DNA from: Actinoplanes sp. NBRC 103695
GTDB lineage: Bacteria > Actinomycetota > Actinomycetes > Mycobacteriales > Micromonosporaceae
Direction: 5' to 3'
DNA: 64,000 bases
Assembly: GCF_030269485.1 (NCBI RefSeq)
Contig: NZ_BSTL01000018.1
Coordinates: 124,001 to 188,000 of the forward strand
Shown here in pieces: positions 1 through 64,000 of the stretch. The notes under the pieces were generated by a model. That model did no database searches. It saw only the letters and a program-made list of their open reading frames with translations, and was not told the origin of the DNA. Within the stretch, counting starts at the first letter, position 1, and each line of letters begins with the position of its first letter. Position numbers and translations under genes: made by a program.

Positions 1-1171
1 CGTAGCTCTTCAGCTTGGCCGCGGAGGAGGACTCGGCGAAGTACGACGGGAGCAGGTACTTGCCGCGTTCCGGGTCGTCGCCGAACAGCTTCCACAGCAC
101 CGGCAGCAGCGCCTTGTTGCCGAGCAGCGCCGCCTTGTACGGCGGCTCGATCCACACCGTGCCCCGTTTCGAGGGGTCGGCCATGTTCCGGAAGAAGGCC
201 TTGCCGCCCTCCTCGTTCCAGAACCACTCCCACGGATAGAGCATGAAGATGATGTGGATCGGCTCGGCCTTGCTCTCCTGGCCGGGCGCGGGCACGAAGA
301 GCACCCGGTCGCCGGCCACGTCCCAGCCGATCTGGCTCATCGCGATCAGCTCGACCGGGTAGCCCGCTTCCTCGGCCGTGGCCATCAGGTAGGCCACGTT
401 CATCCGGTCCTCGCCGGTCGTCTCCGACGTCTCGTACGCGAAGAAGATCTTGGGTTTCTCGGGGAGCCAGGTGCGCGCCTCACGCAGCTTGTTGATGTTG
501 CGACGCCACGCGCCCGGGTCGGCGGGCTCGCCGTCGGCCGCCTCCCAGCCGACCAGGCGGTCATGGATGGAGTTCCACTGCCGCCACGGGTGCTGGGTCA
601 GGTTGGTCTGGTCGGCCCAGTGCCACTGGATGACCGCCGCCTCGACCAGCGAGGTGGGCGTCTGCGCGTTGAACTCGAGCAGCCTCGGGACGCTGCCGGC
701 GCCGTTGTACCAGAGGTCGAACCGGCCGTACACGCTCGGCGAGAAGTCCGGCGTCTCCATCGGGAAACGCATGTCCGGGTCCTTGTCGTAGTGCGTCCAC
801 GTCTCCGCGTCGCCGTCGAACCAGGTCCGGATGATCTGCTCGTGCGCGAACTCGGGGATGCCGATCCGGGCCAGGAAACAGGTCTCGGGGGTGCACACCG
901 ACTCGAAGAAGCCGCGCTTGCGGCCGTCGACCGTGCGGCGCGGGCACTGCTGCACCATCCAGTCGCCGGCTTCCAGGCACATCGCGTACAGCGTGGTGGT
1001 GGCCGACTCCAGTTCCTCGATCTCGGCCTGGGTGAAGTCGTAGTACGGACCCTCCTGCCAGTACGACATCATCGTGCCGTCGGGCAGCTCGGTGTCGTTG
1101 TATGTCAGACCCAGGCTGTAGTTGGTCAGCCGCCACCCGTCGCGGACCGGACCGTAGGGAACCCGTTTCAC
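1..1171 (-). CDS. Glutathionylspermidine synthase family ATP-grasp ligase (3' end outside window)
   Basis: About 390 codons of a glutathionylspermidine-synthase-like protein (YgiC/YjfC type, synthetase half only) are visible; the gene runs off the left edge, so its stop is not seen. The GTG start at 1171 lies one base after the stop of the upstream gene, so the two are probably translationally coupled. Family features are the stretch LLEFNAQTPTSLVE near residue 160 and, near residue 350, WIEPPYKAALLGNKALLPVLW-like sequence carrying the ATP-grasp lysine. Members form an amide bond at the cost of ATP. Glutathione is not expected in actinomycetes, so the true substrate is unknown and glutathionylspermidine formation should not be assumed. 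Confidence 0.85.
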   Translation of the reverse strand, partial: MKRVPYGPVRDGWRLTNYSLGLTYNDTELPDGTMMSYWQEGPYYDFTQAEIEELESATTTLYAMCLEAGDWMVQQCPRRTVDGRKRGFFESVCTPETCFLARIGIPEFAHEQIIRTWFDGDAETWTHYDKDPDMRFPMETPDFSPSVYGRFDLWYNGAGSVPRLLEFNAQTPTSLVEAAVIQWHWADQTNLTQHPWRQWNSIHDRLVGWEAADGEPADPGAWRRNINKLREARTWLPEKPKIFFAYETSETTGEDRMNVAYLMATAEEAGYPVELIAMSQIGWDVAGDRVLFVPAPGQESKAEPIHIIFMLYPWEWFWNEEGGKAFFRNMADPSKRGTVWIEPPYKAALLGNKALLPVLWKLFGDDPERGKYLLPSYFAESSSAAKLKSY

Positions 1172-1172
1172 C

Positions 1173-1601
1173 TCAGCTGCCGGACTTGGAGCCGGAGCGG
1201 CTGGACGAGCCGGAGCCGCCCTTGCCCACCGAGCCGGTCTTCACCGTGCCGTTGCTGATCCGCCCGCTCGACGGAAGACCGAACGAGGAACGCGCCGCCC
1301 GGTCGTTGTAGGCGAACTTGCTGCCGCCGGAGGGCAGTCGCGAGCCCACCGGGTAACCGGAGCGGTAGCCCGACGAGTGCCAGATGAAGAATCCGCCACC
1401 ACCGCCGCCGTTGTTGTCGTCATCGTCGCAGTTGTCCTCGTCGACGACGACGCCGTTCGCGTCAGCGCAGTAGAAGCCCTCGTCCTGGCTGTCGTTCCCG
1501 TTGTCGCACGCGGCCGTGCCGCCTGCCGCGAGCAGGAGGAAGGTGCTGGTCAGCGACACGCTGCGGGAGGTCATCCGTCGTTTCACAGTCCGCTTCTCCA
1601 C
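1173..1601 (-). CDS. Small exported protein or lipoprotein paired with the ATP-grasp ligase
   Basis: 142 residues. The N-terminus MEKRTVKRRMTSRS plus a hydrophobic run ending GGTAAC looks like a signal peptide with an imperfect lipobox. It is followed by an Asp/Asn-rich segment, a run of six glycines, and a Ser/Gly/Lys-rich tail. A second in-frame ATG (MTSRS) lies nine codons in. The layout resembles the small lipoprotein YgiB that precedes ygiC in enterobacteria, so the pair probably acts together at the envelope. That functional link is inferred from gene order and composition only. Function unknown. Confidence 0.7.
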   Translation of the reverse strand: MEKRTVKRRMTSRSVSLTSTFLLLAAGGTAACDNGNDSQDEGFYCADANGVVVDEDNCDDDDNNGGGGGGFFIWHSSGYRSGYPVGSRLPSGGSKFAYNDRAARSSFGLPSSGRISNGTVKTGSVGKGGSGSSSRSGSKSGS

Positions 1602-1635
1602 AGGTCATTTATAACGCCCGGGAGCAACCGGACGA

Positions 1636-2385
1636 TTACGCGCGGGGACCGCCGGCGACGTAGATCACCTGACCGGACACGAAACCGGCGCCCTCGCTGA
1701 CCAGGAAGGATACGGTGTTCGCGACGTCTTCGGGGCGCCCAGCGCGGCCGACCGGGATCTGACTCACGGCGTTCTTCACGAAATCGTCCCAATCGACGCC
1801 CACGCGCGCGGCGGTCGCCTGCGTCATATCGGTCGCGATGAAACCGGGGGCCACCGCGTTGGCGGTGACCCCGTACCGGCCCAGCTCGATCGCCAGGGTC
1901 TTGGTGAAGCCCTGCAGGCCGGCCTTCGCGGTCGCGTAGTTGGCCTGGCCCCGGTTGCCGAGCGCGGAGGTGCTGGAGAGGCTGACGATGCGGCCCCAGC
2001 CGGCGTCCACCATGTGCTTCTGCACCGTCCGGCTGAACAGGAAGGCGCCGCGCAGGTGGACGCCCATCACCGTTTCCCAGTCGTCGTCGCTCATCTTGAA
2101 CAGCAGGTTGTCGCGCAGCACCCCGGCGTTGTTGACCAGCACCGTGGGCGGGCCGAGCTCGGCGGCGACCCGCTCGACGGCCGCGGTCACCTGGGCGGAG
2201 TCGGAGACGTCCGCGCCGACCGCGATCGAGGTGCCACCGGCCTGCTTGATCGCGTCCGCGGTCTCACCGGCCGTGGTCTCGTCGAGGTCGACCACGGCCA
2301 CGGCCAGGCCGTCCGCGGCCAGTTTGCGGGCCGTGGCGGCGCCGATCCCACGGCCCCCACCGGTGACGATCGCTACACGCGACAT
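1636..2385 (-). CDS. fabG: FabG-type short-chain dehydrogenase (3-oxoacyl-ACP reductase family)
   Basis: 249 residues, the usual SDR length. The Rossmann glycine motif TGGGRGIG is near residue 8, NNAG near residue 87, and the catalytic Ser and YxxxK appear as SLSSTSALGNRGQANYATAKAG near residues 137-158. The VSGQVIYVAGG C-terminus is typical of FabG-like NADPH-dependent ketoacyl reductases. The start ATG is 15 bases downstream of the GH13 gene, so it probably belongs to the same transcript. Because it is not next to other fatty-acid-synthesis genes, the substrate may differ from 3-oxoacyl-ACP. Confidence 0.85.
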   Translation of the reverse strand: MSRVAIVTGGGRGIGAATARKLAADGLAVAVVDLDETTAGETADAIKQAGGTSIAVGADVSDSAQVTAAVERVAAELGPPTVLVNNAGVLRDNLLFKMSDDDWETVMGVHLRGAFLFSRTVQKHMVDAGWGRIVSLSSTSALGNRGQANYATAKAGLQGFTKTLAIELGRYGVTANAVAPGFIATDMTQATAARVGVDWDDFVKNAVSQIPVGRAGRPEDVANTVSFLVSEGAGFVSGQVIYVAGGPRA

Positions 2386-2400
2386 TGCTGCCTCCAGAAC

Positions 2401-4047
2401 TCAGAGTTGGCGACGGAGCCGGATCCAGCGGTAGCCGTATCCCGCGACGTCCAACTTATCCAGCGCGCCCGGCTCCGCGTACTCCTGGTCGGCCAGCACG
2501 TCGTTGGGGAACTCCGCGTCCTCGGCAAGGCTGCTCAGATCGACGACGCCAGGATTGTTGCACAGGTTGTGCACAAACACCATGGTGCCGGTCGCGTCGT
2601 CGGCGCGGTGCACGAGCACGCCCTCCGGCACCGGCACGTCGACGTGCTTGCAGGTGCCGCTGCCCACCTCCGGGCACTCCTTCAGGGTGCGGATCATCCG
2701 CTCGAACCAGGACAGCAGCGACTGCGGATCGTGGCGCTGGAGGGTCACGTTGACCTTCTCGAAGCCGTAGTCCCCGCCGGAGATCACCGGGCGGACGAGG
2801 TCCTTGGGCTTCGCGGTCGAGAAACCGCCGTTGGGCAACAGGCTCCACTGCATCGGCGTACGGATCGCATTGCGCCCGTCCTGGGCCAGGTCGTCGCCCA
2901 TCCCGATCTCGTCGCCGTACCGCAGCACCGGGGTGCCACGCAGGCTGAACTGCAGCGAGTACGCCAGCTCCAGGTGCCTGCGGTCGCCGCCCAGCATGGT
3001 GGCCAGCCGGCGCCGGATGCCGCGTCCGTACAGCTGCATGTTCTCGTCCGGCCCGAACTTGGCGAACACCTCGGCACGCTGGTCGGCGGTGAGCCGGGAC
3101 AGGTCCACCTCGTCGTGGTTGCGCAGGAACGTCGCCCACTGCCCGCCGTCCGGCAGCTTGGGGGTGTCCTGCAGCGCGTCGACGATGCCCTCCGGGTTCT
3201 CCCGGGCCAGCGCCAGCATCAGGCGGGTGTTCAGCATGAAGTCGAAGAGCATGTGGATCCGGCTGGAGGAGCCGCCGGCGTCGCTGAAGAACTTGGTCAG
3301 CTCGGCCGGCTCGACGTTGGCCTCGGCGAGCAGCACCGTGTCGCCCTTGCGCCACTGGACGTGCTGCCGCAGGTCGCTGAGGAAGTCGAGGTCCTTCGGC
3401 GAGTCCGGATTGCCCGGCTCGGTCTGCTCGATGATGAACGGCACCGCGTCCATCCGGAAGCCGGCCACCCCGAGCTGCAGCCAGAACGAGCAGATCTTCT
3501 TGATCTCCTCGCGTACCTCAGGATTGTTGATGTTGAGGTCGGGCTGGAACTTGTAGAAGCGGTGGTAGTACCACAGCCCGGCCTTGCGGTCCTTGGTCCA
3601 CGTGGTGGCCTGCTCGCCGGGGAAGACCATGCCCTGGTGGCGGTCCGAGGGCGCGGTCTCGGACCAGACGAACCAGTCGCGGTACGGCGAGTCCGGCGAC
3701 TCCCGGGCCGACTGGAACCACGGGTGCTGGTCCGAGGTGTGGTTCACCACCAGGTCGATGATCACCTTGATGCCGCGATTGCCCGCCTGATGCAGCAGCT
3801 CCGCGAAGTCGCCCAGGTTACCGAAGCGCGGGTCGACGTTGTAGAAATCGGAGACGTCGTACCCGTCGTCGCGGTTGGGGGTCGGGTGGATCGGGTTGAG
3901 CCAGATGCACGTGACGCCCAGCCGGGACAGATAGTCGAGGCGACCCATCAGCCCGCGGAAATCACCGCAGCCGTCGCCGTTCGAATCGGCGAACGTGTCC
4001 ACATCGAGGCAATAGATGACGGCCTTCTCATACCACCGGTCGCTCAT
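2401..4047 (-). CDS. GH13 alpha-amylase family enzyme, trehalose-synthase-like
   Basis: 548 residues, cytoplasmic (no signal peptide). The N-terminus WYEKAVIYCLDVDTFADSNG matches the opening of trehalose synthase (TreS) type GH13 proteins. Catalytic motifs are all present: DLVVNHTSD, GFRMDAVP with the nucleophile Asp, LLAEAN with the acid/base Glu, and RNHDEVD with the stabilising Asp. TreS interconverts maltose and trehalose, but other GH13 glucosidases share this fold and the C-terminal domain is short, so the exact reaction is uncertain. The gene lies 7 bases after a PadR regulator and 15 bases before fabG, suggesting a PadR-controlled operon. Confidence 0.8.
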   Translation of the reverse strand: MSDRWYEKAVIYCLDVDTFADSNGDGCGDFRGLMGRLDYLSRLGVTCIWLNPIHPTPNRDDGYDVSDFYNVDPRFGNLGDFAELLHQAGNRGIKVIIDLVVNHTSDQHPWFQSARESPDSPYRDWFVWSETAPSDRHQGMVFPGEQATTWTKDRKAGLWYYHRFYKFQPDLNINNPEVREEIKKICSFWLQLGVAGFRMDAVPFIIEQTEPGNPDSPKDLDFLSDLRQHVQWRKGDTVLLAEANVEPAELTKFFSDAGGSSSRIHMLFDFMLNTRLMLALARENPEGIVDALQDTPKLPDGGQWATFLRNHDEVDLSRLTADQRAEVFAKFGPDENMQLYGRGIRRRLATMLGGDRRHLELAYSLQFSLRGTPVLRYGDEIGMGDDLAQDGRNAIRTPMQWSLLPNGGFSTAKPKDLVRPVISGGDYGFEKVNVTLQRHDPQSLLSWFERMIRTLKECPEVGSGTCKHVDVPVPEGVLVHRADDATGTMVFVHNLCNNPGVVDLSSLAEDAEFPNDVLADQEYAEPGALDKLDVAGYGYRWIRLRRQL

Positions 4048-4054
4048 GCCGCCC

Positions 4055-4405
4055 TTAAGTGACCGGGGCGACCGCCCCTGAAACGCCGCGGGCCCGAAGC
4101 CGTTTCTCGGCGATCGCCGCCTGCTCGCGCAGCCGGGCCGACTCGGAGGCCAGCGCCCGCGCGCCGCTCGCGCTGAGCCGGTAGTACCGGCGCAGCCGGG
4201 ACTGCACGATCTCCTCGCGGTCGACCTCGATCAGGCCGTCGCCGCGCAGCCGGTCGAGAGCCGCGTAGAGGGTGCCGGCGCGCAGCTTGACCCGGCCACC
4301 GGTCATCGTCGCCACATCCTCGATCACCGCGTAACCGTGCTGGGGGCCGGCGGCGAGCGCGGTCAGGACGAGGAAGGTGGGCTCTCGCATCGGCGTGTCG
4401 GTCAC
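4055..4405 (-). CDS. PadR family transcriptional regulator
   Basis: 116 residues with the PadR winged helix: LVLTALAAGPQHGYAVIEDV, the wing RAGTLYAALDRLRGDGLIEV, and RRYYRLSASGARAL. Short PadR proteins like this are usually ligand-responsive repressors that act on their own promoter and on neighbours. It is first in a likely operon with the GH13 and fabG genes and divergent from the DedA gene. An imperfect palindrome sits just upstream of its start (see the operator entry). The effector is unknown. Confidence 0.85.
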   Translation of the reverse strand: MTDTPMREPTFLVLTALAAGPQHGYAVIEDVATMTGGRVKLRAGTLYAALDRLRGDGLIEVDREEIVQSRLRRYYRLSASGARALASESARLREQAAIAEKRLRARGVSGAVAPVT

Positions 4406-4414
4406 CGCGCCAGC

Positions 4415-4435
4415 ATATACCGATGAACGGCATAT
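4415..4435. promoter_or_regulatory. Putative PadR operator in the padR/dedA divergent region
   Basis: ATATACCG and CGGCATAT form an inverted repeat (7 of 8 positions match) around a 5-base centre. It begins 10 bases upstream of the padR start and ends 47 bases upstream of the dedA start. PadR operators are usually AT-rich palindromes at their own promoter. The assignment to this PadR is inference. Confidence 0.4.
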
Positions 4436-4481
4436 CGAAGATTCAGTTGAGCTTCAGGTTCGCTGGGTACGTTCGGAGCCT

Positions 4482-5129
4482 ATGGCGCAGACGGATCTCA
4501 GTCAGGCGGGCGGGCTCACCGGGTGGGTGGCGTCCGTCATCGAGTCGTTGGGCGAGGTGGGCGTCGGCCTGCTGGTGGCCCTGGAAAATCTGATCCCACC
4601 CATCCCCAGCGAGATCGTGCTCTCGATGGCGGGCTACCTGGCCGGCGAGGGCAGCGTCAACGTGGTGCTGGTCTGGATCGCCGCCACGGCCGGGTCGGTG
4701 ATCGGCGCGCTCGCGCTCTACTGGCTGGGGTACGCGCTCGGCGAGGACCGCCTGAAACGCTGGCTGGACCACGTGCCGCTGGTCGACCTGAGCGACCTCG
4801 ACAAGGCCGACCGGTGGTTCGAGCGGCACGCCAAGAGCTCGGTGCTGTTCGGCCGCTGCGCGCCGGTCGTGCGCAGCCTGGTCTCCATCCCGGCCGGCGC
4901 CAACAAGATGCCGCTGGGGCTCTTCACGCTGCTGACCGCGATCGGCAGCGGCGTGTGGAACCTGCTTTTCGTCGGCGGCGGCTACCTTCTGGGCTCGCGC
5001 TGGCAGCGGATCGATCAGTACAGCCACTGGCTGGACTACGCGGTCTACGCCTTCCTGGTCGTCACGATCGTCTGGTGGGTGACGAAGAAGCTGCGGCAAC
5101 GGCGAGCGGCCGCCAGCCCGGTGGACTGA
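4482..5129 (+). CDS. DedA family membrane protein
   Basis: 215 residues from the ATG at 4482. Family hallmarks are LLVALENLIPPIPSEIVLSMAGYLAG in the N-terminal re-entrant region and FGRCAPVVRSLVSIPAGANKMPLGLF further on. Several hydrophobic segments follow, with a basic C-terminus (KKLRQRRAAA). DedA proteins sit in the cytoplasmic membrane and take part in lipid-carrier flipping and membrane homeostasis. An in-frame extension to 4377 exists but overlaps padR and the putative operator, so the downstream ATG was chosen. Confidence 0.88.
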   Translation: MAQTDLSQAGGLTGWVASVIESLGEVGVGLLVALENLIPPIPSEIVLSMAGYLAGEGSVNVVLVWIAATAGSVIGALALYWLGYALGEDRLKRWLDHVPLVDLSDLDKADRWFERHAKSSVLFGRCAPVVRSLVSIPAGANKMPLGLFTLLTAIGSGVWNLLFVGGGYLLGSRWQRIDQYSHWLDYAVYAFLVVTIVWWVTKKLRQRRAAASPVD

Positions 5130-5152
5130 CGGCCGTTCACTCGGTTGTTGTT

Positions 5153-6349
5153 TCAGAAGCCGGCGCTGAGCCTGGTGAACTCCCACGTCGGCTGGGCGAT
5201 GCTGGAGCAATGCGAGACGGCGCCGGTGCTGCCGTCGGTGCACTCCCGGTCCCGGTTGACCGCCCAGAAGGTGAAGCGGGACAGGCCCTTGCTCTTGGCG
5301 TAATCGCGGATTCGCTCCCACGTCTGCGGCGTGGTGATCTCACCCTGGTCGGACACGCCGTTCATGCCGGAGATGCCCATGTGCGCGTACGCCTGCTGGT
5401 CGCTCCAGCCGAAGGTGGACTTGAGCTGGTTCTTCAGGCCCTCGGTCGCGCCCACGGTGGCGTTGTACATGTCGCCGCCGCCGACGCCGAAGTCGAACGG
5501 CATCTGGGTGAAGATGTCGATGTTCGCGTTCTTCGCCCTGGCCTGCTGGATCAGCCGGATGCCGTGCACGTTCGGCCCGGTCGGCGTGGTGCCGAAGGTG
5601 AGGATCGTCTTCACGTTCGGGTTGTTGCGCTTGATGATCGCCAGCGCGTCCACGATCCGGTCGGCCACCGTGTAGTTCTCGAACTCGTCGGTGTTCTCGA
5701 TGTCGATGTCGATCGCGCTCAGGCCGAGCGTGTCGATCACCCTCTGGTATGCCCCGGCCAGCGCCTGCGGCGTCGAGCAGTTCGGGCCGAGCTTGTTGCC
5801 CTGCCAGCCGCCGATCGACGGGACCACGCTGCCACCGGCCGCCTTGATCGCGCTGACCGTGGTGAAGTGCGGCGCACTGGTCAGGCTGCCGCCGCCGTCC
5901 CACACCGGGTTGCAGCCGTTGGCCAGCACGAAGGCGATGGTGAACGCCCGGATGCCGGTTTGACGCATCAGCTCGGGCGCGTCCGGCGGGCTGCCCCAGC
6001 CCGGGTAGAGGTACGGCGCCGACGCCATCTTGGTCCCGCCGGGCGGCGGGTTGTCCGGCGGCGTGGTCGGCGGGTCGGTGGGCGGCGTGGTACCGCCGCA
6101 GACGCCCTGGTCGGCCCAGACGTCCCACTGTCCGCTGTGGGTGGCCGGGCTCTCGTTCTGGTTCCACCACTTGGCGCGGTAGTTGTGGCCGGACTGGGAT
6201 GCGGTGTTGCCGCCGACGTAGACCTGCGACGAGTTCCAGGCCCCGGCGCAGGCCTCGGCCGCGTTGGAGGTCGCCATCGGGAGCACGGCGAGCGCCGTGC
6301 CGGTCACTGTCACGGTCAAGACCGTGAGCAGTTTGCTGCGGAGTTTCAT
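5153..6349 (-). CDS. Secreted GH18 chitinase with N-terminal CBM5/12
   Basis: 398 residues: signal peptide (~1-31, ending near SNAAEA), a CBM5/12 chitin-binding module (~33-85; AWNSSQVYVGG, YRAKWW, QWDVW), a short Pro/Thr linker, then a GH18 domain with SIGGWQG and the catalytic DxDxE in AIDIDIENTDE (last Glu is the acid). It degrades chitin outside the cell by substrate-assisted retention. This compact GH18 differs from its two paralogues in the window and lacks a clear promoter. It starts 31 bases after the stop of the upstream chitinase, so both are probably read from that gene's promoter. Confidence 0.9.
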   Translation of the reverse strand: MKLRSKLLTVLTVTVTGTALAVLPMATSNAAEACAGAWNSSQVYVGGNTASQSGHNYRAKWWNQNESPATHSGQWDVWADQGVCGGTTPPTDPPTTPPDNPPPGGTKMASAPYLYPGWGSPPDAPELMRQTGIRAFTIAFVLANGCNPVWDGGGSLTSAPHFTTVSAIKAAGGSVVPSIGGWQGNKLGPNCSTPQALAGAYQRVIDTLGLSAIDIDIENTDEFENYTVADRIVDALAIIKRNNPNVKTILTFGTTPTGPNVHGIRLIQQARAKNANIDIFTQMPFDFGVGGGDMYNATVGATEGLKNQLKSTFGWSDQQAYAHMGISGMNGVSDQGEITTPQTWERIRDYAKSKGLSRFTFWAVNRDRECTDGSTGAVSHCSSIAQPTWEFTRLSAGF

Positions 6350-6380
6350 GGGGGGGTCGCCCTTCGAGCGTGGGGATGTG

Positions 6381-7622
6381 TCAGGGCAGGGTGTTGAGAT
6401 GGGGACGGACCGTGTTGGCGAAGCCGTTGCCGGTCGTCATGTCCCAGTTGATCGACCAGGTCATCGCGCCCCGGATGCCCGGGTAGGTGCGCGGCGGCCG
6501 GAACGAGCCGCAGTTGGTGCCGCGCGCCAGGCAGTCGAGCGCCTGGTTGACGACGCTCGGCGAGACGTAGCCGCCACCGGCCGCGCCCTGGCTCGCCGGG
6601 AGGCCGATCGCGACCTGGTCGGGCCGGAGTCCCGCCTCGGTCTGGATGCACGCCAGCGCCACGATGAAGTTCACCGTGCCCTGGCCGTACGCGGCGTTGT
6701 TGTCGCAGCCGAGCATCGCGCCGGAGTTGTAGAACTGGGTGTGGACGACGGTGAGGATGTCCTTGATGTCCAGCGCCAGCTTGAAGTACGACCCGGCCGG
6801 GTTCTGCATGTCGATGGTCTGCGGCGCCATCGTGATGATCAGGTTCGCGCCGACCCTGCTGCGGACGCTGCGCAGCGCCGAGGCCATGTAGGTCGGGTTG
6901 AGCCCGTTCTCCAGGTCGATGTCGACACCGTCGAAGCCGTACTCGCTGATCAGGTTGACGACCGAGTCGGCGAATCTGGTGGCCGAGGCCGCATCTCCGA
7001 CGCTGATCGAGCCGCGCTCGCCGCCGACCGAGATGATCACCTTCTTGCCGCGTGAGTGCAGCGTGGCGATGTCCGACTTGAAGTTGGCGTTCGTGTAGCC
7101 GCCGAGCGCCGCGCTCAGGCCCGCGTCGACGTTGAAGGACACCGCGCCGGGCGTGCCGGTCGCGTCGGCGAAGGCCACCGCGATCAGGTCGTAGTTCGCG
7201 GGCACCGCGCTGAGCCGGTACTCGTTCGCGGGGTTGTCGAAGTTGTGCCAGTAACCCGTCAGGAAGTGCTTGGGCAGCGGGTCGTTCGGGTTGCCGGGCG
7301 GCGGATCGGTGGGCGGGTCGGTCGGGGGATCAGTGGGCGGATCGGTCGGTGGATCGGTCGGCGGGGTGGTCCCACCGCACGTCCCCTGGTCGGCCCAGAC
7401 GTCCCACTGTCCGCTGTGGCTGGACGGGCTCTCGTTCTGGGTCCACCACTTGGCGCGGTAGTTGTGGCCGTTCTGCGAGGCGAGGTTGCCGCCGACGTAC
7501 ACCTGCGTGGCGCTCCACGCCGGTTCACAGGTGACCGCGGCGCCGGCGGCCGAGGCGAGGTAGACGGCCGAGCCACCGGCCAGGAGGGCGGCGGTCAGGC
7601 CGAGGATGAGGGAACGGCGCAT
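6381..7622 (-). CDS. Secreted GH18 chitinase with N-terminal CBM5/12
   Basis: 413 residues: signal peptide (MRRSLILGL... to ~29), CBM5/12 (~31-85), a linker of repeated TDPP units, and a GH18 domain with ISVGGERG and the catalytic FDGVDIDLE. The module order and linker match the chitinase at 23182-24555, and the two share an identical 20-bp promoter element, so they appear to be paralogues under common control. A GGAAGGGG sequence lies about 8 bases before the ATG. It heads a two-gene chitinase transcript. Confidence 0.9.
   Translation of the reverse strand: MRRSLILGLTAALLAGGSAVYLASAAGAAVTCEPAWSATQVYVGGNLASQNGHNYRAKWWTQNESPSSHSGQWDVWADQGTCGGTTPPTDPPTDPPTDPPTDPPTDPPPGNPNDPLPKHFLTGYWHNFDNPANEYRLSAVPANYDLIAVAFADATGTPGAVSFNVDAGLSAALGGYTNANFKSDIATLHSRGKKVIISVGGERGSISVGDAASATRFADSVVNLISEYGFDGVDIDLENGLNPTYMASALRSVRSRVGANLIITMAPQTIDMQNPAGSYFKLALDIKDILTVVHTQFYNSGAMLGCDNNAAYGQGTVNFIVALACIQTEAGLRPDQVAIGLPASQGAAGGGYVSPSVVNQALDCLARGTNCGSFRPPRTYPGIRGAMTWSINWDMTTGNGFANTVRPHLNTLP
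7301..7370. repeat. Tandem repeat encoding the TDPP linker of the first chitinase
   Basis: About five imperfect 12-bp units of the type GGATCGGTGGGC encode the Thr-Asp-Pro-Pro linker between the CBM5/12 and GH18 domains. The same repeat occurs in the paralogue near 24230-24300. Repeat-number change would alter linker length only. Confidence 0.75.
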
Positions 7623-7657
7623 GGGGGGTGCCCCTTCCAGGATCGGGGGTAGTCCCG

Positions 7658-7689
7658 TAATTATTAGGACTGTTAACTGATCCTGGCAA
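7658..7689 (-). promoter_or_regulatory. Chitinase promoter/operator element, copy 1
   Basis: Read on the minus strand, TTGCCA (7684-7689) and TAATAA (7661-7666) are separated by exactly 17 bases, giving a good sigma70-type promoter about 32 bases upstream of the start. The 20-bp block TAATTATTAGGACTGTTAAC (plus strand, 7658-7677) covers the -10 and most of the spacer and is repeated without change before the chitinase at 24555. A TTA...TAA partial symmetry inside it suggests a repressor site. Confidence 0.65.
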
Positions 7690-7746
7690 GAGGCACCGTC
7701 CTCGGCCTCACCGCCGCCCCTGACCGGACTGAAGGCAGAGCTCGAT

Positions 7747-9114
7747 CTACCGGCGGAACTGGAACCAGTTGACGTTGACGAAGTCGCTGGGCTGACCGCT
7801 GGTGAAGGTCAGATACACGGTGTGGGTGCCCGACACGTTGGCGGCGTTGCCCGGGATCGACACCCAGTTCTGCCAGCCGCCGGTGTTGCCGAGCGCGAAG
7901 CTGCCGATCGGCGCGTTGCCGCGGCTGTCGATGCGCACCTCGACCAGGCCGCTCACCCCGCCGCCGGCCCCGGAGGCGACCCGGGCGACGAAGTCGCGTA
8001 CCCCGCCGCTGCCGAAGTTGACGTTGTTGAACTGCAGCCAGTCCCCGTTGGCGATGGCGCCGACGTTCTGACCGCCCTCGGAGCAGTTCTCCACGAAGGT
8101 GCCGGCCGAGGCGTTGGCCGACTCCGCCTGGATCTGGGAGTACGCGTCACGGGTGTCCCCAGAGGGAGGCGGGGTGCCGCCGCCACCGCGGGTGTAGACC
8201 GCGACGTAGTCGACCAGCATCGAGCGGCCGGAGACGGTGTCCCCGGTCGGCGTGCCGAAGCCCGCGACGCCGTTGGGGAACGCGCCGCCCATCGCCACGT
8301 TCAGCAACAGGAAGTAACCGTTGTGCCCGGTCATGTTCGACCAGTGCGGCTCACCGATCTGGCTCTGCGTGACACTGTGGAACTGCTGCCCGTCGACGTA
8401 CCAGCGCAACTGGTTCGGCGACACGCTGGCGTCCCACTCGAACGAGTAGGTGTGGAAGGTCGACTGGCAGGTCGAGTTCGGACAGGCCCGGTTGGCGCCC
8501 AGTCCGAGCGTCTCGTTGCACGGCCCGCCCGGGTTGACGCCGCAGTGCAGCACGCCCCAGACCGAGTTGATCCCGTTGACGTTCTCCATCACGTCGAACT
8601 CGCCGATCGCCGGCCAGTTCTGGTAGTTGCCGCGGTACGGAGCGCCGAGCGCCCAGAACGCCGGCCAGTAGCCGAGCGCCTGGTTACCGGTCACGTTCGG
8701 CATCTGGATGCGGCCCTCGATGCGCATCACGCCGCCGGACGGCGGCTTGAAGTTGGTGCGCTGGGTCTCGATGCGCGCCGAGGTCCACTGGCCGTTTCCG
8801 CCCTTCACCGGCGTGATGCGCAGGTTGCCGGCGCCGTCGTGGGCGAGGTTCGTGGTCGAGTTGGTGTAGGTCTGGATCTCGCCGGTGCCCCACTGCGCGG
8901 GGCCGCCGGGGTACTGCGTGCCGGTGTCGATGATCCAGTTCGAGGAGCTGGGCAGGGTGTTGGCGGAACCGGTGAAGTCGTCGGCCCAGACCTGCGTCCA
9001 GCCGGACGGAGGCGGAGGCAGGGAGGCGTCGGCCGTGGCCGCGACGGCGAGGGAGCCACTACCCAGGGCGAGGGTGGTGGCCGCCACCGCGAGTAGCCGG
9101 GTGCGGATGCTCAT
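7747..9114 (-). CDS. Secreted GH16 endo-1,3-beta-glucanase with C-terminal CBM6
   Basis: 455 residues from the ATG at 9114, which has GAAGGG seven bases upstream; an in-frame ATG at 9132 is less likely. A signal peptide (~1-32) is followed by a GH16 domain with the catalytic ExDxxE as IGEFDVMENVNG. A Gly/Pro linker (~310) leads to a CBM6-like domain opening with YSQIQAESANAS and ending FVNVNWFQFRR. GH16 laminarinases cleave beta-1,3-glucans such as fungal wall polymer. A perfect CebR-like palindrome lies 30 bases upstream of the start. Confidence 0.9.
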   Translation of the reverse strand: MSIRTRLLAVAATTLALGSGSLAVAATADASLPPPPSGWTQVWADDFTGSANTLPSSSNWIIDTGTQYPGGPAQWGTGEIQTYTNSTTNLAHDGAGNLRITPVKGGNGQWTSARIETQRTNFKPPSGGVMRIEGRIQMPNVTGNQALGYWPAFWALGAPYRGNYQNWPAIGEFDVMENVNGINSVWGVLHCGVNPGGPCNETLGLGANRACPNSTCQSTFHTYSFEWDASVSPNQLRWYVDGQQFHSVTQSQIGEPHWSNMTGHNGYFLLLNVAMGGAFPNGVAGFGTPTGDTVSGRSMLVDYVAVYTRGGGGTPPPSGDTRDAYSQIQAESANASAGTFVENCSEGGQNVGAIANGDWLQFNNVNFGSGGVRDFVARVASGAGGGVSGLVEVRIDSRGNAPIGSFALGNTGGWQNWVSIPGNAANVSGTHTVYLTFTSGQPSDFVNVNWFQFRR

Positions 9115-9143
9115 GGGGATGCCCTTCGTCATGAAGAAAAGCG

Positions 9144-9157
9144 TGAGAGCGCTCTCA
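9144..9157. promoter_or_regulatory. CebR-like LacI-family operator upstream of the GH16 gene
   Basis: TGAGAGCGCTCTCA is a perfect 14-bp palindrome. It differs by one base per half from the CebR operator TGGGAGCGCTCCCA of streptomycetes, which represses cellulase and glucosidase genes until cello-oligosaccharide is present. Its position just upstream of the laminarinase fits repression by a CebR relative. No such regulator gene is in the window. Confidence 0.65.
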
Positions 9158-9192
9158 GAAAAGTTTCCGGAGTATTACAAGGTGTTGTCAAC

Positions 9193-9240
9193 ATGCATAT
9201 GTGTCTATGTCCAGCCGATCGGGTAGTCCAGCACCCATGA
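9193..9240 (+). CDS. Putative Cys-containing upstream ORF of the glutamate-cysteine ligase-like gene
   Basis: A 15-codon ORF reads MHMCLCPADRVVQHP. AAGGTG lies 8 bases before its ATG, a better ribosome site than any in front of the main gene. Its TGA overlaps the ATG of the ligase gene (9237), so translation could be coupled. The Cys-Leu-Cys near the start before a cysteine-using enzyme suggests a cysteine-sensitive control peptide. This is inference from sequence; conservation is unknown. Confidence 0.4.
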   Translation: MHMCLCPADRVVQHP

Positions 9241-10379
9241 GCGATGCCACGACGATCTCCGACGCCATGGCCGAGGAGGCCGAGTCGCGTGATCTCCTGA
9301 CCCTCGGCCTCGAAGAGGAGTACCTGCTCGTCGAGGCGGTCGAACCGCACGCGGCGGAAGCCGTCGAGGACGTGTTCGACGTGCTGCCCGACGACATCCG
9401 GGAGTCCGTGCAGCACGAGCTCCAGCAGAGCCAGATCGAGGTGGCCAGCCCGCCGCAGCTCGAGCTCTCGGGGCTGCACACCGCGATGCGCGCCCTGCGG
9501 ACCGGCGTGGCCGCGGCCGCCGAACAGGCCGGCGTACGCCTGATCGCGGTCGGCTCCGCACCCGCCGCCGGCGCACCCACCCGGGTCGTCGACAAGCCGC
9601 GCTACCACCGGATGCGGGAGCGGTTCGGCGACCTCTCCCCCGGCCAGGGCATGAACGGCATGCACGTGCACGTCTCGGTGCCCGACCCGGAAACCGGCGT
9701 CCAGGTGCTCAACCACCTGCGGCCGTGGCTGCCGGTGCTGCAGGCGGCCACCACCAATTCGCCGCTCTCCGACGGCGCCGACACCGGCTACGCCAGCTGG
9801 CGGTCGATGATGTGGGAGCGCTGGCCCACCGTCGGCCCCACGCCCTACCTGCACTCGCACGAGCAGTACCAGGAACTCGTCGCCGCAGTGCAGGCGACCG
9901 GCGCGATGCTCGACGAGGGGATGCTCTACTGGTACGCCCGCCTCGCCGTGAACTACCCGACGGTGGAGCTCCGGATGGGCGATGTCTGCCCCACCCTCGA
10001 CGACGCGCTGCTGCTCGCCGCGCTCGCCCGCGGCCTGGTCGCCACGTTCGTGCGGCGGGTCGCCGACGGCATCGTCGCCCCCGACATCCCGCACGCGCTG
10101 CTCAGCGCCGCGCACTGGCGGGCCGCGCACGACGGCCTCGAAGGCCTCGCGATCGACCCGGTCAGCCGCCAGGTCCGGCCCGCCTGGGCGCGCCTGCGGG
10201 ACCTCTACGAACTGGCCGAGCCGGAACTGCGGCGGCACGGCGACCTGGAGATGGTGAACGTCCTGATGGCGCGGCTGCGCTCGCACGGCACCGGAGCGGC
10301 AAGACAACGCGCGGTGCTCGCCGGTGGGGGTAGCGTCGGGGACGTGGTGAACTGGTTGGCGGCGGCGACCCGCGGATGA
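9237..10379 (+). CDS. GCS2-type carboxylate-amine ligase (glutamate-cysteine ligase-like, YbdK/EgtA family)
   Basis: 380 residues from the ATG at 9237; alternative in-frame starts at 9201 (GTG) and 9207 lack a ribosome site. The family signature LTLGLEEEYLLVE is near residue 22, with GMHVHVSVPDPE in the middle and AVNYPTVELRMGDVCPT later. GCS2 enzymes join glutamate to cysteine or other amines with ATP. Proof of gamma-glutamylcysteine synthesis is lacking for the YbdK branch. Its last four bases overlap the flavoprotein gene, so the two are an operon, and a small Cys-containing ORF leads into it. Confidence 0.85.
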   Translation: MSDATTISDAMAEEAESRDLLTLGLEEEYLLVEAVEPHAAEAVEDVFDVLPDDIRESVQHELQQSQIEVASPPQLELSGLHTAMRALRTGVAAAAEQAGVRLIAVGSAPAAGAPTRVVDKPRYHRMRERFGDLSPGQGMNGMHVHVSVPDPETGVQVLNHLRPWLPVLQAATTNSPLSDGADTGYASWRSMMWERWPTVGPTPYLHSHEQYQELVAAVQATGAMLDEGMLYWYARLAVNYPTVELRMGDVCPTLDDALLLAALARGLVATFVRRVADGIVAPDIPHALLSAAHWRAAHDGLEGLAIDPVSRQVRPAWARLRDLYELAEPELRRHGDLEMVNVLMARLRSHGTGAARQRAVLAGGGSVGDVVNWLAAATRG

Positions 10380-11767
10380 CGACGAAACTGGTCGTCATCG
10401 GGGGTGACGCGGCCGGGATGTCGGCGGCCTCCCAGGCGGGCAAGCTGCTCAAGGACGGTCTCGACACGGTCGTTTTCGAACGCGGTAACTTCACGTCATA
10501 TTCGGCGTGTGGCATTCCGTACTGGATCGGCGGAGCCGTCGCGGACCGTGACGCGCTGATCGCCCGCACCCCGGCCCAGCACCGCGAGAACGGCATCGAC
10601 GTCCGGCTGCGGCACGAGGTCGTCGGCATCGACCTCGACCGGCGCGAGATCGTCGCGCACGACCTGGAGGCCGGCGGCGAGGTGCGCGAGAGCTTCGACC
10701 AGCTCGTGTACGCGACCGGCGCCGTCCCCGTCACCCCGCCGTGGGCACGCGACGGTGGCGCCGGCGTCTTCGGCGTGCAGACCCTCGACGACGGCGCGGC
10801 CATCCAGGACTTCCTGTCGTCCTTCCCCGGCGGCCGGCCCCGCCGGGCGGTGGTCATCGGCGGCGGCTACATCGGCGTCGAGATGGCCGAGGCGATGGTG
10901 CAGCGCGGGCTCGAGGTGACCCTGCTGGAAAAGGCGGCACAGCCGATGAGGGCCACCGTCGACCCCGACATGGGCGCGCTGGTTCATGCGGCGATCGAGA
11001 AACAAGGCATCGACGTACGGACCGGAGCACACGTCGACGGCCTCGAGATGCGCGACGGGCGGGTGCACGGGGTGATCACCCCCGACGGCACGCTGCCCGC
11101 CGACATCGTGGTGCTGGGTCTCGGCGTACGCCCGAACACCGCCCTCGCCGAACGCGCCGGACTCCCCCTCGGACCCACCGGCGGGTTGCGCACCGACCTG
11201 CGGATGCGGGTGCTGGGCGCGGACGGCCCACTCGACGGCATCTGGGCGGCCGGCGACTGCGTGCAGACCGTCCACCGGGTCAGCAGACGCCCGGTCCACG
11301 TGCCGCTCGGCACCCACGCCAACAAGCAGGGCCGCGTGGCCGGCATCAACATCGGCGGCGGCTACGCCACCTTCCCCGGCGTGATCGGCACGGCGGTGAC
11401 CAAGGTGTGCGAGCTCGAGGTGGCCCGCACCGGCTTGTCGTCGGCCGAGGCCGAGACCGTCGGGTACGCCTTCGTCACGGCGGCCGTCGAGTCGACCAGC
11501 CGGGCGGGCTACTACCCCGGCGCGGCGCCCATGACGATCAAGCTGATCGCGGAGAAGCGCACCGGCCTGCTGCTCGGCGCGCAGATCGTCGGCCGCGAGG
11601 AGGCCGCGAAACGCATCGACGCGCTGGCCATCGCGGTGTGGAACCGGATGACCGTCGAAGAGATGACGGCCCTCGACCTCGGGTACGCCCCGCCCTTCGC
11701 GCCCGTGTGGGATCCGGTGCTGATCGCCGCGCGCAAAGCGACCGACGCGGTGCACGCCGCCTTCTAA
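10376..11767 (+). CDS. Pyridine nucleotide-disulfide oxidoreductase, CoA-disulfide reductase / NADH oxidase type
   Basis: 463 residues. The FAD-binding start is VVIGGDAAGMSAASQA; the active-site Cys lies in SYSACGIPYWIGG (~residue 44), the single-Cys arrangement of CoA-disulfide reductases and NADH oxidases. An NAD(P)-binding motif VVIGGGYIGVEMAEA is near residue 160, GIWAAGDC near 287, and a C-terminal dimerisation domain follows. It probably reduces a low-molecular-weight disulfide or persulfide in the cytoplasm. Overlap (ATGA) with the GCS2 gene links it to thiol metabolism. Confidence 0.85.
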   Translation: MTTKLVVIGGDAAGMSAASQAGKLLKDGLDTVVFERGNFTSYSACGIPYWIGGAVADRDALIARTPAQHRENGIDVRLRHEVVGIDLDRREIVAHDLEAGGEVRESFDQLVYATGAVPVTPPWARDGGAGVFGVQTLDDGAAIQDFLSSFPGGRPRRAVVIGGGYIGVEMAEAMVQRGLEVTLLEKAAQPMRATVDPDMGALVHAAIEKQGIDVRTGAHVDGLEMRDGRVHGVITPDGTLPADIVVLGLGVRPNTALAERAGLPLGPTGGLRTDLRMRVLGADGPLDGIWAAGDCVQTVHRVSRRPVHVPLGTHANKQGRVAGINIGGGYATFPGVIGTAVTKVCELEVARTGLSSAEAETVGYAFVTAAVESTSRAGYYPGAAPMTIKLIAEKRTGLLLGAQIVGREEAAKRIDALAIAVWNRMTVEEMTALDLGYAPPFAPVWDPVLIAARKATDAVHAAF

Positions 11768-12198
11768 GGCAACTTCTCGGACTCCCTGACACCGCCGGGC
11801 GGCACACCTGGACCTTCCGCGGCCGTTGGGCATGGGTGCGACAGATACGACGACGGACCCAGCTCACCGCCGGATCGGTCGCGGTCACCGCGGCCGCGGC
11901 CGGCCTCTGGCTCCGCGGGCGCGACCCGGAGATGCTGGTGCCGGCCGGCGAAGGAGGTCTTGTCGTTCGATGTCGCCGCGGCCGGCGGACCAGAGCCACC
12001 GGCGCAACGGTTTCGTCCGGGACGAGTCGGTGGCCGGTGAATAGTCGCTCGGCTGCGGGGCATTGCGGGACCACGCAGGACAACCCGGAACGTGGGCAGC
12101 GGGGGTGACCACCGACTGGGCGGCGTGTGTGTCACGCCGGGGATGTGCCGGGCGTACCCCGGAATGGTCTTGATCTTGGATTGGTAGCGTGGTCACTC
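11768..12198. other. 431-base gap with one dispersed repeat copy
   Basis: No convincing gene was found between the flavoprotein and nei. Several frames stay open because of GC bias, but none has a recognisable product or good start. The right part (12071-12184) is copy A of the dispersed repeat; in the left part I see nothing identifiable. Confidence 0.6.
12071..12184 (-). repeat. Dispersed intergenic repeat, copy A
   Basis: Minus orientation; ends 14 bases before the nei start. It reads CCAATCCAAGATCAAGACC at its outer end, then GGGTACGC, GGTCACC, TGCCCAC and CGGGTTGTCCTGCGTGG. The same ordered blocks occur in copies B, C and D with length-variable joins between them. No coding function is apparent. 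Confidence 0.75.
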
Positions 12199-13071
12199 GT
12201 GCCTGAAGGTCATACGATTCATCGGCTCGCGGGGCGGCATCGGGAGCTGTTCGGCGGGGCTCGGGTGGCGGTGTCCAGTCCGCAGGGGCGGTTCGTGGAC
12301 GGGGCGGCGCTGCTGGATGGGCTGGTCTTCGAGACCGCGGAGGCCTACGGGAAGCATCTGTTGCATCGGTATGACGGTGGGCTGGTGCTGCATGTGCATC
12401 TGGGGCTCTACGGCAAGGTGAGCGACGGGGTCATGCCCGTGCCGGCGCCGGTCGGGCAGGTGCGGATGCGGATGGCCAGTGACGTGCACTGGCTGGATCT
12501 GCGCGGGCCCACCGCCTGTGAAGTCTTCGATGAAGTGCAGGTGGCGGCACTCAAGGCTCGGCTGGGGGCGGATCCACTGCGGGACGACGCCGGGGATCCG
12601 GGGGACGCGGTGCGGAGTAGTTCGCGGCCGATCTTCGCGCTGCTGATGGACCAGTCGATCATCGCGGGGTGTGGGCTGATCTACGCCAATGAACTGCTGT
12701 TCCGGGCGGGGCTCGCGCCGACCACGCGGGGGCGGGACGTGCCGCCGGAGCTGTGGGGTTCGATGTGGACGGACCTGCGTGCGCTCATGCGGGAAGGCGT
12801 GGACAAGGGGCGGATCGACACCGTGCACACCGCGCACACGCCGGAGGTCATGCTGCGGGCGCCGCGCGTCGACCGGCACGGAGGCGAAGTCTACGTTTAC
12901 CGCCGCACGGGACAGCCCTGCCACGTCTGCGGGACGGCGATCGCGCGCAGTGAACTCGCGGCGCGGAACCTTTACTGGTGCCCTAGCTGTCAGCGGCCAC
13001 CGGGTCGGGCGGGCCGGACGCCGGGGAAACCGCGCCGACCGGCGGGACGCCCAGCTCGAATTTCGCGCTGA
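12199..13071 (+). CDS. nei: Fpg/Nei family DNA glycosylase (endonuclease VIII-like)
   Basis: 290 residues from the GTG at 12199. After Met removal the protein begins PEGHTIHRLA, giving the catalytic N-terminal Pro and Glu of the Fpg/Nei family. H2TH-region sequence IIAGCGLIYANELLFRAG is near residue 155. A C-terminal zinc finger CHVCG-x14-YWCPSCQ binds the damaged strand. It removes oxidised bases and nicks the backbone. The His-Thr-Ile-His start favours Nei over MutM. Its last 89 bases overlap the convergent deacetylase gene, so its C-terminal tail after the zinc finger is shared sequence. Confidence 0.88.
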   Translation: MPEGHTIHRLAGRHRELFGGARVAVSSPQGRFVDGAALLDGLVFETAEAYGKHLLHRYDGGLVLHVHLGLYGKVSDGVMPVPAPVGQVRMRMASDVHWLDLRGPTACEVFDEVQVAALKARLGADPLRDDAGDPGDAVRSSSRPIFALLMDQSIIAGCGLIYANELLFRAGLAPTTRGRDVPPELWGSMWTDLRALMREGVDKGRIDTVHTAHTPEVMLRAPRVDRHGGEVYVYRRTGQPCHVCGTAIARSELAARNLYWCPSCQRPPGRAGRTPGKPRRPAGRPARISR

Positions 13072-14305
13072 GCCACGGCAGCAACTCGGCGTACGCCATG
13101 ACCGTGTCCGGCTGGTTGAAGTCGTGGGACAGCACGATCGCGCCCGGCTTCACCGATTTCCGCACCTCGGCGACCACCCGCTTGACGTGCGCCTCGTCGT
13201 CCTCGCCCTTGTCGTGCTCCCAGTCGCGCGGGTCGACCTCCCAGTAGAGCGAACGCATCCGCTCCTGGTAGGCCACCTGCACCAGCCGGTCGGAGAAGTT
13301 GCCGCCCGGCGCCCGGAAGAACGGCACCGGGGCACCCGGCGCGGCGGCCTGGATGGCGGTGCTGGTGCGGACCAGGTCGGCACGGATCTGGTCGGGCTTC
13401 TTCTTCCCGATCTTCAGGTCGTGGTCCCAGGTGTGGTTGCACAGGGTGTGCCCGGCCGCGACGATCTGCCGGACGATCTCCGGATGTTTCTGCACCTGCT
13501 CGCCGACCAGGCAGAAGGTGGCCTTCACGTCGTACTCGGCGAGCATCGACAGAATCAGCGGCGTCTGCACCGGGTCGGGGCCGTCGTCGAACGTCAGCGC
13601 CACCGTCTTGGAGCCGGTCGTCCGCAGCGACCGGTACGGCCCGTCGCCCGGCGGCACCGCGACCAGCGGGGCCTCCTTGCTGGGCGCGCTCTGGTCGGGC
13701 ACCGGCCGTTTCGAGCCCGGGGACGTGCCGGCCGGCTTGGCCTTGGCTGGCTCGTCGTGCTGCTGCGGCGCGGGCTTGCCGGCCGCGTCCTTGCCGTCGG
13801 CCGGAGCCTCGCGCGACGGCTGCTCGGCCACCGTGGACCGACCGGCGGCGTTCACCGGACTGACCTGGTCCGGCTGGCGCGCCACGGGAATCATCACCAG
13901 CGCCAGGCCGACCGCGACCAGGCTCGCCAGCAGCGCCCGCTGCTTGGGGCGGCCGGCCAGCACCCACGCCTCCAGCGGGAGGGTGCCGGGCGCGCGGTGC
14001 GAGCCCATCACGGGACGCTGCGGATCTTTGGCCGCGATGCGGGAGGTCAGCGGGCGGACAGTGATCGACAGCGGGTCGGCCGGGCGGGCGTGACGGCCGC
14101 GCTCCCGGCGACGGCGCGCGCTCCTCGTGCCCGTCGTGCCCCTCGTGCTTGTTGACGGCGCCGTGCCGCTCGGCGGGGACTCCGGACGCGGCAGCCGGCG
14201 GCGCGCGACCGTGTCGGCGAGCGTCTCGGGGCGTCGATGACGGCCGGAGGACTCGGTGTCCAGCGCATGCCGGGGCGCCACATGGTCGGATGGCGTCGGC
14301 AGCAT
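12983..14305 (-). CDS. Membrane-anchored polysaccharide deacetylase (NodB domain)
   Basis: 440 residues from the ATG at 14305; an internal ATG at 14008 just before the membrane segment is a possible alternative. A basic ~100-residue N-terminus precedes a TM helix (LLASLVAVGLALVMIPV, ~125-141), a Pro/Lys-rich stalk, and a NodB domain with TFDDGPD, NHTWDH, FFRAPGG, WEVDPRDW and VLSHD. This is the metal- and substrate-site set of peptidoglycan or chitin N-deacetylases. It should act on wall sugar at the outer membrane face. The 3' end overlaps nei by 89 bases in convergent orientation. Confidence 0.85.
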   Translation of the reverse strand: MLPTPSDHVAPRHALDTESSGRHRRPETLADTVARRRLPRPESPPSGTAPSTSTRGTTGTRSARRRRERGRHARPADPLSITVRPLTSRIAAKDPQRPVMGSHRAPGTLPLEAWVLAGRPKQRALLASLVAVGLALVMIPVARQPDQVSPVNAAGRSTVAEQPSREAPADGKDAAGKPAPQQHDEPAKAKPAGTSPGSKRPVPDQSAPSKEAPLVAVPPGDGPYRSLRTTGSKTVALTFDDGPDPVQTPLILSMLAEYDVKATFCLVGEQVQKHPEIVRQIVAAGHTLCNHTWDHDLKIGKKKPDQIRADLVRTSTAIQAAAPGAPVPFFRAPGGNFSDRLVQVAYQERMRSLYWEVDPRDWEHDKGEDDEAHVKRVVAEVRKSVKPGAIVLSHDFNQPDTVMAYAELLPWLSAKFELGVPPVGAVSPASGPPDPVAADS

Positions 14306-14414
14306 CCGTTATGACTACCGCTACCCCTGATCAAACGCGATACCGCATCGGTGATCATCAACTCACCGCGTGTGATCTTCGGTGGTCAGAGGGTATGCGA
14401 TTCACAACCATTTA

Positions 14415-14506
14415 AGGGTTACGCGCACCTTAAATCGATCGTGGCACACGCGCCGGCCAGTCGGTGGTCACCCTCCCTGCCCACGCTGCGGGTTGTCCCG
14501 CGTGGT
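14415..14506 (+). repeat. Dispersed intergenic repeat, copy B
   Basis: Plus orientation. TACGCGC-like start, GTGGCACACGCGCCGGCCAG, then GGTCACCCTCCCTGCCC (14466-14482) and CGGGTTGTCCCGCGTGG. The outer CCAAG-TCAA block is degraded or missing. It faces copy C head-to-head, making an inverted pair. Confidence 0.7.
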
Positions 14507-14570
14507 CGAGCGCCGCTTCCCGCCACGACCGCGTCCCGGTGTCAGGCCCGGCGCGTCGCTCCTGGAGCCC

Positions 14571-14690
14571 GCCCCGCGGGACAACCCGGCGCGGGGGCAG
14601 GGAGGGTGACCGACCGCCCGGCCGGCGGGTGTGCCACGGGCACATCGAGTCGCGCGTACCGGAGGAGGGTTTTGACCTTGGGTTTGGGAG
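14571..14690 (-). repeat. Dispersed intergenic repeat, copy C
   Basis: Minus orientation; ends 18 bases before the patatin start. It contains the reverse complement of copy B's 17-bp core exactly (GGGCAGGGAGGGTGACC, 14595-14611). It also carries the full outer block CCCAAGGTCAAAACC and TACGCGCGAC. Together with copy B it fills most of the 403-base gap between the deacetylase and patatin genes, in which I see no gene. Confidence 0.75.
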
Positions 14691-14708
14691 GTGCGGCAGG
14701 ATGGGGGC

Positions 14709-15539
14709 ATGAGTGGGCCGGTGGCGTTCGTGCTCGGTGGCGGGGGTGTGCTCGGCGCCGTCGAGGTGGGGATGCTGCGGGCGCTGTTCCGGGCGGGGAT
14801 CCGGCCCGACGTGGTGGTGGGGACGTCGATCGGCGCGGTGAACGGTGCGCTGGTCGCGGCCGAGCCCAGCGAGGGGTCCACCGATCGGCTGGTGCGGCTC
14901 TGGACGTCGCCGGAGGCCGCCGCCGTCTACGGGGACTCGATCGGGCGGCAGATGCGCCGGTTCGCGGCCCGGACGCACCTGCACTCGCCGCTGCCCCTGC
15001 GGCGGCTGCTGGAGAGTGAGCTGGGCGAGCACGCGATGTTCGCCGATCTGAAGGTGCCGTTCCGGTGCTGCGCGGCGAGCATCGAGCGGGCCGCCGAACA
15101 CTGGTTCGACACCGGGCCGCTGGTCGACGCCGTGCTCGCCTCGTCGGCGGTGCCGGGCCTGCTGCCGCCGATGGAGCTGGGCGGCGAGCACTTCGTGGAC
15201 GGCGGGATCGTCAACTCGATCCCGATCGGCGAGGCGGTGCGGGTCGGGGCGAAACAGATCTTCGTGCTTCAGGTGGGGCGGATCGAGCGTCCGCTGGCCG
15301 TGCCGCGGCGGCCGTGGGAGGTGGCGCAGGTCGCGTTCGAGATCGCGCGGCGGCATCGGTACGCACGGGAGGTCGCGGCGCTGCCGGCGGACGTCACCGT
15401 GCACGTGCTGCCCACCGGCGGTGGCGAGGGCCGGGACGACTCGCCCTGGGCGTACCGGGACATGGCCGCCGTCGGACGGCGGATCAGCCGGGCGTACACG
15501 GCGTCGCGCCGCTACCTTGCCGCCATGGACAAGTCCTGA
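14709..15539 (+). CDS. Patatin-like phospholipase
   Basis: 276 residues from the ATG at 14709. The oxyanion loop VLGGGGVLGAVEVG, the nucleophile elbow VVGTSIGAVNG (GxSxG) and the catalytic Asp in FVDGGIVNSIP are all present, the full Ser-Asp dyad of the patatin family. It is a cytoplasmic lipid acyl hydrolase with no signal peptide. Its stop overlaps the start of a downstream acyltransferase (TGATG), so hydrolysis and re-acylation of a lipid may be coupled. Confidence 0.88.
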   Translation: MSGPVAFVLGGGGVLGAVEVGMLRALFRAGIRPDVVVGTSIGAVNGALVAAEPSEGSTDRLVRLWTSPEAAAVYGDSIGRQMRRFAARTHLHSPLPLRRLLESELGEHAMFADLKVPFRCCAASIERAAEHWFDTGPLVDAVLASSAVPGLLPPMELGGEHFVDGGIVNSIPIGEAVRVGAKQIFVLQVGRIERPLAVPRRPWEVAQVAFEIARRHRYAREVAALPADVTVHVLPTGGGEGRDDSPWAYRDMAAVGRRISRAYTASRRYLAAMDKS

Positions 15540-16579
15540 TGCCGCCGATCTGGGTCCGCCGGGTCGTCTTCGCGCCCGTGGTGATCGCGCTGGCGCTGGT
15601 GCTCCTGACCACGCTGCCCGTCTGGCTGATCGTGGCGGTGGCCCTGTCGCCGTTCATGCCGGGTCATCTGCGGGTGCCGCGCCTGGTCTGGCTGGCCGTC
15701 GTCTACCTGGCGTGGGACGCGGCGGCGCTGGTCGCGCTCTTCGTGCTGTGGGTGGCGTCGGGATTCGGCTGGAAGCTGCGGTCGCCCGGATTCCAGCGCG
15801 CCCACTACGCGCTGACCGGCGGCTTCCTGCGCTTCCTGTTCTGGATCGCCCGCTGGTCGCTGCACCTGAAGGTGGACGTGGTCGGCACCGACCCGGACAC
15901 CGCGCTGCCCGGCCGGCCGGAGATCGTGGTCAGCCGGCACGCCGGGCCGGGCGACTCGTTCATCCTGATCCACGCGCTGGTCAACTGGTTCGCGCGAGAG
16001 CCGCGGATCGTGCTGAAGGCGACGCTGCAGTGGGATCCGGCGGTCGACACGCTGCTCAACCGGCTGCCCAGCCGTTTCATCCTGCCCGGCAAGGTCGCCT
16101 CGAACACGCTGGAGAAGGAGGTCGGTGAGCTGGCCGTCGGCCTGGACGACAACGACGCCTTCGTGATCTTCCCGGAGGGCGGCAACTTCACGCCGCGCCG
16201 CCGGGTCCGGGCGATCGAGCGGCTCCGCGCCCGCGGCCTGCGCGACCTCGCCGAGCGCGCCGAGGACCTGCGGCACGTGCTGCCGCCGAAGCCGGGCGGG
16301 TTGCTCGCCGCGATCGACGCGGCGCCGGACTCCGGGGTCGTCTTCGTGGCGCACACCGGACTCGACCGGATGCTCACGATCGGCGACGTCTGGCGTGAGC
16401 TGCCGATGGACAAACAGCTGGTGATGCGCTTCTGGAGCGTGCCGCCGGAGGAGATCCCGGCGACCGAGCAGGAGCGCATCACCTGGCTGTACGACTGGTG
16501 GGCGCGGATCGACGAGTGGATCGACGAGAACCAGCCCGCGCCCCTAGCTTTTCGTTACTTGCCGCCCAGGGTCGAGTAG
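15539..16579 (+). CDS. Membrane acyltransferase, PlsC/LPLAT-like
   Basis: 346 residues. Two hydrophobic segments (~10-32 and ~43-68) precede a domain with HAGPGD (the HX4D acyltransferase motif, ~137) and FPEGGNFTPRRR (~210), the acyl-acceptor motif with Gly in place of the usual Thr. The rest matches glycerophosphate or lysophospholipid acyltransferases. The ATG overlaps the patatin stop, so the pair is an operon. The last 25 bases overlap the convergent lipoprotein gene. Acyl donor and acceptor are unknown. Confidence 0.78.
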   Translation: MPPIWVRRVVFAPVVIALALVLLTTLPVWLIVAVALSPFMPGHLRVPRLVWLAVVYLAWDAAALVALFVLWVASGFGWKLRSPGFQRAHYALTGGFLRFLFWIARWSLHLKVDVVGTDPDTALPGRPEIVVSRHAGPGDSFILIHALVNWFAREPRIVLKATLQWDPAVDTLLNRLPSRFILPGKVASNTLEKEVGELAVGLDDNDAFVIFPEGGNFTPRRRVRAIERLRARGLRDLAERAEDLRHVLPPKPGGLLAAIDAAPDSGVVFVAHTGLDRMLTIGDVWRELPMDKQLVMRFWSVPPEEIPATEQERITWLYDWWARIDEWIDENQPAPLAFRYLPPRVE

Positions 16580-17355
16580 AGGTCGTTCGGCGCCTCGACC
16601 ACCTCGGCCGGAGCCGGGCGCACATCCGGCACCGTCACGCCGTAGTCGGTGTAGAGCACCTCGAGCGGCTGGGCCTGCTTGCCCTGGACCGCCGGCAGCT
16701 GGATGGTCAGCGCGGACAACCGGCCCTGCTCGTCCAGCCCGGCCGTGAACGGCACCTTCTGCGCGGTGGCGCCGTAGGTCTGGATCGACTTCTGGTCGAC
16801 ACCGGCCAGCCCGACCGCCTTGGTCAGGTCCAGGCTGCCCTCGAACTTGCGGGGGTCGACCTGGCGCACGTCGGTGGTCGAGGAGAGCAGCTGGGCGGCG
16901 TTGGCCGGGTCGATCTGGCCGGGCTTCAGGCCCAGGGTGTTGCCCTCGGGCAGCCGGGTCATGTCGATCCGGGTCCAGGTGGTGCCCTTGGTCACGCCGG
17001 GCACCTGCACGTACAGGTCCTGGCCGGCCAGGCGGGTCAGCACGTGGAACTCGGTGTTGGTACCGGTCGCGGTCAGCTCGGCCGAGCCCTTGCCGCCCGG
17101 CGCGTCCATCTGGCCGGTCAGCTTGAACGACGGCCCGGACGTCATGGTGATCTTGAAGCTGGTGTTGCCGAGCGCCGCGGTCGCCTGGCCCAGCGCCTGC
17201 GCGGCGGCCGGGTCGGCGGCGCTCGCGCTGGAGGCGCTCGAGGTCGGCGTGGCCGACGGATCACCCGGCTCCGACGGCGCCGGTGTCTCACACCCGGACA
17301 CGGCAAGCGCGACCGTGACCGCGGTCAGTAGTCCGAACGCTGGACGTACCCGCAT
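16555..17355 (-). CDS. LppX/LprAFG family lipoprotein
   Basis: 266 residues from the ATG at 17355, which has GGGAGG close upstream; a longer frame to 17466 is unlikely. The N-terminus ends in a textbook lipobox, LAVSGC. The mature part has the LppX/LprAFG pattern: short helix, TSGPSFKLTGQMDAPGG strand pair, and LDLTKAVGLAGVDQKSIQTYG. Mycobacterial relatives bind and carry lipids (LprG with triacylglycerides, LppX with DIM). A lipid-carrier role on the outer membrane face is inferred. Confidence 0.85.
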   Translation of the reverse strand: MRVRPAFGLLTAVTVALAVSGCETPAPSEPGDPSATPTSSASSASAADPAAAQALGQATAALGNTSFKITMTSGPSFKLTGQMDAPGGKGSAELTATGTNTEFHVLTRLAGQDLYVQVPGVTKGTTWTRIDMTRLPEGNTLGLKPGQIDPANAAQLLSSTTDVRQVDPRKFEGSLDLTKAVGLAGVDQKSIQTYGATAQKVPFTAGLDEQGRLSALTIQLPAVQGKQAQPLEVLYTDYGVTVPDVRPAPAEVVEAPNDLYSTLGGK

Positions 17356-17521
17356 GTCTGTCCTCCCCAGGATGCCGACGTCCGTCTGACGTCGGCGCCG
17401 CCCGAATGTGCCCGATCCGAGTCCCCCGCAAACGGACACTTCGCGTCCCAGATTTCTTCTCGGCACTGGCAGGCGGCATGATGACCCGGGAGTTCAACAG
17501 CGCGCGCCCTGGGAGTCATCA

Positions 17522-18667
17522 GTGAGATTCGAGGTCAGCAAGGTCCTCGACGCCATCGAGGCCCGGCTCACCACCGACCCGGCGCTCGCCCGCGCCGTCG
17601 TCGATCTGTCCGAGGTCGTCCGATACGCCGACCTGGACGGCGGTCGTCCGGCCAGCATGCTGCGCCTCGGCCTGGTCATCGACGCGCTCGGCCGGCATGT
17701 GGCCGAGGAGAGCGTGCCGGTGTACGCGGTGGCGCCGCGTGGCCTGCTCTCCGACGCCGACCTGACCTCCAACGAACGCATGGTGGTCCGCCGCTGGGCG
17801 GACGACGGCGTCGTCGAGGTGGTCCCCGAAATGGGCGACCGGGTGCTCGAGGTGGCCGAGCTCATCGGCCTGCCGGTGCTGACCCGGCTCCGCGCCGAGC
17901 AGTTCCGCGACCGCCGCCCCTGGGTGGACGAGCCCGGCCGGCTGCTGGCCGCGGTGCCCGGCGCCGGTGGCCCGGTCCTGGTCGCCCGGGTCGGCCGCGG
18001 CGAGATCCCGGCGGTCGGCGAGCCGTCCCCGATGGGCGCCAAGCTGCTCGCCCGGCTGTGGCGCTGCCCCGAGTCGAACTGCTCGAACTTCGGCGGCGGC
18101 GACTCGGACAGCCCGTTCGCGGACATGCGCAAGACGGCCAGCCCGGTGGCCCAGCCGCCGCCGGCGATCAAGGCCGGCGCGCCGACCTGCCCTCGGCACG
18201 GAACCCGGCTCAAGGACGCCGGCCCGCGCCCGCACGTCGAGGTGCTGTCGGTCCGGATCGACGAGATCAACCGGCGCCGCTTCGTGGTGGCCGACGGCCA
18301 GCCGGTCGTGGTCGGGCGCGCCCCCGACGGCGGTGGCGGCGTCATGCTCGGCCAGTGGCTCAGCGAGGACGCCCGCAAGTGGATCAGCCGCGGGCACGCC
18401 AGGTTTTCCCTGGACGGCGACAAGCTCACCGTCCAGGACGTCTCCACCAACGGCACCGGCGTCCGCCCCGGCGGGTCGGAGAACGACGACGAGCGGGTCA
18501 CGCTGGCCCGCGACGAGGTCCGCGTGCTGGCCGCCGAGGACGTCGTCGAGCTCTACGCCGGGGTGAACGTCGGCCGGGCCCGGTTGTGGGCGAACGGCGG
18601 GGTGAGCCAGCCGACCTCGGTGATGGCCGAGGCGCCGACCATGGCGATCAGGAAGTTCGAGCGCTGA
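17522..18667 (+). CDS. FHA-domain protein with Cys pairs
   Basis: 381 residues from the GTG at 17522, which has GGGAG 11 bases upstream. The C-terminal third is an FHA domain (PVVVGRAPD ... ISRGHARFSLDG ... VQDVSTNGTGVR), which binds phosphothreonine. The N-terminal ~150 residues form an alpha/beta region resembling a PIN-like or small GTPase-like fold, unassigned. Between them are RCPESNC and TCPRHG, which may hold zinc. Ser/Thr kinases are the usual partners but none is in the window. The stop overlaps the convergent rocD by 20 bases. Confidence 0.75.
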   Translation: MRFEVSKVLDAIEARLTTDPALARAVVDLSEVVRYADLDGGRPASMLRLGLVIDALGRHVAEESVPVYAVAPRGLLSDADLTSNERMVVRRWADDGVVEVVPEMGDRVLEVAELIGLPVLTRLRAEQFRDRRPWVDEPGRLLAAVPGAGGPVLVARVGRGEIPAVGEPSPMGAKLLARLWRCPESNCSNFGGGDSDSPFADMRKTASPVAQPPPAIKAGAPTCPRHGTRLKDAGPRPHVEVLSVRIDEINRRRFVVADGQPVVVGRAPDGGGGVMLGQWLSEDARKWISRGHARFSLDGDKLTVQDVSTNGTGVRPGGSENDDERVTLARDEVRVLAAEDVVELYAGVNVGRARLWANGGVSQPTSVMAEAPTMAIRKFER

Positions 18668-19865
18668 GGACCTCGCCGATCTTGCCCAGCGCGAGATCGA
18701 TCTCCTCCTCGGTGATCACCAGCGGCGGCGCGAGGCGGATCGTCGAACCGTGGGTGTCCTTGACCAGGACGCCACGCTCGGCGAGCCGCTCGCACGCCTG
18801 ACGGCCGGTCATCAGGCCGGGGTCGATGTCGACGCCGGCCCACAGGCCCCGGCCCCGGACGGCCCGCACGCCGCCGATCTCCGCCAGGCCCTCGTGCAGG
18901 CGCTGCCCGAGCTTCGCCGACCTCTCCTGGAAGTCGCCGGTCCGCAGCAGCTTGACGACCTCGGCGCCGACCGCGCAGGCCAGCGGGTTGCCGCCGAACG
19001 TCGAACCGTGCTCGCCGGGCTTCAGCACCCCGAGCACGTCTCGGTTCGCGGCCACCGCCGACACCGGCACGATGCCGCCGCCGAGGGCCTTGCCCAGCAC
19101 GTACATGTCGGGGACGACGCCCTCGTGCTCGATCGCGAAGGTGCGGCCGGTGCGGCCCAGGCCGGACTGGATCTCGTCGGCGATCATCAGCACGTTCCGG
19201 TCGGTGCAGGCGGCGCGGATGCCGGCCAGGTAGCCCGCCGGCGGCACCAGCACACCGGCCTCGCCCTGGATCGGCTCCAGCAGCACGGCCACGGTGTGCT
19301 CGTCGATCGCGGCGGTCAGCGCGTCCAGGTCGCCGTACGGCACGATCGTGAACCCCGGCGTGTACGGCCCGAAGTCGTCGCGCGCGTCCGGGTCGGTGGA
19401 GAAGCTGACGATCGTCGTCGTACGCCCGTGGAAGTTGTTCTCCGCCACGATGATGTTCGCCCGGCCGTCCGGCACGCCCTTGACCTGGTAGCCCCACTTG
19501 CGGGCGACCTTGATCGCGGTCTCCACCGCCTCGGCGCCGGTGTTCATCGGCAGCACCAGGTCCTTGTCGCACAGCTCGGCCAGCCCGCGGCAGAACGTGG
19601 CGAACTGGTCGTGCACGAATGCGCGGCTGGTCAGCGTGACCCGGTCGAGCTGGGCGTGCGCTGCGGCGATCAGCGCCGGGTGGCGGTGGCCGAAGTTCAG
19701 CGCCGAGTAGCCGGCCAGGAAGTCGAGGTAGCGGCGGCCGTCCACGTCGGTGACCCAGGCGCCCTCGGCGTCGGCGATCACCACCGGCAGCGGGTGGTAG
19801 TTGTGGGCGGTCCAGCGCTCGGCGTCGGCCAGAGCTTCCGGCGTACGCGAGTCCACGGTCGTCAT
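18648..19865 (-). CDS. rocD: Ornithine-oxo-acid aminotransferase
   Basis: 405 residues, class-III PLP aminotransferase. Motifs: [42 protein letters not shown], the Schiff-base Lys in [10 protein letters not shown] (~257) and [11 protein letters not shown]. The sequence follows ornithine aminotransferase, which converts ornithine and 2-oxoglutarate to glutamate semialdehyde and glutamate, rather than acetylornithine or GABA transaminases. It is monocistronic here, and no rocA or arginase lies nearby. Confidence 0.85.
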
Positions 19866-19974
19866 GTCCGCAACGGTATGCGCGAAACCCCTGCTGGCGC
19901 CGCAGATCTCCCTTGCGGCGGGCGTTCGATCGTTGCGCGTTCGGATGATCTCGCAGCGCTTCGTTGCAACAGGT

Positions 19975-20009
19975 CAGGGGACGACACCCGCATCGGGTGT
20001 CGTCCCCTG
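19975..20009. terminator. Perfect 16-bp inverted repeat between rocD and a membrane gene
   Basis: Arms CAGGGGACGACACCCG and CGGGTGTCGTCCCCTG are separated by CAT. No U-run follows on either side, so this resembles the hairpin-only terminators of actinobacteria. It sits 84 bases after the stop of the minus-strand gene at 20093-20665. Confidence 0.7.
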
Positions 20010-20092
20010 ATCAGACTTCCAGCGCATCGCCGGAACATTTCGGGGCGGGGCCGGCCAAAACGCCGTCCCGGTTCCGTAATGAGCGAATACCC

Positions 20093-20665
20093 CTAGAAAC
20101 GGTTCACAAACTGTGCGTCAAGCCACTCTCGTGCGGTGTTTACCGGCTGCACGTCGGTGCCCAGCCAGGCCAGCGAACCGGTCAGCGCGAGCACGCCGAT
20201 CACGATCGCGGCCAGCGACAGCACCATGCCGATCAGCGCGTCCGACTTGCCGGCGACGTGCCGGCGGCCGGTGGCGTGGATGCCGCTCAGCGACAGGATC
20301 AGGGCGAGCACGGCGACGCCGAGGCCGTAGCCCAGCAGCGGGCCGGACAGCACCAGCATGGCGCCGACCACGGCGAGGATCAGGCCCAGGGTGGCGAGCA
20401 GGCTCGCCCGGGGCTTGGGGCCGGTCGGCGTGACCCGCTCCTGCTTGACCCGGTGCTGCTCGACCGTGTCCGCGGTTTCCCGCGGCGCGATCGTCGCGCG
20501 ACCCTCGTCCCCGTCCTTCTTGTCGTGGACGGCAGGCCCACCAGGAGTACGGAACGTGCGGGTCGTGGTCTCGTCCGGCTTGGCCACCGAGCTGGTGCCG
20601 GCCACCGGGCGTTCTTCGGTCGGTGTATCGGTAGCGGCCTGGCGGGAGAACGTAGGGAGTCTCAC
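20093..20665 (-). CDS. Small membrane protein of unknown function
   Basis: 190 residues from a GTG with GGAGGTG immediately upstream. The first ~85 residues are polar, Thr/Pro-rich and probably cytoplasmic. Then come three hydrophobic segments (SLLATLGLILAVVGAMLVLSG; YGLGVAVLALILSLSGI; IGMVLSLAAIVIGVLALTGS), as in DUF4190-like proteins, and a short amphipathic C-terminus. I do not recognise a function. Confidence 0.75.
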   Translation of the reverse strand: MRLPTFSRQAATDTPTEERPVAGTSSVAKPDETTTRTFRTPGGPAVHDKKDGDEGRATIAPRETADTVEQHRVKQERVTPTGPKPRASLLATLGLILAVVGAMLVLSGPLLGYGLGVAVLALILSLSGIHATGRRHVAGKSDALIGMVLSLAAIVIGVLALTGSLAWLGTDVQPVNTAREWLDAQFVNRF

Positions 20666-20716
20666 GTCAGCACCTCCTCAGCAAGTCGGGGGATGCCATA
20701 GCCCTACCCCGAACCG

Positions 20717-20751
20717 CCGACAACAAAACGGGCACCGGTCACCGGTGCCCG
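20717..20751 (-). terminator. Intrinsic terminator of clpP
   Basis: Read on the minus strand, CGGGCACCGG and CCGGTGCCCG pair around a 3-base loop and are followed directly by TTTTGTTGT. It lies 18 bases after the clpP stop. Confidence 0.85.
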
Positions 20752-20769
20752 TCCTGTGTGCTCGTCGTG

Positions 20770-21384
20770 TTACGCCGGCATCGGCGCCGGCGACGACCCG
20801 ACATCGCTCGCGCTGCGGATCACGTGGTCGATGAGCCCGTAGTCCTTGGCCTCCTGGGCCGTGAACCAGCGGTCCCGGTCGGAGTCGCGCTCGATCTCCT
20901 CCGGCGTGTGGCCGGAGTGGAAGGCGATCCGCTCGTTCATCACGGTCTTGATGTGCAGCATGCTCTCCGCCTGGATGGCGATGTCGGCCGCGGTGCCGCC
21001 GATGCCGCCGGACAGCTGGTGCATCATCACCCGGGCGTGCGGCAACGCGTACCGCTTGCCCGGCGTGCCCGCGCACAACAGGAACTGCCCCATCGAGGCG
21101 GCCATGCCCATCGCGATCGTGGCGACGTCGTTCTTGACATACTGCATGGTGTCGTAGACGGCCATGCCCGCGCTGATCGACCCGCCCGGCGAGTTGATGT
21201 ACAGCGCGATGTCCTTCTCGCTGTCGGCCGACGCCAGCAGCAGAAGCTGGGCACAGATGCGGTTGGTGACCTCGTCGTTCACCTCGGAGCCGAGGAAGAT
21301 GATCCGCTCCCGGAGCAGCCGCTCGAAGACCTGGTCATCGAAGGAGGCGCCACCCGCCCGCATGGAAATCTCGTCAACGTTCAT
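20770..21384 (-). CDS. clpP: ATP-dependent Clp protease proteolytic subunit
   Basis: 204 residues. The catalytic triad is visible: Ser in [13 protein letters not shown] (~100), His in [11 protein letters not shown] (~125) and Asp in DSDRDRWF (~175). [20 protein letters not shown] is the oligomer handle region. ClpP forms the tetradecameric chamber fed by ClpX or ClpC. Actinobacteria usually carry several clpP genes, and this copy has no second clpP or clpX beside it. A good terminator follows. Confidence 0.92.
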
Positions 21385-21486
21385 GGACCAACCCTCTCAC
21401 CTGTTCGGATCCTCTTCACCTTGCCCCGGTGCGGCCCGCCCGGCCCAGCGATTCCCCTCTGGGCGAAGTCCGCTCTCGGCATAACT

Positions 21487-21603
21487 CACCCCAACCAAGA
21501 TCAAGACCTTCCCGGGTACGCGCGACGAAACGGCGGCGTGGCACACCCGCCGGGCCGTCGACGGTCACCCTCCTTGCCCCACCGCCGGGTTGTCCCGCGT
21601 GGG
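21487..21603 (+). repeat. Dispersed intergenic repeat, copy D
   Basis: Plus orientation, in the gap between divergent clpP and the small gene at 21615. It contains CCAACCAAGATCAAGACC, GGGTACGCGCGAC, GTGGCACACCCGCCGGGC, GGTCACCCTCCTTGCCC and CGGGTTGTCCCGCGTGG. It ends 11 bases before the next gene start. It is the most complete copy. Confidence 0.78.
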
Positions 21604-21614
21604 AAAACCCGGCG

Positions 21615-21884
21615 GTGACCGAGGACGGACATTTCGTCGTCATCTCCGGCCGGCGCTGGCGGGCGACCGACCCCGCCATCCCCGAGGAGGTCGCCGCCGA
21701 GCTGCGCAAGACCCTGACGGCCGCCCGGCGGGATGTCGGACGCGCCCTGCCGGCCGGCGAGGATCCGAAGCCGGCCCGGGCCCGGGTCCAGGCGGCGAAG
21801 GTGGCCCTCGGCGAGCGCGGCACCCCCTGGTGGGAGCAGTCCCTGGAGGAACGTCGCCGGCGGTGGGAAGAGGGTCTGGGCTGA
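21615..21884 (+). CDS. Small conserved actinobacterial protein
   Basis: 89 residues from the GTG at 21615: VTEDGHFVVISGRRWRATDP, then an Ala/Arg-rich helix and a Trp-containing charged tail (TPWWEQSLEERRRRW). It resembles small proteins found across actinomycetes that often carry misleading transporter names, but no transmembrane segment is present. Length and charge suggest a soluble, possibly nucleic-acid- or protein-binding factor. Function unknown. It precedes a serine hydrolase gene by 44 bases. Confidence 0.7.
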   Translation: MTEDGHFVVISGRRWRATDPAIPEEVAAELRKTLTAARRDVGRALPAGEDPKPARARVQAAKVALGERGTPWWEQSLEERRRRWEEGLG

Positions 21885-21928
21885 CGGCGGGTTACCGGCG
21901 CGGGCCGAATGATGTCAGGATCGTCGCC

Positions 21929-23185
21929 GTGTCTCTGGACCGACGTGCTCTGCTGGGTGCCGGGTTGACCGCGGGCGCCGCCGCCCTCACCGGCTGCGGC
22001 CCGTCGGACAAGCCCGCCTCGCAGTGGGTCGCCCCCGTGAGCACCCCACCGTCGCCGGCCGCGAAGCCCACGACTCGGGCGAAGCCCGGGTACGCCGGTG
22101 ACGTAGAGGCTGTGCTGCACAAATACCTGCGGCCGACCAAGGACAACCCCCGGCATCCGGGCTATGCGGGCGCCGTCGCTCTGGTGGCCGAGGACGGCGC
22201 GACGCGGCTCGAGGTCGCCGCCGGGGACGCGGTGCGCTACGGCGCCGGCCCGGTCGAGCTGCCGGAGAACAAGCGCGTGCCCATGCGTACCGACGCCATC
22301 TTTGATCTTGCCTCGATCACCAAGGTCTTCACCGCGCTGCTGGTGCTGAAGCTGGCCGACCGTGGGGACGTCGACCTGGACGCGCCGGTGCGCAAATATC
22401 TGCCCGACTTCGGCCGGAACGCGGTGACCGTGGCGATGCTGCTCGCGCACACCGGCGGGCTTCCGGTCGGCGCGGGCCGGGCGAGCTGGGCCGAGGTGCC
22501 GCGGATCCCGCTGGTCAAGGGCGCGGTGCCGGGGAGCACGTTCCGGTATTCCAGCGTCGGGCTGATGGTGCTGGGCAAGCTGGTCGAGAAACGCACCGGC
22601 ATGACCTTGGACAAGGCGTTGCGGGACCAGATCACCGGGCCGCTCGGGCTGCGGGACACCGGGTTCCGGCCGCTGGGCTGGGCGGCGACGAAACGGCTGG
22701 TCGCCACCGACGCCCGCACGTCGCGCGGACTCCTGCGCGGCGAGGTGCACGACGATGTCTGCGCGCGGCTCGGCGGGGTGGCCGGTCACGCCGGGGTCTT
22801 CGGTACGGCGGCCGACGTCGCCGTGATCGGTCAGCTGCTCCTGGGGCGGGGCGAGTACCGGAAGAAGCGGATCCTCTCGGCGGAGATCGTGGACCGCGCC
22901 CTGACCAATGTGAACCGTGGCAAACCCGCGATCGACCCGGAGCGTCCGGACCGGTCGGCCGACCACGGGCTCGGTGTGGAGATCAACCAGCCGTGGTTCA
23001 TGGGGCGGCTGGCGTCACCGGCGAGTTTCGGGCACACCGGCTTCACCGGGACGTCGCTGCTGATCGCGCCGGAGCGGCGGCTGGTCGTGGTGCTGCTGAC
23101 CAACCGCGCGCATCCGAACTGGAGCTGGTCGGACCCGGACGTGCACCGGGTCGCTGTCGCCAACGCCATCGCGAAAGGTGCCTAA
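21929..23185 (+). CDS. Secreted serine hydrolase, beta-lactamase / class C PBP fold
   Basis: 418 residues from the GTG at 21929. The N-terminus LLGAGLTAGAAALTGC is a lipoprotein or Tat-like signal ending in a lipobox. The catalytic SITK (SxxK) is at ~135, YSSVG at ~210 replaces the usual YxN, and HTGFTG near residue 372 takes the KTG position. Members include D-aminopeptidases, esterases and transpeptidase-like enzymes; a beta-lactamase activity should not be assumed. The last four bases overlap the convergent chitinase stop. Confidence 0.82.
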   Translation: MSLDRRALLGAGLTAGAAALTGCGPSDKPASQWVAPVSTPPSPAAKPTTRAKPGYAGDVEAVLHKYLRPTKDNPRHPGYAGAVALVAEDGATRLEVAAGDAVRYGAGPVELPENKRVPMRTDAIFDLASITKVFTALLVLKLADRGDVDLDAPVRKYLPDFGRNAVTVAMLLAHTGGLPVGAGRASWAEVPRIPLVKGAVPGSTFRYSSVGLMVLGKLVEKRTGMTLDKALRDQITGPLGLRDTGFRPLGWAATKRLVATDARTSRGLLRGEVHDDVCARLGGVAGHAGVFGTAADVAVIGQLLLGRGEYRKKRILSAEIVDRALTNVNRGKPAIDPERPDRSADHGLGVEINQPWFMGRLASPASFGHTGFTGTSLLIAPERRLVVVLLTNRAHPNWSWSDPDVHRVAVANAIAKGA

Positions 23186-24555
23186 GGCAGGGCGTTCAGG
23201 AACGGCTCGTGGTTGATGCGGAACTCCCAGCTGTAGTACTTGTCCCAGTTGATCGACCAGGTCATCAGGCCGCGGAAGTTGGGGTTCGTGCCGCTGCGTG
23301 GCGTGTACCCGCCGCAGTTCTGGGTCCGTACCAGGCAGTTGACCGCCTGCTGGACGGCGGCCGGCCCGACGTACCCGTTGCCCGCGCTGACCGACGACGG
23401 CGCGCCGAACGCGATCTGGTCCTCCCGCAACGCCGGGAACTGGTTGGCCGTGTTGCCCGCCACCGGGAAGCCGGCCAGCAGCATGTCGGTCATCGCGATG
23501 TGGAAGTCCGCGCCGCCCATCGTGTGGTACTGGTTGTCCAGCCCCATGATCGGGCCGGAGTTGTAGTCCTGGACGTGCAACACCGTGAGGTCGTTGCGCA
23601 GCGCGTAGATGACCGGCAGGTAGGAACCCGCCCGCGGGTCCTGGCCACCCCACGGCCCGGAGCCGTAGTACTGGTAGCCGAGCTGCACGAAGAACGTCTC
23701 CGGCGCCATGGTCAGCACGAACCCGGCGCCGTAGCGGGCCTTGAGCGTGCGCAGCGCCGAGATCAGGTTGACGATCACCGGGCTGGTCGGGTTCTTGAAG
23801 TCGGTGTCGCCGGTGTTGAGCGAGAGCGAGTGGCCCTCGAAGTCGACGTCGACGCCGTCCAGGCCGTACCTGTCGATGATCCCGCCGACCGTCTGGACGA
23901 ACTTGTCCCGTGCCGCCGTGCTGCTGAGCTGCACCTGGCCGTTCTGCCCACCGATGGAGAGCAGCGCCTTCTTGCCGGCCTGACGCTTGGCGCGGATGGC
24001 CGCGATGAACTGCGCCTCGGTCTCCACGCCGGGGCACTCGGCCGCCGGGCAGAGGGTGAACCGGATGTCACCCGAGGTCGGGCTGGTCGGCTCGCCGAAG
24101 GCCAGGTTGATGATGTCCCAGTCGGCGGGCACGTCAGACATCCGCAGGTAGCCGGAGCCGTTGGCGAAGCTGGCGTGCAGGTAGCCGATCAGCGCGTGCT
24201 TCGGCAGTCCGCCGACGGGCGGCGGGTCGGTCGGTGGATCCGTGGGCGGATCGGTCGGTGGGTCGGTGGGCGGATCCGTGGGCGGGTCGGTGGGCGGGGT
24301 GCTGCCGCCGCAGACGCCGTCGTCGGCCCAGACGTCCCACTGGCCGCTGTGCGAGGACGGGCTCTCGTTCTGGGTCCACCACTTGGCCCGGTAGTTGTGG
24401 CCGGACTGGGAGGCGGTGTTCCCGCCGACATAGACGGTGGAGGCGCTCCACGGTGCCGCACAGGCGGCCGCGGCGCCGGCGCTGGACGCCAGGTAGAAAA
24501 CCGACCCGGTCGCCGCCAGCACGGCGGCCGAGGCCATCACGAGGGATCGACGCAT
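23182..24555 (-). CDS. Secreted GH18 chitinase with N-terminal CBM5/12; probably leaderless mRNA
   Basis: 457 residues: signal peptide (MRRSLVMASAAV..., to ~29), CBM5/12 (~31-85), a TDPP repeat linker, and GH18 with LLSIGGQNG and the catalytic LDGVDVDFEG. The closest visible relative is the chitinase at 6381-7622. No Shine-Dalgarno sequence precedes the ATG; instead the promoter -10 lies 7 bases upstream, so transcription should start at or beside the ATG. The stop overlaps the convergent serine hydrolase stop. Confidence 0.9.
   Translation of the reverse strand: MRRSLVMASAAVLAATGSVFYLASSAGAAAACAAPWSASTVYVGGNTASQSGHNYRAKWWTQNESPSSHSGQWDVWADDGVCGGSTPPTDPPTDPPTDPPTDPPTDPPTDPPPVGGLPKHALIGYLHASFANGSGYLRMSDVPADWDIINLAFGEPTSPTSGDIRFTLCPAAECPGVETEAQFIAAIRAKRQAGKKALLSIGGQNGQVQLSSTAARDKFVQTVGGIIDRYGLDGVDVDFEGHSLSLNTGDTDFKNPTSPVIVNLISALRTLKARYGAGFVLTMAPETFFVQLGYQYYGSGPWGGQDPRAGSYLPVIYALRNDLTVLHVQDYNSGPIMGLDNQYHTMGGADFHIAMTDMLLAGFPVAGNTANQFPALREDQIAFGAPSSVSAGNGYVGPAAVQQAVNCLVRTQNCGGYTPRSGTNPNFRGLMTWSINWDKYYSWEFRINHEPFLNALP
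24228..24300. repeat. Tandem repeat encoding the TDPP linker of the third chitinase
   Basis: About six 12-bp units (GGATCGGTGGGC type) encode Thr-Asp-Pro-Pro repeats between the carbohydrate-binding and catalytic domains. The same sequence family occurs at 7301-7370. Confidence 0.75.
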
Positions 24556-24558
24556 GGC

Positions 24559-24590
24559 TAATTATTAGGACTGTTAACCATAAGTGTCCA
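24559..24590 (-). promoter_or_regulatory. Chitinase promoter/operator element, copy 2
   Basis: On the minus strand TGGACA (24585-24590), a 17-base spacer and TAATAA (24562-24567) form a promoter whose start point falls on the chitinase ATG. The plus-strand block TAATTATTAGGACTGTTAAC (24559-24578) is identical to the one at 7658-7677. The -35 and part of the element lie inside the last codons and stop of the upstream ABC gene. Confidence 0.68.
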
Positions 24591-25251
24591 GCCCTGTGAA
24601 CGGCGAAAATCCTTTCCATACGAGCTTGCCGTGATCGAGCACCACGATCCGGTCCGCCATGTCCACGGCCTCGTCCCGGTCGTGGGTCACATAGATCGTG
24701 GTGATGCCGAGGCGTTTGGTCAGCGCCACGATGTCCCCGCGCAGCTCGGCCCAGATCCGCGGGTCGACGTTGGACAGCGGCTCGTCCAGCAGCAGGATCG
24801 CGGGGCGGCGGACGATCGCCCGGGCCATCGCCACGCGCTGGCGCTGCCCGCGGGACAGATGCGCGGGGAGCCGGCCGAGCAGATCGGCGATGCCCAGGTG
24901 CCGGGCGGCCTCGGCAACCCGCTCACCGACGTCCGAGTGGGCGCCGCGCAACGGGAAGCCGATGTTCTGCGCCACGGTCAGGTGCTGGTAGACCGAGTAG
25001 CTCTGGAAGACCACCGCGATCACCGCCTCGCGGTCCGGCAGGTCGGCCAGGGGCACACCGCCGACCTCGATCGAACCCGTGGTCGGCGTCTCCAGCCCGC
25101 CGAGCAGGCGCAGCAGCGTGGTCTTGCCGCTGCCACCCTCGCCGAGCAGCACCAGGAACTCGCCGGAGGCGACCTCCAGCGTGACGTCGTCGAGGGCAAC
25201 GACACCCGGCTCGAAAACCTTGGTGAGTGCCTCGACACGAACAGCGACCAT
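24574..25251 (-). CDS. ABC transporter ATP-binding protein, short (no TOBE domain)
   Basis: 225 residues from the ATG at 25251; a longer frame to 25287 overlaps the previous gene. Walker A GEGGSGKT, Q-loop VFQSYSVYQ, signature LSRGQ, Walker B ILLLDEP and the switch His (YVTHDRDE) are intact, so it should hydrolyse ATP. The sequence is closest to sugar-importer (MalK/UgpC-like) ATPases, but these are normally ~350-400 residues with a C-terminal TOBE region that is missing here. No permease is adjacent. It is last in the M50/EF-hand operon, and its 3' end contains the chitinase promoter. Confidence 0.82.
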   Translation of the reverse strand: MVAVRVEALTKVFEPGVVALDDVTLEVASGEFLVLLGEGGSGKTTLLRLLGGLETPTTGSIEVGGVPLADLPDREAVIAVVFQSYSVYQHLTVAQNIGFPLRGAHSDVGERVAEAARHLGIADLLGRLPAHLSRGQRQRVAMARAIVRRPAILLLDEPLSNVDPRIWAELRGDIVALTKRLGITTIYVTHDRDEAVDMADRIVVLDHGKLVWKGFSPFTGLDTYG

Positions 25252-25271
25252 CACCACATGGTGCGGCTTGA

Positions 25272-26015
25272 TCAGTCGTTGTGCCACACGGTGCGGTCGA
25301 GCCAGCCGTTGTTGTTGTCGTCGTACATCGTCTTCTCGAACACGCCGTCCTTGTCCCGGTCGATGGTGGCCTCGTCCACCTTCCAGTCGCGGTCGAAGTC
25401 ACGCCCGATGAAGTCGACCTTCCCGTCGGCGTTCACGTCGACCATGATGTCGACGCCGCCGTCCTCCCGGGCCGAGTACGTGGCCTTGTCCCAGTCGCCG
25501 TCGCCGTCCGCGTCCACCCTGTTGCGGTAGTTGCCGACACCCTCGAAATGCTTGGCCGGCGCCTCGTGCTCGACCGGGGGCGACACCTCCTTGACGACCT
25601 CGGCGTGCGCGGTCGAGACGGCATCACCCATCCGGGCAACCGCGGGCACCTCGTCCAGGTCACGGCCCGGCGCGTCGCCCAGCGCCGAATGCGCGCCGAT
25701 CATGCTGCCCCCACCACCCGGGGCCGGCGGGACACCCTCCGCGACAGTGTGCGCGGCGACCCCGGCCGCCGACCCGAACTCGGACCAGTCCCCGAGCGTC
25801 GAGAAGAGGCCGAACGTGCTGGATTTCGTGGTCCGCCCCTCGACGACCGAGGCCGCGCCGCCGGTGTCACCGGGGGACATCTGACTGCGCAGCAGCTCGA
25901 TCTCGTCCTCGCCCAGCTGGTAACCGGCCAGGGCCCGGTCCGGGTCCTCGGCCAGCGCGGCGGCGAACGGCGGGTCGCTGAGCAGCCGTTCGAGCACATC
26001 GTCGAAGTCGCTCAT
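25272..26015 (-). CDS. EF-hand-repeat protein with leader-like N-terminus
   Basis: 247 residues from the ATG at 26015 (an alternative GTG is at 26036). The first ~45 residues (FDDVLERLLSDPPFAAALAEDP...GYQLGEDEIELL) resemble the Os1348/Nif11-like leader region of some peptide precursors. A Gly/Ala/Pro-rich middle follows. The last ~80 residues hold four Asp-rich loops (DADGDGDWDKA, DVNADGKVDF, DRDKDGVFEK, DDNNNGWLDR) typical of calcium-binding repeats. No signal peptide is visible. Genes for an M50-like protease and an ABC ATPase flank it, so processing or export is possible but unproven. Confidence 0.72.
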   Translation of the reverse strand: MSDFDDVLERLLSDPPFAAALAEDPDRALAGYQLGEDEIELLRSQMSPGDTGGAASVVEGRTTKSSTFGLFSTLGDWSEFGSAAGVAAHTVAEGVPPAPGGGGSMIGAHSALGDAPGRDLDEVPAVARMGDAVSTAHAEVVKEVSPPVEHEAPAKHFEGVGNYRNRVDADGDGDWDKATYSAREDGGVDIMVDVNADGKVDFIGRDFDRDWKVDEATIDRDKDGVFEKTMYDDNNNGWLDRTVWHND

Positions 26016-26068
26016 CGGCTCACCGTAAACGAGCACGTCCAGCCGCTGTATCGGGCATTAGGGCGGTC

Positions 26069-26284
26069 CTAGTCCATCTCCGGCATGGCCACCGGCTGGG
26101 GACGCGGCCGGCACGTGCCGCACTGGACGGCATCCTCGACCACCAGCGCCTCGGCACGTTGGCGGGTCTCCGACCGGCTCACCTGGAGCAGGTACGGCCC
26201 GAAACGGGCGTGGTCCTCACAGACCCCCCGGCCACAGAACCGGCACGTCGCCCGCGCCGCCTTGGCGCAGAACCAGCAGAGCAC
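26069..26284 (-). CDS. Small Cys-rich zinc-finger-like protein
   Basis: 71 residues. MLCWFCAKAARATCRFCGRGVCEDHARFG gives two CxxC pairs, a further Cys and a His, like a B-box or LIM-type zinc site, and CGTC follows near residue 56. It lies 58 bases after the M50 gene and 53 bases before the EF-hand gene, so it is in the same transcript. Probably a small zinc protein that binds a partner; function unknown. Confidence 0.7.
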   Translation of the reverse strand: MLCWFCAKAARATCRFCGRGVCEDHARFGPYLLQVSRSETRQRAEALVVEDAVQCGTCRPRPQPVAMPEMD

Positions 26285-26342
26285 GTCAGCAGTCCTCCAT
26301 CGAGAAGATCATCATCCGGGGATCAGATTAGCCGGACCCGGC

Positions 26343-29300
26343 CTAGCCGATGATCGGTCCGTCGTCGGTCTCCGAGGGCGACGGCGACGAACTGCTCGGC
26401 GGGTTCGACGACGGCTGCTCCGACGGCGGGGTCGAAGGCTGCGACGGCGGGTTCGACGACGGGCGCGTCGGCGGGACCGGATCCGGGTCGTCCGGTTCGT
26501 TCGCCGGCGGCGGGTTGTCGTCGTCCTCGTCGTCGTCCTGGTTGTTGCCGCCCGGCTGCGGGATCGGGTCCGGTTCGGGGACCTCCTCGACCGGAGGCGT
26601 CGAGGACTCCACCACCGACGGCGTGACCGGCGGCTCGGAGGGCAGGTCGGCGGACGGCTCCTCGCTCGGCCCGGCCGCCGGCGGCTCGACGGCGATGCCG
26701 TCGCCGCAGGACAACGCGCTGTTCGTCGGCGTCGACCGGCTGCCGTCCACGTCCACCTTTCCGGTGGACACGGTGACCGTGGCCGGGTCGATCGAGAACC
26801 AGGCCTTGCCCGCGTTCGTGACCTCGCCCAGCGGCCGGGTGACCACCAGGTTGATCGGCCGGTACGCGGTGCTGGTGCTGGTCGTGTCGGCGAGCAGCCG
26901 GCCGCCCTGCAGGTTCAACGTGCCGCTCGGCTGCCGGTCCCGGCCCAGCCCGGGGGCGAGCGCGCCGATCTCGGTGGTCGACCCGCCGCACAGCAGCGCC
27001 GCCGATCCGCCGGTGAACGTGATCAGGCCGGTCGCCTTGTCGGAGACCTCGATCTCGGCGCCCGCGGCGACGAACCGCCGCTCCCCCGCGGCCAGCACGG
27101 TCAGCTTGCCGTCGACCTTCAGGGTGATCCGGCCGCGCTCCGAGGAGACCAGCGCGCGGCTCGCCGGCATCTCGGCCCAGGCCGGGCCGGGCGCGATGTT
27201 CGCCGTCGTCAGCAGCAGCGCGAGCAGCAGAACCAACAGGACGAGCCACCACATCCGGCGCAGGAAACGCTTGTCGACCTCGGGGTCCTCGGTGCCGTCC
27301 GGCGGGCCGGGCGGCACCATCAGCGGCGGGTAGTCCTCCGGGTTCTTGCCGAACGCGGGCGCGCCGTGCCCCTCGACGACCGGAGCGCCGGCCAGCGCGC
27401 CACCACCCACCAGGGGCGGCAGGCTCGAGGCGTCAGGCATGACCCACAACCTCACCGGGGTACGCGTCTGAGCGACCATCCCGGGACTGCCGTCACCCAC
27501 CGGGCCGACCAGGGTGCCACGGCGCAACTCGGTGCCGTCGGCCATGGCGATCACGCCGGACTCCACGACGACCGCCTGCGTGGGGCTGACCAGCATCACC
27601 GGCGCGCCCGGCTCCAGGTCGACCGGGTGCGCGGCGGCGATCAGGGCCAGCTGCTCGTCACCCTCGAGGGCGGCGAGCGCCGGAGTGTCCGCGAACAGCG
27701 CCTCGGCCTCGGCCCGGTCCACCGGCGGCGGTCCGGGCAGCGGGCCGATCACGGCCGCCACGGTCGCGGTCGGAACACTCAGAAGCGTGGTGCCGGCGGT
27801 GTGCCAGTCGAGCGTGGTGGCCCGGCCGGTGAGCGCGTTGCCCAGGCCGACGACGCCGCCGGGGCCGACGTGGTGCCGGATCGTGCCGCCCGGGTCGCCG
27901 GGACGCCGGCCCTGCAGGGCGCCGTCCACGACCACGTAGACCGCGGTCTGCGGGCCGCCGGCCATCACCATCTGCTTGCCCTGGGACGGCCGTACCCAGC
28001 GGGCCCGCGCGGCCAGCCCGTGCAGCGCGTGCTCGGGCAGGCCGCCCAGGTCGGAGTTGCGCAACGCCTCGACCCGGCGGGGCAGGTCGGTCTCGCGCTG
28101 CTTCTCCGCGGCACGGGCCCGGGACTTGCGCCACGACCGGCTGAGCCGGCGCAGACCGAGGTGGATCAGCGGGGCGCAGAGGCCCAGCACGATCAGGACC
28201 AGCAGCAGCTGGGCGGCGGGCCCGCTGTGCCAGAGGCCGGTGGCCACCCCGCTGACCCGGTCCGACCACATCCGGTACGCCAGGTTCGCCGCCACCACCA
28301 GCCAGAGCAGGGCCAGCACGCCGTACAACGCGATGATCCGTCCCTCGCGGTCCAGCGAGGACCAGCGCGGCGGGCGGCCCCGCAACCGGCTGCCGACCCA
28401 GGACAACCCGCGAGCCCGCAGGTTGGGGATCTCCAGCCAGTCCATCAGCAGGTAGTAGCCGTCCAGCGCGATGAACGGGTTGAGGTTGAACAGCACGTTG
28501 ATGTACCAGGCGAAGGCCAGCTTGAACGCCAGCCCGGCGACCGCTGGCACGAACAGGCCGACCAGCTGCATGCCGCCGGCCAGCACCAGGCCGGTGAGCG
28601 GGCCGACCGCGGTCACCAGGATCCGGGCCTTGCGTCCGGCCATCCACACGTCGGTGGTGTCGACGAAGACCGACGGGATGCCGAAGTAGACCAGCAGACC
28701 GGCCGCGGGCACCTCCCGCCCGGCATGTTTGGTGGCCAGGGCGTGACCGAGCTCGTGACAGGCCAGCGCCACGACGTTGAGCAGCAGCAGGAGGGCCGCG
28801 CCGAGCAGGTACGACCCGTTGGTCAGGAAGAGCGCCTCGGCGCCGCTCGCCCAGGTCCAGCCGAAGACGCCCAGACCGGCGACGGCGATCACGGCGAGAA
28901 CGATCGCGGCGGGCCGGGTGAACAGGAAGCGGGCGCCGCCGCGGTAGAGCGCGGAGACGAAGCCGTCGATGTCGGTGACCAGCATGCGCCGGCCACGCGC
29001 GGCGTTCAGAAGGCCGCGGCCCACCCGCGCCGGCAGCGGCTTGCGGACGATCTCCTGCAGCGGGCGGAAGGCGTCGAGCGGCAGTTCCTCGAGCATCCGG
29101 TTGCCGGCCAGGTCGGCGACCACCCGGCGGACCTGATCGGGGGCGAGCCGGCCGGCGATCCGGGCGAACTCGGCGACCAGCCGGGCCACCGTGAGTGAGC
29201 CGTCCATGATCTGGGCGAGCTCCCACTCCTCCGGAGTGAGACGCAGATAGCAGGCGCGCGAGCCGTCGTCGGGAGACCGCACCATGACGTACGCGGGACC

Positions 29301-29480
29301 GCGCACGCTGGCCAGCTCGACCGCCTCGACACCCACCCGCAGCACCGGACGTGCCCGGGTCGGGTTGAGCCGGTCGACGATCGCCGCCCAGAGCCCAGGG
29401 TCGGCCGGACCGATCGGCTCGCCCGGCGGCCGCCCCGCCAACGCCTCCCAGACGTTCATCCGGGTCTCGACGTACGTCAC
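26343..29480 (-). CDS. Large membrane protein: PqqD-like, M50 metalloprotease-like, cNMP-binding and FecR-like parts
   Basis: 1045 residues from the GTG at 29480, chosen because GAGGGG lies seven bases upstream; ATG at 29459 is possible. A PqqD-like winged helix is at ~75-130. A multi-pass membrane block holds CHELGHALATKH (zinc HExxH, ~242) and FNLNPFIALDGYYLLMDWLEIPNLR with the third-ligand Asp, as in putative peptide zinc metalloproteases. Two cNMP-binding-like regions (~495-590 and ~615-690), a further TM helix, a FecR-like beta domain and a Pro/Ser/Asp-rich tail follow. It heads a four-gene operon. Substrate and activity are unknown; the fusion is unusual. Confidence 0.78.
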   Translation of the reverse strand: MTYVETRMNVWEALAGRPPGEPIGPADPGLWAAIVDRLNPTRARPVLRVGVEAVELASVRGPAYVMVRSPDDGSRACYLRLTPEEWELAQIMDGSLTVARLVAEFARIAGRLAPDQVRRVVADLAGNRMLEELPLDAFRPLQEIVRKPLPARVGRGLLNAARGRRMLVTDIDGFVSALYRGGARFLFTRPAAIVLAVIAVAGLGVFGWTWASGAEALFLTNGSYLLGAALLLLLNVVALACHELGHALATKHAGREVPAAGLLVYFGIPSVFVDTTDVWMAGRKARILVTAVGPLTGLVLAGGMQLVGLFVPAVAGLAFKLAFAWYINVLFNLNPFIALDGYYLLMDWLEIPNLRARGLSWVGSRLRGRPPRWSSLDREGRIIALYGVLALLWLVVAANLAYRMWSDRVSGVATGLWHSGPAAQLLLVLIVLGLCAPLIHLGLRRLSRSWRKSRARAAEKQRETDLPRRVEALRNSDLGGLPEHALHGLAARARWVRPSQGKQMVMAGGPQTAVYVVVDGALQGRRPGDPGGTIRHHVGPGGVVGLGNALTGRATTLDWHTAGTTLLSVPTATVAAVIGPLPGPPPVDRAEAEALFADTPALAALEGDEQLALIAAAHPVDLEPGAPVMLVSPTQAVVVESGVIAMADGTELRRGTLVGPVGDGSPGMVAQTRTPVRLWVMPDASSLPPLVGGGALAGAPVVEGHGAPAFGKNPEDYPPLMVPPGPPDGTEDPEVDKRFLRRMWWLVLLVLLLALLLTTANIAPGPAWAEMPASRALVSSERGRITLKVDGKLTVLAAGERRFVAAGAEIEVSDKATGLITFTGGSAALLCGGSTTEIGALAPGLGRDRQPSGTLNLQGGRLLADTTSTSTAYRPINLVVTRPLGEVTNAGKAWFSIDPATVTVSTGKVDVDGSRSTPTNSALSCGDGIAVEPPAAGPSEEPSADLPSEPPVTPSVVESSTPPVEEVPEPDPIPQPGGNNQDDDEDDDNPPPANEPDDPDPVPPTRPSSNPPSQPSTPPSEQPSSNPPSSSSPSPSETDDGPIIG

Positions 29481-29600
29481 TCCGCTGCCCCTCGCCTTGC
29501 GCCCCTTCGGCGCGCCCACGCCGCAGGCGAGGGTAAGCGCTCGGAACCTGGCAAAGCGAGCCCCTAGCAGAGAAAGGCAAGCGATACGCCGACAAAGGGC

Positions 29601-29669
29601 CCATAAAAGAAACCAAAAGGGAGCGGTGGGTGACCCCGGTCAACCCCCTTGACCGAGATCACCCACCGC
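29601..29669 (-). terminator. Intrinsic terminator of the HtrA gene
   Basis: Arms GCGGTGGGTGA and TCACCCACCGC (11 bp) enclose a second 7-bp stem (CGGTCAA/TTGACCG). On the minus strand they are followed by TCCCTTTTGGTTTCTTTT. It lies 47 bases after the HtrA stop. Confidence 0.88.
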
Positions 29670-29715
29670 ATGGGAGGTGACGCCGTCCGATGGCCCGGGC
29701 GGCGCCGCGTCTTGA

Positions 29716-31434
29716 TCAGCCGGCCTCCGCCAAGGTGGCGGTGACCGTCTTCTTCGCACCGTCGCGGGAGAAGTCGATCGTCACCTTGTCGCCGACCGCG
29801 GCGCCCTGGATCACGCCGACCAGGTCGTCGGAGTCGTTGACCGCCTTGCCGTCGACCGCGGTGATGACGTCGCCCTGCGCGATGCCCGCCTTGGCCGCGG
29901 CGCTGCCCTCGGTGACCGCACGCACCAGGGCCCCGCCGTTCTCGCCCTCGGTGACACTGACGCCCAGCGCCGGGTGGCTGACCTTCTTGCCCGCGATCAG
30001 CGCGTCGACGACCTGCTTGACCTTGTTGGACGGGATCGCGAAGCCCAGGCCGATGTTGCCCTGGCTGCCGCCCGAGGTGTAGATCGCCGAGTTGATGCCG
30101 ATCACCTGGCCGTTGGTGTTGACCAGCGCGCCGCCCGAGTTGCCCGGGTTGATCGGGGCGTCGGTCTGCAGCAGGCCGGACATCGAGGTGGCGCCGGACT
30201 GCTGTTGCTGCGGCGGCTGCTCCTGCTGCTGGCCGCCGAACGGGTTCGGCTGCTGCGGGTCCTGCTGCTGCGGATCCTGGGGGCTGGGCTGCTCGCTCTC
30301 CGACCGGATGGTGCGGTCCTTGGCGCTGATGATGCCGGCGGTGACCGAACCCTCCAGGCCGAGCGGGCTGCCCAGCGCGAGAACGGTGTCGCCGACCTGC
30401 ATCTGGGCGCTGTCGCCGAGGGTGGCCGGCTTGAGGCCGGAAACCCCGGTCGCGCGGATCACCGCGAGGTCGGTGCGCGGGTCGGTGCCGACGATGGTGG
30501 CCGTCGCCTTCTTGCCGTCGGCGAAGATCACGTTGACCGTCTTGCCCCGCGCGGTCGACACCACGTGGTTGTTGGTGACGATGTCGCCGTTGCTGTTCAG
30601 TACGACGCCGGAGCCCTCACCGGTGCCGGTGGTGATCGAGACGACGCTGTCCTGCACGGCCGAGGCGATCTGCGCGAGCGACGAACGGTCGACCACCCGG
30701 GTCACCGAGGAGTTGCCGGTCTGCACGGTCGAGTTGCCGTCGTCGTCCATGGCCAGCACGGTCGCGGCGCCGATGCCGCCGCCGGCCAGGGCGATCAGGA
30801 TGGCCGCGAAGCCCGCCACGAAGATCCGCCGGCCACGGCCGGAGGAGGCCGGCCGGGTGTCGGTCGCGACCGGCTGCACCCAGGTCGGCTGCGTGCCGCC
30901 CGTGGGCTGGTAACCGCCCGGGTAGGGCGGCTGCGGCCCGTGACCACCCAGACCGGGGTGCGGCTGACCGGCAAGCGGCTGACCGGGCTGACCGGACAGC
31001 GGCTGACCGGACAGCGGCTGACCGGGGAGCGGCTGACCGGGCTGGCCCGGATGCGGCTGGCCCGGATGCGGAGCTCCCGCGCCGGCCCACGGCGACGGGC
31101 CGGGGTAGCCCGGACCCGGCTGCGGCTGACCCGGGAACTGCTGGCCGTAGGGGTGGTGCTGCGGTGACTGCCAGGGTGACGCCGAAGGCTGCGGAGGCCC
31201 GGAGGCCGGCGGCTGCGCGGCCGGTCCCTCCACGACCGGCTGGGCCGCGGTCGGCGACTCCACGACCGGCTGCTCGGCGGTTGTCGGCTCGGACTCTCCC
31301 CGCTGCGGGCTCGCGCCGGGCACCGGAGTGCCGGCGACGGAAGCGTCCTCGGGTGAGGCGTCCGCTGGCCGGTGCGACGGCTCCGGAGTCGCCGGAGTCT
31401 CGTGCCGCTGCGGGTTGGTCTCGTGCTCGTTCAT
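29716..31434 (-). CDS. HtrA/DegP-like serine protease with PDZ domain (PepD-like)
   Basis: 572 residues from the ATG at 31434 (MNEHETN). A long Pro/Gln/Gly-rich cytoplasmic region contains GQPLSGQPL-type repeats. One TM helix (~220-242) precedes a trypsin-like domain with the catalytic His in NNHVVS, Asp in DPRTDLAVI and Ser in NPGNSGGALV, interrupted by a Gln/Pro insert (~390-420). A C-terminal PDZ domain ends the protein. It degrades or senses misfolded envelope proteins. Its place after a two-component system matches mycobacterial mprA-mprB-pepD. Confidence 0.9.
   Translation of the reverse strand: MNEHETNPQRHETPATPEPSHRPADASPEDASVAGTPVPGASPQRGESEPTTAEQPVVESPTAAQPVVEGPAAQPPASGPPQPSASPWQSPQHHPYGQQFPGQPQPGPGYPGPSPWAGAGAPHPGQPHPGQPGQPLPGQPLSGQPLSGQPGQPLAGQPHPGLGGHGPQPPYPGGYQPTGGTQPTWVQPVATDTRPASSGRGRRIFVAGFAAILIALAGGGIGAATVLAMDDDGNSTVQTGNSSVTRVVDRSSLAQIASAVQDSVVSITTGTGEGSGVVLNSNGDIVTNNHVVSTARGKTVNVIFADGKKATATIVGTDPRTDLAVIRATGVSGLKPATLGDSAQMQVGDTVLALGSPLGLEGSVTAGIISAKDRTIRSESEQPSPQDPQQQDPQQPNPFGGQQQEQPPQQQQSGATSMSGLLQTDAPINPGNSGGALVNTNGQVIGINSAIYTSGGSQGNIGLGFAIPSNKVKQVVDALIAGKKVSHPALGVSVTEGENGGALVRAVTEGSAAAKAGIAQGDVITAVDGKAVNDSDDLVGVIQGAAVGDKVTIDFSRDGAKKTVTATLAEAG
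30955..31075. repeat. Tandem ~15-bp repeat in the HtrA proline-rich region
   Basis: CGGCTGACCGGACAG-type units repeat about seven times, encoding GQPLSGQPL-like repeats. The unit changes between copies (15-bp and 9-bp forms), suggesting slippage. Confidence 0.7.
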
Positions 31435-31506
31435 GGGTCCAACCTTGCCCATCGGGTCTCCGACGAGACTGTGTTACGGCTGGATGTTTTCTGTGAATGG
31501 TGCTTG

Positions 31507-33132
31507 TCAGCTCGTGGGGTGATTTTCCCGGTCGAGCGCGGGCAAACTGACCCGGAAGGTGGCGCCCTTGCCGGGCTCGCTCCGCACGTCCACGGTGCCG
31601 TGGTGGGCCCGCACGATGGCCGCCACGATCGCCAGGCCCAGGCCGGTGCCGGTGGCCTCCCGGTCGGTGTGCCTGGTCCGCGCCTCGTCCGCCCGGAAGA
31701 ACCGCTCGAAGACGTGCTCCTGCTGTTCCGCGCCGAGCCCGGGGCCGGTGTCCGCCACCTCGATCACGGCACGGTTGCCCGACTCGGCGTACAGCCTGAG
31801 CGTCACCTGTGCGTCCGGCGGCGTGTGCACCAGCGCGTTGGTCATCAGGTTGCCGATGACCTGCCGCAGCCGGGCGTCGTCCGCGTACGCCACCAGCAGC
31901 TCCGGCTCGTCGCGCACCTCCAGCTCGATCCGGCGTTCCGGCGCGGTCGCCTGGGCGGCCTGCACCGCCTCCATCGCCAGCACGGGCAGCTCGGTCGGGG
32001 CCAGCGTGAGGGGTCGTTCCCGGTCCAGCCGGGCGAGCAGCAGCAGGTCCTCGACCAGCAGGCCCATCCGGGCGGCCTCGTCCTCGATCCGGCGCATCAG
32101 CCGGTTGACGTCCTCGCCCTGGGGCACCGCGCCCTGGCGGTAGAGCTCGGCGAACCCCCGGATCGTGGTCAGCGGGGTCCGCAGCTCGTGCGACGCGTCG
32201 GCGACGAACTGCCGCATCTTGCCCTCGGAGCGCAGCGCCCGCGACTCGGAGACCTGTGCGGCGTCGGCCGCGTCTCGGGCCGCCGACTCGGCCGCCCGGG
32301 CAGCCGTCTCGGACTGGGCGCGGGCGGTGAACGCCGCCTCGATCTGGGTGAGCATCGCGTTCAGTGCCCGGGCCAACCGGCCCAGCTCGGTCTGCGGTTC
32401 GGGCATGTCCGGTTCCGGGTCGGGCACGCGCCGGGTCAGGTCACCGGCCGCGATCGCCCCGGCGGTCTGCTCGATCTCCACCAGTGGGCGCAGGCTGGTC
32501 CGCACGACCGCCGCCCCCACGGCGGCCAGCGCGATCAGCACGCCGCAGCCGACCAGCAGGTCGATCCAGACCAGCCGGGTCATCGCGAAGTCGATCTCGC
32601 CCATGTTGCGGCCGACGTAGATGATGTCGCCCTGCGCGGTGGTGGCGATCCGCATCCGCCAGTGCTGCCGCTTGTTCGGCGAGTTCGCCGTGTACGGCTG
32701 TTCGTCGACCCGTTCCTGGATCGCGTCCACGCTGGTGAGGTAGGGCGGCATGTCGGACGCGCCGAGTTTCGCGTTGTTGCTGTAGGTCCGCCCGACGCCG
32801 GTGACCGACCGCACCATGAACACGTACTCGCTGGGGAAGGTCGGCTCGGGCTCGATCGAGTCGAGCTCGTTGAGCGAGATGTCGCGCAGGATCTCGGCGA
32901 TCTCGTTGGTGACCACCAGCAGTTCGTCGTCCATCCGGTCGATCAGGTACGACTTCAGCGCGAAGGTGCTGGACACGCTTATCAACGTCAGCGCGGTGAA
33001 GACGAGCGCCAGCACCGACGCGATCATCTTGATCCGGAGCGGGGTGCTGCGGAGCCGTGGCACGGGACGCACCACGTGCGGTGGAGGCGGTGACGACGGA
33101 GCCGGCAGCTCCGGCGAGACGGTGAGGGACAC
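31507..33132 (-). CDS. Sensor histidine kinase, MprB-like
   Basis: 541 residues. Two TM helices (~34-58 and ~175-197) flank an extracellular sensor. HAMP (~200-255) and a short coiled segment lead to HisKA with VADASHELRTPLTTIRG (phospho-acceptor His ~315). The HATPase domain follows, with N box GNLMTNALVH, DTGPGLG and GTGLGLAI. It starts 10 bases after the response regulator and is followed by htrA, the order of mprAB-pepD in mycobacteria, which sense envelope stress. The specific signal is not readable from sequence. Confidence 0.9.
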   Translation of the reverse strand: MSLTVSPELPAPSSPPPPHVVRPVPRLRSTPLRIKMIASVLALVFTALTLISVSSTFALKSYLIDRMDDELLVVTNEIAEILRDISLNELDSIEPEPTFPSEYVFMVRSVTGVGRTYSNNAKLGASDMPPYLTSVDAIQERVDEQPYTANSPNKRQHWRMRIATTAQGDIIYVGRNMGEIDFAMTRLVWIDLLVGCGVLIALAAVGAAVVRTSLRPLVEIEQTAGAIAAGDLTRRVPDPEPDMPEPQTELGRLARALNAMLTQIEAAFTARAQSETAARAAESAARDAADAAQVSESRALRSEGKMRQFVADASHELRTPLTTIRGFAELYRQGAVPQGEDVNRLMRRIEDEAARMGLLVEDLLLLARLDRERPLTLAPTELPVLAMEAVQAAQATAPERRIELEVRDEPELLVAYADDARLRQVIGNLMTNALVHTPPDAQVTLRLYAESGNRAVIEVADTGPGLGAEQQEHVFERFFRADEARTRHTDREATGTGLGLAIVAAIVRAHHGTVDVRSEPGKGATFRVSLPALDRENHPTS

Positions 33133-33142
33133 CGGAGAACCC

Positions 33143-33856
33143 TCAGGCGGCCGGCTTGCGGAGGACGTAACCCACCCCCCGGAGGGTGTGGATCAGCCGC
33201 GGTTGGACGTTGTCGACCTTGCGGCGCAGATAGGAGATGTACGACTCCACGATGTTGTCGTCGCCGCGGAAGTCGTATTTCCACACGTGGTCGAGGATCT
33301 GCGCCTTGGAGAGCACCCGGTTGGCGTTGAGCATCAGGTAGCGCAGGAGCTTGAACTCGGTGGGCGAGAGCTGCACCCGCTGGCCGGCCCGGTAGACCTC
33401 GTGGGTCTCCTCGTCGAGCTCGAGGTCGGCGAAGGTGAGCCGGGAGGGCGTCTCGTCACCGGCCGAGGTGCGGCGCAGCACGGCGCGGATGCGGGCCGTG
33501 AGCTCCTCCAGGCTGAACGGCTTGGTGACGTAGTCGTCGCCACCCAGGGTCAGGCCGCGGATCTTGTCGTCGGTGCCGTCGCGGGCGGTCAGGAACACCA
33601 CCGGGGTGCGCGCGCCGCCCTCGCGCATCAGCCGGATCACCTCGAAGCCGTCCAGGTCGGGCAGCATCACGTCGAGGACGACCAGGTCCGGGCTCGCGCT
33701 CTTGGCCGCGGTCACCGCGGCGCTGCCGCTGGTCGCCGTGCTGACGTCGAACCCGGCGAACCGCAGGCTGGCCGAGAGAAGCTCGAGGATGTTCGCGTCG
33801 TCCTCGACGACGAGCAGCTTCGCCTCGCTCTGCTTGGGCTGGGTCTGAATGGCCAT
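33143..33856 (-). CDS. OmpR family response regulator, MprA-like
   Basis: 237 residues from the ATG at 33856. Receiver domain with acidic pair VVEDDAN, phospho-acceptor Asp in VVLDVMLPD (~60) and Lys in YVTKPFS (~110). The C-terminal winged-helix domain includes LSPTEFKLLRYLMLNANRVLSKAQILDHVW. It is first in the three-gene stress operon with the kinase and HtrA. Confidence 0.92.
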   Translation of the reverse strand: MAIQTQPKQSEAKLLVVEDDANILELLSASLRFAGFDVSTATSGSAAVTAAKSASPDLVVLDVMLPDLDGFEVIRLMREGGARTPVVFLTARDGTDDKIRGLTLGGDDYVTKPFSLEELTARIRAVLRRTSAGDETPSRLTFADLELDEETHEVYRAGQRVQLSPTEFKLLRYLMLNANRVLSKAQILDHVWKYDFRGDDNIVESYISYLRRKVDNVQPRLIHTLRGVGYVLRKPAA

Positions 33857-33939
33857 GCCCCTCATCTTTCTCCCAGCGACTGCACTATGCCTGCATGGAC
33901 GCTGAAAGTTTTCTGTGAGACTCGTGATTCAGGGGATGT

Positions 33940-34710
33940 CTAAGCGGCCAGGCCCAGCGCGATGGGAGTGGTGCCGACCGAGGCCTGCGCGGCCCGCGCC
34001 AGCGTACGGCGGCTCGCGCCGGAATCCGGCCGCAGGGCGGGCGCGCCCACCACGGTGACCGTCAGCCGGCGCAGGGCGGCGACCCGGCTCACCGAGGTGA
34101 ACAGCGTCTCGTCGCCGATGAACGCCGCCGCAGTGGTGCCGTAGTCGATCGTGATCGGCACGACCGGCGCTCCGGCGTTCACCGCGGCCTGGAACATCGC
34201 CGGGCGGAAGCGGCCGCGTTCGGGGCCGCAGAAGGTCGTACCCTCCGGAAAGACCGCGACCGACCGACCGGCCCGCAGCGCGCCGGTGACCTCGGCCACC
34301 GTCCCGGGCAGGCGCTTGGGCCTGGTCCGATCCACGAAGATCGCGCCGATCACCGAGGCCAGGGTGCCGATGCCGGGCCAGCCCTCGACGTCGTGCTTGG
34401 CGACGATCCGCACCGGCCGGAGCGCGAGCAGCACCAGGATGTCCAGCCAGGAGACATGGTTGGAGACCAGCAGGCTGCCGGGTCGCGGCGCGGGGCCACG
34501 CCAATTCATGCGTACGCCCAGCGCGCCGAGCATGCCCCGGGCGACGACCTGGACCGCCGCCCCGCGCCGTATCGGCACCAGCACCAGGGCGGCGAGCAGC
34601 ACCCCGAGGAGCGCGGTCATCCGGAGCACCACCCGGATCCCGGCCACCCGGTCCTCGCCGCCCCTCCGGCAGGAGTCGCCGCAGGTGGAGATGGGCTGCC
34701 AGAACGTCAT
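33940..34710 (-). CDS. olsA: 1-acyl-sn-glycerol-3-phosphate acyltransferase, OlsA-like
   Basis: 256 residues from the ATG at 34710, overlapping the previous stop by four bases. A TM segment (~31-48) precedes NHVSWLDI (HX4D), VFPEGTT and the acceptor region PVVPITIDYG. Such proteins acylate lysophosphatidate. Directly after an OlsB-like GNAT, the likely role is OlsA, which adds the second acyl group to lyso-ornithine lipid. General phosphatidate synthesis is the alternative. Confidence 0.72.
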   Translation of the reverse strand: MTFWQPISTCGDSCRRGGEDRVAGIRVVLRMTALLGVLLAALVLVPIRRGAAVQVVARGMLGALGVRMNWRGPAPRPGSLLVSNHVSWLDILVLLALRPVRIVAKHDVEGWPGIGTLASVIGAIFVDRTRPKRLPGTVAEVTGALRAGRSVAVFPEGTTFCGPERGRFRPAMFQAAVNAGAPVVPITIDYGTTAAAFIGDETLFTSVSRVAALRRLTVTVVGAPALRPDSGASRRTLARAAQASVGTTPIALGLAA

Positions 34711-35468
34711 CGCGGCACCCCCAGGAAGTGCCGGCGGTACCGCGGGTCCATCCGGTCCATGGAGAACAGCACGTAGAGGTCGGCGCAGCCGAAGTCCGGG
34801 TCGTAGGCCGGCTCGCCGCACACCCAGCTGCCCAGCCGCAGATAACCGCGCAGCAGCGGCGGCACCCGCACGCTCTTGTCGCCGGCCGGCGACTCCGGCG
34901 TCAGCCACGGGTTGCGCGGCACCACCCGCAGCGCCGGCGGCGACAGGTGCTTGGCGGACACCCGGTCCCAGACGCCGGCCGCCAGGGCGCCGCCGTCGTC
35001 CAGCGGGATCGAGGCGCAGCCGCCCAGCCAGCGGAGGTTCTTCAGGTGCAGGTAGCGGGCGATACCGGCCCACATCAGGTTGACCACCGCGCCGCCGCGG
35101 TGGTCCGGGTGCACGCAGGAGCGGCCGGTCTCGACCAGCTGGTCCCGCAGCGGGCTCAGGCGGCTCATGTCGAACTCGCCGTCGGCGTAGCGCCGCCCGG
35201 CCCGCTCGGCGGCCGCCGGGGGAAGCATCCGGTAGGTGCCGACCACCCTGCGCGTGGCGTCCTCGCGCACGATCAGGTGGTCGCAGTGGTCGTCGAACTC
35301 ATCGATGTCCCGGCCGTCCACCGCACCGTGGAGGCGGGCGCCGAGCTCTCCGGCGAAGACGTCGTGCCGGAGGCGCTGTGCCGCCTCCACCTGATCCGCG
35401 CTGTCCGCGATCAGCAGGGTGTAGCCACTGGTCCCGGTGGTTGCGTCGGCGGTCAGAAGTACTGTCAT
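34707..35468 (-). CDS. olsB: GNAT-family N-acyltransferase, OlsB-like
   Basis: 253 residues from the ATG at 35468. The fold is the acyl-ACP-dependent GNAT of the OlsB or hemolysin-like group: LRHDVFAGELG, DEFDDHCDHLIVRE, VGTYRMLPP, LVETGRSCVHPDHRGG and DPDFGCADLYVLFSMDRMDPRYRRHFLG. OlsB transfers a 3-hydroxyacyl group to ornithine, the first step of the phosphate-free ornithine lipids. The ATGA overlap with the PlsC-like gene supports an olsBA unit; substrate not proven. Confidence 0.72.
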   Translation of the reverse strand: MTVLLTADATTGTSGYTLLIADSADQVEAAQRLRHDVFAGELGARLHGAVDGRDIDEFDDHCDHLIVREDATRRVVGTYRMLPPAAAERAGRRYADGEFDMSRLSPLRDQLVETGRSCVHPDHRGGAVVNLMWAGIARYLHLKNLRWLGGCASIPLDDGGALAAGVWDRVSAKHLSPPALRVVPRNPWLTPESPAGDKSVRVPPLLRGYLRLGSWVCGEPAYDPDFGCADLYVLFSMDRMDPRYRRHFLGVPR

Positions 35469-35602
35469 GCCCTCTGTGTAAGGGCCGCACTTTCCACCGG
35501 AATGACCGCGCCGGTGGTCTGATGTGTCCACAAAGTGAACAGGTGGCGGGTCGTCGCGGGGTACGGGGCACAGAGTGAGCTCTCACCCAGTAGATTGACG
35601 CG

Positions 35603-36529
35603 ATGACCGGGGGCGCAGAGATCGCAGTACACGGGCTGTCGAAGCAGTACAGACAGCTCAGAGCCGTCGACAACCTGTCCTTCAGCGTGCGGTCGGGCCG
35701 GGTCACCGGCTTCCTCGGCCCCAACGGCGCCGGCAAGACGACCACCTTGCGGATGCTGCTCGGGCTGGTCACGCCGAGCGCCGGCACGGCGACCATCGGC
35801 GGGCAGCGCTACGTCGACCTGACGGACCCGATCCGGCACGTCGGCGCGGTGCTGGAGGCGTCCAGCGCGCACCGCGGCCGGACCGGTCGCAATCACCTGC
35901 GGGTGATCTGCCGGGCCGCCGGGCTGCCGGTCACTCGCGCCGACGAGGCGCTCGCCCTGGTCGGGCTGACCCCGGCGGCGAAACGCAAGTTCAAGGGCTA
36001 CTCGCTGGGCATGCGGCAGCGGCTGGGCATCGCCGCGGCCATGCTCGGCGATCCGCGGGTGCTGGTCCTGGACGAGCCGGCCAACGGCCTCGACCCGGAG
36101 GGCATCCGCTGGATGCGCGACCTGCTCAAGGCGCTCGCCGCCGAGGGCCGCACCATCCTGGTCTCCAGCCACCTGCTGAGCGAGATGCAGCAACTCGCCG
36201 ACGACGTCGTCATCGTGGCGGCCGGCCGGCTGGTCCGGCAGGGCCCGGTCGACGAGGTGCTCGGCTCGATGGGCGCCGCGGCGCAGGTGCGGGTGCGCAC
36301 CCCCGAGCCGGAGAAACTGGCCACCGCGCTGGCCGGCTTCCACGCCGAGATCAAACCCGCGGTCACCCCACTGCCGGACGGCGCGCTGATGGTGAGCGGG
36401 CTGGACGCGGCCCAGGTCGGCCACGTCGCCTTCACCGCGCAGGTGGAGCTGCACGAGCTGACCAGCGAACGCGCCGACCTGGAACAGGTGTTCCTGCAGC
36501 TGACGGCCGGAAAGGCGGGCATCCGATGA
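35603..36529 (+). CDS. ABC transporter ATP-binding protein (exporter type)
   Basis: 308 residues. Walker A GPNGAGKTTT, signature YSLGMRQR, Walker B VLVLDEPANGLDPEG and the switch His (SSHLLSEM) are intact. A C-terminal ~80-residue extension is typical of CcmA/DrrA-type exporters. ATGA overlap with the membrane gene makes a two-gene exporter. Substrate unknown; antibiotic, lipid or peptide resistance roles are common for the group. Confidence 0.88.
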   Translation: MTGGAEIAVHGLSKQYRQLRAVDNLSFSVRSGRVTGFLGPNGAGKTTTLRMLLGLVTPSAGTATIGGQRYVDLTDPIRHVGAVLEASSAHRGRTGRNHLRVICRAAGLPVTRADEALALVGLTPAAKRKFKGYSLGMRQRLGIAAAMLGDPRVLVLDEPANGLDPEGIRWMRDLLKALAAEGRTILVSSHLLSEMQQLADDVVIVAAGRLVRQGPVDEVLGSMGAAAQVRVRTPEPEKLATALAGFHAEIKPAVTPLPDGALMVSGLDAAQVGHVAFTAQVELHELTSERADLEQVFLQLTAGKAGIR

Positions 36530-37353
36530 GGCTGGTCAGCGCGGAGCTGTCCAAGATCTTCACCACCGCGACGTGGTGGATCTTCGGACTGATCCTGATC
36601 CCGCTGTGGGCGATGTCGATCCTCTTCAACTGGGGCACGGCGAACGTCACCAACCAGATCCCGGCGGACGCGAACGTGGACCCGGACTCGGCCGCGTTGC
36701 TGGACGCCACCAACCAGCCGATCAACGTCGCCACGAACCTCTACACCAGCGGGCAGTTCTTCGGCGTACTGCTGATCCTGCTGCTCAGCGCGATCCTGGT
36801 GACCAACGAGTTCTTCCACCTGACCGCCACCACCACGTTCCTGGTCACCCCGCACCGCGAACGGGTGGTCCTGGCCAAGCTGGCCGCGGCGGGACTCCTG
36901 AGCCTGGGGTTCTGGTTGATCACCACCGTGCTCAACCTGGCCCTGGCGCCGTTCTTCCTGCGTCAGCTCGACCTGCCGGTGCAACTCGGCGAGGGCGCGG
37001 TGTGGCGGGCGATCGGGCTGAACGCGCTGGCCTTCGCGCTGTGGGCGGTGGTCGGCGTCGGCGTCGGCGTGCTGATCCGCAGCCAGATCGCCACCACGCT
37101 GACGCTCTCCATCGGCTACCTGATCGGCCCGCTCGGCGCGCAGGCGGTCTTCTTCCTGCTCACCCAGTACGTCGCCGACTTCTTCGAGAAACTGCGGGTG
37201 ATCGAGCCGACCACCGCGTCGCAACTGATGATCTCCGGGACCGACCTGCCCGGAAATCCACCGCGTTGGGTGGGAGCGGTCGTGCTCATCGGGTACGCCG
37301 TGGTCACCGGGGTGATCGGGACGTTGATCATGCGCCGACGGGACGTAAGTTAG
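36526..37353 (+). CDS. ABC-2 type exporter membrane protein
   Basis: 275 residues with about six hydrophobic segments and a large external loop after the first (WGTANVTNQIPADANVDPDSA). RHRERVVLAKLAAAGLL-like cytoplasmic sequence follows helix 2, as in ABC-2 permeases. It works with the preceding ATPase. Convergence with no other transporter part nearby suggests a minimal exporter. Confidence 0.82.
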   Translation: MRLVSAELSKIFTTATWWIFGLILIPLWAMSILFNWGTANVTNQIPADANVDPDSAALLDATNQPINVATNLYTSGQFFGVLLILLLSAILVTNEFFHLTATTTFLVTPHRERVVLAKLAAAGLLSLGFWLITTVLNLALAPFFLRQLDLPVQLGEGAVWRAIGLNALAFALWAVVGVGVGVLIRSQIATTLTLSIGYLIGPLGAQAVFFLLTQYVADFFEKLRVIEPTTASQLMISGTDLPGNPPRWVGAVVLIGYAVVTGVIGTLIMRRRDVS

Positions 37354-37410
37354 GCCCGGCCCCTGTGTCTTCCCGCGCAGCGTAACCTTGACACCGTTCA
37401 TTCCGTCCCC

Positions 37411-40400
37411 GTGGCGACCAGCGTCACGCGTGCTGAAACGGTGAAAGAGGCGAACACGGAAGTGTCGACCCAGCAGACTTCGCATGACAATCCGCTCGCG
37501 GACTTCGGTCCCAACGAGTGGATCGTCGACGAGATGTACCAGCGCTACCTGGCCGACCCGGCCAGCGTCGACCCCGCATGGCACGATTTCTTCGCCGACT
37601 ACAAGCCGGCGATGGCCACGGGTTCGATCGTGACGCCGGACGAGGCGACCGCCGCGAACGCCAAGGCCTCGGCGGCCAAGGCCGGCACCGACGCCCCGGC
37701 GGCCGGGACCGTGGCGCCGGAGAAGCCGACCGTACCGTCGGCGCCGCAGGCGAAGCCCGCACCCAAGCCGGCCCCCGCCCAGGAGGCCAAGCCCGCCGCC
37801 AAGGCCGCGTCGAACGGCAAGGCACCGGAGGGCGCGACCGTCACCACGCTGCGCGGCGTCGCCGCCCGCATCGTGCAGAACATGGACGCCTCCCTCGGGG
37901 TGCCCACCGCGACCTCGGTGCGCGCCGTCCCGGCCAAGCTGATGGTCGACAACCGCATCGTGGTCAACAACCACCTGGCCCGGGGGCGCGGTGGCAAGGT
38001 CAGCTTCACCCACCTGATCGGCTGGGCGCTGGTCCGCGCGGTTCGCGAGCACCCGGAGATGAACAACTCGTTCGCCGAGGTGGACGGCAAGCCGGCCCTC
38101 GTGCAGCCCGAGCACATCAACCTCGGCATCGCGATCGACATGAAGAAGAAGGACGGCTCCCGGACGCTGGTCGTGCCGTCGATCAAGAACTGCGAGAAGC
38201 TCGACTTCCGCGGGTTCTGGCAGGCGTACGAGGACGTCGTCCGGCGGGCCCGGCGCAACGAGCTGACCATGGACGACTACGCGGGCACCACGATCTCGCT
38301 GACCAACCCGGGCGGCATCGGCACGGTCCACTCCATCCCGCGGCTGATGACCGGGCAGAGCGCGATCGTCGGCGTCGGCGCGATGGAGTACCCCGCGCCG
38401 TACTCGGGCATGTCCGACGAGACGCTGGCCGACCACGGCGTCAGCAAGGTCACCACGCTGACCAGCACGTACGACCACCGGGTCATCCAGGGCGCGCAGT
38501 CCGGCGAGTTCCTCAAGGTGATGCACGAGCTGCTGCTCGGCGAGCACGGGTTCTACGACGACATCTTCACCTCACTGCGGATCCCGTACGAGCCGGTGCG
38601 CTGGGTGCGCGACGTCGCCCGCACCTCCGAGGGCCAGATCGACAAGGCCGCGCGGGTGGTCGAGCTGATCCACGCGTACCGGGTACGCGGTCACCTGATG
38701 GCCGACACCGACCCGCTCGAGTTCGAGATCCGCCGGCACCCCGACCTGGACGTTCTCCAGCACGGGCTGACCCTGTGGGACCTGGACCGGATATTCCCGG
38801 TCGGCGGCTTCGCCGGCAAGCAGCGGATGAAGCTGCGCGACGTGCTCGGCGTGCTCCGCGACACCTACTGCCGCCGGATCGGCATCGAGTACATGCACAT
38901 CCAGGGCCCTGAGGAGCGGCGCTGGATCCAGGACCGGATCGAGATCAAGTACGCCAAGCCGGACACCGACGAGCAGAAGCACGTGCTCAACCGGCTGAAC
39001 GCGGCCGAGGCGTTCGAGACCTTCCTGCAGACCAAGTACGTCGGGCAGAAGCGGTTCTCGCTGGAGGGCGGCGAATCGCTGATCCCCCTGCTGGACGAGG
39101 TGCTCAAGGCCTCGGCCGAGAGCGGGCTCGACGAGATGGTCATCGGCATGGCCCACCGCGGCCGGCTGAACGTGCTGGTCAACATCGTCGGCAAGCCGTA
39201 CGAGAAGGTCTTCAACGAGTTCGAGGGCCAGATGGACCCGAAGTCGTCGCACGGCTCCGGCGACGTCAAGTACCACCTGGGTCAGACCGGGAAGTACACG
39301 ACGCCGGACGGCGAACACGCCACCACGGTCAGCGTCGTCGCGAACCCGTCCCACCTGGAGGCCGTCGACCCGGTGCTCGAGGGCATCGTCCGGGCCAAGC
39401 AGGACCGCCTCGACCTGGGCCTGCACGGGTACACCGTGCTGCCGGTCCTGGTGCACGGCGACGCGGCGTTCGCCGGGCAGGGCGTGGTCGCCGAGACGCT
39501 CAACCTCTCCCAGCTGCGCGGCTACCGCACCGGTGGCACCGTGCACGTGGTCGTCAACAACCAGGTCGGCTTCACCACCGCGCCGGAGTACAGCCGCTCC
39601 TCGCTCTACTCCACCGACGTGGCCCGGATGATCCAGGCGCCGATCTTCCACGTGAACGGCGACGACCCCGAGGCCGTCGTCCGGGTCGCCCGGCTGGCCT
39701 TCGAGTACCGCCAGGCGTTCAACAAGGACGTCGTCATCGACCTGGTCTGCTACCGCCGCCGCGGGCACAACGAGGGCGACGACCCGTCGATGACCAACCC
39801 CCGGATGTACGAGATCATCGACACCAAGCGCAGCGTCCGGAAGCTCTACACCGAGGAGCTGATCGGCCGCGGCGACATCACCGTCGACGACGCGCAGGAG
39901 CAGCTGCGGGACTACCAGCAGCAGCTGGAGCAGGTGTTCAAGGCGACCCGCGACGCGGCGGGCACGACCTCGTCGCGTCCGCGGCCGGCCGTCGACGAGC
40001 CCGAGCCCGAGGTGGCGACCGCGGTCGACGCGGCGGCCGTACAGGCCGTCGGCCAGGCGCACATCGACCTGCCCGAGGGCTTCACCCCGCACAAGCGGGT
40101 CCAGCAGCTGCTCGAGCGGCGGGCCAGGATGGCCGCCGAGGGCGGCATCGACTGGGCCTTCGGCGAGCTGGTCGCGTTCGGCTCGCTGCTGGCGCAGGGC
40201 GTGACCGTGCGGCTGGCCGGTCAGGACTCGCGGCGCGGCACGTTCGTCTCCCGGCACGCGTCGCTGGTCGACAACAAGACCGGCAAGGACTTTCTGCCGC
40301 TGAGCACGCTGACCACCGGCAACGCCCGGTTCTTCGTGCACGACTCACTGCTGAGCGAGTACGCGGCGATGGGCTTCGAGTACGGGTATTCGGTGGAGAA

Positions 40401-41187
40401 CCCGGACGCGCTGGTCCTCTGGGAGGCGCAGTTCGGCGACTTCGTCAACGGCGCCCAGTCGATCGTGGACGAGTTCATCTCCTCCGGCGAGGTGAAGTGG
40501 GGCCAGCAGTCCTCGCTGGTGCTGCTGCTCCCGCACGGCCAGGAGGGTCAGGGACCGGACCACTCGTCCGGCCGTCCCGAGCGGTTCCTGCAGATGTGCG
40601 CGCAGGACAACATGCGGGTGGCCAACCCGACGACCCCGGCGAACTACTTCCACCTGCTGCGCCGCCAGGCCCTGTCGCCGAAGCGCAAGCCGCTGGTGGT
40701 GTTCTCGCCGAAGTCGCTGCTCCGGCACAAGCTGGCGGTGTCGTCGGTCGCCGACTTCACCGAGGGCACGTTCCAGCCGGTGATGCCCGACGCCGGGGTC
40801 AACGGCTCGCCGCTGAACGCCGGAGAGGTCAAGCGGGTCCTGCTCTGCTCGGGCAAGGTCTACTACGACCTGTTCCAGGCGCGGGCCGAGCGCGGCATCA
40901 CCGACACGGCGCTGATCCGGATGGAGCAGGTCTACCCGCTGCCGGTGGAGGAGCTGAAGGCGGTGCTCAACCGGTACCCGAACGCGGAGGACTTCGCGTG
41001 GGTGCAGGAGGAGCCGGCCAACCAGGGCGCCTGGTCGTTCGTGGCGCTCAACCTCCTGGAGCACCTGGAGGGTGTCCGGCTGCGTCGCATCTCGCGTCCG
41101 GCCGCCGCCGCTCCCGCGGTCGGTTCGGCCAAGACGCACGAGGTCGAGCAGAACGCTCTGATCGAGGCGTCGCTGCCTCGGCCGTAG
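37411..41187 (+). CDS. kgd: Multifunctional 2-oxoglutarate decarboxylase/dehydrogenase E1-E2 fusion
   Basis: 1258 residues from the GTG at 37411; a GTG at 37462 ([11 protein letters not shown]) with GAGG about 12 bases upstream is a plausible shorter start. An OdhA-type N-terminal segment ([13 protein letters not shown]), a Pro/Ala/Lys linker (~85-145), a succinyltransferase E2-like domain with the catalytic [15 protein letters not shown] (~355), and the thiamine-diphosphate E1 domain ([26 protein letters not shown]) are in order. This is the actinobacterial fused form that works with separate Lpd and an E2p, closing the TCA cycle at 2-oxoglutarate. Confidence 0.93.
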
Positions 41188-41208
41188 TTTGGTTGCGCTT
41201 GTAGAGCA

Positions 41209-41258
41209 GTGGTGGCCCAGAGCGGTATCGGCAGCGTCCATACGCTCTGGGCTACCAC
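41209..41258 (+). terminator. Terminator of kgd
   Basis: GTGGTGGCCCAGAGCG pairs with CGCTCTGGGCTACCAC (16 bp, one G-T wobble) around an 18-base loop. It is followed by TCAATCTGTTT and lies 21 bases after the kgd stop. Confidence 0.8.
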
Positions 41259-41293
41259 TCAATCTGTTTCGTCGCATGCATAGGATTCAGGCC

Positions 41294-41473
41294 ATGTACT
41301 TCACGGATCGCGGGATCGAAGAGCTGGTCGAGCGGCGCGGCGAGGAGTCCGTCTCGCTGGAGTGGGTGGCGTCGCAGCTGCAGGCCTTCGTCGATCAGAA
41401 CCCGGAGTTCGAGACCGCCATCGAGCGGTTCGCGACGTTTGTGGCCCGCGGCGACGAGGACGATGAGGACTGA
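41294..41473 (+). CDS. DUF6104-like small protein
   Basis: 59 residues from the ATG at 41294: MYFTDRGIEELVERRGEESV, EWVASQLQAFVDQNPEFE, ending in an acidic DEDDED tail. This small protein is found beside kgd in other actinomycetes such as streptomycetes. Acidic and soluble, no motif of known function. Its end overlaps the AAA ATPase start by 11 bases, suggesting coupled translation. Confidence 0.75.
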   Translation: MYFTDRGIEELVERRGEESVSLEWVASQLQAFVDQNPEFETAIERFATFVARGDEDDED

Positions 41474-42185
41474 TCAGCCGGTTCGGCGGGTCGAGCGCGA
41501 CGCCGAGGTCGAGGTCGACCCCACAGCCTGGTGGGCTCGGATCCCCGCGGTCGCGGCGATCCTGGAAAGCGGGCTGAACATCCCGCCGGGAGTGACGTTT
41601 CTCGTCGGTGAGAACGGCTCCGGCAAGTCGACGCTGGTCGAGGCGCTGGCCCAGGCCCACGGGCTGAACGTCGAGGGCGGCTCGCGCGGGGCCATGCACA
41701 GCACCCGCGCCACCGAGTCGCCGCTGGGCGCCGCCCTCCGGGTGGTCCGGACGCCGGGACGGCGGGTCAACTCGTACTTTCTGCGGGCCGAGACCATGCA
41801 CGGGCTGTACACCTACCTGGAAAGCCTGGGCGGGGCGGTCGACACCGATCTGCACGACCGCAGTCACGGCGAGGGCTTTCTGGAGCTGCTGGAGCGCAAG
41901 TTCCGCGGGTACGGCTTCTATCTGATGGACGAGCCCGAGGCGCCGCTGTCGTTCAGCTCCACGCTGCGGCTGGTGGCGCACCTTGATCGGCTGCGGAGCA
42001 CCGGCGCCCAGATCGTCGTCGCCACACATTCCCCCTTGCTCACCGGGCTCCCCGGGGCGACCATCTTGGAGCTGGGCGCGCACGGGATCCGCCGCGCCGC
42101 GTGGAACGAACTGGAGCTGGTGGAGCACTGGCGCGCGTTCCTCGGGCGGCCCGCGTCCTATCTGGACAGGCTCCTCGCGCCCTAA
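41463..42185 (+). CDS. AAA/ABC-type ATPase of unknown role
   Basis: 240 residues from the ATG at 41463. Walker A VGENGSGKSTLVEAL is near residue 52, then an insert with HSTRATESPLG, the short signature-like SHGEGFLELL, Walker B FYLMDEPEAPLS, and VVATHSPLL. This is the compact SMC/RecF-like or YbbL-like architecture of predicted ATPases without membrane partner. It overlaps the DUF6104 gene. Possible role in DNA or stress processes is speculation. Confidence 0.8.
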   Translation: MRTDQPVRRVERDAEVEVDPTAWWARIPAVAAILESGLNIPPGVTFLVGENGSGKSTLVEALAQAHGLNVEGGSRGAMHSTRATESPLGAALRVVRTPGRRVNSYFLRAETMHGLYTYLESLGGAVDTDLHDRSHGEGFLELLERKFRGYGFYLMDEPEAPLSFSSTLRLVAHLDRLRSTGAQIVVATHSPLLTGLPGATILELGAHGIRRAAWNELELVEHWRAFLGRPASYLDRLLAP

Positions 42186-42238
42186 GCGCCGTGCAACACA
42201 TCGGGCCCGTCGAGCGTCCTGGGTCGGGAGGAGGGCTC

Positions 42239-42748
42239 ATGGGGGACGACAGGCTCTTCGCGGACTTCGTCCGTGATCGGGGGGCGGCGCTCTATCGCTA
42301 CGGGTTCCTGCTCACCGGCAACCACCACGACGCCGACGATCTGGTGCAGGAAGCGCTGATCAAGGTGCGCTCGCGCTGGACGCGGGTGGTGCGGCAGGAC
42401 GACCCCACCGGGTACGTGCGCACGACCATGGCGCGGCTGCACGTGTCCTGGTGGCGCCGCCGGCGGCGGGAAGTGCCCAGCGCGGCGTTGCCTGAGGAGC
42501 CGGTCGTCGACCGTGAGCTCGATCGGGTGGAGGGATCGGCTCAGGCCGCACGGGTCTGGGCCGCCCTCGCCCTGCTGCCGCCGGGACAGCGCGCCGTGGT
42601 GGTCCTCCGGTACTACGAGCATCTGTCCGACCCGGAGATCTGCGCCGTCCTCGGCATCAGCCGCGGAACCGTGCGCAGCCAGGTGGCCAGGGCACTGGAC
42701 AAGCTCCGGGCGGCCGGGGTGGCGAAGTTGGAGGAGGTGACCTCATGA
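42239..42748 (+). CDS. SigE-family ECF RNA polymerase sigma factor
   Basis: 169 residues from the ATG at 42239, which has GGGAGGAGGG close upstream. Region 2: FADFVRDRGAALYRYGFLLTGNHHDADDLVQEAL; region 4: LPPGQRAVVVLRYYEHLSDPEICAVLGISRGTVRSQVARAL. This is the short SigE/SigM-like actinobacterial subfamily. The next gene overlaps by ATGA and encodes a one-TM protein, probably its anti-sigma factor. Confidence 0.88.
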   Translation: MGDDRLFADFVRDRGAALYRYGFLLTGNHHDADDLVQEALIKVRSRWTRVVRQDDPTGYVRTTMARLHVSWWRRRRREVPSAALPEEPVVDRELDRVEGSAQAARVWAALALLPPGQRAVVVLRYYEHLSDPEICAVLGISRGTVRSQVARALDKLRAAGVAKLEEVTS

Positions 42749-43872
42749 GCGAGGCGGATCTGCGGGACGCGATGGCGGAGATCGCCGAGCGTGCGCCCGT
42801 ACCCCCGGCCGATCTTCTGGAACGAGTCGAAGCCGGACACCGGCGGCAGCAGCGCAAGCACACCGTCACCGCGGCCTTCTGCGCGGTCCTGCTGGTGGCC
42901 GCGGGCGGCTGGGTGCTCTCCCGGCCGACCGACCGGGTCGTCGACGCGTTCCAGCTCCCCCCGCTGCCGGCGAACCTGCCCCTGATCACCGAGACGTGGC
43001 CGGCGGCGACCGTCACCGGCGCCCTGCCGCGACCGCCGGACGGCCAGGACCCGATCGCCATGGGCCGCATCGATCAGCGCCATCTGCTGGTGTGGGGCCG
43101 GGTCGGGCGCGGCTCCGCGGCCGCGCGCAGCACCCTCTGGAACTACGACGTCGCCGCCGAGGTCTATCGGCCGATGGCCAAGGACCTGCAGGCGCGTGCC
43201 GTGCTGACGACCGTCATGGTCGGTGACGACACCGTGGTGCGGGTCGAGCAGTTCGACGGCGGCATCGCGATCTCCTACTCCCTGGTCGACGGCAGCCACA
43301 TGGTAAGGCTGGCCCGGACGATGAACGGCGTGGCGGGCATCTTCGTCGACGGCCGGTCGGTGTACTGGTCCACGACCCTCCCGAAGCCCCTCGTCCACCG
43401 CATGACGATCTCGAGGAGTCCGATCGAGGACCTGATCGGCTACGAGGGACTGACCGTCGACGGCACGGCGTGGGCGCGCAACGCGGACAGCACGCGGTTC
43501 AAGCATCTGGTCACCGGCGAGGAGCGGACCGTGGTCCGGCCGCCCGGCGCGGACGAGCTCGAATGTGTCGCCGCGTTCTGCCTCGGCCACGACCCCACCG
43601 GCTGGTTCCTGCAGCACACCGACGGCAGCGAGCGGACCAAGCTGCCCTACCCCGGGACGCCGACGCTGATCGGCGGGTACGGCCTGGTGCTCCTGGCGGG
43701 CAACGTGCTCCTGGACCCGGTACGCGGCAAGCTCGGCATCGCCGCCCGCCGGAGCCAATGCGACGTTGTGCACACCTCGCGGGGCGGCGAGGTGATCTAC
43801 GGCTGGCGGGAGTCGGCCGGCGGCCGGTGCGCGGGGAACTACTGGACCGCGTACATCGGCGCGGAGGACTGA
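42745..43872 (+). CDS. Single-pass membrane protein, probable anti-sigma factor
   Basis: 375 residues. A ~38-residue cytoplasmic N-terminus (LRDAMAEIAERAPVPPADLLERVEAGHRRQQRKH) precedes one TM helix (AFCAVLLVAAGGWVL). The large outer domain of ~300 residues looks like beta-propeller-type repeats. No zinc His/Cys site is seen. Overlap with the sigma factor gene supports an anti-sigma role, as for many SigE-family pairs; this is context inference. Confidence 0.7.
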   Translation: MSEADLRDAMAEIAERAPVPPADLLERVEAGHRRQQRKHTVTAAFCAVLLVAAGGWVLSRPTDRVVDAFQLPPLPANLPLITETWPAATVTGALPRPPDGQDPIAMGRIDQRHLLVWGRVGRGSAAARSTLWNYDVAAEVYRPMAKDLQARAVLTTVMVGDDTVVRVEQFDGGIAISYSLVDGSHMVRLARTMNGVAGIFVDGRSVYWSTTLPKPLVHRMTISRSPIEDLIGYEGLTVDGTAWARNADSTRFKHLVTGEERTVVRPPGADELECVAAFCLGHDPTGWFLQHTDGSERTKLPYPGTPTLIGGYGLVLLAGNVLLDPVRGKLGIAARRSQCDVVHTSRGGEVIYGWRESAGGRCAGNYWTAYIGAED

Positions 43873-43891
43873 TCCTCGATAGGTTGAGCAG

Positions 43892-45961
43892 GTGGCGAGC
43901 AGTGTGTACGTCGCCGGGCTCGGACCCGGGGTGGGCAAGGGGACGGTCGCTCTCGGCCTGGTCGAACTGCTGTCCCGGCAGGTCGCCCGGATCGGCGTGT
44001 TCCGGCCGCTCGTGCCGGGCGGCGCGGACCCGCTGCTCACCCTGCTGACCACGCGTTACCCGCTGGTCGCGCCCTACGACGAGGCCTACGGCGTGACGTA
44101 CGCCGAGGCGGCCGCCCTGGTCGCCGACGGCAAGCGCGAGGAACTGATCAGCCGGATCGTCGAGCGTTACCGCGAGGTCGAGCGGCGATGCGCCTCGGTG
44201 GTGGTGATCGGCAGCGACTTCGCCGACGGGCACCACGACGACGGGCGTGACGAGTTGCCCCGCGAACTGGCCTTCAACGCGCGTCTGGCCACCGAGTTCG
44301 GCAGCGTGGTGGTGCCGGTGATCAGTGGCGAGCACCGCACCTCAGAGGCGCTGACGGCCGCCGCACGCAGCGCGTACCACTCGCTCGTCGATCTGAGCGC
44401 GACCGTCGTCGCCGTGATCGCCAACCGCGTGCCCTCCTCGATCGAGGCTCCCCAGGGGCTGCCGGTCCCGGTCTGGGCGGTGCCGGAGGTGCCGGCCGTG
44501 GCCGCGCCGACCGTGGGCGAGGTGGCCGCCGCGCTGGACGCGACAGTGGTGAGCGGTGGCGACGCGGCGCTGGACCGGGACGTCCTCGACTATGTGGTCG
44601 GCGGCGCCCACGTGCCCGCCGTGCTCGACCACCTGACCGACGGGGCGCTGGTGATCACCCCCGGCGACCGGGCCGACGTGCTGGTCGCGGTCAGCGCGGC
44701 GCACGCGGCCGGTAACGTCACGCTGGCCGGCCTGGTGCTGACCATCGGCGAGCACCCCGACCCGCGCGCGGTCCGGGTGATCGAACGGCTGAACACCGGG
44801 CTGGCCATGCTGGTCGTGCCGACCGACAGCTACCACACGATCGCCGCGGCCGGACGGATCGAGGCGCAGCTGACCGCAACCACCCCGCGCAAGGTCGACG
44901 CCGCGCTGGGCGCCTTCGAGAAGCATGTGGACACCGCCGCGCTGACCAAGCTGCTCGAGGTGTCCCGGTCCGCGCGGGTGACCCCGCTGATGTTCGAGAA
45001 CAACCTGATCGACCGGGCCCGCGCCGACCGCCGCCACCTGGTCCTGCCGGAGGGCACCGAAGAGCGCATCCTGCGGGCCACCGAGAGCCTGCTGCGCCGC
45101 GGGGTGGCCGACCTGACCCTGCTCGGCAACCCGGACGAGATCACCCGGCGGGCACGCGAGCTGGGCGTGGAGATCGGCGGGGCGCGGCTGGCCGATCCGG
45201 AGACCTCCGAGTGGCGGGACGACTTCGCCGCCCGCTACGCCGAGCTGCGCAAGCACCGGGCGGTCACCCTCGATCTGGCGTACGACGTGGTGCGGGACGT
45301 GAACTACTTCGGGACGATGATGGTCGCGACCGGGCTGGCCGACGGGATGGTTTCCGGGGCGAACCACACCACCGCGGCGACGATCCGGCCCGCCTTCGAG
45401 ATCATCAAGACCGTGCCCGGGGTGTCGGTGGCGTCCAGCGTGTTCTTCATGCTGCTGGCCGACCGGGTGCTGGTCTACGGCGACTGCGCGGTCAACCCGG
45501 ACCCGGACGCCGCTCAGCTGGCCGACATCGCGCTGTCCTCCGCGCAGACCGCCGCCGCGTTCGGGATCGAGCCGCGGGTGGCGATGCTGTCCTACTCGAC
45601 CGGCAGCTCCGGCGCGGGCGCCGACGTGGAGAAGGTCGCGGCGGCCACCGCTCTGGTCCGGGAACGCCGGCCGGACCTGCCGGTGGAGGGCCCGATCCAG
45701 TACGACGCGGCGATCGACCCGGCGGTGGCGGCGACCAAGCTGCCCGGCAGCACGGTGGCCGGGCAGGCGACGGTGTTCGTCTTCCCGGACCTGAACACCG
45801 GAAACAACACCTACAAGGCCGTGCAGCGGTCGGCGAACGCGGTGGCGGTCGGCCCGGTCATGCAGGGCCTGCGCCGCCCGGTCAACGACCTGTCCCGCGG
45901 CGCGACCGTCAAGGACATCGTCAACACGGTGGCCATCACAGCGATCCAGGCTGGGTCATGA
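43892..45961 (+). CDS. pta: Phosphate acetyltransferase
   Basis: 689 residues, GTG start. The N-terminal part is a CobQ/BioD-like P-loop domain (AGLGPGVGKGTVALGL), then a DRTGG domain, then the catalytic PTA domain from ~residue 370 (LIDRARADRRHLVLPEGTEERIL ... GMVSGANHTTAATIRPAF ... MLSYSTGSSGAG). It converts acetyl-CoA and phosphate to acetyl phosphate. The long three-domain form matches enterobacterial and actinobacterial Pta. ackA follows 84 bases later. Confidence 0.92.
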   Translation: MASSVYVAGLGPGVGKGTVALGLVELLSRQVARIGVFRPLVPGGADPLLTLLTTRYPLVAPYDEAYGVTYAEAAALVADGKREELISRIVERYREVERRCASVVVIGSDFADGHHDDGRDELPRELAFNARLATEFGSVVVPVISGEHRTSEALTAAARSAYHSLVDLSATVVAVIANRVPSSIEAPQGLPVPVWAVPEVPAVAAPTVGEVAAALDATVVSGGDAALDRDVLDYVVGGAHVPAVLDHLTDGALVITPGDRADVLVAVSAAHAAGNVTLAGLVLTIGEHPDPRAVRVIERLNTGLAMLVVPTDSYHTIAAAGRIEAQLTATTPRKVDAALGAFEKHVDTAALTKLLEVSRSARVTPLMFENNLIDRARADRRHLVLPEGTEERILRATESLLRRGVADLTLLGNPDEITRRARELGVEIGGARLADPETSEWRDDFAARYAELRKHRAVTLDLAYDVVRDVNYFGTMMVATGLADGMVSGANHTTAATIRPAFEIIKTVPGVSVASSVFFMLLADRVLVYGDCAVNPDPDAAQLADIALSSAQTAAAFGIEPRVAMLSYSTGSSGAGADVEKVAAATALVRERRPDLPVEGPIQYDAAIDPAVAATKLPGSTVAGQATVFVFPDLNTGNNTYKAVQRSANAVAVGPVMQGLRRPVNDLSRGATVKDIVNTVAITAIQAGS

Positions 45962-46045
45962 CCGCCTGCACCGAGCGGCAGCGCCCGGCGGCGGACAACG
46001 GCGTCGCAGGCGAGGGCCAGAGGGCATGACAAAGGTAAACTCAGC

Positions 46046-47155
46046 ATGATTCTCGTCTTGAACACCGGCTCGTCGTCGGTGAAGTACCGGCTGTTCTCCG
46101 CCGAGCTCGAGACCGTCGCGAAGGGACTGGTCGAGCGGGTCGGCGAGGACGGCGGTGACGCGCCCGACCACGAGTCGGCGCTGCGGTCGATCATGTCCGA
46201 GCTCGACCTGGACGATCTCCAGGCGGTCGGGCACCGGGTGGTGCACGGCGGCGCCGAGTTCACCGGGCCGACGGTGATCGACGACGAGGTGGTCGCCGCG
46301 ATCGAGCGGCTCGTGCCGCTGGCGCCGCTGCACAACCCGCCCGCGCTGGCCGGGATCGCGGTGGCGCGCAAGCTGCTGCCCGGGGTCGCGCAGGTCGCGG
46401 TCTTCGACACCGCGTTCCACGCGACGATCCCTCCGGAGGGCGTGACCTGGGCGATCGACGCGGAGCTCGCGGCGCGATGGCAGATCCGGCGGTACGGGTT
46501 CCACGGCACGTCCCACGCGTACGTGTCCCGGCGCACCGCCGAGCTGCTGGGGAAGCGTCCCGGCGAGGTCAACGTCATCACCCTGCACCTGGGGAACGGC
46601 GCCAGCGCCTGCGCCGTGGAGGCGGGCCGCAGCGTCGCCACGTCGATGGGCATGTCACCGCAGGGCGGGCTGATCATGGGCACCCGCAGCGGCGACCTCG
46701 ATCCGACCGTGATCTTCCACCTGCACCGGGTGGCCGGCATGCCGCTGGACGAGATCGAGCGCTCGCTCACCCGGCAGGCCGGGCTGCTGGGTCTGACCGG
46801 CGACAACGACATGCGGGCCGTCCAGCGCCGCCGCGCCGAGGGCGACGAGGCCGCCACCCTCGCCTTCAACGCCTACGTCCGGCGCATCCGGGAGTACGTC
46901 GGCGCCTACGCGGCCGTCCTCGGCCGGGTGGACGCGGTGACCTTCACCGGCGGCGTGGGCGAGAACAGCCCCCAGGTCCGTGCCGCCGCCGTCGCCGGCC
47001 TGACCACCCTGGGCCTGTCGCTGGACGAGGCCCGCAACGAGGCCGGCGACGAGATCATCTCCGCCGACGGGTCACTCGTCGCGATCTGTGTGGCCCGCAC
47101 CGACGAGGAGCGGGAGATCGCCACCCAGACGCGCGCGGTAATCGGCGACCGCTGA
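46046..47155 (+). CDS. ackA: Acetate kinase
   Basis: 369 residues. The start MILVLNTGSSSVKY, VGHRVVHGG, FDTAFHATIP, YGFHGTSHAYVS, LHLGNGASACAVE and FTGGVGENS are the complete acetate kinase signature set, with the catalytic Arg in THRSGD-equivalent TRSGDLDP. It makes ATP and acetate from acetyl phosphate, the second step after Pta. The last 84 bases overlap the convergent FkbM gene. Confidence 0.93.
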   Translation: MILVLNTGSSSVKYRLFSAELETVAKGLVERVGEDGGDAPDHESALRSIMSELDLDDLQAVGHRVVHGGAEFTGPTVIDDEVVAAIERLVPLAPLHNPPALAGIAVARKLLPGVAQVAVFDTAFHATIPPEGVTWAIDAELAARWQIRRYGFHGTSHAYVSRRTAELLGKRPGEVNVITLHLGNGASACAVEAGRSVATSMGMSPQGGLIMGTRSGDLDPTVIFHLHRVAGMPLDEIERSLTRQAGLLGLTGDNDMRAVQRRRAEGDEAATLAFNAYVRRIREYVGAYAAVLGRVDAVTFTGGVGENSPQVRAAAVAGLTTLGLSLDEARNEAGDEIISADGSLVAICVARTDEEREIATQTRAVIGDR

Positions 47156-48628
47156 CCAGAACGACTCGTCCGGCGCCTCCGGCGCGAAGAGCCACATCAG
47201 GTCCCGGTAGGTGGGGTCGCCCTTGATGGCGCGGGCGTCGCGGTACGGCACCTCGTCGGTGATGTGGTACCAGTGGTAGCCGTGCGGGGCGAGCGCCTCC
47301 ATCAGCCGGTCCTCCCCACGGCCGTGCAGCACCTCGCACAACACCCACGGCTGGTGCTCGCGCAGCGTTCCGGCCGCCCCGAGCAGGACGTCGGGCTCGG
47401 TACTCTCGGTGTCGATCTTCAACACGGCCGGGACGATGCCGGTCCGGCCGACGTACGCGTCCAGGGTCTCCACCGCGACCTCGATCTGCCGGGTCGACTC
47501 GCGGAAACCGGCCGCCAGCGAGTTGGAGCTGTCCGAGGAGTCCGACAGGTAGAAGGTCGCCTGCCCGCAGTGGTCGCTCAGCGCGATCGACTCGACCCGG
47601 ATGGTCAGGTCGTTGTCGGCGGCGACCCGCTCGACCACCTCGGCGAGGACCGGGAAGGGTTCGAACGCCACCGTGTCCCGGCCGGTCACCCCGGCCGCCA
47701 GCGCGGCGTACAGGCCGACGTTGGCGCCGATGTCGAGCACGGCACCCGGCCCGGCCGCGCCGATCGCCGCGAGGAAGCATGGGACGGCCGACGACTCGTA
47801 CCCGGCCAGACCATGCTCGGCCAGCTTGCGCGGCACCAGCAGATCGGCCGGCGCGGTCATCGTCAGTGTCCGCGGCGGCGTCACCGGCAGCGGGATCGGC
47901 ACCGTCCGGTGGCCTGCAACCGGCCGAGCCGGTGCCGGGGTGCGCCGGCGGTCCCGCCAGATCGCGGCCACGTTCCGCGGCACCTCGCGGGGGTGCTTCA
48001 CGCCGTCGACGAGGGCCCGGGTCAGGCGGTACGAGGCCGAACCCTCCACCGCCGACATCCGCTTCCGGGCCCGGGCCAGTTTCGTCCGCGCCGCCGCGGC
48101 CTCCGCCCGCGCGGCGGCGAGATCGGCGGCCAGCCGGGTGGCCCGGTCGCCGAGCGCCTGCGCGCGGTCCCGCAGCGGGAGGGTGACCAGGTCACCGAGG
48201 ACGAGCTGATTGGCGATCCAGAGCCGGGTGGCGACGGTGTCGGCGCCGGGCACCTCCGACTCGACCTCCGCCACCCGCTCGGCGATCAGCGCGGTCCGGA
48301 TGCCGTACCGGCCGGAGTGGTCGACGGGCAGCGCATGGCTCAGCCGGGCGAGCCCGAGGTTCAACTCCTCCAGCACCTCCCGGCGCGAGACGGCGTCCCC
48401 GCACAGGATGAGCGCCTCCGTACCCAGGGGAAGCGCCCGCAGCAGGTCGCCCAGGCCGGGGCCGGTCGAGCAGAGCACCAGGGTGCCCGGCGTGACCTCG
48501 GCGTCGGCAGTGGCGAACGGCACAGCGTCCGGCACCATCAGGTGCCGCCGCAGGTCCTCCGGGCCGGCCGTCGCGTCGACGATCCGTTCCACGCCCGTGA
48601 ACAGGGAAAACAGGTCACGTACGAGCAT
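47072..48628 (-). CDS. FkbM family methyltransferase with N-terminal extension
   Basis: 518 residues. The first ~155 residues form an unassigned domain. A coiled-coil Ala/Arg segment follows (~170-205). The C-terminal FkbM domain starts near 290 with the SAM site VLDIGANVGLYAALAAG, then AFEPFPVLAEVVERVAADN, and LKIDTESTEPDVLLGA. FkbM enzymes O-methylate sugars or polyketides. Glycan or lipid decoration at the surface is possible. The 3' end overlaps ackA by 84 bases in antisense. Confidence 0.78.
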   Translation of the reverse strand: MLVRDLFSLFTGVERIVDATAGPEDLRRHLMVPDAVPFATADAEVTPGTLVLCSTGPGLGDLLRALPLGTEALILCGDAVSRREVLEELNLGLARLSHALPVDHSGRYGIRTALIAERVAEVESEVPGADTVATRLWIANQLVLGDLVTLPLRDRAQALGDRATRLAADLAAARAEAAAARTKLARARKRMSAVEGSASYRLTRALVDGVKHPREVPRNVAAIWRDRRRTPAPARPVAGHRTVPIPLPVTPPRTLTMTAPADLLVPRKLAEHGLAGYESSAVPCFLAAIGAAGPGAVLDIGANVGLYAALAAGVTGRDTVAFEPFPVLAEVVERVAADNDLTIRVESIALSDHCGQATFYLSDSSDSSNSLAAGFRESTRQIEVAVETLDAYVGRTGIVPAVLKIDTESTEPDVLLGAAGTLREHQPWVLCEVLHGRGEDRLMEALAPHGYHWYHITDEVPYRDARAIKGDPTYRDLMWLFAPEAPDESFWSAVADYRARLGGDLPLLVGAGHTDRDE

Positions 48629-48706
48629 GGAGCGAAGGTCCTCTCAGGGGGTCGACGCTCCATCAACCGCTGAGGTGGGCCGGGGGTTACCGGTTCAGGG
48701 CGTGTC

Positions 48707-48874
48707 CTACAGCGCGAGCCAGAGGATGAGGGCGATCACGGCGGCGAGCAGCACGACGCCGCCGAGGATCAGCGGGAGCTTGGAGGCGGCGGGCTGCTCC
48801 GGCTCCTGCGGGGTGTTGGTGAAGGCGCGGAACGCCTCGGTGTTGCCACTGGGATCAATGGTCTCGTCAGGCAT
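48707..48874 (-). CDS. Small single-pass membrane protein
   Basis: 55 residues from the ATG at 48874 (MPDETIDPSGNTEAF). A polar N-terminus leads to one hydrophobic helix (LILGGVVLLAAVIALILWLAL) at the C-terminus. In-frame upstream starts exist to 48901. Tail-anchored layout; function unknown. Confidence 0.6.
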   Translation of the reverse strand: MPDETIDPSGNTEAFRAFTNTPQEPEQPAASKLPLILGGVVLLAAVIALILWLAL

Positions 48875-48993
48875 GCGCGACACCCTAGCGAAGCTGCGCA
48901 TCCGGCGTCACGACCTCGGCGTCCGTACGGGACGTCCGGACATATGCGGCGGATATTCCCCCCTTCGTGGGCGTGTCGGCTTACCGTCGAGTC

Positions 48994-49896
48994 ATGGGAC
49001 GGATGGTGATCACCGCGGCACTCTGTGCAGTTCTGGGGCTCAACGCCTGCGCCGACGCCCCGCCCGGGTCGGCGCAGGCGTCCCCGATCTCATCGACCAT
49101 GGCAGCGCAACCGGACGCGACCGCACCCGGGCGTGTTCCGGTGGGTGTCCGGGAGGTCACCTGGCACCGCGGCAATCGCCCGCTGCGCACCCTCCTGCTC
49201 TTTCCGGCCGTGAACGCACCCGGCAATCCGGTCCCCTGCCCCGCGCCCGCCCGGATCACGCCCCAGGCCGGCGCCGCGCCACGTACCGGCAGCTACCCGC
49301 TGGTGCTCTTCAGCCACGGCCTGCACGGTTCCCCGGAGGGCTACACCCCGGCCGCCGCGAGCTGGGCGTCGGCGGGCTTCGTGGTGGCGCTGCCGGCCTA
49401 CCCGTTCACCAACGGCAAGGCGGACCCGTACGTCCGCCGGGACATGGTCAACCAGCCGGCCGACGCGGCCTTCGTGCTCAGCAAGGTGATCGCGCTGGAC
49501 ACCACGACCGGCGACCCGCTGGCCGGGCACATCAACACGACCCGCATCGCGGCGGTGGGCCACTCGGCCGGCGGTTTCACCACGACCGGGCTGTTCCGTG
49601 CGGGCCACGACCCGCGGCTGGTGGCCGGCGTGGTGATCGCCGGGTGGATGGCGCCCGGGAGGTTCGGCGGCCCGCCGGCCCGGCTGCTGTTCCTGCACGC
49701 CGACAACGACAAGGTCATCCCGATCGGCGACGGGCGTGCCGCGTACGACCAGACGCCCTGGCCGAAGACCTTCGTGGCGCTGCGGGGGGCGACGCACGCG
49801 GCGTTCATGCGCCCGGACAAGCCCGGCTACGCCGACATGGACCGCGAGGTGACCAGCTTCCTCCGCAGAACCCTCCAGCAGTTCGACCCGACCTGA
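48994..49896 (+). CDS. Alpha/beta hydrolase lipoprotein, paralogue 1
   Basis: 300 residues from the ATG at 48994. MGRMVITAALCAVLGLNAC is a signal with a lipobox-like end. The alpha/beta hydrolase core has LFSHGLHGSPEGY, the nucleophile VGHSAGGF, the acid region FLHADNDKVIPIGDG and His near ATHAAFM. It resembles chlorophyllase/PAF-acetylhydrolase-like esterases. The next gene is a clear paralogue (same FSHGL, NQPADA and GHSAGG blocks), so this is a tandem duplication. Confidence 0.8.
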   Translation: MGRMVITAALCAVLGLNACADAPPGSAQASPISSTMAAQPDATAPGRVPVGVREVTWHRGNRPLRTLLLFPAVNAPGNPVPCPAPARITPQAGAAPRTGSYPLVLFSHGLHGSPEGYTPAAASWASAGFVVALPAYPFTNGKADPYVRRDMVNQPADAAFVLSKVIALDTTTGDPLAGHINTTRIAAVGHSAGGFTTTGLFRAGHDPRLVAGVVIAGWMAPGRFGGPPARLLFLHADNDKVIPIGDGRAAYDQTPWPKTFVALRGATHAAFMRPDKPGYADMDREVTSFLRRTLQQFDPT

Positions 49897-50027
49897 CCCC
49901 GCGCCGCCGCGATCGTCATCCCGGCCTTCGCCCGCCGGCTCGCCGCCTGACCTGACCCGCGCCGCCGCCGCAACGACCCGACCGGGCACGACCGCGCCGC
50001 CGTCATCGGGCGAGTCGGCCGGGCACA

Positions 50028-50966
50028 ATGGGCCGGGTGCCCCAGCGTTTCCTGCTCGCCCTGACCGTGATCGTCGCCCTGGTCGCCGGCTGCTCCTCAG
50101 GGAGCCGAGAGACCACTGCCCCGGACACAGCTGCCCAGAGCACGATCGTCCCGGGCACGACCGCGCCGGGCGCCACCGCCCCGCCGCCCCCCGACAAGTC
50201 GGATAGATCGGGCACTGCCCCGACGGCCGAGCTCCCGATCACCTCGCGCGAGCTCGACTTCGCGCGCGGCAAGGACCGCCCCCTTCCGACGACCGTCTGG
50301 TATCCGACCGAGGGCGAGAAGCCGTTCCCGCTGGTCGTCTTCAGCCACGGCCTGACGTCCGAGCCGGAGGCCTACGCGGCGATCCTCAAAGCCTGGGCGA
50401 AGGCCGGATTCGTGGTGGCCGCCCCGAAGTTTCCTCACACGAAGTACCAGGCCAGGGACTACGACCCGGTCGACGTGATCAACCAGCCGGCCGACGCCTC
50501 CGAGGTGATCACCCGGATGCTCGCCTACGGGAAGAAGCACGGCGACCTGATCGACCCCACCCGGATCGCCGCCGCCGGCCACTCCGCCGGGGGCATCACC
50601 ACCATCGGCCTGCTCAGCGCCAACCGCGACGACCGCCTCACCGCGGCCGTCGTGCTCTCCGGCCGCCAGGTCCTGCCGATCCCCTTCCAGGGCGACGCGG
50701 TGCCGACCCTCTTCGTGCACGGCAAGCTCGACAAGACCGTGCCCTTCAAGGACGGCAAGGCGGCCTTCGACGCCGTGCGCTGGCCGAAGGCCCTGCTCAC
50801 CGTCACCGAGGGCGGCCACGTCGCGATCACCAAGGAGTTCCCCCCGGTGATCGCCACGACGACCGACTTCCTGCGCTACGCCCTCTACGGCGACGCGACC
50901 GCCCGCGGCCGCCTCGAGAAGGACGCGACCAAGGGCGGCCTGGCCACCCTGACCGACCGCCTCTGA
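50028..50966 (+). CDS. Alpha/beta hydrolase lipoprotein, paralogue 2
   Basis: 312 residues. Signal with lipobox ALVAGC, a Pro/Thr-rich linker, then the same hydrolase core as its neighbour: VFSHGLTSEPEAY, AAGHSAGGITT with the catalytic Ser, FVHGKLDKTVPFKDG and a C-terminal GGHVAIT His. Shared spacing of these blocks shows duplication followed by divergence in the substrate-side loops. It is followed by an unusual tandem repeat. Confidence 0.8.
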   Translation: MGRVPQRFLLALTVIVALVAGCSSGSRETTAPDTAAQSTIVPGTTAPGATAPPPPDKSDRSGTAPTAELPITSRELDFARGKDRPLPTTVWYPTEGEKPFPLVVFSHGLTSEPEAYAAILKAWAKAGFVVAAPKFPHTKYQARDYDPVDVINQPADASEVITRMLAYGKKHGDLIDPTRIAAAGHSAGGITTIGLLSANRDDRLTAAVVLSGRQVLPIPFQGDAVPTLFVHGKLDKTVPFKDGKAAFDAVRWPKALLTVTEGGHVAITKEFPPVIATTTDFLRYALYGDATARGRLEKDATKGGLATLTDRL

Positions 50967-50980
50967 CCCCGGCGCTCTCA

Positions 50981-51167
50981 GGTCAAGACGCACGGGCCGA
51001 CACGGCGCGCGGGTCAAGGACGCGCAGGTCAACAACGCGCGCAGGTCAACAACGCGCGTGGGTCAACAACGCGCGTGGGTCACCAACACGCGTGGGTCAA
51101 CCGCGTGGGTCAACAACGCACGGGCCGACAACGCGCGGGCCGACAACGCGCGCGGGTCAAGGACGAC
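50981..51167. repeat. Tandem ~16-17-bp repeat (GGTCAACAACGCGCGTG)
   Basis: About eleven imperfect units fill the gap between the convergent hydrolase and MDR genes. The central four are nearly identical (GGTCAACAACGCGCGTG); outer ones vary by insertion or deletion of 1-4 bases and by GGTCAA to GCCGACA changes. No gene is supported across it. Confidence 0.85.
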
Positions 51168-51171
51168 GACC

Positions 51172-52122
51172 TCAGCGCGTGTGGTCGAGGACGACCTTGC
51201 CGAAGACCTTGCCGGAGTGCAGGTGCTCGAAGGCCTCGGCCGCCTCGGTGAAGCCGTAGGTCGCGTCGACCACCGGCCGCACGTCCTGCTCGGCGAGGAA
51301 CGCCAGCAGCGACCGCAGGTCGTCCGCCGTGCCCATCGTCGCGCCCAGGATCTCCAGGCGCATGGCGAACACCCGGCGTAGGTCGACCGTGGCCTGGTGG
51401 CCGCCGGTCGCCCCGCAGACCACGATGCGCGCCTCCGGTTTCGAGCTCTTCATCGAGTGCTCGAAGGTGGGCGAGCCGACCGACTCGATCACCACGTCGA
51501 CCCGCTCCGGCAGCCGCCCGCCGGGCTCGACGGCGGTCGCACCGAGCGCCGTCACCCGCTCGCGTTTCCACTCCTCGCGACTGGTCGCATAGACCCGCTT
51601 GCCCAGCGCCACCGCGAGGACCACCGCCGCGGTCGCGACCCCACCACCGGCGCCCTGCACCAGCACCGCCTCGGCGTCGGCCACCCGGCCCCGCGCGGTG
51701 AGCATGCTCCACGCGGTGAGCCAGGCGGTCGGCAGGCAGGCCGCCTCGAGGAAGGTCAGCCCGGCCGGCTTGGGCAGCAGGTTGGCCGCCGGCACCGACA
51801 CTCGCTCGGCCAGCGTGCCCGGGAAGTGCTCGGAGAGCAGCGAGATGGCGCGCGGGTCGGCCGCGTCGGGGACGACGGCGTGGATCACCACCTCGTTGCC
51901 GCTCGGGTCGACGCCGGCCGCGTCGCAGCCCAGCACCATCGGGAGCCGGTCGGCGGGCAGGCCGACGCCGCGCAGCGACCAGATGTCGTGGTGGTTGAGC
52001 GAGCTGGCCCGCACGTCGACGGTCACCCACCCGTCCGGCGGCGTGGCCTCCGGCAGGTCGCCGACGGTCAGCGCGGACAACGGGTCCTCGGGATTCGCCT
52101 TCGTGGCGTACGCAGCTCGCAT
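51172..52122 (-). CDS. Zinc-independent MDR-family oxidoreductase (quinone reductase-like)
   Basis: 316 residues from the ATG at 52122 (MRAAYATKANP). GroES-like N-terminus (LNHHDIWSLRGVG, LGCDAAGVD), nucleotide site VLVQGAGGGVATAAVVLA and IVVCGATGGHQATVDL. No structural or catalytic zinc Cys set is present, so it is a quinone-oxidoreductase or enoyl-reductase type. NAD(P)H-dependent; substrate unknown. It lies 10 bases after malic enzyme and is probably co-transcribed. Confidence 0.8.
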   Translation of the reverse strand: MRAAYATKANPEDPLSALTVGDLPEATPPDGWVTVDVRASSLNHHDIWSLRGVGLPADRLPMVLGCDAAGVDPSGNEVVIHAVVPDAADPRAISLLSEHFPGTLAERVSVPAANLLPKPAGLTFLEAACLPTAWLTAWSMLTARGRVADAEAVLVQGAGGGVATAAVVLAVALGKRVYATSREEWKRERVTALGATAVEPGGRLPERVDVVIESVGSPTFEHSMKSSKPEARIVVCGATGGHQATVDLRRVFAMRLEILGATMGTADDLRSLLAFLAEQDVRPVVDATYGFTEAAEAFEHLHSGKVFGKVVLDHTR

Positions 52123-52132
52123 GCCTTTGAAC

Positions 52133-53365
52133 TTAGACCGGTTGGGCGGCGACCTGCTCGATGCCTGTGGACAACCGGCGGGCCACGCCGTCACGCTCAG
52201 CGGCCGCCGCGACCGCTGCCGCCACCGCCGGAGCCACCCGCGGGTCGAGCGGCGACGGCACGATCGCGTCCGGCCGCAGCTCGTCGGCGACCACCTCGGC
52301 GATCGCCTCGGCCGCGGCCACCTTCATGCCCTCGGTGACCGTGGTCGCCCGGGCGTCCAGCGCACCCCGGAAGATGCCCGGGAAGGCCAGCACGTTGTTG
52401 ATCTGGTTGGGGAAGTCGCTGCGCCCGGTGGCCACGATGGCCGCGTACTTGTGGGCGACGTGCGGCAGCACCTCGGGCGTGGGGTTGGCCAGGCCGAAGA
52501 TGATGCCGCCGCGGGACATGCCGGCCAGCGCCTCCTCGCCGATGGTCCCGCCGGAGACGCCGATCAGCACGTCGGCGCCGATCAGGGCCTCGCCGATGCC
52601 GCCGCTGCGCCCGGAGAAGTTGGTCAGGGCGGCCAGCTCGGCCTTGGCCGGGTTCAGATCCGTACGCTCCGCGTGCACGATGCCGCGCGAGTCGCAGACG
52701 ATCAGGTTCGCCCCCGGCACCCCGGCCGCCACCAGCACCTTGGCGATGGCCACGCCGGCCGCGCCCGCGCCGCTGATCACCACGCGCAGGTCGGCGAAGC
52801 TCCGCCCGAGCAGCTTGGTGGCGTTGCGCAGCGCGGCGAGCACCACGACCGCGGTGCCGTGCTGGTCGTCGTGGAAGACCGGGATGTCCAGCGCCGCGTC
52901 CAGCCGCCGCTCGATCTCGAAGCAGCGGGGCGCGCTGATGTCCTCGAGGTTGATCCCGCCGAACGACGGCGCCAGGGCCTTGACCACGGCGATCAGCTCG
53001 TCGACGTCCTGGGTGTCCAGGCAGATCGGCACCGCGTCGACGCCGCCGAACTGCTTGAACAGCACCGCCTTGCCCTCCATCACGGGCATCGCGGCGCGCG
53101 GGCCGATGTTGCCCAGGCCCAGCACGGCCGTGCCGTCGGTGACCACGGCGACGGTGTTGCCGGTCCAGGTGTAGTCGTCGGCCAGGGCCGGGTCGGCGGC
53201 GATCGCCTCGCACACCCGGGCGACACCCGGCGTGTACGCCAGTGACAGGTCGTCGCGGCTGGCCAGCGGGACCGTCGCCGCGATCGCCATCTTGCCGTAC
53301 TGGTGCAGCTCGAAGACGGGATCGGCGGCCAGGGCGGGGTCGAGCTCGAAACTGAAGTAGGACAC
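52133..53365 (-). CDS. Malic enzyme (NAD(P)-dependent, malate to pyruvate)
   Basis: 410 residues from the GTG at 53365, with GGGGAG upstream; longer frames are less likely. Motifs: YTPGVARVCEAI, GTAVLGLGNIGP, GVDAVPICLDTQDVDELI, NLEDISAPRCFEIE, FHDDQHGTAVV and ISGAGAAGVAIAKVL (nucleotide site). It decarboxylates malate to pyruvate. The short form without a phosphotransacetylase domain is typical of actinobacteria. Coenzyme preference cannot be read with certainty. Confidence 0.88.
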   Translation of the reverse strand: MSYFSFELDPALAADPVFELHQYGKMAIAATVPLASRDDLSLAYTPGVARVCEAIAADPALADDYTWTGNTVAVVTDGTAVLGLGNIGPRAAMPVMEGKAVLFKQFGGVDAVPICLDTQDVDELIAVVKALAPSFGGINLEDISAPRCFEIERRLDAALDIPVFHDDQHGTAVVVLAALRNATKLLGRSFADLRVVISGAGAAGVAIAKVLVAAGVPGANLIVCDSRGIVHAERTDLNPAKAELAALTNFSGRSGGIGEALIGADVLIGVSGGTIGEEALAGMSRGGIIFGLANPTPEVLPHVAHKYAAIVATGRSDFPNQINNVLAFPGIFRGALDARATTVTEGMKVAAAEAIAEVVADELRPDAIVPSPLDPRVAPAVAAAVAAAAERDGVARRLSTGIEQVAAQPV

Positions 53366-53499
53366 GGGGACTCCCCAAGAGGCATCGTCAGAAGATGAGC
53401 ATCCGGTCGGCGCGCGAGTCTGCGCGGGAACCGGCATGCGATGCGGGGGTCACCCGGTGGTGTTCCGCCGACCACGGTGTGCGGCGGATTCATCGGACC

Positions 53500-53808
53500 T
53501 TACTGGAGTCGTCCGGGGCGCGGCCAGTAACGCCACAAAACCCTCCCGATGACATCCGCCACTCCGTACGCCCGTGAGTCGTCGGTCACGAACTCGTTGT
53601 CGCCCCTTACCCACCAGCCGCCGTCCTGCTCGTGCACCGCCCGCTTGACGACCAGCAGGCCGGGCTTCGACCGGAACTCGGCGACCACGACGTCACCTGC
53701 GCGTACGCGGCCGCCGCGGCGTACCAGCAGGGCATCTCCGTCGCGCAGCGCGGGCACCATCGACGGACCGCGGACGAGTGCCGCGAACAGTGGTAGTTGC
53801 AACCTCAC
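53500..53808 (-). CDS. sodX: Nickel-type superoxide dismutase maturation protease (S26 family)
   Basis: 102 residues. A short type-I signal-peptidase-like domain with GPSMVPALRDGD (catalytic Ser) and VVKRAV (catalytic Lys), but lacking the long N-terminal membrane anchor of true signal peptidases. It is divergent from sodN, 87 bases away, and members of this family remove the N-terminal propeptide of Ni-SOD so that His1 can bind nickel. Confidence 0.9.
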   Translation of the reverse strand: MRLQLPLFAALVRGPSMVPALRDGDALLVRRGGRVRAGDVVVAEFRSKPGLLVVKRAVHEQDGGWWVRGDNEFVTDDSRAYGVADVIGRVLWRYWPRPGRLQ

Positions 53809-53895
53809 GGCATCAGTCTTCCGTCGCGTTAGGCACGTTCCGTAAGGGGTAGTGTCGTTCCCGGATCATCGCAAATTCCAAATGGAGGGCTCCTG

Positions 53896-54300
53896 ATGCG
53901 ACTTCCGCGTTTCCTCATGCCTCGCACCGTGGTCAGCGCCCACTGCGACCTGCCGTGTGGGGTCTACGACCCGGCGCAGGCTCGGATCGAGGCCGAGTCG
54001 GTCAAGGCGATCGCTGAGAAGTACCAGGCCAACACCGACCCGGAGTTCCGTACCCGGGCGATCCTGATCAAGGAGCAGCGGGCCGAGCTCGTCAAGCACC
54101 ACCTCTGGGTGCTCTGGACCGACTACTTCAAGGCGCCGCACTTCGAGAAGTACCCGAACCTGAACCAGCTCTTCAACGAGGCCACCAAGCTGGCCGGCGC
54201 CTCCGGCGTGAAGGGCTCGCTCGACCCGGCCGTCGGTGACCAGCTGCTCGGCAAGATCGAGGAGATCTCCAAGATCTTCTGGGAGACCAAGCAGGCCTGA
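53896..54300 (+). CDS. sodN: Nickel superoxide dismutase
   Basis: 134 residues. The mature protein begins HCDLPCGVYDP, the nickel hook in which His1, Cys2 and Cys6 bind the metal. A 15-residue propeptide (MRLPRFLMPRTVVSA) comes before it and must be removed between Ala15 and His16. The rest is the four-helix Ni-SOD bundle (AEKYQANTDPEFRTRA, FWETKQA end). It dismutates superoxide in the cytoplasm. Nickel-dependent repression by Nur is common in relatives but I see no clear site here. Confidence 0.95.
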   Translation: MRLPRFLMPRTVVSAHCDLPCGVYDPAQARIEAESVKAIAEKYQANTDPEFRTRAILIKEQRAELVKHHLWVLWTDYFKAPHFEKYPNLNQLFNEATKLAGASGVKGSLDPAVGDQLLGKIEEISKIFWETKQA

Positions 54301-54316
54301 GGTACAAACAGCCTCA

Positions 54317-54355
54317 AGATGGGCGCGACTCCTCGCGGAGGACGCGCCCATCTTT
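54317..54355 (+). terminator. Terminator of sodN
   Basis: AGATGGGCGCG and CGCGCCCATCT pair around a second inner stem (TCCTC/GAGGA), followed by TTA. It lies 17 bases after the sodN stop. Confidence 0.78.
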
Positions 54356-54417
54356 ACGGGCCTGCCGCCATCGGACGTTCAGCGGCTAGAGTCTCGTCCA
54401 TCGGGAGGATGGGTACG

Positions 54418-54831
54418 GTGACTCAAGCGACTCAAGCACATCAGGGGCCGGCGATCGGGGACGACGTCGTGCTGCTCACGGTGCCCGCCGACGGTGGTTA
54501 TCTCGGGGTGCTGCGCACCGCGACGGCCGGGCTGGCCGCGCGTCTGCATTTCGCCCTGGACGAGATCGAGGACCTGCGGATCGCGGTGGACGAGGCGTGC
54601 GCCATGCTCCTCGCGATCGCCACCCGGGGCGCCGAGCTCGAGTGCCGCTTCGCGGTGACCGACGACGCGCTGGCCGTCGAGGTGGCGGTGAGCACCGTCC
54701 GCGGCGCGCGGCTGCCGTCCGAGTCGTCCTTCGCGTGGAAGGTTCTGACCGCGCTGACCACGTCGGCCGAGGCGGAGACCAACGGGCAGCAGGCGACGAT
54801 CCGGCTGCTCACCCGGCGTACCGAAAACTAG
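54418..54831 (+). CDS. RsbW-like anti-sigma regulatory kinase (HATPase fold)
   Basis: 137 residues from the GTG at 54418, 9 bases after GGGAGG; ATG at 54409 is also possible. The domain is the GHKL ATPase of anti-sigma factors: LHFALDEIEDLRIAVDEACAMLL is the N box. Sequence after FAVTDDALAVEV is a short C-terminal lid. RsbW/SpoIIAB-type kinases bind sigma-B/F and phosphorylate an antagonist, but no sigma or RsbV gene follows here. It is therefore an orphan. Confidence 0.78.
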   Translation: MTQATQAHQGPAIGDDVVLLTVPADGGYLGVLRTATAGLAARLHFALDEIEDLRIAVDEACAMLLAIATRGAELECRFAVTDDALAVEVAVSTVRGARLPSESSFAWKVLTALTTSAEAETNGQQATIRLLTRRTEN

Positions 54832-54851
54832 GTCTCAGAGCAAACCAGGTC

Positions 54852-55538
54852 TCAGAGCGAGGCCACGAAATCCAGGTGCCGCCGCGCCGCGCCGGTCGCA
54901 CCCTCGGGGTCGCGTGCCTCGATCAGCGCGAGCAGCTCCCGGTGGTCCGCGTCGATCCGCCGCCAGTACCCGTCGGGCGCCGCCTCGATCAGCTCGGAGC
55001 CGCACTCGACCTGGTAGAGCGGGCGGGTGACCAGCTCGAAGAGCGGGTTCGCGGTGGCCTTGGCGACGGCCGCGTGGAAATCGGCGTGCGCCTGGATCAT
55101 CACGCCGACCTCGTCCAGGCCGGGGTCGAAGAGCGTGGCCCGGATCTCGGCCAGATGCTGGTCGGTGCGGCGAGCGGCGGCCAGCCCCGCGGCCGGCACC
55201 TCCAGCGCCCGGCGCAGCTCCAGCAGGTCGGCCAGCCCGATCTCGGCCGCGTTGTTGAGCAGCGTGAGCCCGGTGGTCAGCGAGTCGGCCAGCTGTGCGG
55301 CATCCGGATGCGCGACGAAGCTGCCGCCGGTCACCCCGCGGGTGGTCACGATCAGGTGCTGGCTGGCCAGCAGGCGTAACGCCTCGCGGACGGTGCTGCG
55401 GCTGACGCCGGTGCGCACGCACAGCTCCGGCTCCGGTGGGAGCCGTTCGCCGGGCTGCAGCCGGCCCGAGGTGATCTCGTTACGCAACTCGTCCGCCAGC
55501 TGCTGATATGCGGGCGGCCGTACCGTGGATCCGGTCAC
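54852..55538 (-). CDS. GntR/FadR family transcriptional regulator (FCD domain)
   Basis: 228 residues from the GTG at 55538. Winged helix AYQQLADELRNEITSGRLQPGERLPPEPEL and VSRSTVREALRLLASQHLI; then a helical FCD domain with metal- or ligand-binding DFHAAVAKATANP and HRELLALIEARD. FCD members usually sense small organic acids or sugars acids. A GGTNNNACC-like sequence (55547-55555) just upstream of the start could be an autoregulatory site. Target genes unknown. Confidence 0.83.
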   Translation of the reverse strand: MTGSTVRPPAYQQLADELRNEITSGRLQPGERLPPEPELCVRTGVSRSTVREALRLLASQHLIVTTRGVTGGSFVAHPDAAQLADSLTTGLTLLNNAAEIGLADLLELRRALEVPAAGLAAARRTDQHLAEIRATLFDPGLDEVGVMIQAHADFHAAVAKATANPLFELVTRPLYQVECGSELIEAAPDGYWRRIDADHRELLALIEARDPEGATGAARRHLDFVASL

Positions 55539-55573
55539 TCGCTCAGGGTAAGACCAAATCGGCGCCGTGGATG

Positions 55574-55607
55574 CGATTAGGTCGTGTTTCAAAACCCGAC
55601 CTAATCG
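55574..55607. terminator. 11-bp inverted repeat at the end of the small membrane gene
   Basis: CGATTAGGTCG and CGACCTAATCG pair around a 12-base loop that itself can pair (GTTT/AAAC). It contains the stop of the gene at 55601-55966 and lies 36 bases upstream of the GntR start, so it may be a terminator or the GntR operator. No U-run follows. Confidence 0.5.
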
Positions 55608-55966
55608 ACGCCAAGTGCACGAGTGCTTGCCGGGAGCATGGTGAGCACCCCGACCAGGAGGCCGAAGGCGATCAGCAGCCAGCCGGCCCAGGCCGGACTG
55701 GTCTGTACCAGGAAGCCGCCGGACGCGATCACGAAGAGCTGCACCACGATCGCCGGTCCACGCGCGCCGCGGGCCCGCCGGGACAGCCCCCGGGCGACCA
55801 GCACGATCGCCGCGGCGCCCAGCGCTGCCATCACGATCAGCGCCACCGCCACACCGACATGCACGTCCTCGGTGGTCAAGAGCCTGACGACGAGGTACGC
55901 GGTGAGCACCGCGAGTCCGGCGGCCTGTAGGTAGAGCAGCCGAACCGCCCAGGTCAACGTGGTCAC
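55601..55966 (-). CDS. Small four-TM membrane protein
   Basis: 121 residues from the GTG at 55966. Four hydrophobic segments (LLYLQAAGLAVLTAYLVVRL; VGVAVALIVMAALGAAAIVLVA; AIVVQLFVIASGGFLVQ; WLLIAFGLLVGVLTMLP) with short loops, a layout seen in conserved actinobacterial membrane proteins. Function unknown. It diverges from the lipid kinase gene; 52 bases separate the starts. Confidence 0.7.
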   Translation of the reverse strand: MTTLTWAVRLLYLQAAGLAVLTAYLVVRLLTTEDVHVGVAVALIVMAALGAAAIVLVARGLSRRARGARGPAIVVQLFVIASGGFLVQTSPAWAGWLLIAFGLLVGVLTMLPASTRALGVD

Positions 55967-56018
55967 CGGTGCACGATACCGACAGCCGCCCCGGCGCTCG
56001 CGATGTACAGTGCCGCCC

Positions 56019-56969
56019 ATGCGAGCGTTACTGGTGGTTAATCCCAAAGCCACCACGACCAGTGAACGCAGCCGCGACGTTCTGGTACGGGCGTTGCGCA
56101 GCGCAGTCGACCTCCAGGTGGAGTACACGCTCCGCCGGGGTCATGCCACCGCCCTCGCCCGTGCGGCCGCCGAGAGCGGCGTCGATGTGGTGGTCACGCT
56201 GGGCGGCGACGGCACCGTCAACGAGGCGGTGAACGGGCTGATGACCGCCGATCCGTCGCTGAGCGGTCCGGGCGCCGCGCCGTGTTACCGGCTGCCCGCC
56301 CTGGCCGTGGTGCCGGGCGGCTCGACCAACGTCTTCGCCCGCGCGCTGGGCCTGCCCTGGGACTGGGCGGACGCGACCAGTGTGATCCTCGACGGGCTGC
56401 GCGACGGACGGCACCGGGTGATCGGTCTCGGCCGGGCGGACGACCGCTATTTCACGTTCTGCGCCGGGATGGGTCTGGACGCCGCCGTGGTGCGCCGGGT
56501 GGAGCAGGCCCGCCGTCGCGGTCGTACGTCGACACATTCTCTCTATGTGCGTTCGATGATCGCGCAGTTCCTGGCCGGCGGGGACCGCACCACCCCGCCC
56601 CTGGCGGTGGAACGCCCCGGCGAGGAGACGCAGTCCGAGATGAGCATGGTCATCGTGCAGAACACTGCACCGTGGACATACCTGGGCGATCGTCCGATCA
56701 ACCCCAACCCGGACGCGTCGTTCGATCGGGGCCTTGACGTGATGGCCCTACGACACCTCTACGTCCCCAGCACCGTACGCACAGTGACGCAAATGGCTTC
56801 CCGCAAGGGCGATCCGCACGGCAAGCAGGTCCTCAAGCTGCACGACCAGGACGAGTTCACCGTGCTCTCCAGCAGGCCACAACCGTTCCAGCTGGACGGT
56901 GACTACCTGGGTGAGCGCCAGAAGGTGCACTTCGTGTCCGTCCCCGAGGCTCTGCGTGTGATCTGCTGA
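56019..56969 (+). CDS. Diacylglycerol/sphingosine kinase family lipid kinase
   Basis: 316 residues from the ATG at 56019. The catalytic-loop signature VTLGGDGTVNEAVNGL and the region VVPGGSTNVFARALGLP match DagK/YegS-type kinases that phosphorylate lipid hydroxyls with ATP. The C-terminal part has VLSSRPQPFQLDGDYLG, the beta-sandwich substrate domain. Likely substrate is diacylglycerol or a related lipid. No terminator was seen before the long whiB1 leader. Confidence 0.88.
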   Translation: MRALLVVNPKATTTSERSRDVLVRALRSAVDLQVEYTLRRGHATALARAAAESGVDVVVTLGGDGTVNEAVNGLMTADPSLSGPGAAPCYRLPALAVVPGGSTNVFARALGLPWDWADATSVILDGLRDGRHRVIGLGRADDRYFTFCAGMGLDAAVVRRVEQARRRGRTSTHSLYVRSMIAQFLAGGDRTTPPLAVERPGEETQSEMSMVIVQNTAPWTYLGDRPINPNPDASFDRGLDVMALRHLYVPSTVRTVTQMASRKGDPHGKQVLKLHDQDEFTVLSSRPQPFQLDGDYLGERQKVHFVSVPEALRVIC

Positions 56970-57186
56970 GATCGGGGTACCGAGGAGTAACGAAATCGAT
57001 CGATCATCACGATCCGTTACAGAAATTCGGTCGAACACTCGGCTTTGGGGCCCGGACCGTACTACATTGATGGAGGCGGTAGTCATCCGGTCCTGCGGAA
57101 AGCGCGCAGAACCGGACATAGGGGTTGTGGTTCAGCTCACCCGCTCGGAGAATTTTCCGGCGCTACCCTTGACATCGCGAGAGTTC

Positions 57187-57200
57187 GTGAAAGCATTCAC
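57187..57200. promoter_or_regulatory. Putative CRP-type site upstream of whiB1
   Basis: GTGA-AAGCAT-TCAC is the ideal half-site pattern GTGA-N6-TCAC of CRP/FNR regulators. It lies about 200 bases before the whiB1 start inside a 429-base gap (56970-57398). M. tuberculosis whiB1 is a known CRP target, so the parallel is suggestive. The rest of the gap contains TTGACA (57169-57174), a T-arm-like fragment (see rejected items) and no gene. Confidence 0.45.
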
Positions 57201-57398
57201 AAGCGATAAGAAGTAACCGGCTACCGCTCGCGCGCGTTCCTAATCAAGAAGCGCAGCAACGGGAGTCGAACCCAAAGCTTGCTAACGCATGGGTGATGAG
57301 GCGGATGCAGTCCGTCGGGTCACCAAACGCGTACGCATAAGAGTAAGACCGCACCGCATTTGTTTTCCCACCCACGCGAAACAAGGAGTGTTGCCGCC

Positions 57399-57653
57399 AT
57401 GGACTGGCGTCACCATGCGATCTGCCGCGACGAGGACCCGGAGCTGTTCTTCCCGATCGGGACGTCTGGCCCCGCACTCCTGCAGGTTGAGCAGGCCAAG
57501 GCCGTCTGCCGGCGGTGCACCGTGACCGAGTCGTGCCTTTCTTGGGCGCTCGAGTCCGGTCAGGACGCCGGCGTTTGGGGCGGTATGAGTGAAGACGAGC
57601 GGCGTGCCGTGAAGCGTCGCGGCGGCCTTCGGGTCGGCGCTCCCACCGCCTGA
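57399..57653 (+). CDS. whiB1: WhiB1-type Fe-S transcription factor
   Basis: 84 residues from the ATG at 57399, with AAGGAG 10 bases upstream. Four Cys hold a [4Fe-4S] cluster: HHAICRDEDPELFFP, CRRC and ESCLSWAL. The turn GVWGGMSEDERRAVKRR gives the sigma-A-contact and DNA-binding tail. Length and sequence match mycobacterial WhiB1, an essential NO-sensitive regulator. A 429-base leader with a CRP-like site precedes it and a terminator follows. Confidence 0.93.
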   Translation: MDWRHHAICRDEDPELFFPIGTSGPALLQVEQAKAVCRRCTVTESCLSWALESGQDAGVWGGMSEDERRAVKRRGGLRVGAPTA

Positions 57654-57676
57654 ATTCCCTACCCTCACAGCATTTG

Positions 57677-57714
57677 CGCCCCGGGCCGATCGGTTCCGGG
57701 GCGTCTTGCTGTTT
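57677..57714 (+). terminator. Terminator of whiB1
   Basis: CGCCCCGG and CCGGGGCG pair (8 bp, loop 11) and are followed by TCTTGCTGTTT. It is 24 bases after the whiB1 stop. Confidence 0.75.
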
Positions 57715-57859
57715 ACGGACCCGTGCCGTGCGTGACTGCTCCACTGCGGAGAAATTCGATCACCTAAAGGTTCGCGAAATGATCTCGATAAAGCCCGCGA
57801 ACGCGTTTAGTTTCGATACGCGCACCGTCCGGAGTGGATCCTGAGAGGAAGATGGGAAC

Positions 57860-58246
57860 ATGACCTACTCCCCCGGCGAGGCGGCTGAGAAGACCGGCTT
57901 CAGCATCGACACGCTCCGCTACTACGAACGTATCGGTCTGTTGTCCCACATCGGCCGGACGCCCGGCGGCCGCCGTGCCTTCACCGACAACGACATCGAG
58001 TGGCTGGGCACCCTCCGCTGCCTGCGTGACACCGGCATGCCGATCGCCCGGATGCGGCGCTACGCCGAGCTGACCCGGATCGAGCGCACCGAGGCCGAGC
58101 GGCTGCGCATCCTCGAGGAACACGACGCCGAGGTCACCCGCCGCATCTCCGAGCTACAGGAACAGCGCCAGTACATCCGCAACAAGATCGCCTGGTACCG
58201 CGAGACCGCCGAGCCGTTCCCCCGCGAACAGCTCTCCCAGTCCTAG
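57860..58246 (+). CDS. MerR family transcriptional regulator
   Basis: 128 residues. Winged helix YSPGEAAEKTGFSIDTLRYYERIGLL, a basic turn RTPGGRRAFTDNDIEWLGTLRCLRDTGMPI, and a coiled-coil dimerisation helix (LRILEEHDAEVTRRISELQEQ). No metal-binding Cys pair near the C-terminus, so it belongs to the small-molecule or stress branch. GAGAGGAAG precedes the ATG. It converges on the frameshifted LLM gene, six bases away, and no direct target is adjacent. Confidence 0.85.
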   Translation: MTYSPGEAAEKTGFSIDTLRYYERIGLLSHIGRTPGGRRAFTDNDIEWLGTLRCLRDTGMPIARMRRYAELTRIERTEAERLRILEEHDAEVTRRISELQEQRQYIRNKIAWYRETAEPFPREQLSQS

Positions 58247-58251
58247 AGGTC

Positions 58252-59165
58252 CTAGAGCACCCGGGCTAGTTCGTCCAAGGTCTCCGGCGCCGCAGGGATC
58301 AGCACGACGCTGGTGGCACCGGCCGCGTGCCGGGCCACGATCTTGGTGCGCACCTCGTCCGCCGTGCCGGCCAAAGCCAGCTGATCCACCCACTCGGCCG
58401 GCATCGTGGCGGCGAACTCCTCCCGCGAGGAGCACCGGGCCCGGAACGACGCGAACTCGTCGGCGAACGGCAGCGGCGCGATGTGCGGGGCCCAGTCCGG
58501 CTCCCCGACCCAGGCGAGCCCCGGCCGGGCCCGCTCCCGGGCGGCCCGTCCGTCGGCGTCCACGATGGCCGCGTCGTACGTGATGACCTCCGCGTGCTGC
58601 CCGCACGCGGCGATGTAGGCCGGGCGGCCGGCTCCGCGAGCAGTACCCCGTCGGCCGTCTCGGCGGCCACCGCGAGCGATTTCGGCCCGCGGACGCCGAG
58701 CACCACCGGCGGCACCACGTCCGGGTGCTCGGCGATGACGACACCCTCGACCGACACGTAACGGCCGGCGGCCGGGCCGGGCTCGCCGCGCAGCAGCGTA
58801 CGAACCGCCGTGGTGTATTCCCGCAGCAGCGTGAGCGGGCTGGCCGGCCAGGCACCCACCGACCGCATCCAGCCGGGCATCCCGTGCCCCAGCCCGGCGA
58901 CCACCCGCCCCGGGAACAGCTGCGCCAGGGTGGCCAGCTCCATGGCCGCGAACGCCGCGTTCCGTGCCCCGGCGGGCAGGATCCCGATGCCGACCACGAT
59001 CCGCGAGGTGACCGCCAGCACGGCTCCCGCCTGGGCGATCCCACCCCGGAAGCCGAGATCCTCGACCACCCACAAGGAGTCGAATCCGAGTTCCTCCGCC
59101 CGCCGCGCAAACGGCAGCACGTCGGAGGCGGGCAGATCGCGGGGCAGCATCACGCCGACAGTCAT
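58252..59165 (-). pseudogene. LLM-class flavin-dependent oxidoreductase, broken by a -1 frameshift
   Basis: The start MTVGVMLPRDLPASDVLPFARRAEELGFDSLWVVEDLGF and following GLGHGMPGWMRSVG are a luciferase-like monooxygenase (F420- or FMN-dependent). Near 58616-58632, in a GGCCGCCCGGCC run, the reading shifts: upstream is one frame (through LLAEPAARP), and downstream the family C-terminus (AYIAACGQHAEVITYDAAIVD ... VLIPAAPETLDELARVL) continues in the next frame. A one-base loss explains it. Total length ~304 codons is normal for the family. Either a true pseudogene or a sequence error. Confidence 0.82.
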
Positions 59166-59174
59166 GCGACCACC

Positions 59175-59942
59175 CTAAGCGGCCATCAACCCTTCGGAGA
59201 GGGCCGAGAACACCCGCCGGCCGACGAGCTCCACGATCTCCGGCGCGTCGGTCAGCGGCGGCGCGGCGGCCACCGCACCGGCCTCCAGGGCCGCCGCGAC
59301 GGCCTTGTCGTGGAGCAGGCCGGGCGCGAGGAAGTACGACGCCACGCCGACCCGGCCGGGGCCGAGGGACCGGACCGCGACGTCGGCCGTGGGTGCCGAG
59401 GCCGAGGCGTACGCGACGGTGCACGGGATGCCCAGCCGGGCGCCGAGGGCGGCGGCCGCGTCCGAGACGGTCGTGCGGGCGGCGGCGTCGCGAGTTCCCG
59501 CCGCCGCCAGCACCACCGCGTCCAGTTCCGCCGTCGGCAACCGCCGGACCAGACCATCAACGAGCAGATCGGACACCGGCCCGAGCACATCCGAGAGCGA
59601 GACGTCCAGATCGAGGGACGAGGCGTCCCGCAGCACCACGGGGATGTCCACCTTGCCGTGGTAGGCCGCCGTCAGCAGCAGCGGCACGACCACGGCCCGG
59701 CGGGCGCCCGAGCGCGACAGCCGGCGCAGCACGTCCAGCGGCCGCGGCCCGGCATGGTCCAGATAGGAGGCGTGCACCTCCCACGACGGATGAGAGGCCG
59801 CGACCGCCGAGGCCAGCGCCGACGTGGCCGCCGCCGCCCGCGGATCCCTCGAGCCGTGAGCGACGAGCACCACGCCCACTTCCGATTTCGGCCCGCGGCT
59901 CGGCGTGGCAGAAGGCGGGCGCCCTAAACGTGAAGTCCGCAT
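59175..59942 (-). CDS. CbiX/SirB-type chelatase (sirohydrochlorin ferrochelatase-like)
   Basis: 255 residues. VVLVAHGSRDPRAAAAT and LTAAYHGKVDIPVVL carry the metal-handling His of class-II chelatases; a second half (~130-250) repeats the fold with VVLAAAGTRDAAA and VGVASYFLAPGLLHDKA. Placed after sulfite reductase and CysH, it most likely inserts iron into sirohydrochlorin for siroheme, the cofactor of that reductase; cobalt insertion for B12 is the alternative. The N-terminus overlaps cysH by 19 bases, so a later start is possible. Confidence 0.8.
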   Translation of the reverse strand: MRTSRLGRPPSATPSRGPKSEVGVVLVAHGSRDPRAAAATSALASAVAASHPSWEVHASYLDHAGPRPLDVLRRLSRSGARRAVVVPLLLTAAYHGKVDIPVVLRDASSLDLDVSLSDVLGPVSDLLVDGLVRRLPTAELDAVVLAAAGTRDAAARTTVSDAAAALGARLGIPCTVAYASASAPTADVAVRSLGPGRVGVASYFLAPGLLHDKAVAAALEAGAVAAAPPLTDAPEIVELVGRRVFSALSEGLMAA

Positions 59943-60661
59943 TCCGTCTTCTCGAACATCGCCCAGCGACCGGCCCTGGGGTCCTCACCAGCCGTCGTCC
60001 GGCGGGTGCACGGCCAGCAGCCGATCGACCCGTACCCCTTCTTGAACAGCTCGTTGACCGGCACGTCCCAGCGGGCGATGTACCGATCCACGTCCTGCTG
60101 GGTCCAGGTGGCGATCGGGTTGACCTTCACCTTGCCCTTGCGCGCGTCGAACGCCACGACCGGCGTGTTGGCCCGGGTCGGCGACTCGTCGCGGCGCAGC
60201 CCGGTGGCCCAGGCGTCGTAGTCGGACAGGGCCCGCTCCAGCGGCTCCACCTTGCGCATGAAGCAGCACTCGTCGGGGCTGCGGGCGAACAGCCGGGGGC
60301 CGTACTCGCCGTCCTGCTGGCCGACGGTCTGCCGCGGCCGGATCGAGCGCACGTTGACGTTCATCGTGCGGGCGACCGTGTCGCGCACCTTGAGCGTCTC
60401 GGGGAAGTGCAGGCCGGTGTCCAGGAAGACGACGTCGACGCCCGGCGTGACCCGGGAGAAGAGGTGCGCCACCACGGCGTCGGCCATCGAGCTGGTCACG
60501 CAGAAGCGCGCGCCGAACGTGTCGGTCGCCCACTTGGCGATCTCCTCGGCCGGCGCGCCCTCCAGGCGAGCCGCGGCGTCGAGAGCGATGCGCTCCAGCG
60601 AGGGGGCGGCAGGAGCTCCCAGTGACACCAGGCCGAGGGAAGTAGCGGTCACGACCGTCAT
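59924..60661 (-). CDS. cysH: Assimilatory APS/PAPS reductase
   Basis: 245 residues. PP-loop adenylyl binding (FCVTSSMADAVVAHLFSRV), FLDTGLHFPET, CCFMRKVEPL (first Cys pair) and CWPCTRRT (second Cys pair) give the four [4Fe-4S] Cys of APS reductases, and ECGLHV near the C-terminus holds the catalytic Cys. It reduces APS to sulfite with thioredoxin. ATGA overlap with the small zinc gene and linkage to sulfite reductase define the sulfur operon. Confidence 0.92.
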   Translation of the reverse strand: MTVVTATSLGLVSLGAPAAPSLERIALDAAARLEGAPAEEIAKWATDTFGARFCVTSSMADAVVAHLFSRVTPGVDVVFLDTGLHFPETLKVRDTVARTMNVNVRSIRPRQTVGQQDGEYGPRLFARSPDECCFMRKVEPLERALSDYDAWATGLRRDESPTRANTPVVAFDARKGKVKVNPIATWTQQDVDRYIARWDVPVNELFKKGYGSIGCWPCTRRTTAGEDPRAGRWAMFEKTECGLHV

Positions 60662-60816
60662 CGGTTCACACCCTTAGATAGCAACCCGTTGAACTTGACC
60701 GTGAAGACTCGCGCGCAGGAATGGCACTCCCACGCACCGTGCGACGCCTCGTTGGGCCGCAGATCCTCTTCCCCGCAGTAGGGGCAGTACAGGGGCGCCG
60801 ATCGCGCGTCGCTCAT
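60658..60816 (-). CDS. Small zinc-ribbon protein of the sulfur operon
   Basis: 52 residues. LYCPYCGEEDLRPNEASHGAWECHSCARVF is a clear C-x2-C-x17-C-x2-C zinc ribbon. Both ends overlap neighbours by ATGA: its start overlaps the sulfite reductase stop, its stop overlaps cysH. Small proteins of this kind sit in many actinobacterial sir-cysH operons and may help assembly or electron delivery. Role unproven. Confidence 0.82.
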   Translation of the reverse strand: MSDARSAPLYCPYCGEEDLRPNEASHGAWECHSCARVFTVKFNGLLSKGVNR

Positions 60817-62507
60817 TTGAGGAGCTCCTCGTCGGCCCGGACGACCCAGTTGGCGAACGTCTCGTCCTTCGACGACCGTCCGTCCAGGTAGTGGCGAGCG
60901 AGCTTCTCGACGTACCCGGGAAGCTCCTCTGCTGTGGTCTTGAGGCCGCGCACCTTGCGGCCGAAACCGGCGGTCTGTCCCTGCGCCATGCCGAGGCCGC
61001 CGCCGAGGTGGACCTGGAAGCCCTCGACCTGCTCGCCGTGCGCGTTCATCACGAGCTGACCCTTGAGGCCGATGTCCGCGACCTGCGTCCGCGCGCAGGC
61101 GTTGGGGCAGCCGTTGATGTGGATCGAGATGTCCGCGTCGAAGTCGGCCAGCCGATCTTCCATCCGTGCGACCAACTCCTCGCCGCGGGCCTTGGTCTCG
61201 ACGATCGCGAGCTTGCAGTACTCGATGCCGGTGCAGGCCATCGTGCCGCGCCGCCACGCTGAGGGCCGTGCCTCCAGGCCGATCTCGCGCATCCCGCGGA
61301 TCAGCCCCTCGACGTTCTCGTCGGCCACGTCAAGGACGAGGAGCTTCTGGTACGCGGTGAGCCGGACCCGATCGGAGCCGGCCGCCTCCACCAGGCCGGC
61401 GAGCCTGGTCAGCTGCGTGCCCGAGGAGCGACCGACAACCGGGGCGGCGCCCACGTAGTTGCGCCCGTCCTGCTGCTTGTGCACACCGATGTGGTCGATC
61501 GGCTTGGCCGGCAGCTCCGGCGCCGGCCCGTCCACCAGCGCCCGGCCCAGGTACTCCTTCTCCAGCACCTCGCGGAACTTGGCCACACCCCAGTCGGCGA
61601 GCAGGAACTTCAGCCGGGCCCGGTGGCGCAGACGCCGGTAGCCGTAGTCGCGGAAGATCCCGACGACGCCCTCCCAGACGTCCGGGATCTCGTCCAGCGG
61701 CACCCACACGCCGAGCCGCTCGGCCAGCCGCGGGTTGGTCGACAGCCCGCCGCCGACCCAGAGGTCGAAGCCCGGGCCGTGCTGCGGGTGCACGACGCCG
61801 ACCAGGGAGAAGTCGTTCGACTCGTAGGGCGAGTCGGCCAGCCAGCCGATCGACGACTTGAACTTGCGCGGCAGGTTGGAGTACCGCGGGTCACCGATGT
61901 AGCGGCGCAGGATCTCGTCGATCGCCGGGGTGCCGTCGAGCACCTCGTCGGCCGAGACACCGGCGACCGGGCTGCCCAGCACCACGCGCGGACAGTCGCC
62001 GCAGGCCTCGGTGGTCTGCAACCCGACCGCCTCGAGCCGGCGCCAGATCTCCGGCATGTCCTCGACCCGGATCCAGTGCAGCTGGATGTTCTGCCGGTCG
62101 GTGACGTCGGCCGAGTCGCGGCCGAACTCGGTCGAGATCTCACCGATGGTGCGCAGCTGCTCCAGGTTCAGGGCGCCGCCGTCGATGCGTACGCGGAGCA
62201 TGAAGTACTCGTCCTCGAGCTCCTCCGGCTCCAGCACCGCCGTGCGGCCGCCGTCGATCCCGGCCTTGCGCTGCGTGTAGAGGCCCCACCAGCGGAACCG
62301 GCCACGCAGGTCGGCCGGGTCGATCGAGGCGAAGCCGCCGTGCGCGTAGATGTTCTCGATGCGGGCGCGAACGTTGAGCGGGTTGTCGTCCTTCTTGCTG
62401 CGCTCGTTCGGGTTCAGCGGCTCGCGGTGACCGAGCGCCCACTGCCCCTCGCCCCGGGCCTTACGTGGCCGGGCAGCGGGTCGTGCCGGGGTGCTGTCGA
62501 TCGCCAT
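60813..62507 (-). CDS. sir: Ferredoxin-dependent sulfite reductase (siroheme)
   Basis: 564 residues. N-terminal 30-residue basic leader (PARPRKARGEGQW). Siroheme and [4Fe-4S] binding: CTGIEYCKLA and NGCPNAC (four Cys), plus TDRQNIQLHWI. The Tyr next to Cys in IEYC matches ferredoxin-sulfite reductases with a Tyr-Cys link, which favours sulfite over nitrite, as in M. tuberculosis SirA. AGGAGG lies upstream of the ATG. First structural gene of the operon. Confidence 0.9.
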   Translation of the reverse strand: MAIDSTPARPAARPRKARGEGQWALGHREPLNPNERSKKDDNPLNVRARIENIYAHGGFASIDPADLRGRFRWWGLYTQRKAGIDGGRTAVLEPEELEDEYFMLRVRIDGGALNLEQLRTIGEISTEFGRDSADVTDRQNIQLHWIRVEDMPEIWRRLEAVGLQTTEACGDCPRVVLGSPVAGVSADEVLDGTPAIDEILRRYIGDPRYSNLPRKFKSSIGWLADSPYESNDFSLVGVVHPQHGPGFDLWVGGGLSTNPRLAERLGVWVPLDEIPDVWEGVVGIFRDYGYRRLRHRARLKFLLADWGVAKFREVLEKEYLGRALVDGPAPELPAKPIDHIGVHKQQDGRNYVGAAPVVGRSSGTQLTRLAGLVEAAGSDRVRLTAYQKLLVLDVADENVEGLIRGMREIGLEARPSAWRRGTMACTGIEYCKLAIVETKARGEELVARMEDRLADFDADISIHINGCPNACARTQVADIGLKGQLVMNAHGEQVEGFQVHLGGGLGMAQGQTAGFGRKVRGLKTTAEELPGYVEKLARHYLDGRSSKDETFANWVVRADEELLK

Positions 62508-62598
62508 TCTCGGCGTTCCTCCTGCTGTGGGTGGGCGCGGCGGAACGCTGCACGGCCACTCGCAGGGAGGCTCGCGACATCAATGTCAGGAGAAGGCC

Positions 62599-62634
62599 GG
62601 CGCGTCTATCGCGCCCGACGAAAAAGGTCGGGGC
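62599..62634 (-). promoter_or_regulatory. Overlapping hairpins between leader peptide and sir (attenuator-like)
   Basis: GGCGCG/CGCGCC (62599-62615) and CCCGAC/GTCGGG (62614-62632) share two bases, so only one full stem can form at once. They begin right after the leader peptide stop. Such paired choices are typical of ribosome-stalling control. No U-run marks a terminator, so the outcome could be translational. Confidence 0.4.
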
Positions 62635-62635
62635 G

Positions 62636-62722
62636 TCAGGAAGCCGGACAGATGGCGCTGCGGACGCGGCCGTAGTCGACGTGGCGGCGTGCCACGAAGC
62701 GGCGGTCAACTGCAGCGGTCAT
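62636..62722 (-). CDS. Cys-containing leader peptide of the sulfur operon
   Basis: 28 residues: MTAAVDRRFVARRHVDYGRVRSAICPAS is read with one late Cys. The core RRHVDYGRVRSAICPAS resembles short leader peptides found upstream of sulfite reductase and other sulfur genes in streptomycetes and related genera. In mycobacteria, Cys-coding short ORFs are known cysteine-responsive attenuators. When cysteine is low the ribosome would stall near the Cys codon, changing the hairpins that follow. Mechanism is inferred. Confidence 0.7.
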   Translation of the reverse strand: MTAAVDRRFVARRHVDYGRVRSAICPAS

Positions 62723-62800
62723 GGGCCCCAGCCTGCCACGCGAAGCCAATCTAGGCCAGGGCAGTCCAGATTGCGGGAGTGTAAGTCGCGTCTCAGTGAC

Positions 62801-64000
62801 TCACCGTTTACCAAGGGGCACCACGAGCACGGCCTCGGTGCCGCCACCAGCCCGGTTGCGCAGCTCGATGGTGCCGCGCAGCTCCCCGGTGGCCAGCGCA
62901 CGGACGATCTGCAGGCCGAGCCGTCCGCCGGCGTCCGGGCTGAAGTCGTCCGGCAGGCCCCGGCCATTGTCCGCCACGGTCACGTGCAGCTGCTTGCGGA
63001 ACCGGTGCACGGTGACCACGACCTCGGCGCTCTCCGGCAGCGGACCCTCACCCTCCTCACCGAAGCCGTGCTCGACCGCGTTGATCAGGATCTCGTTCAG
63101 CACCATCACCAGCGAGGTGGCGATCTCGGCGGGCAGCACGCCGAAGGTGCCCTCGCGGCGCATCTTCACCGACATCTCGGTGGCGGCGACCTCGGTGGCG
63201 GCGGTGGCCACCCGGTCCAGGATGCCGTCGAACTCGACCGCCTCGTCGCTGGACATCGAGAGGGTCTCGTGGACCAGGGCGATCGACGCGACCCGGCGTA
63301 CCGACTCCTCCAGCGCCGTCTTGGCCTCCGGCATGTCCACCCGCCGGGCCTGCAGCCGGAGCAGCGCGGCGACGGTCTGCAGGTTGTTCTTCACCCGATG
63401 GTGGATCTCCCGGATGGTGGCGTCCTTGGTCATCAGGGCGCGGTCCCGGCGGCGCACCTCGGTCACGTCCCGGACCAGCACCAGCGCGCCGATCGGCACC
63501 CCGGCCGGGAGCAGCGGCAGCGCGCGCATCAGCACGGTGGCGCCGCGCGCCTCGACCTCCTGCCGCGGCGGCGACTCGCCCCGCAGCGCGGCCAGGATGC
63601 GCTCGGACGCGTCGTTGCCCTCCAGTGGGTCGGCGGCCACCCGGCTGAACAGCATCGCCATCTCCTCGCCGACCAGGTGGGCGTTGAAGCCGAGGCGGCG
63701 GTACGCCGACTGCGCGTTCGGGCTGGCGTAGGTGACCTTGCCGGCCGCGTCCAGCCGGATCAGGCCGTCGCCGACCCGGGGCGCGGACGTGGTCTCGCCC
63801 GGCACCCGCGGCGGCGGGAAGGTGCCGTCGGAGACCATCTGAGCCAGGTCGTCGGCCGTGGTCAGGTAGTTGAGTTCCAGCTGGCTGGGCGTACGCGCGG
63901 TGGACAGGTTGGTGTCCCGCCCGATCACCGCGATCACCTCGGGGTAGGTGTCGGGTTCCACCGGTCCGTACCGGCGCACCGGGATCGCCTCGTGCCGGGC
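62801..64000 (-). CDS. pdtaS: PdtaS-like sensor histidine kinase (5' end outside window)
   Basis: 400 codons visible; the gene continues beyond the right edge. The tail of a GAF-like region (EAIPVRRYGP ... VIAVIGRDTN) is followed by a PAS domain (GLIRLDAAGKVTYASPNAQSAYR). The HisKA_2 phospho-acceptor region IREIHHRVKNNLQTVAALLRLQARR and an HATPase with NEILINAVEHGF and DNGRGLPDD follow. This is the PdtaS type that phosphorylates the RNA-binding antiterminator PdtaR. No pdtaR gene is adjacent on this side. Confidence 0.86.
   Translation of the reverse strand, partial: ARHEAIPVRRYGPVEPDTYPEVIAVIGRDTNLSTARTPSQLELNYLTTADDLAQMVSDGTFPPPRVPGETTSAPRVGDGLIRLDAAGKVTYASPNAQSAYRRLGFNAHLVGEEMAMLFSRVAADPLEGNDASERILAALRGESPPRQEVEARGATVLMRALPLLPAGVPIGALVLVRDVTEVRRRDRALMTKDATIREIHHRVKNNLQTVAALLRLQARRVDMPEAKTALEESVRRVASIALVHETLSMSSDEAVEFDGILDRVATAATEVAATEMSVKMRREGTFGVLPAEIATSLVMVLNEILINAVEHGFGEEGEGPLPESAEVVVTVHRFRKQLHVTVADNGRGLPDDFSPDAGGRLGLQIVRALATGELRGTIELRNRAGGGTEAVLVVPLGKR

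Follow-up and report, generated by a model that had tools for sequence, protein, structure and literature searches.

Several membrane-embedded metalloproteases have been linked to the processing of ribosomally made precursors. In daptide biosynthesis, MpaP is the proposed RRE-dependent leader peptidase, an M50 enzyme of the membrane to which an RRE-like domain is fused (PMC10036551). The EpeP/YydH-LiaK proteases (NF058609) are M50 peptidases that act within the membrane on a ribosomal precursor (PMC10885120), and TmcP of the TMcin system, a protease of the site-2 clan, has been shown to remove the precursor leader in the membrane (PMC13252029). On the substrate side, the Os1348/NHLP/Frankia_peptide families (NF038399, PF14407) have a structured, helical leader. 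The locus described here lies in a window (the whole stretch of DNA analysed) of 64,000 nucleotides from Actinoplanes sp. NBRC 103695, a soil bacterium.

The window protease resembles MpaP in apparently joining an RRE-like domain to an M50 core, but it has in addition a pair of cNBD folds, a seventh transmembrane helix (TM7) and a beta-rich domain, its proposed cargo is protein-sized, and daptide modification genes are absent. Unlike the EpeP/YydH-LiaK systems, the locus has no identified radical SAM gene. TmcP is likewise a site-2-clan leader protease, but it belongs to the DUF3267 family, has no PqqD-like domain, and acts on a substrate with its own TM helix. The leader protein of the window shares the helical leader of the Os1348/NHLP/Frankia_peptide families, but scores under both cut-offs and belongs to a group whose cargo is about 200–500 aa with DxDxDG loops. 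The L203 cluster (G600) has the same combination of precursor, M50 protease with two cNBDs and zinc protein; it differs in having a 97-aa PF14407/NF038399 precursor, an ATP-grasp-like gene and an AhpC/TSA domain on the protease. Judged by its genes, the window system is not a RiPP in the strict sense: no modification enzyme of the RiPP kind was found among the genes scanned at 18648–36529, and the cargo is about 200 aa. The first-pass annotation, made from the sequence alone, had set the locus apart by its lack of modification genes. This is true of the window, but not of all relatives, given the ATP-grasp-like gene of L203 and a methyltransferase gene between the leader gene and the protease in two Frankiales MAGs (L067, L068).

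Four co-directional genes make up the operon, all on the minus strand, as are all features below. They encode the protease, which ends in a Pro-rich tail (29480–26343), a 71-aa zinc-site protein (26284–26069), the leader-bearing, low-complexity, DxDxDG-loop protein that we propose as substrate (26015–25272) and a MalK/UgpC-like ABC ATPase (25251–24574). The intergenic gaps are 58, 53 and 20 nt, in agreement with the 20–58 first reported, and the second shrinks from 53 to 32 nt if an upstream GTG starts the leader gene. The genes are real, and the conserved module comprises the first three. No description of the operon was found in the literature searched, a scope outside which most subscription journals lie. 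P0001–P0003, the first three operon proteins, matched neither PHROGs (E ≤ 0.01) nor a defence library; the ABC ATPase and the L149 protease did match in these searches, but through nothing more specific than their generic ATPase and cNBD regions.

The site-2-protease-like core named in the first-pass annotation is borne out by several lines of evidence. The window protease has the motifs HELGH (28743–28757) and NLNPFIALDG, which supply the HExxH and the distal Asp expected in an M50 core, and the AlphaFold model places a six-helix membrane core at residues 189–464 (28089–28916). Pfam M50 matched at an E of 0.03 only. NCBIfam daptide_HExxH (NF041824) matched residues 76–427 with E 2.4e-30 and 106 bits, below the curated cut-off of 300 and hence short of the daptide class, and the LiaK/YydH model (NF058609) matched with E 4e-13 and 49.6 bits (cut-off 225). 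Kinship to both families extends throughout, since 40/40 family members match the models.

N-terminal to this core, residues 52–126 (29103–29327) form three strands followed by three helices in the AlphaFold model, the topology of a PqqD-like (RRE-like) domain. By hhalign, the region matched 17 PqqD domains with E 5e-4 but a probability of only 31% (decoy, 0.07 and 0.8%); PF05402 matched none of 40 family members at E ≤ 1, and a more distant relative in L204 reached 21.9 bits against a cut-off of 23.4. The PqqD assignment made earlier is thus supported by modelled topology but not certain.

After the core come two cNBD folds (residues 465–690; 27411–28088), which filled the matches of a fold search with the whole protease. 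The first superposes on PKA RIa with a VIA Z of 15.6 and an rmsd of 1.7 over 115 aligned residues. The nucleotide-binding signatures are lost in 35/40 rows, the window included, and kept in L148–L151 and L079. The cNMP-binding part noted before is therefore correct as to fold but not as to ligand, and with both signatures lost, the suggested nucleotide dependence, or gating, is rejected for this organism. Beyond TM7, the model shows a beta-rich domain (residues 775–916; 26733–27158) that would be extracytoplasmic. As to the FecR part named earlier, no FecR profile matched any of 40 family members at E ≤ 1.

The zinc-site protein has two sets of likely ligands, C3/C6/C22/H25 and C14/C17/C55/C58. 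A sequence search of the PDB returned nothing convincing for it, and hhalign detected no kinship with the protease. The protease gene lies directly upstream of the zinc protein gene in 60/60 loci with enough upstream sequence, and the protein may be a dedicated partner of the M50 protease. It also adjoins PrsW-type proteases, which are unrelated to M50, and if leader-guided cleavage holds true, it would be a candidate for a partner that intramembrane metalloproteases have in common.

The leader protein consists of three recognizable parts. First, residues 1–46 (25878–26015) form a helical Os1348/NHLP-type leader in the model, as the first-pass annotation had sensed; NF038399 matches 34/34 family members at E ≤ 0.01, with the window member at 36.5 bits (cut-off 40). 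Its likeness to SonA is slight, with a Foldseek E of 1.9 and a VIA Z of 4.2. Second, residues 58–71 (25803–25844) carry the motif VExRxxKSSxFGLF, a proposed recognition/cleavage zone. The short form occurs in 34/34 leader proteins and the long form in 26/34, whereas the other predicted genes gave 5 short-motif matches in 405,428 residues. This control is partly circular, because the pattern was derived from the family and loosened after L203 and L204 had been inspected. Third, residues 163–247 (25275–25529) are modelled as a six-strand sheet with DxDxDG loops and no helices. A PDB sequence search gave nothing for the protein at E ≤ 0.1. The calcium loops reported earlier are present, but the EF-hand fold is rejected: among Pfam models none of the EF-hand kind was matched up to E 1, the closest entry being calcium-binding Excalibur with E 0.12, and the modelled sheet has no helix-loop-helix pairs. 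The domain probably binds calcium, and the product would most probably be a calcium-binding protein of the envelope or the cytoplasm.

Protease, zinc protein and leader protein were found by three separate searches in the same 8/397 genomes of the order, so that, together with the 60/60 loci above, homologues are neighbours elsewhere. Neither outcome that the first-pass annotation had named as refuting it occurred, for homologues are not scattered and the modelled protease shows PqqD-like topology and a membrane core of helices. The module is conserved across many genera with low pN/pS. By contrast, this protease lies near NF038399 matches elsewhere in the class in only 2/11 loci fetched. The fate of leader and active site appears to be paired. 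Among 71 proteases examined, the site is intact in 37/37 readable proteases with a leader-bearing partner (L121 and L135 included) and destroyed in 11/11 loci where the DxDxDG part is kept but the leader deleted; outside these counts are L106, whose site is unreadable, and L117, L136, L144 and L147, whose proteases are cut by contig ends, L144 being a twelfth DxDxDG-only locus. The 11 leaderless genes have lost the VExRxxKSSxFGLF motif together with the leader and begin just after it with the remainder kept, as if encoding the already cut product. No leader region was found anywhere in 16/17 genomes searched, with that of L133 not among them. Leader loss occurred in one clade of 27 rows, where the pair test (p 1) is unable to reach 0.05, so the correlation is suggestive rather than statistical proof.

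We propose, at a probability of roughly 0.6, that the M50 protein works within the membrane as a leader-dependent protease and takes the leader off a protein-sized substrate, much as has been proposed for MpaP with daptides. In this scheme the helical leader, the VExRxxKSSxFGLF segment or both would be bound by the cytoplasmic PqqD-like domain, the M50 core would cut near residues 71–77, and the low-complexity DxDxDG protein would be released as product; the cNBD pair, presumably nucleotide-gated in the past, may now serve this organism as a scaffold. The earlier suggestion, that the PqqD/M50 protease recognises its neighbour and matures it, survives in outline through co-occurrence, adjacency and the coupled fates of leader and site, but there is no support for nucleotide dependence in this organism, for EF-hands as a fold, for FecR or for the ABC ATPase as a working part. 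The leaderless lineage is in effect a natural experiment, and it predicts a cut at about residues 71–77. One simple expectation failed. The PqqD-like domain did not relax after leader loss (pN 0.030 in the leader group, 0.036 in dead proteases, 0.033 in the group with none), and the leader is thus not the sole reason for its existence. From the corresponding cNBD comparison we draw nothing and set it aside, as the leader-group pair L098/L122 has interrupted reading frames that distort the figure.

Regulated intramembrane proteolysis is the strongest competitor, though an unlikely one: the neighbouring HtrA would make the site-1 cut in an anti-sigma factor or a regulator, the M50 protein would follow as a site-2 protease in signalling, and the leader protein would be a ligand or regulator rather than the substrate. 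Of 58 loci with 9 kb of upstream sequence, 51 do have HtrA upstream on the same strand; the window contains histidine kinase and response regulator genes, and the protease would expose its beta-domain outside and its cNBDs inside the cell. In the Actinoplanes clade, moreover, 13/15 proteases keep the site with no leader protein found, which also counts against our proposal. However, a terminator-like hairpin (29623–29669) stands between htrA and the gene for the protease, and in the Frankiales loci L145 and L146 no homologue of HtrA turned up. This reading also leaves unexplained the link to the leader and the relatedness to leader proteases of RiPP systems. Less probable still is a complex that serves as scaffold or sensor and can dispense with catalysis, the DxDxDG protein being tethered uncut to the membrane protein through its leader. 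Dead proteases have indeed been long kept, in 12 species rows (M50 pN/pS about 0.067/0.28), all with the zinc protein and 11 also with the DxDxDG protein; yet sites break only in leaderless rows, on three branches, and a pure scaffold would need none of the complete sites in the 37 leader-bearing loci. A drifting remnant of a pathway for graspetide-like or otherwise modified peptides, its modification enzyme now gone, would account for the mixed gene content of L203, but is very improbable given the breadth and low pN/pS of the module and a cargo modelled as a structured, protein-sized domain.

If leader-guided cleavage is correct, it would extend beyond small modified peptides to an actinobacterial route of protein maturation. 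More tentatively, and at somewhat less than even odds, the logic of RiPP systems (a structured leader, a domain that recognises it and a protease that removes it) may have been co-opted for maturing whole proteins, with leader-tagged low-complexity proteins served by exchangeable, signal-linked site-2 proteases (cNBD with zinc partner; FHA with Ser/Thr kinase), and with one lineage making the cut superfluous through loss of the leader while its protease is conserved as a pseudoprotease. The protease–leader pairing recurs independently in two other lineages, L203 and an FHA-type protease, the latter (at least 84% identity) paired with a leader protein in 3/3 genomes.

The ABC ATPase, which the first-pass annotation had counted as a working part, is not core. 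At 237 aa it lacks the C-terminal part of four relatives of 440–468 aa, and copies at least 50% identical occur in 16/31 leader-bearing loci and 0/32 others.

The first-pass annotation had described four minus-strand genes here, and this layout was confirmed at 29480–24574, with gaps of 58, 53 and 20 nt. They encode a membrane protease that pairs a PqqD-like part with an M50 (site-2) core (26343–29480), a 71-aa zinc-site protein (26069–26284), a protein carrying an Os1348/NHLP-type leader, a low-complexity stretch and DxDxDG loops, which is the proposed substrate (25272–26015), and an ABC ATPase (24574–25251). Because a terminator-like hairpin separates the upstream htrA gene from the protease gene, the transcription unit probably starts at the latter. 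The source genome (10.8 Mb), whose relatives are Micromonosporaceae, has a single copy each of the protease and the leader protein. The ATPase is MalK/UgpC-like and lacks a C-terminal part present in its relatives; such ATPases, at at least 50% identity, occur in 16/31 leader-bearing loci versus 0/32 others.

The module is real and conserved. Among 397 genomes of the order, the leader protein is found at full length in six and as the leader part only in two; the search gave 51 positive genomes, and matches beyond those eight fall outside the leader. The protease is present at at least 55% identity in eight genomes (some match in 82), the zinc protein in ten, and all three members share the same eight genomes. 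The two additional genomes with the zinc protein are G017, where it adjoins a CRP-type regulator and an M50 protease bearing a cNBD, and G257, where no protease was seen near it within the 10.7 kb examined. When named genomes were scanned using an alignment of the zinc protein, 80 of 82 relatives were retained; as this survey was seeded from that protein, every surveyed locus has it by construction. Among the survey's 66 near loci (L082–L147), the protease lies upstream of the zinc protein in all 60 with enough upstream sequence; the leader is present in 34, the DxDxDG part only in 12, and neither in 20.

The protease (1045 aa, GTG start at 29480) has the motifs HELGH and NLNPFIALDG. It scores 106 bits (E 2.4e-30) to the daptide intramembrane metalloprotease model, whose cut-off is 300, and also matches the YydH/LiaK model. 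Its AlphaFold model (mean pLDDT 81.6) comprises a PqqD-like domain of three strands and three helices (residues 52–126), a helical core (189–464), two cNBD folds (465–690), a TM helix (733–760) and a beta-rich domain (775–916). The PqqD-like assignment is tentative: it is suggested by the model topology, a weak profile comparison with PqqD (E 5e-4, probability 31%; decoy 0.8%) and the 21.9 bits to PF05402 of a relative, L204 (cut-off 23.4). PF05402 matched none of the 40 protease family members themselves. The nucleotide-binding signature of the cNBDs is kept in the distant relatives L148–L151 and L079 and lost in the remaining 35 rows.

In the model of the leader protein, residues 1–46 are helices (pLDDT >90 in nearly all blocks), residues 50–156 are mostly disordered, and the C-terminal end is a six-strand sheet with DxDxDG loops. 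NF038399, the NCBIfam leader model, matches all 34 aligned leader proteins, and VIA gives residues 3–45 a weak structural match to SonA, a precursor of a RiPP (Z 4.2, rmsd 1.8, 43 aligned). After the leader comes a VExRxxKSSxFGLF segment, in which V58, E59, R61 and G69 are invariant (34/34) and to which the model assigns no structure despite this conservation. Inspection by eye revealed neither a signal peptide nor a TM helix. In two Frankiales MAG genomes (L067:6165–8125 and L068:6785–8727), the DxDxDG domain is missing from the leader protein, whose gene is separated from that of the protease by a methyltransferase gene.

From sequence and structural models, the module appears to represent a novel form of leader-dependent intramembrane proteolysis, with a protein-sized cargo. 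The protease would most likely recognise the leader on the cytoplasmic face of the membrane, cutting the leader protein near residues 71–77; we put the probability that this protease removes the leader at roughly 0.6. As to precedents, the daptide peptidase MpaP has been proposed as an RRE-dependent intramembrane peptidase (PMC10036551); others are EpeP together with further M50 enzymes (PMC10885120) and TmcP, which was tested by mutation (PMC13252029). The fold of structured NHLP leaders can serve for their binding (PMC12455567).

Active sites were aligned for 69 proteases (the window, four further loci and 64 from named genomes). Among these, the site is intact in all 35 readable leader-bearing loci (L106 is unreadable), and broken in 11/11 loci with the DxDxDG part only, mostly as RExxR with a changed motif Asn; where neither part is present, it is broken in 3/22. 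Two further leader-bearing loci, L121 and L135, are intact as well and bring the intact count to 37/37. In a tree of 68 rows, all 27 leaderless rows group into a single clade (SH-aLRT 97), which contains all three branches on which the site broke; a pair test of leader loss against site loss gave p 1 on too few events. Across 17 whole genomes, the leader region was absent anywhere in 16, the exception being that of L116, where a full leader protein is located away from the operon. Eleven leaderless genes start just beyond the leader and motif and retain the following region; taken at face value, each would encode the product of the proposed cut. Because this leaderless product has no export signal, it suggests that the protease would be dispensable for export. 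In two Phytohabitans genomes (L098, L122), the protease frame is interrupted downstream of an intact active site, possibly through sequencing error.

Constraint after leader loss counts against the leader-removal reading. The PqqD-like domain remains constrained without a leader (pN 0.030, 0.036 and 0.033 for leader-bearing, broken-site and neither-part loci; pS 0.27, 0.23 and 0.23), and the M50 part shifts moderately (pN 0.049, 0.067 and 0.089; pS 0.27, 0.28 and 0.29). These figures point to the broken-site proteases being conserved pseudoproteases and, judged from sequence, the Actinoplanes-clade protease must presumably have another use.

Related pairings occur in other lineages. NF038399 matches 16 of 246 genomes in the class, with a single match exceeding the cut-off, and a protease of the family lies nearby in 2 of the 11 loci examined (of 15 beyond the window's genome). 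At L203:8462–13851, a 97-aa precursor of the Frankia_peptide/Os1348 kind (NF038399 64 bits; PF14407 E 9e-9) accompanies an ATP-grasp-like gene (RimK E 0.006, below cut-off), an M50 protease that carries an AhpC/TSA domain besides two cNBDs, and a zinc protein gene overlapping the M50 gene by 4 nt. At L204:8749–13948, a repeat-rich, glycine-rich leader protein lies 8 nt upstream of an FHA-PqqD-M50 protease, with a Ser/Thr kinase-like gene downstream. This protease is found at at least 84% in 3/61 genomes of the genus (L204, L244, L245), each with the leader protein directly upstream and RLSKSSLFFG after the leader. Another genome (L081:1–4609) has a repeat-rich gene running off the contig end, an FHA-M50 protease and a kinase-like gene.

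The zinc protein is the best conserved module member: the window's copy shares 76–77% identity with those of the Frankiales MAGs, whose proteases are only ~42% identical to the window's over their length. Of its eight Cys/His positions, seven do not vary across 10 aligned sequences; the eighth, C6, is absent from one. Two Anaerolineae MAGs (L153, L157) gave no detected M50 or PrsW neighbour, and L153 has a nucleotide-cyclase-like gene nearby (Pfam). In ten distant loci, a PrsW-type intramembrane protease adjoins the zinc protein in eight (L152, L154–L156, L158–L161) and a small winged-helix protein in all ten, the search models for both having come from three of these same loci; Pfam PrsW confirmed the L155 and L160 neighbours.
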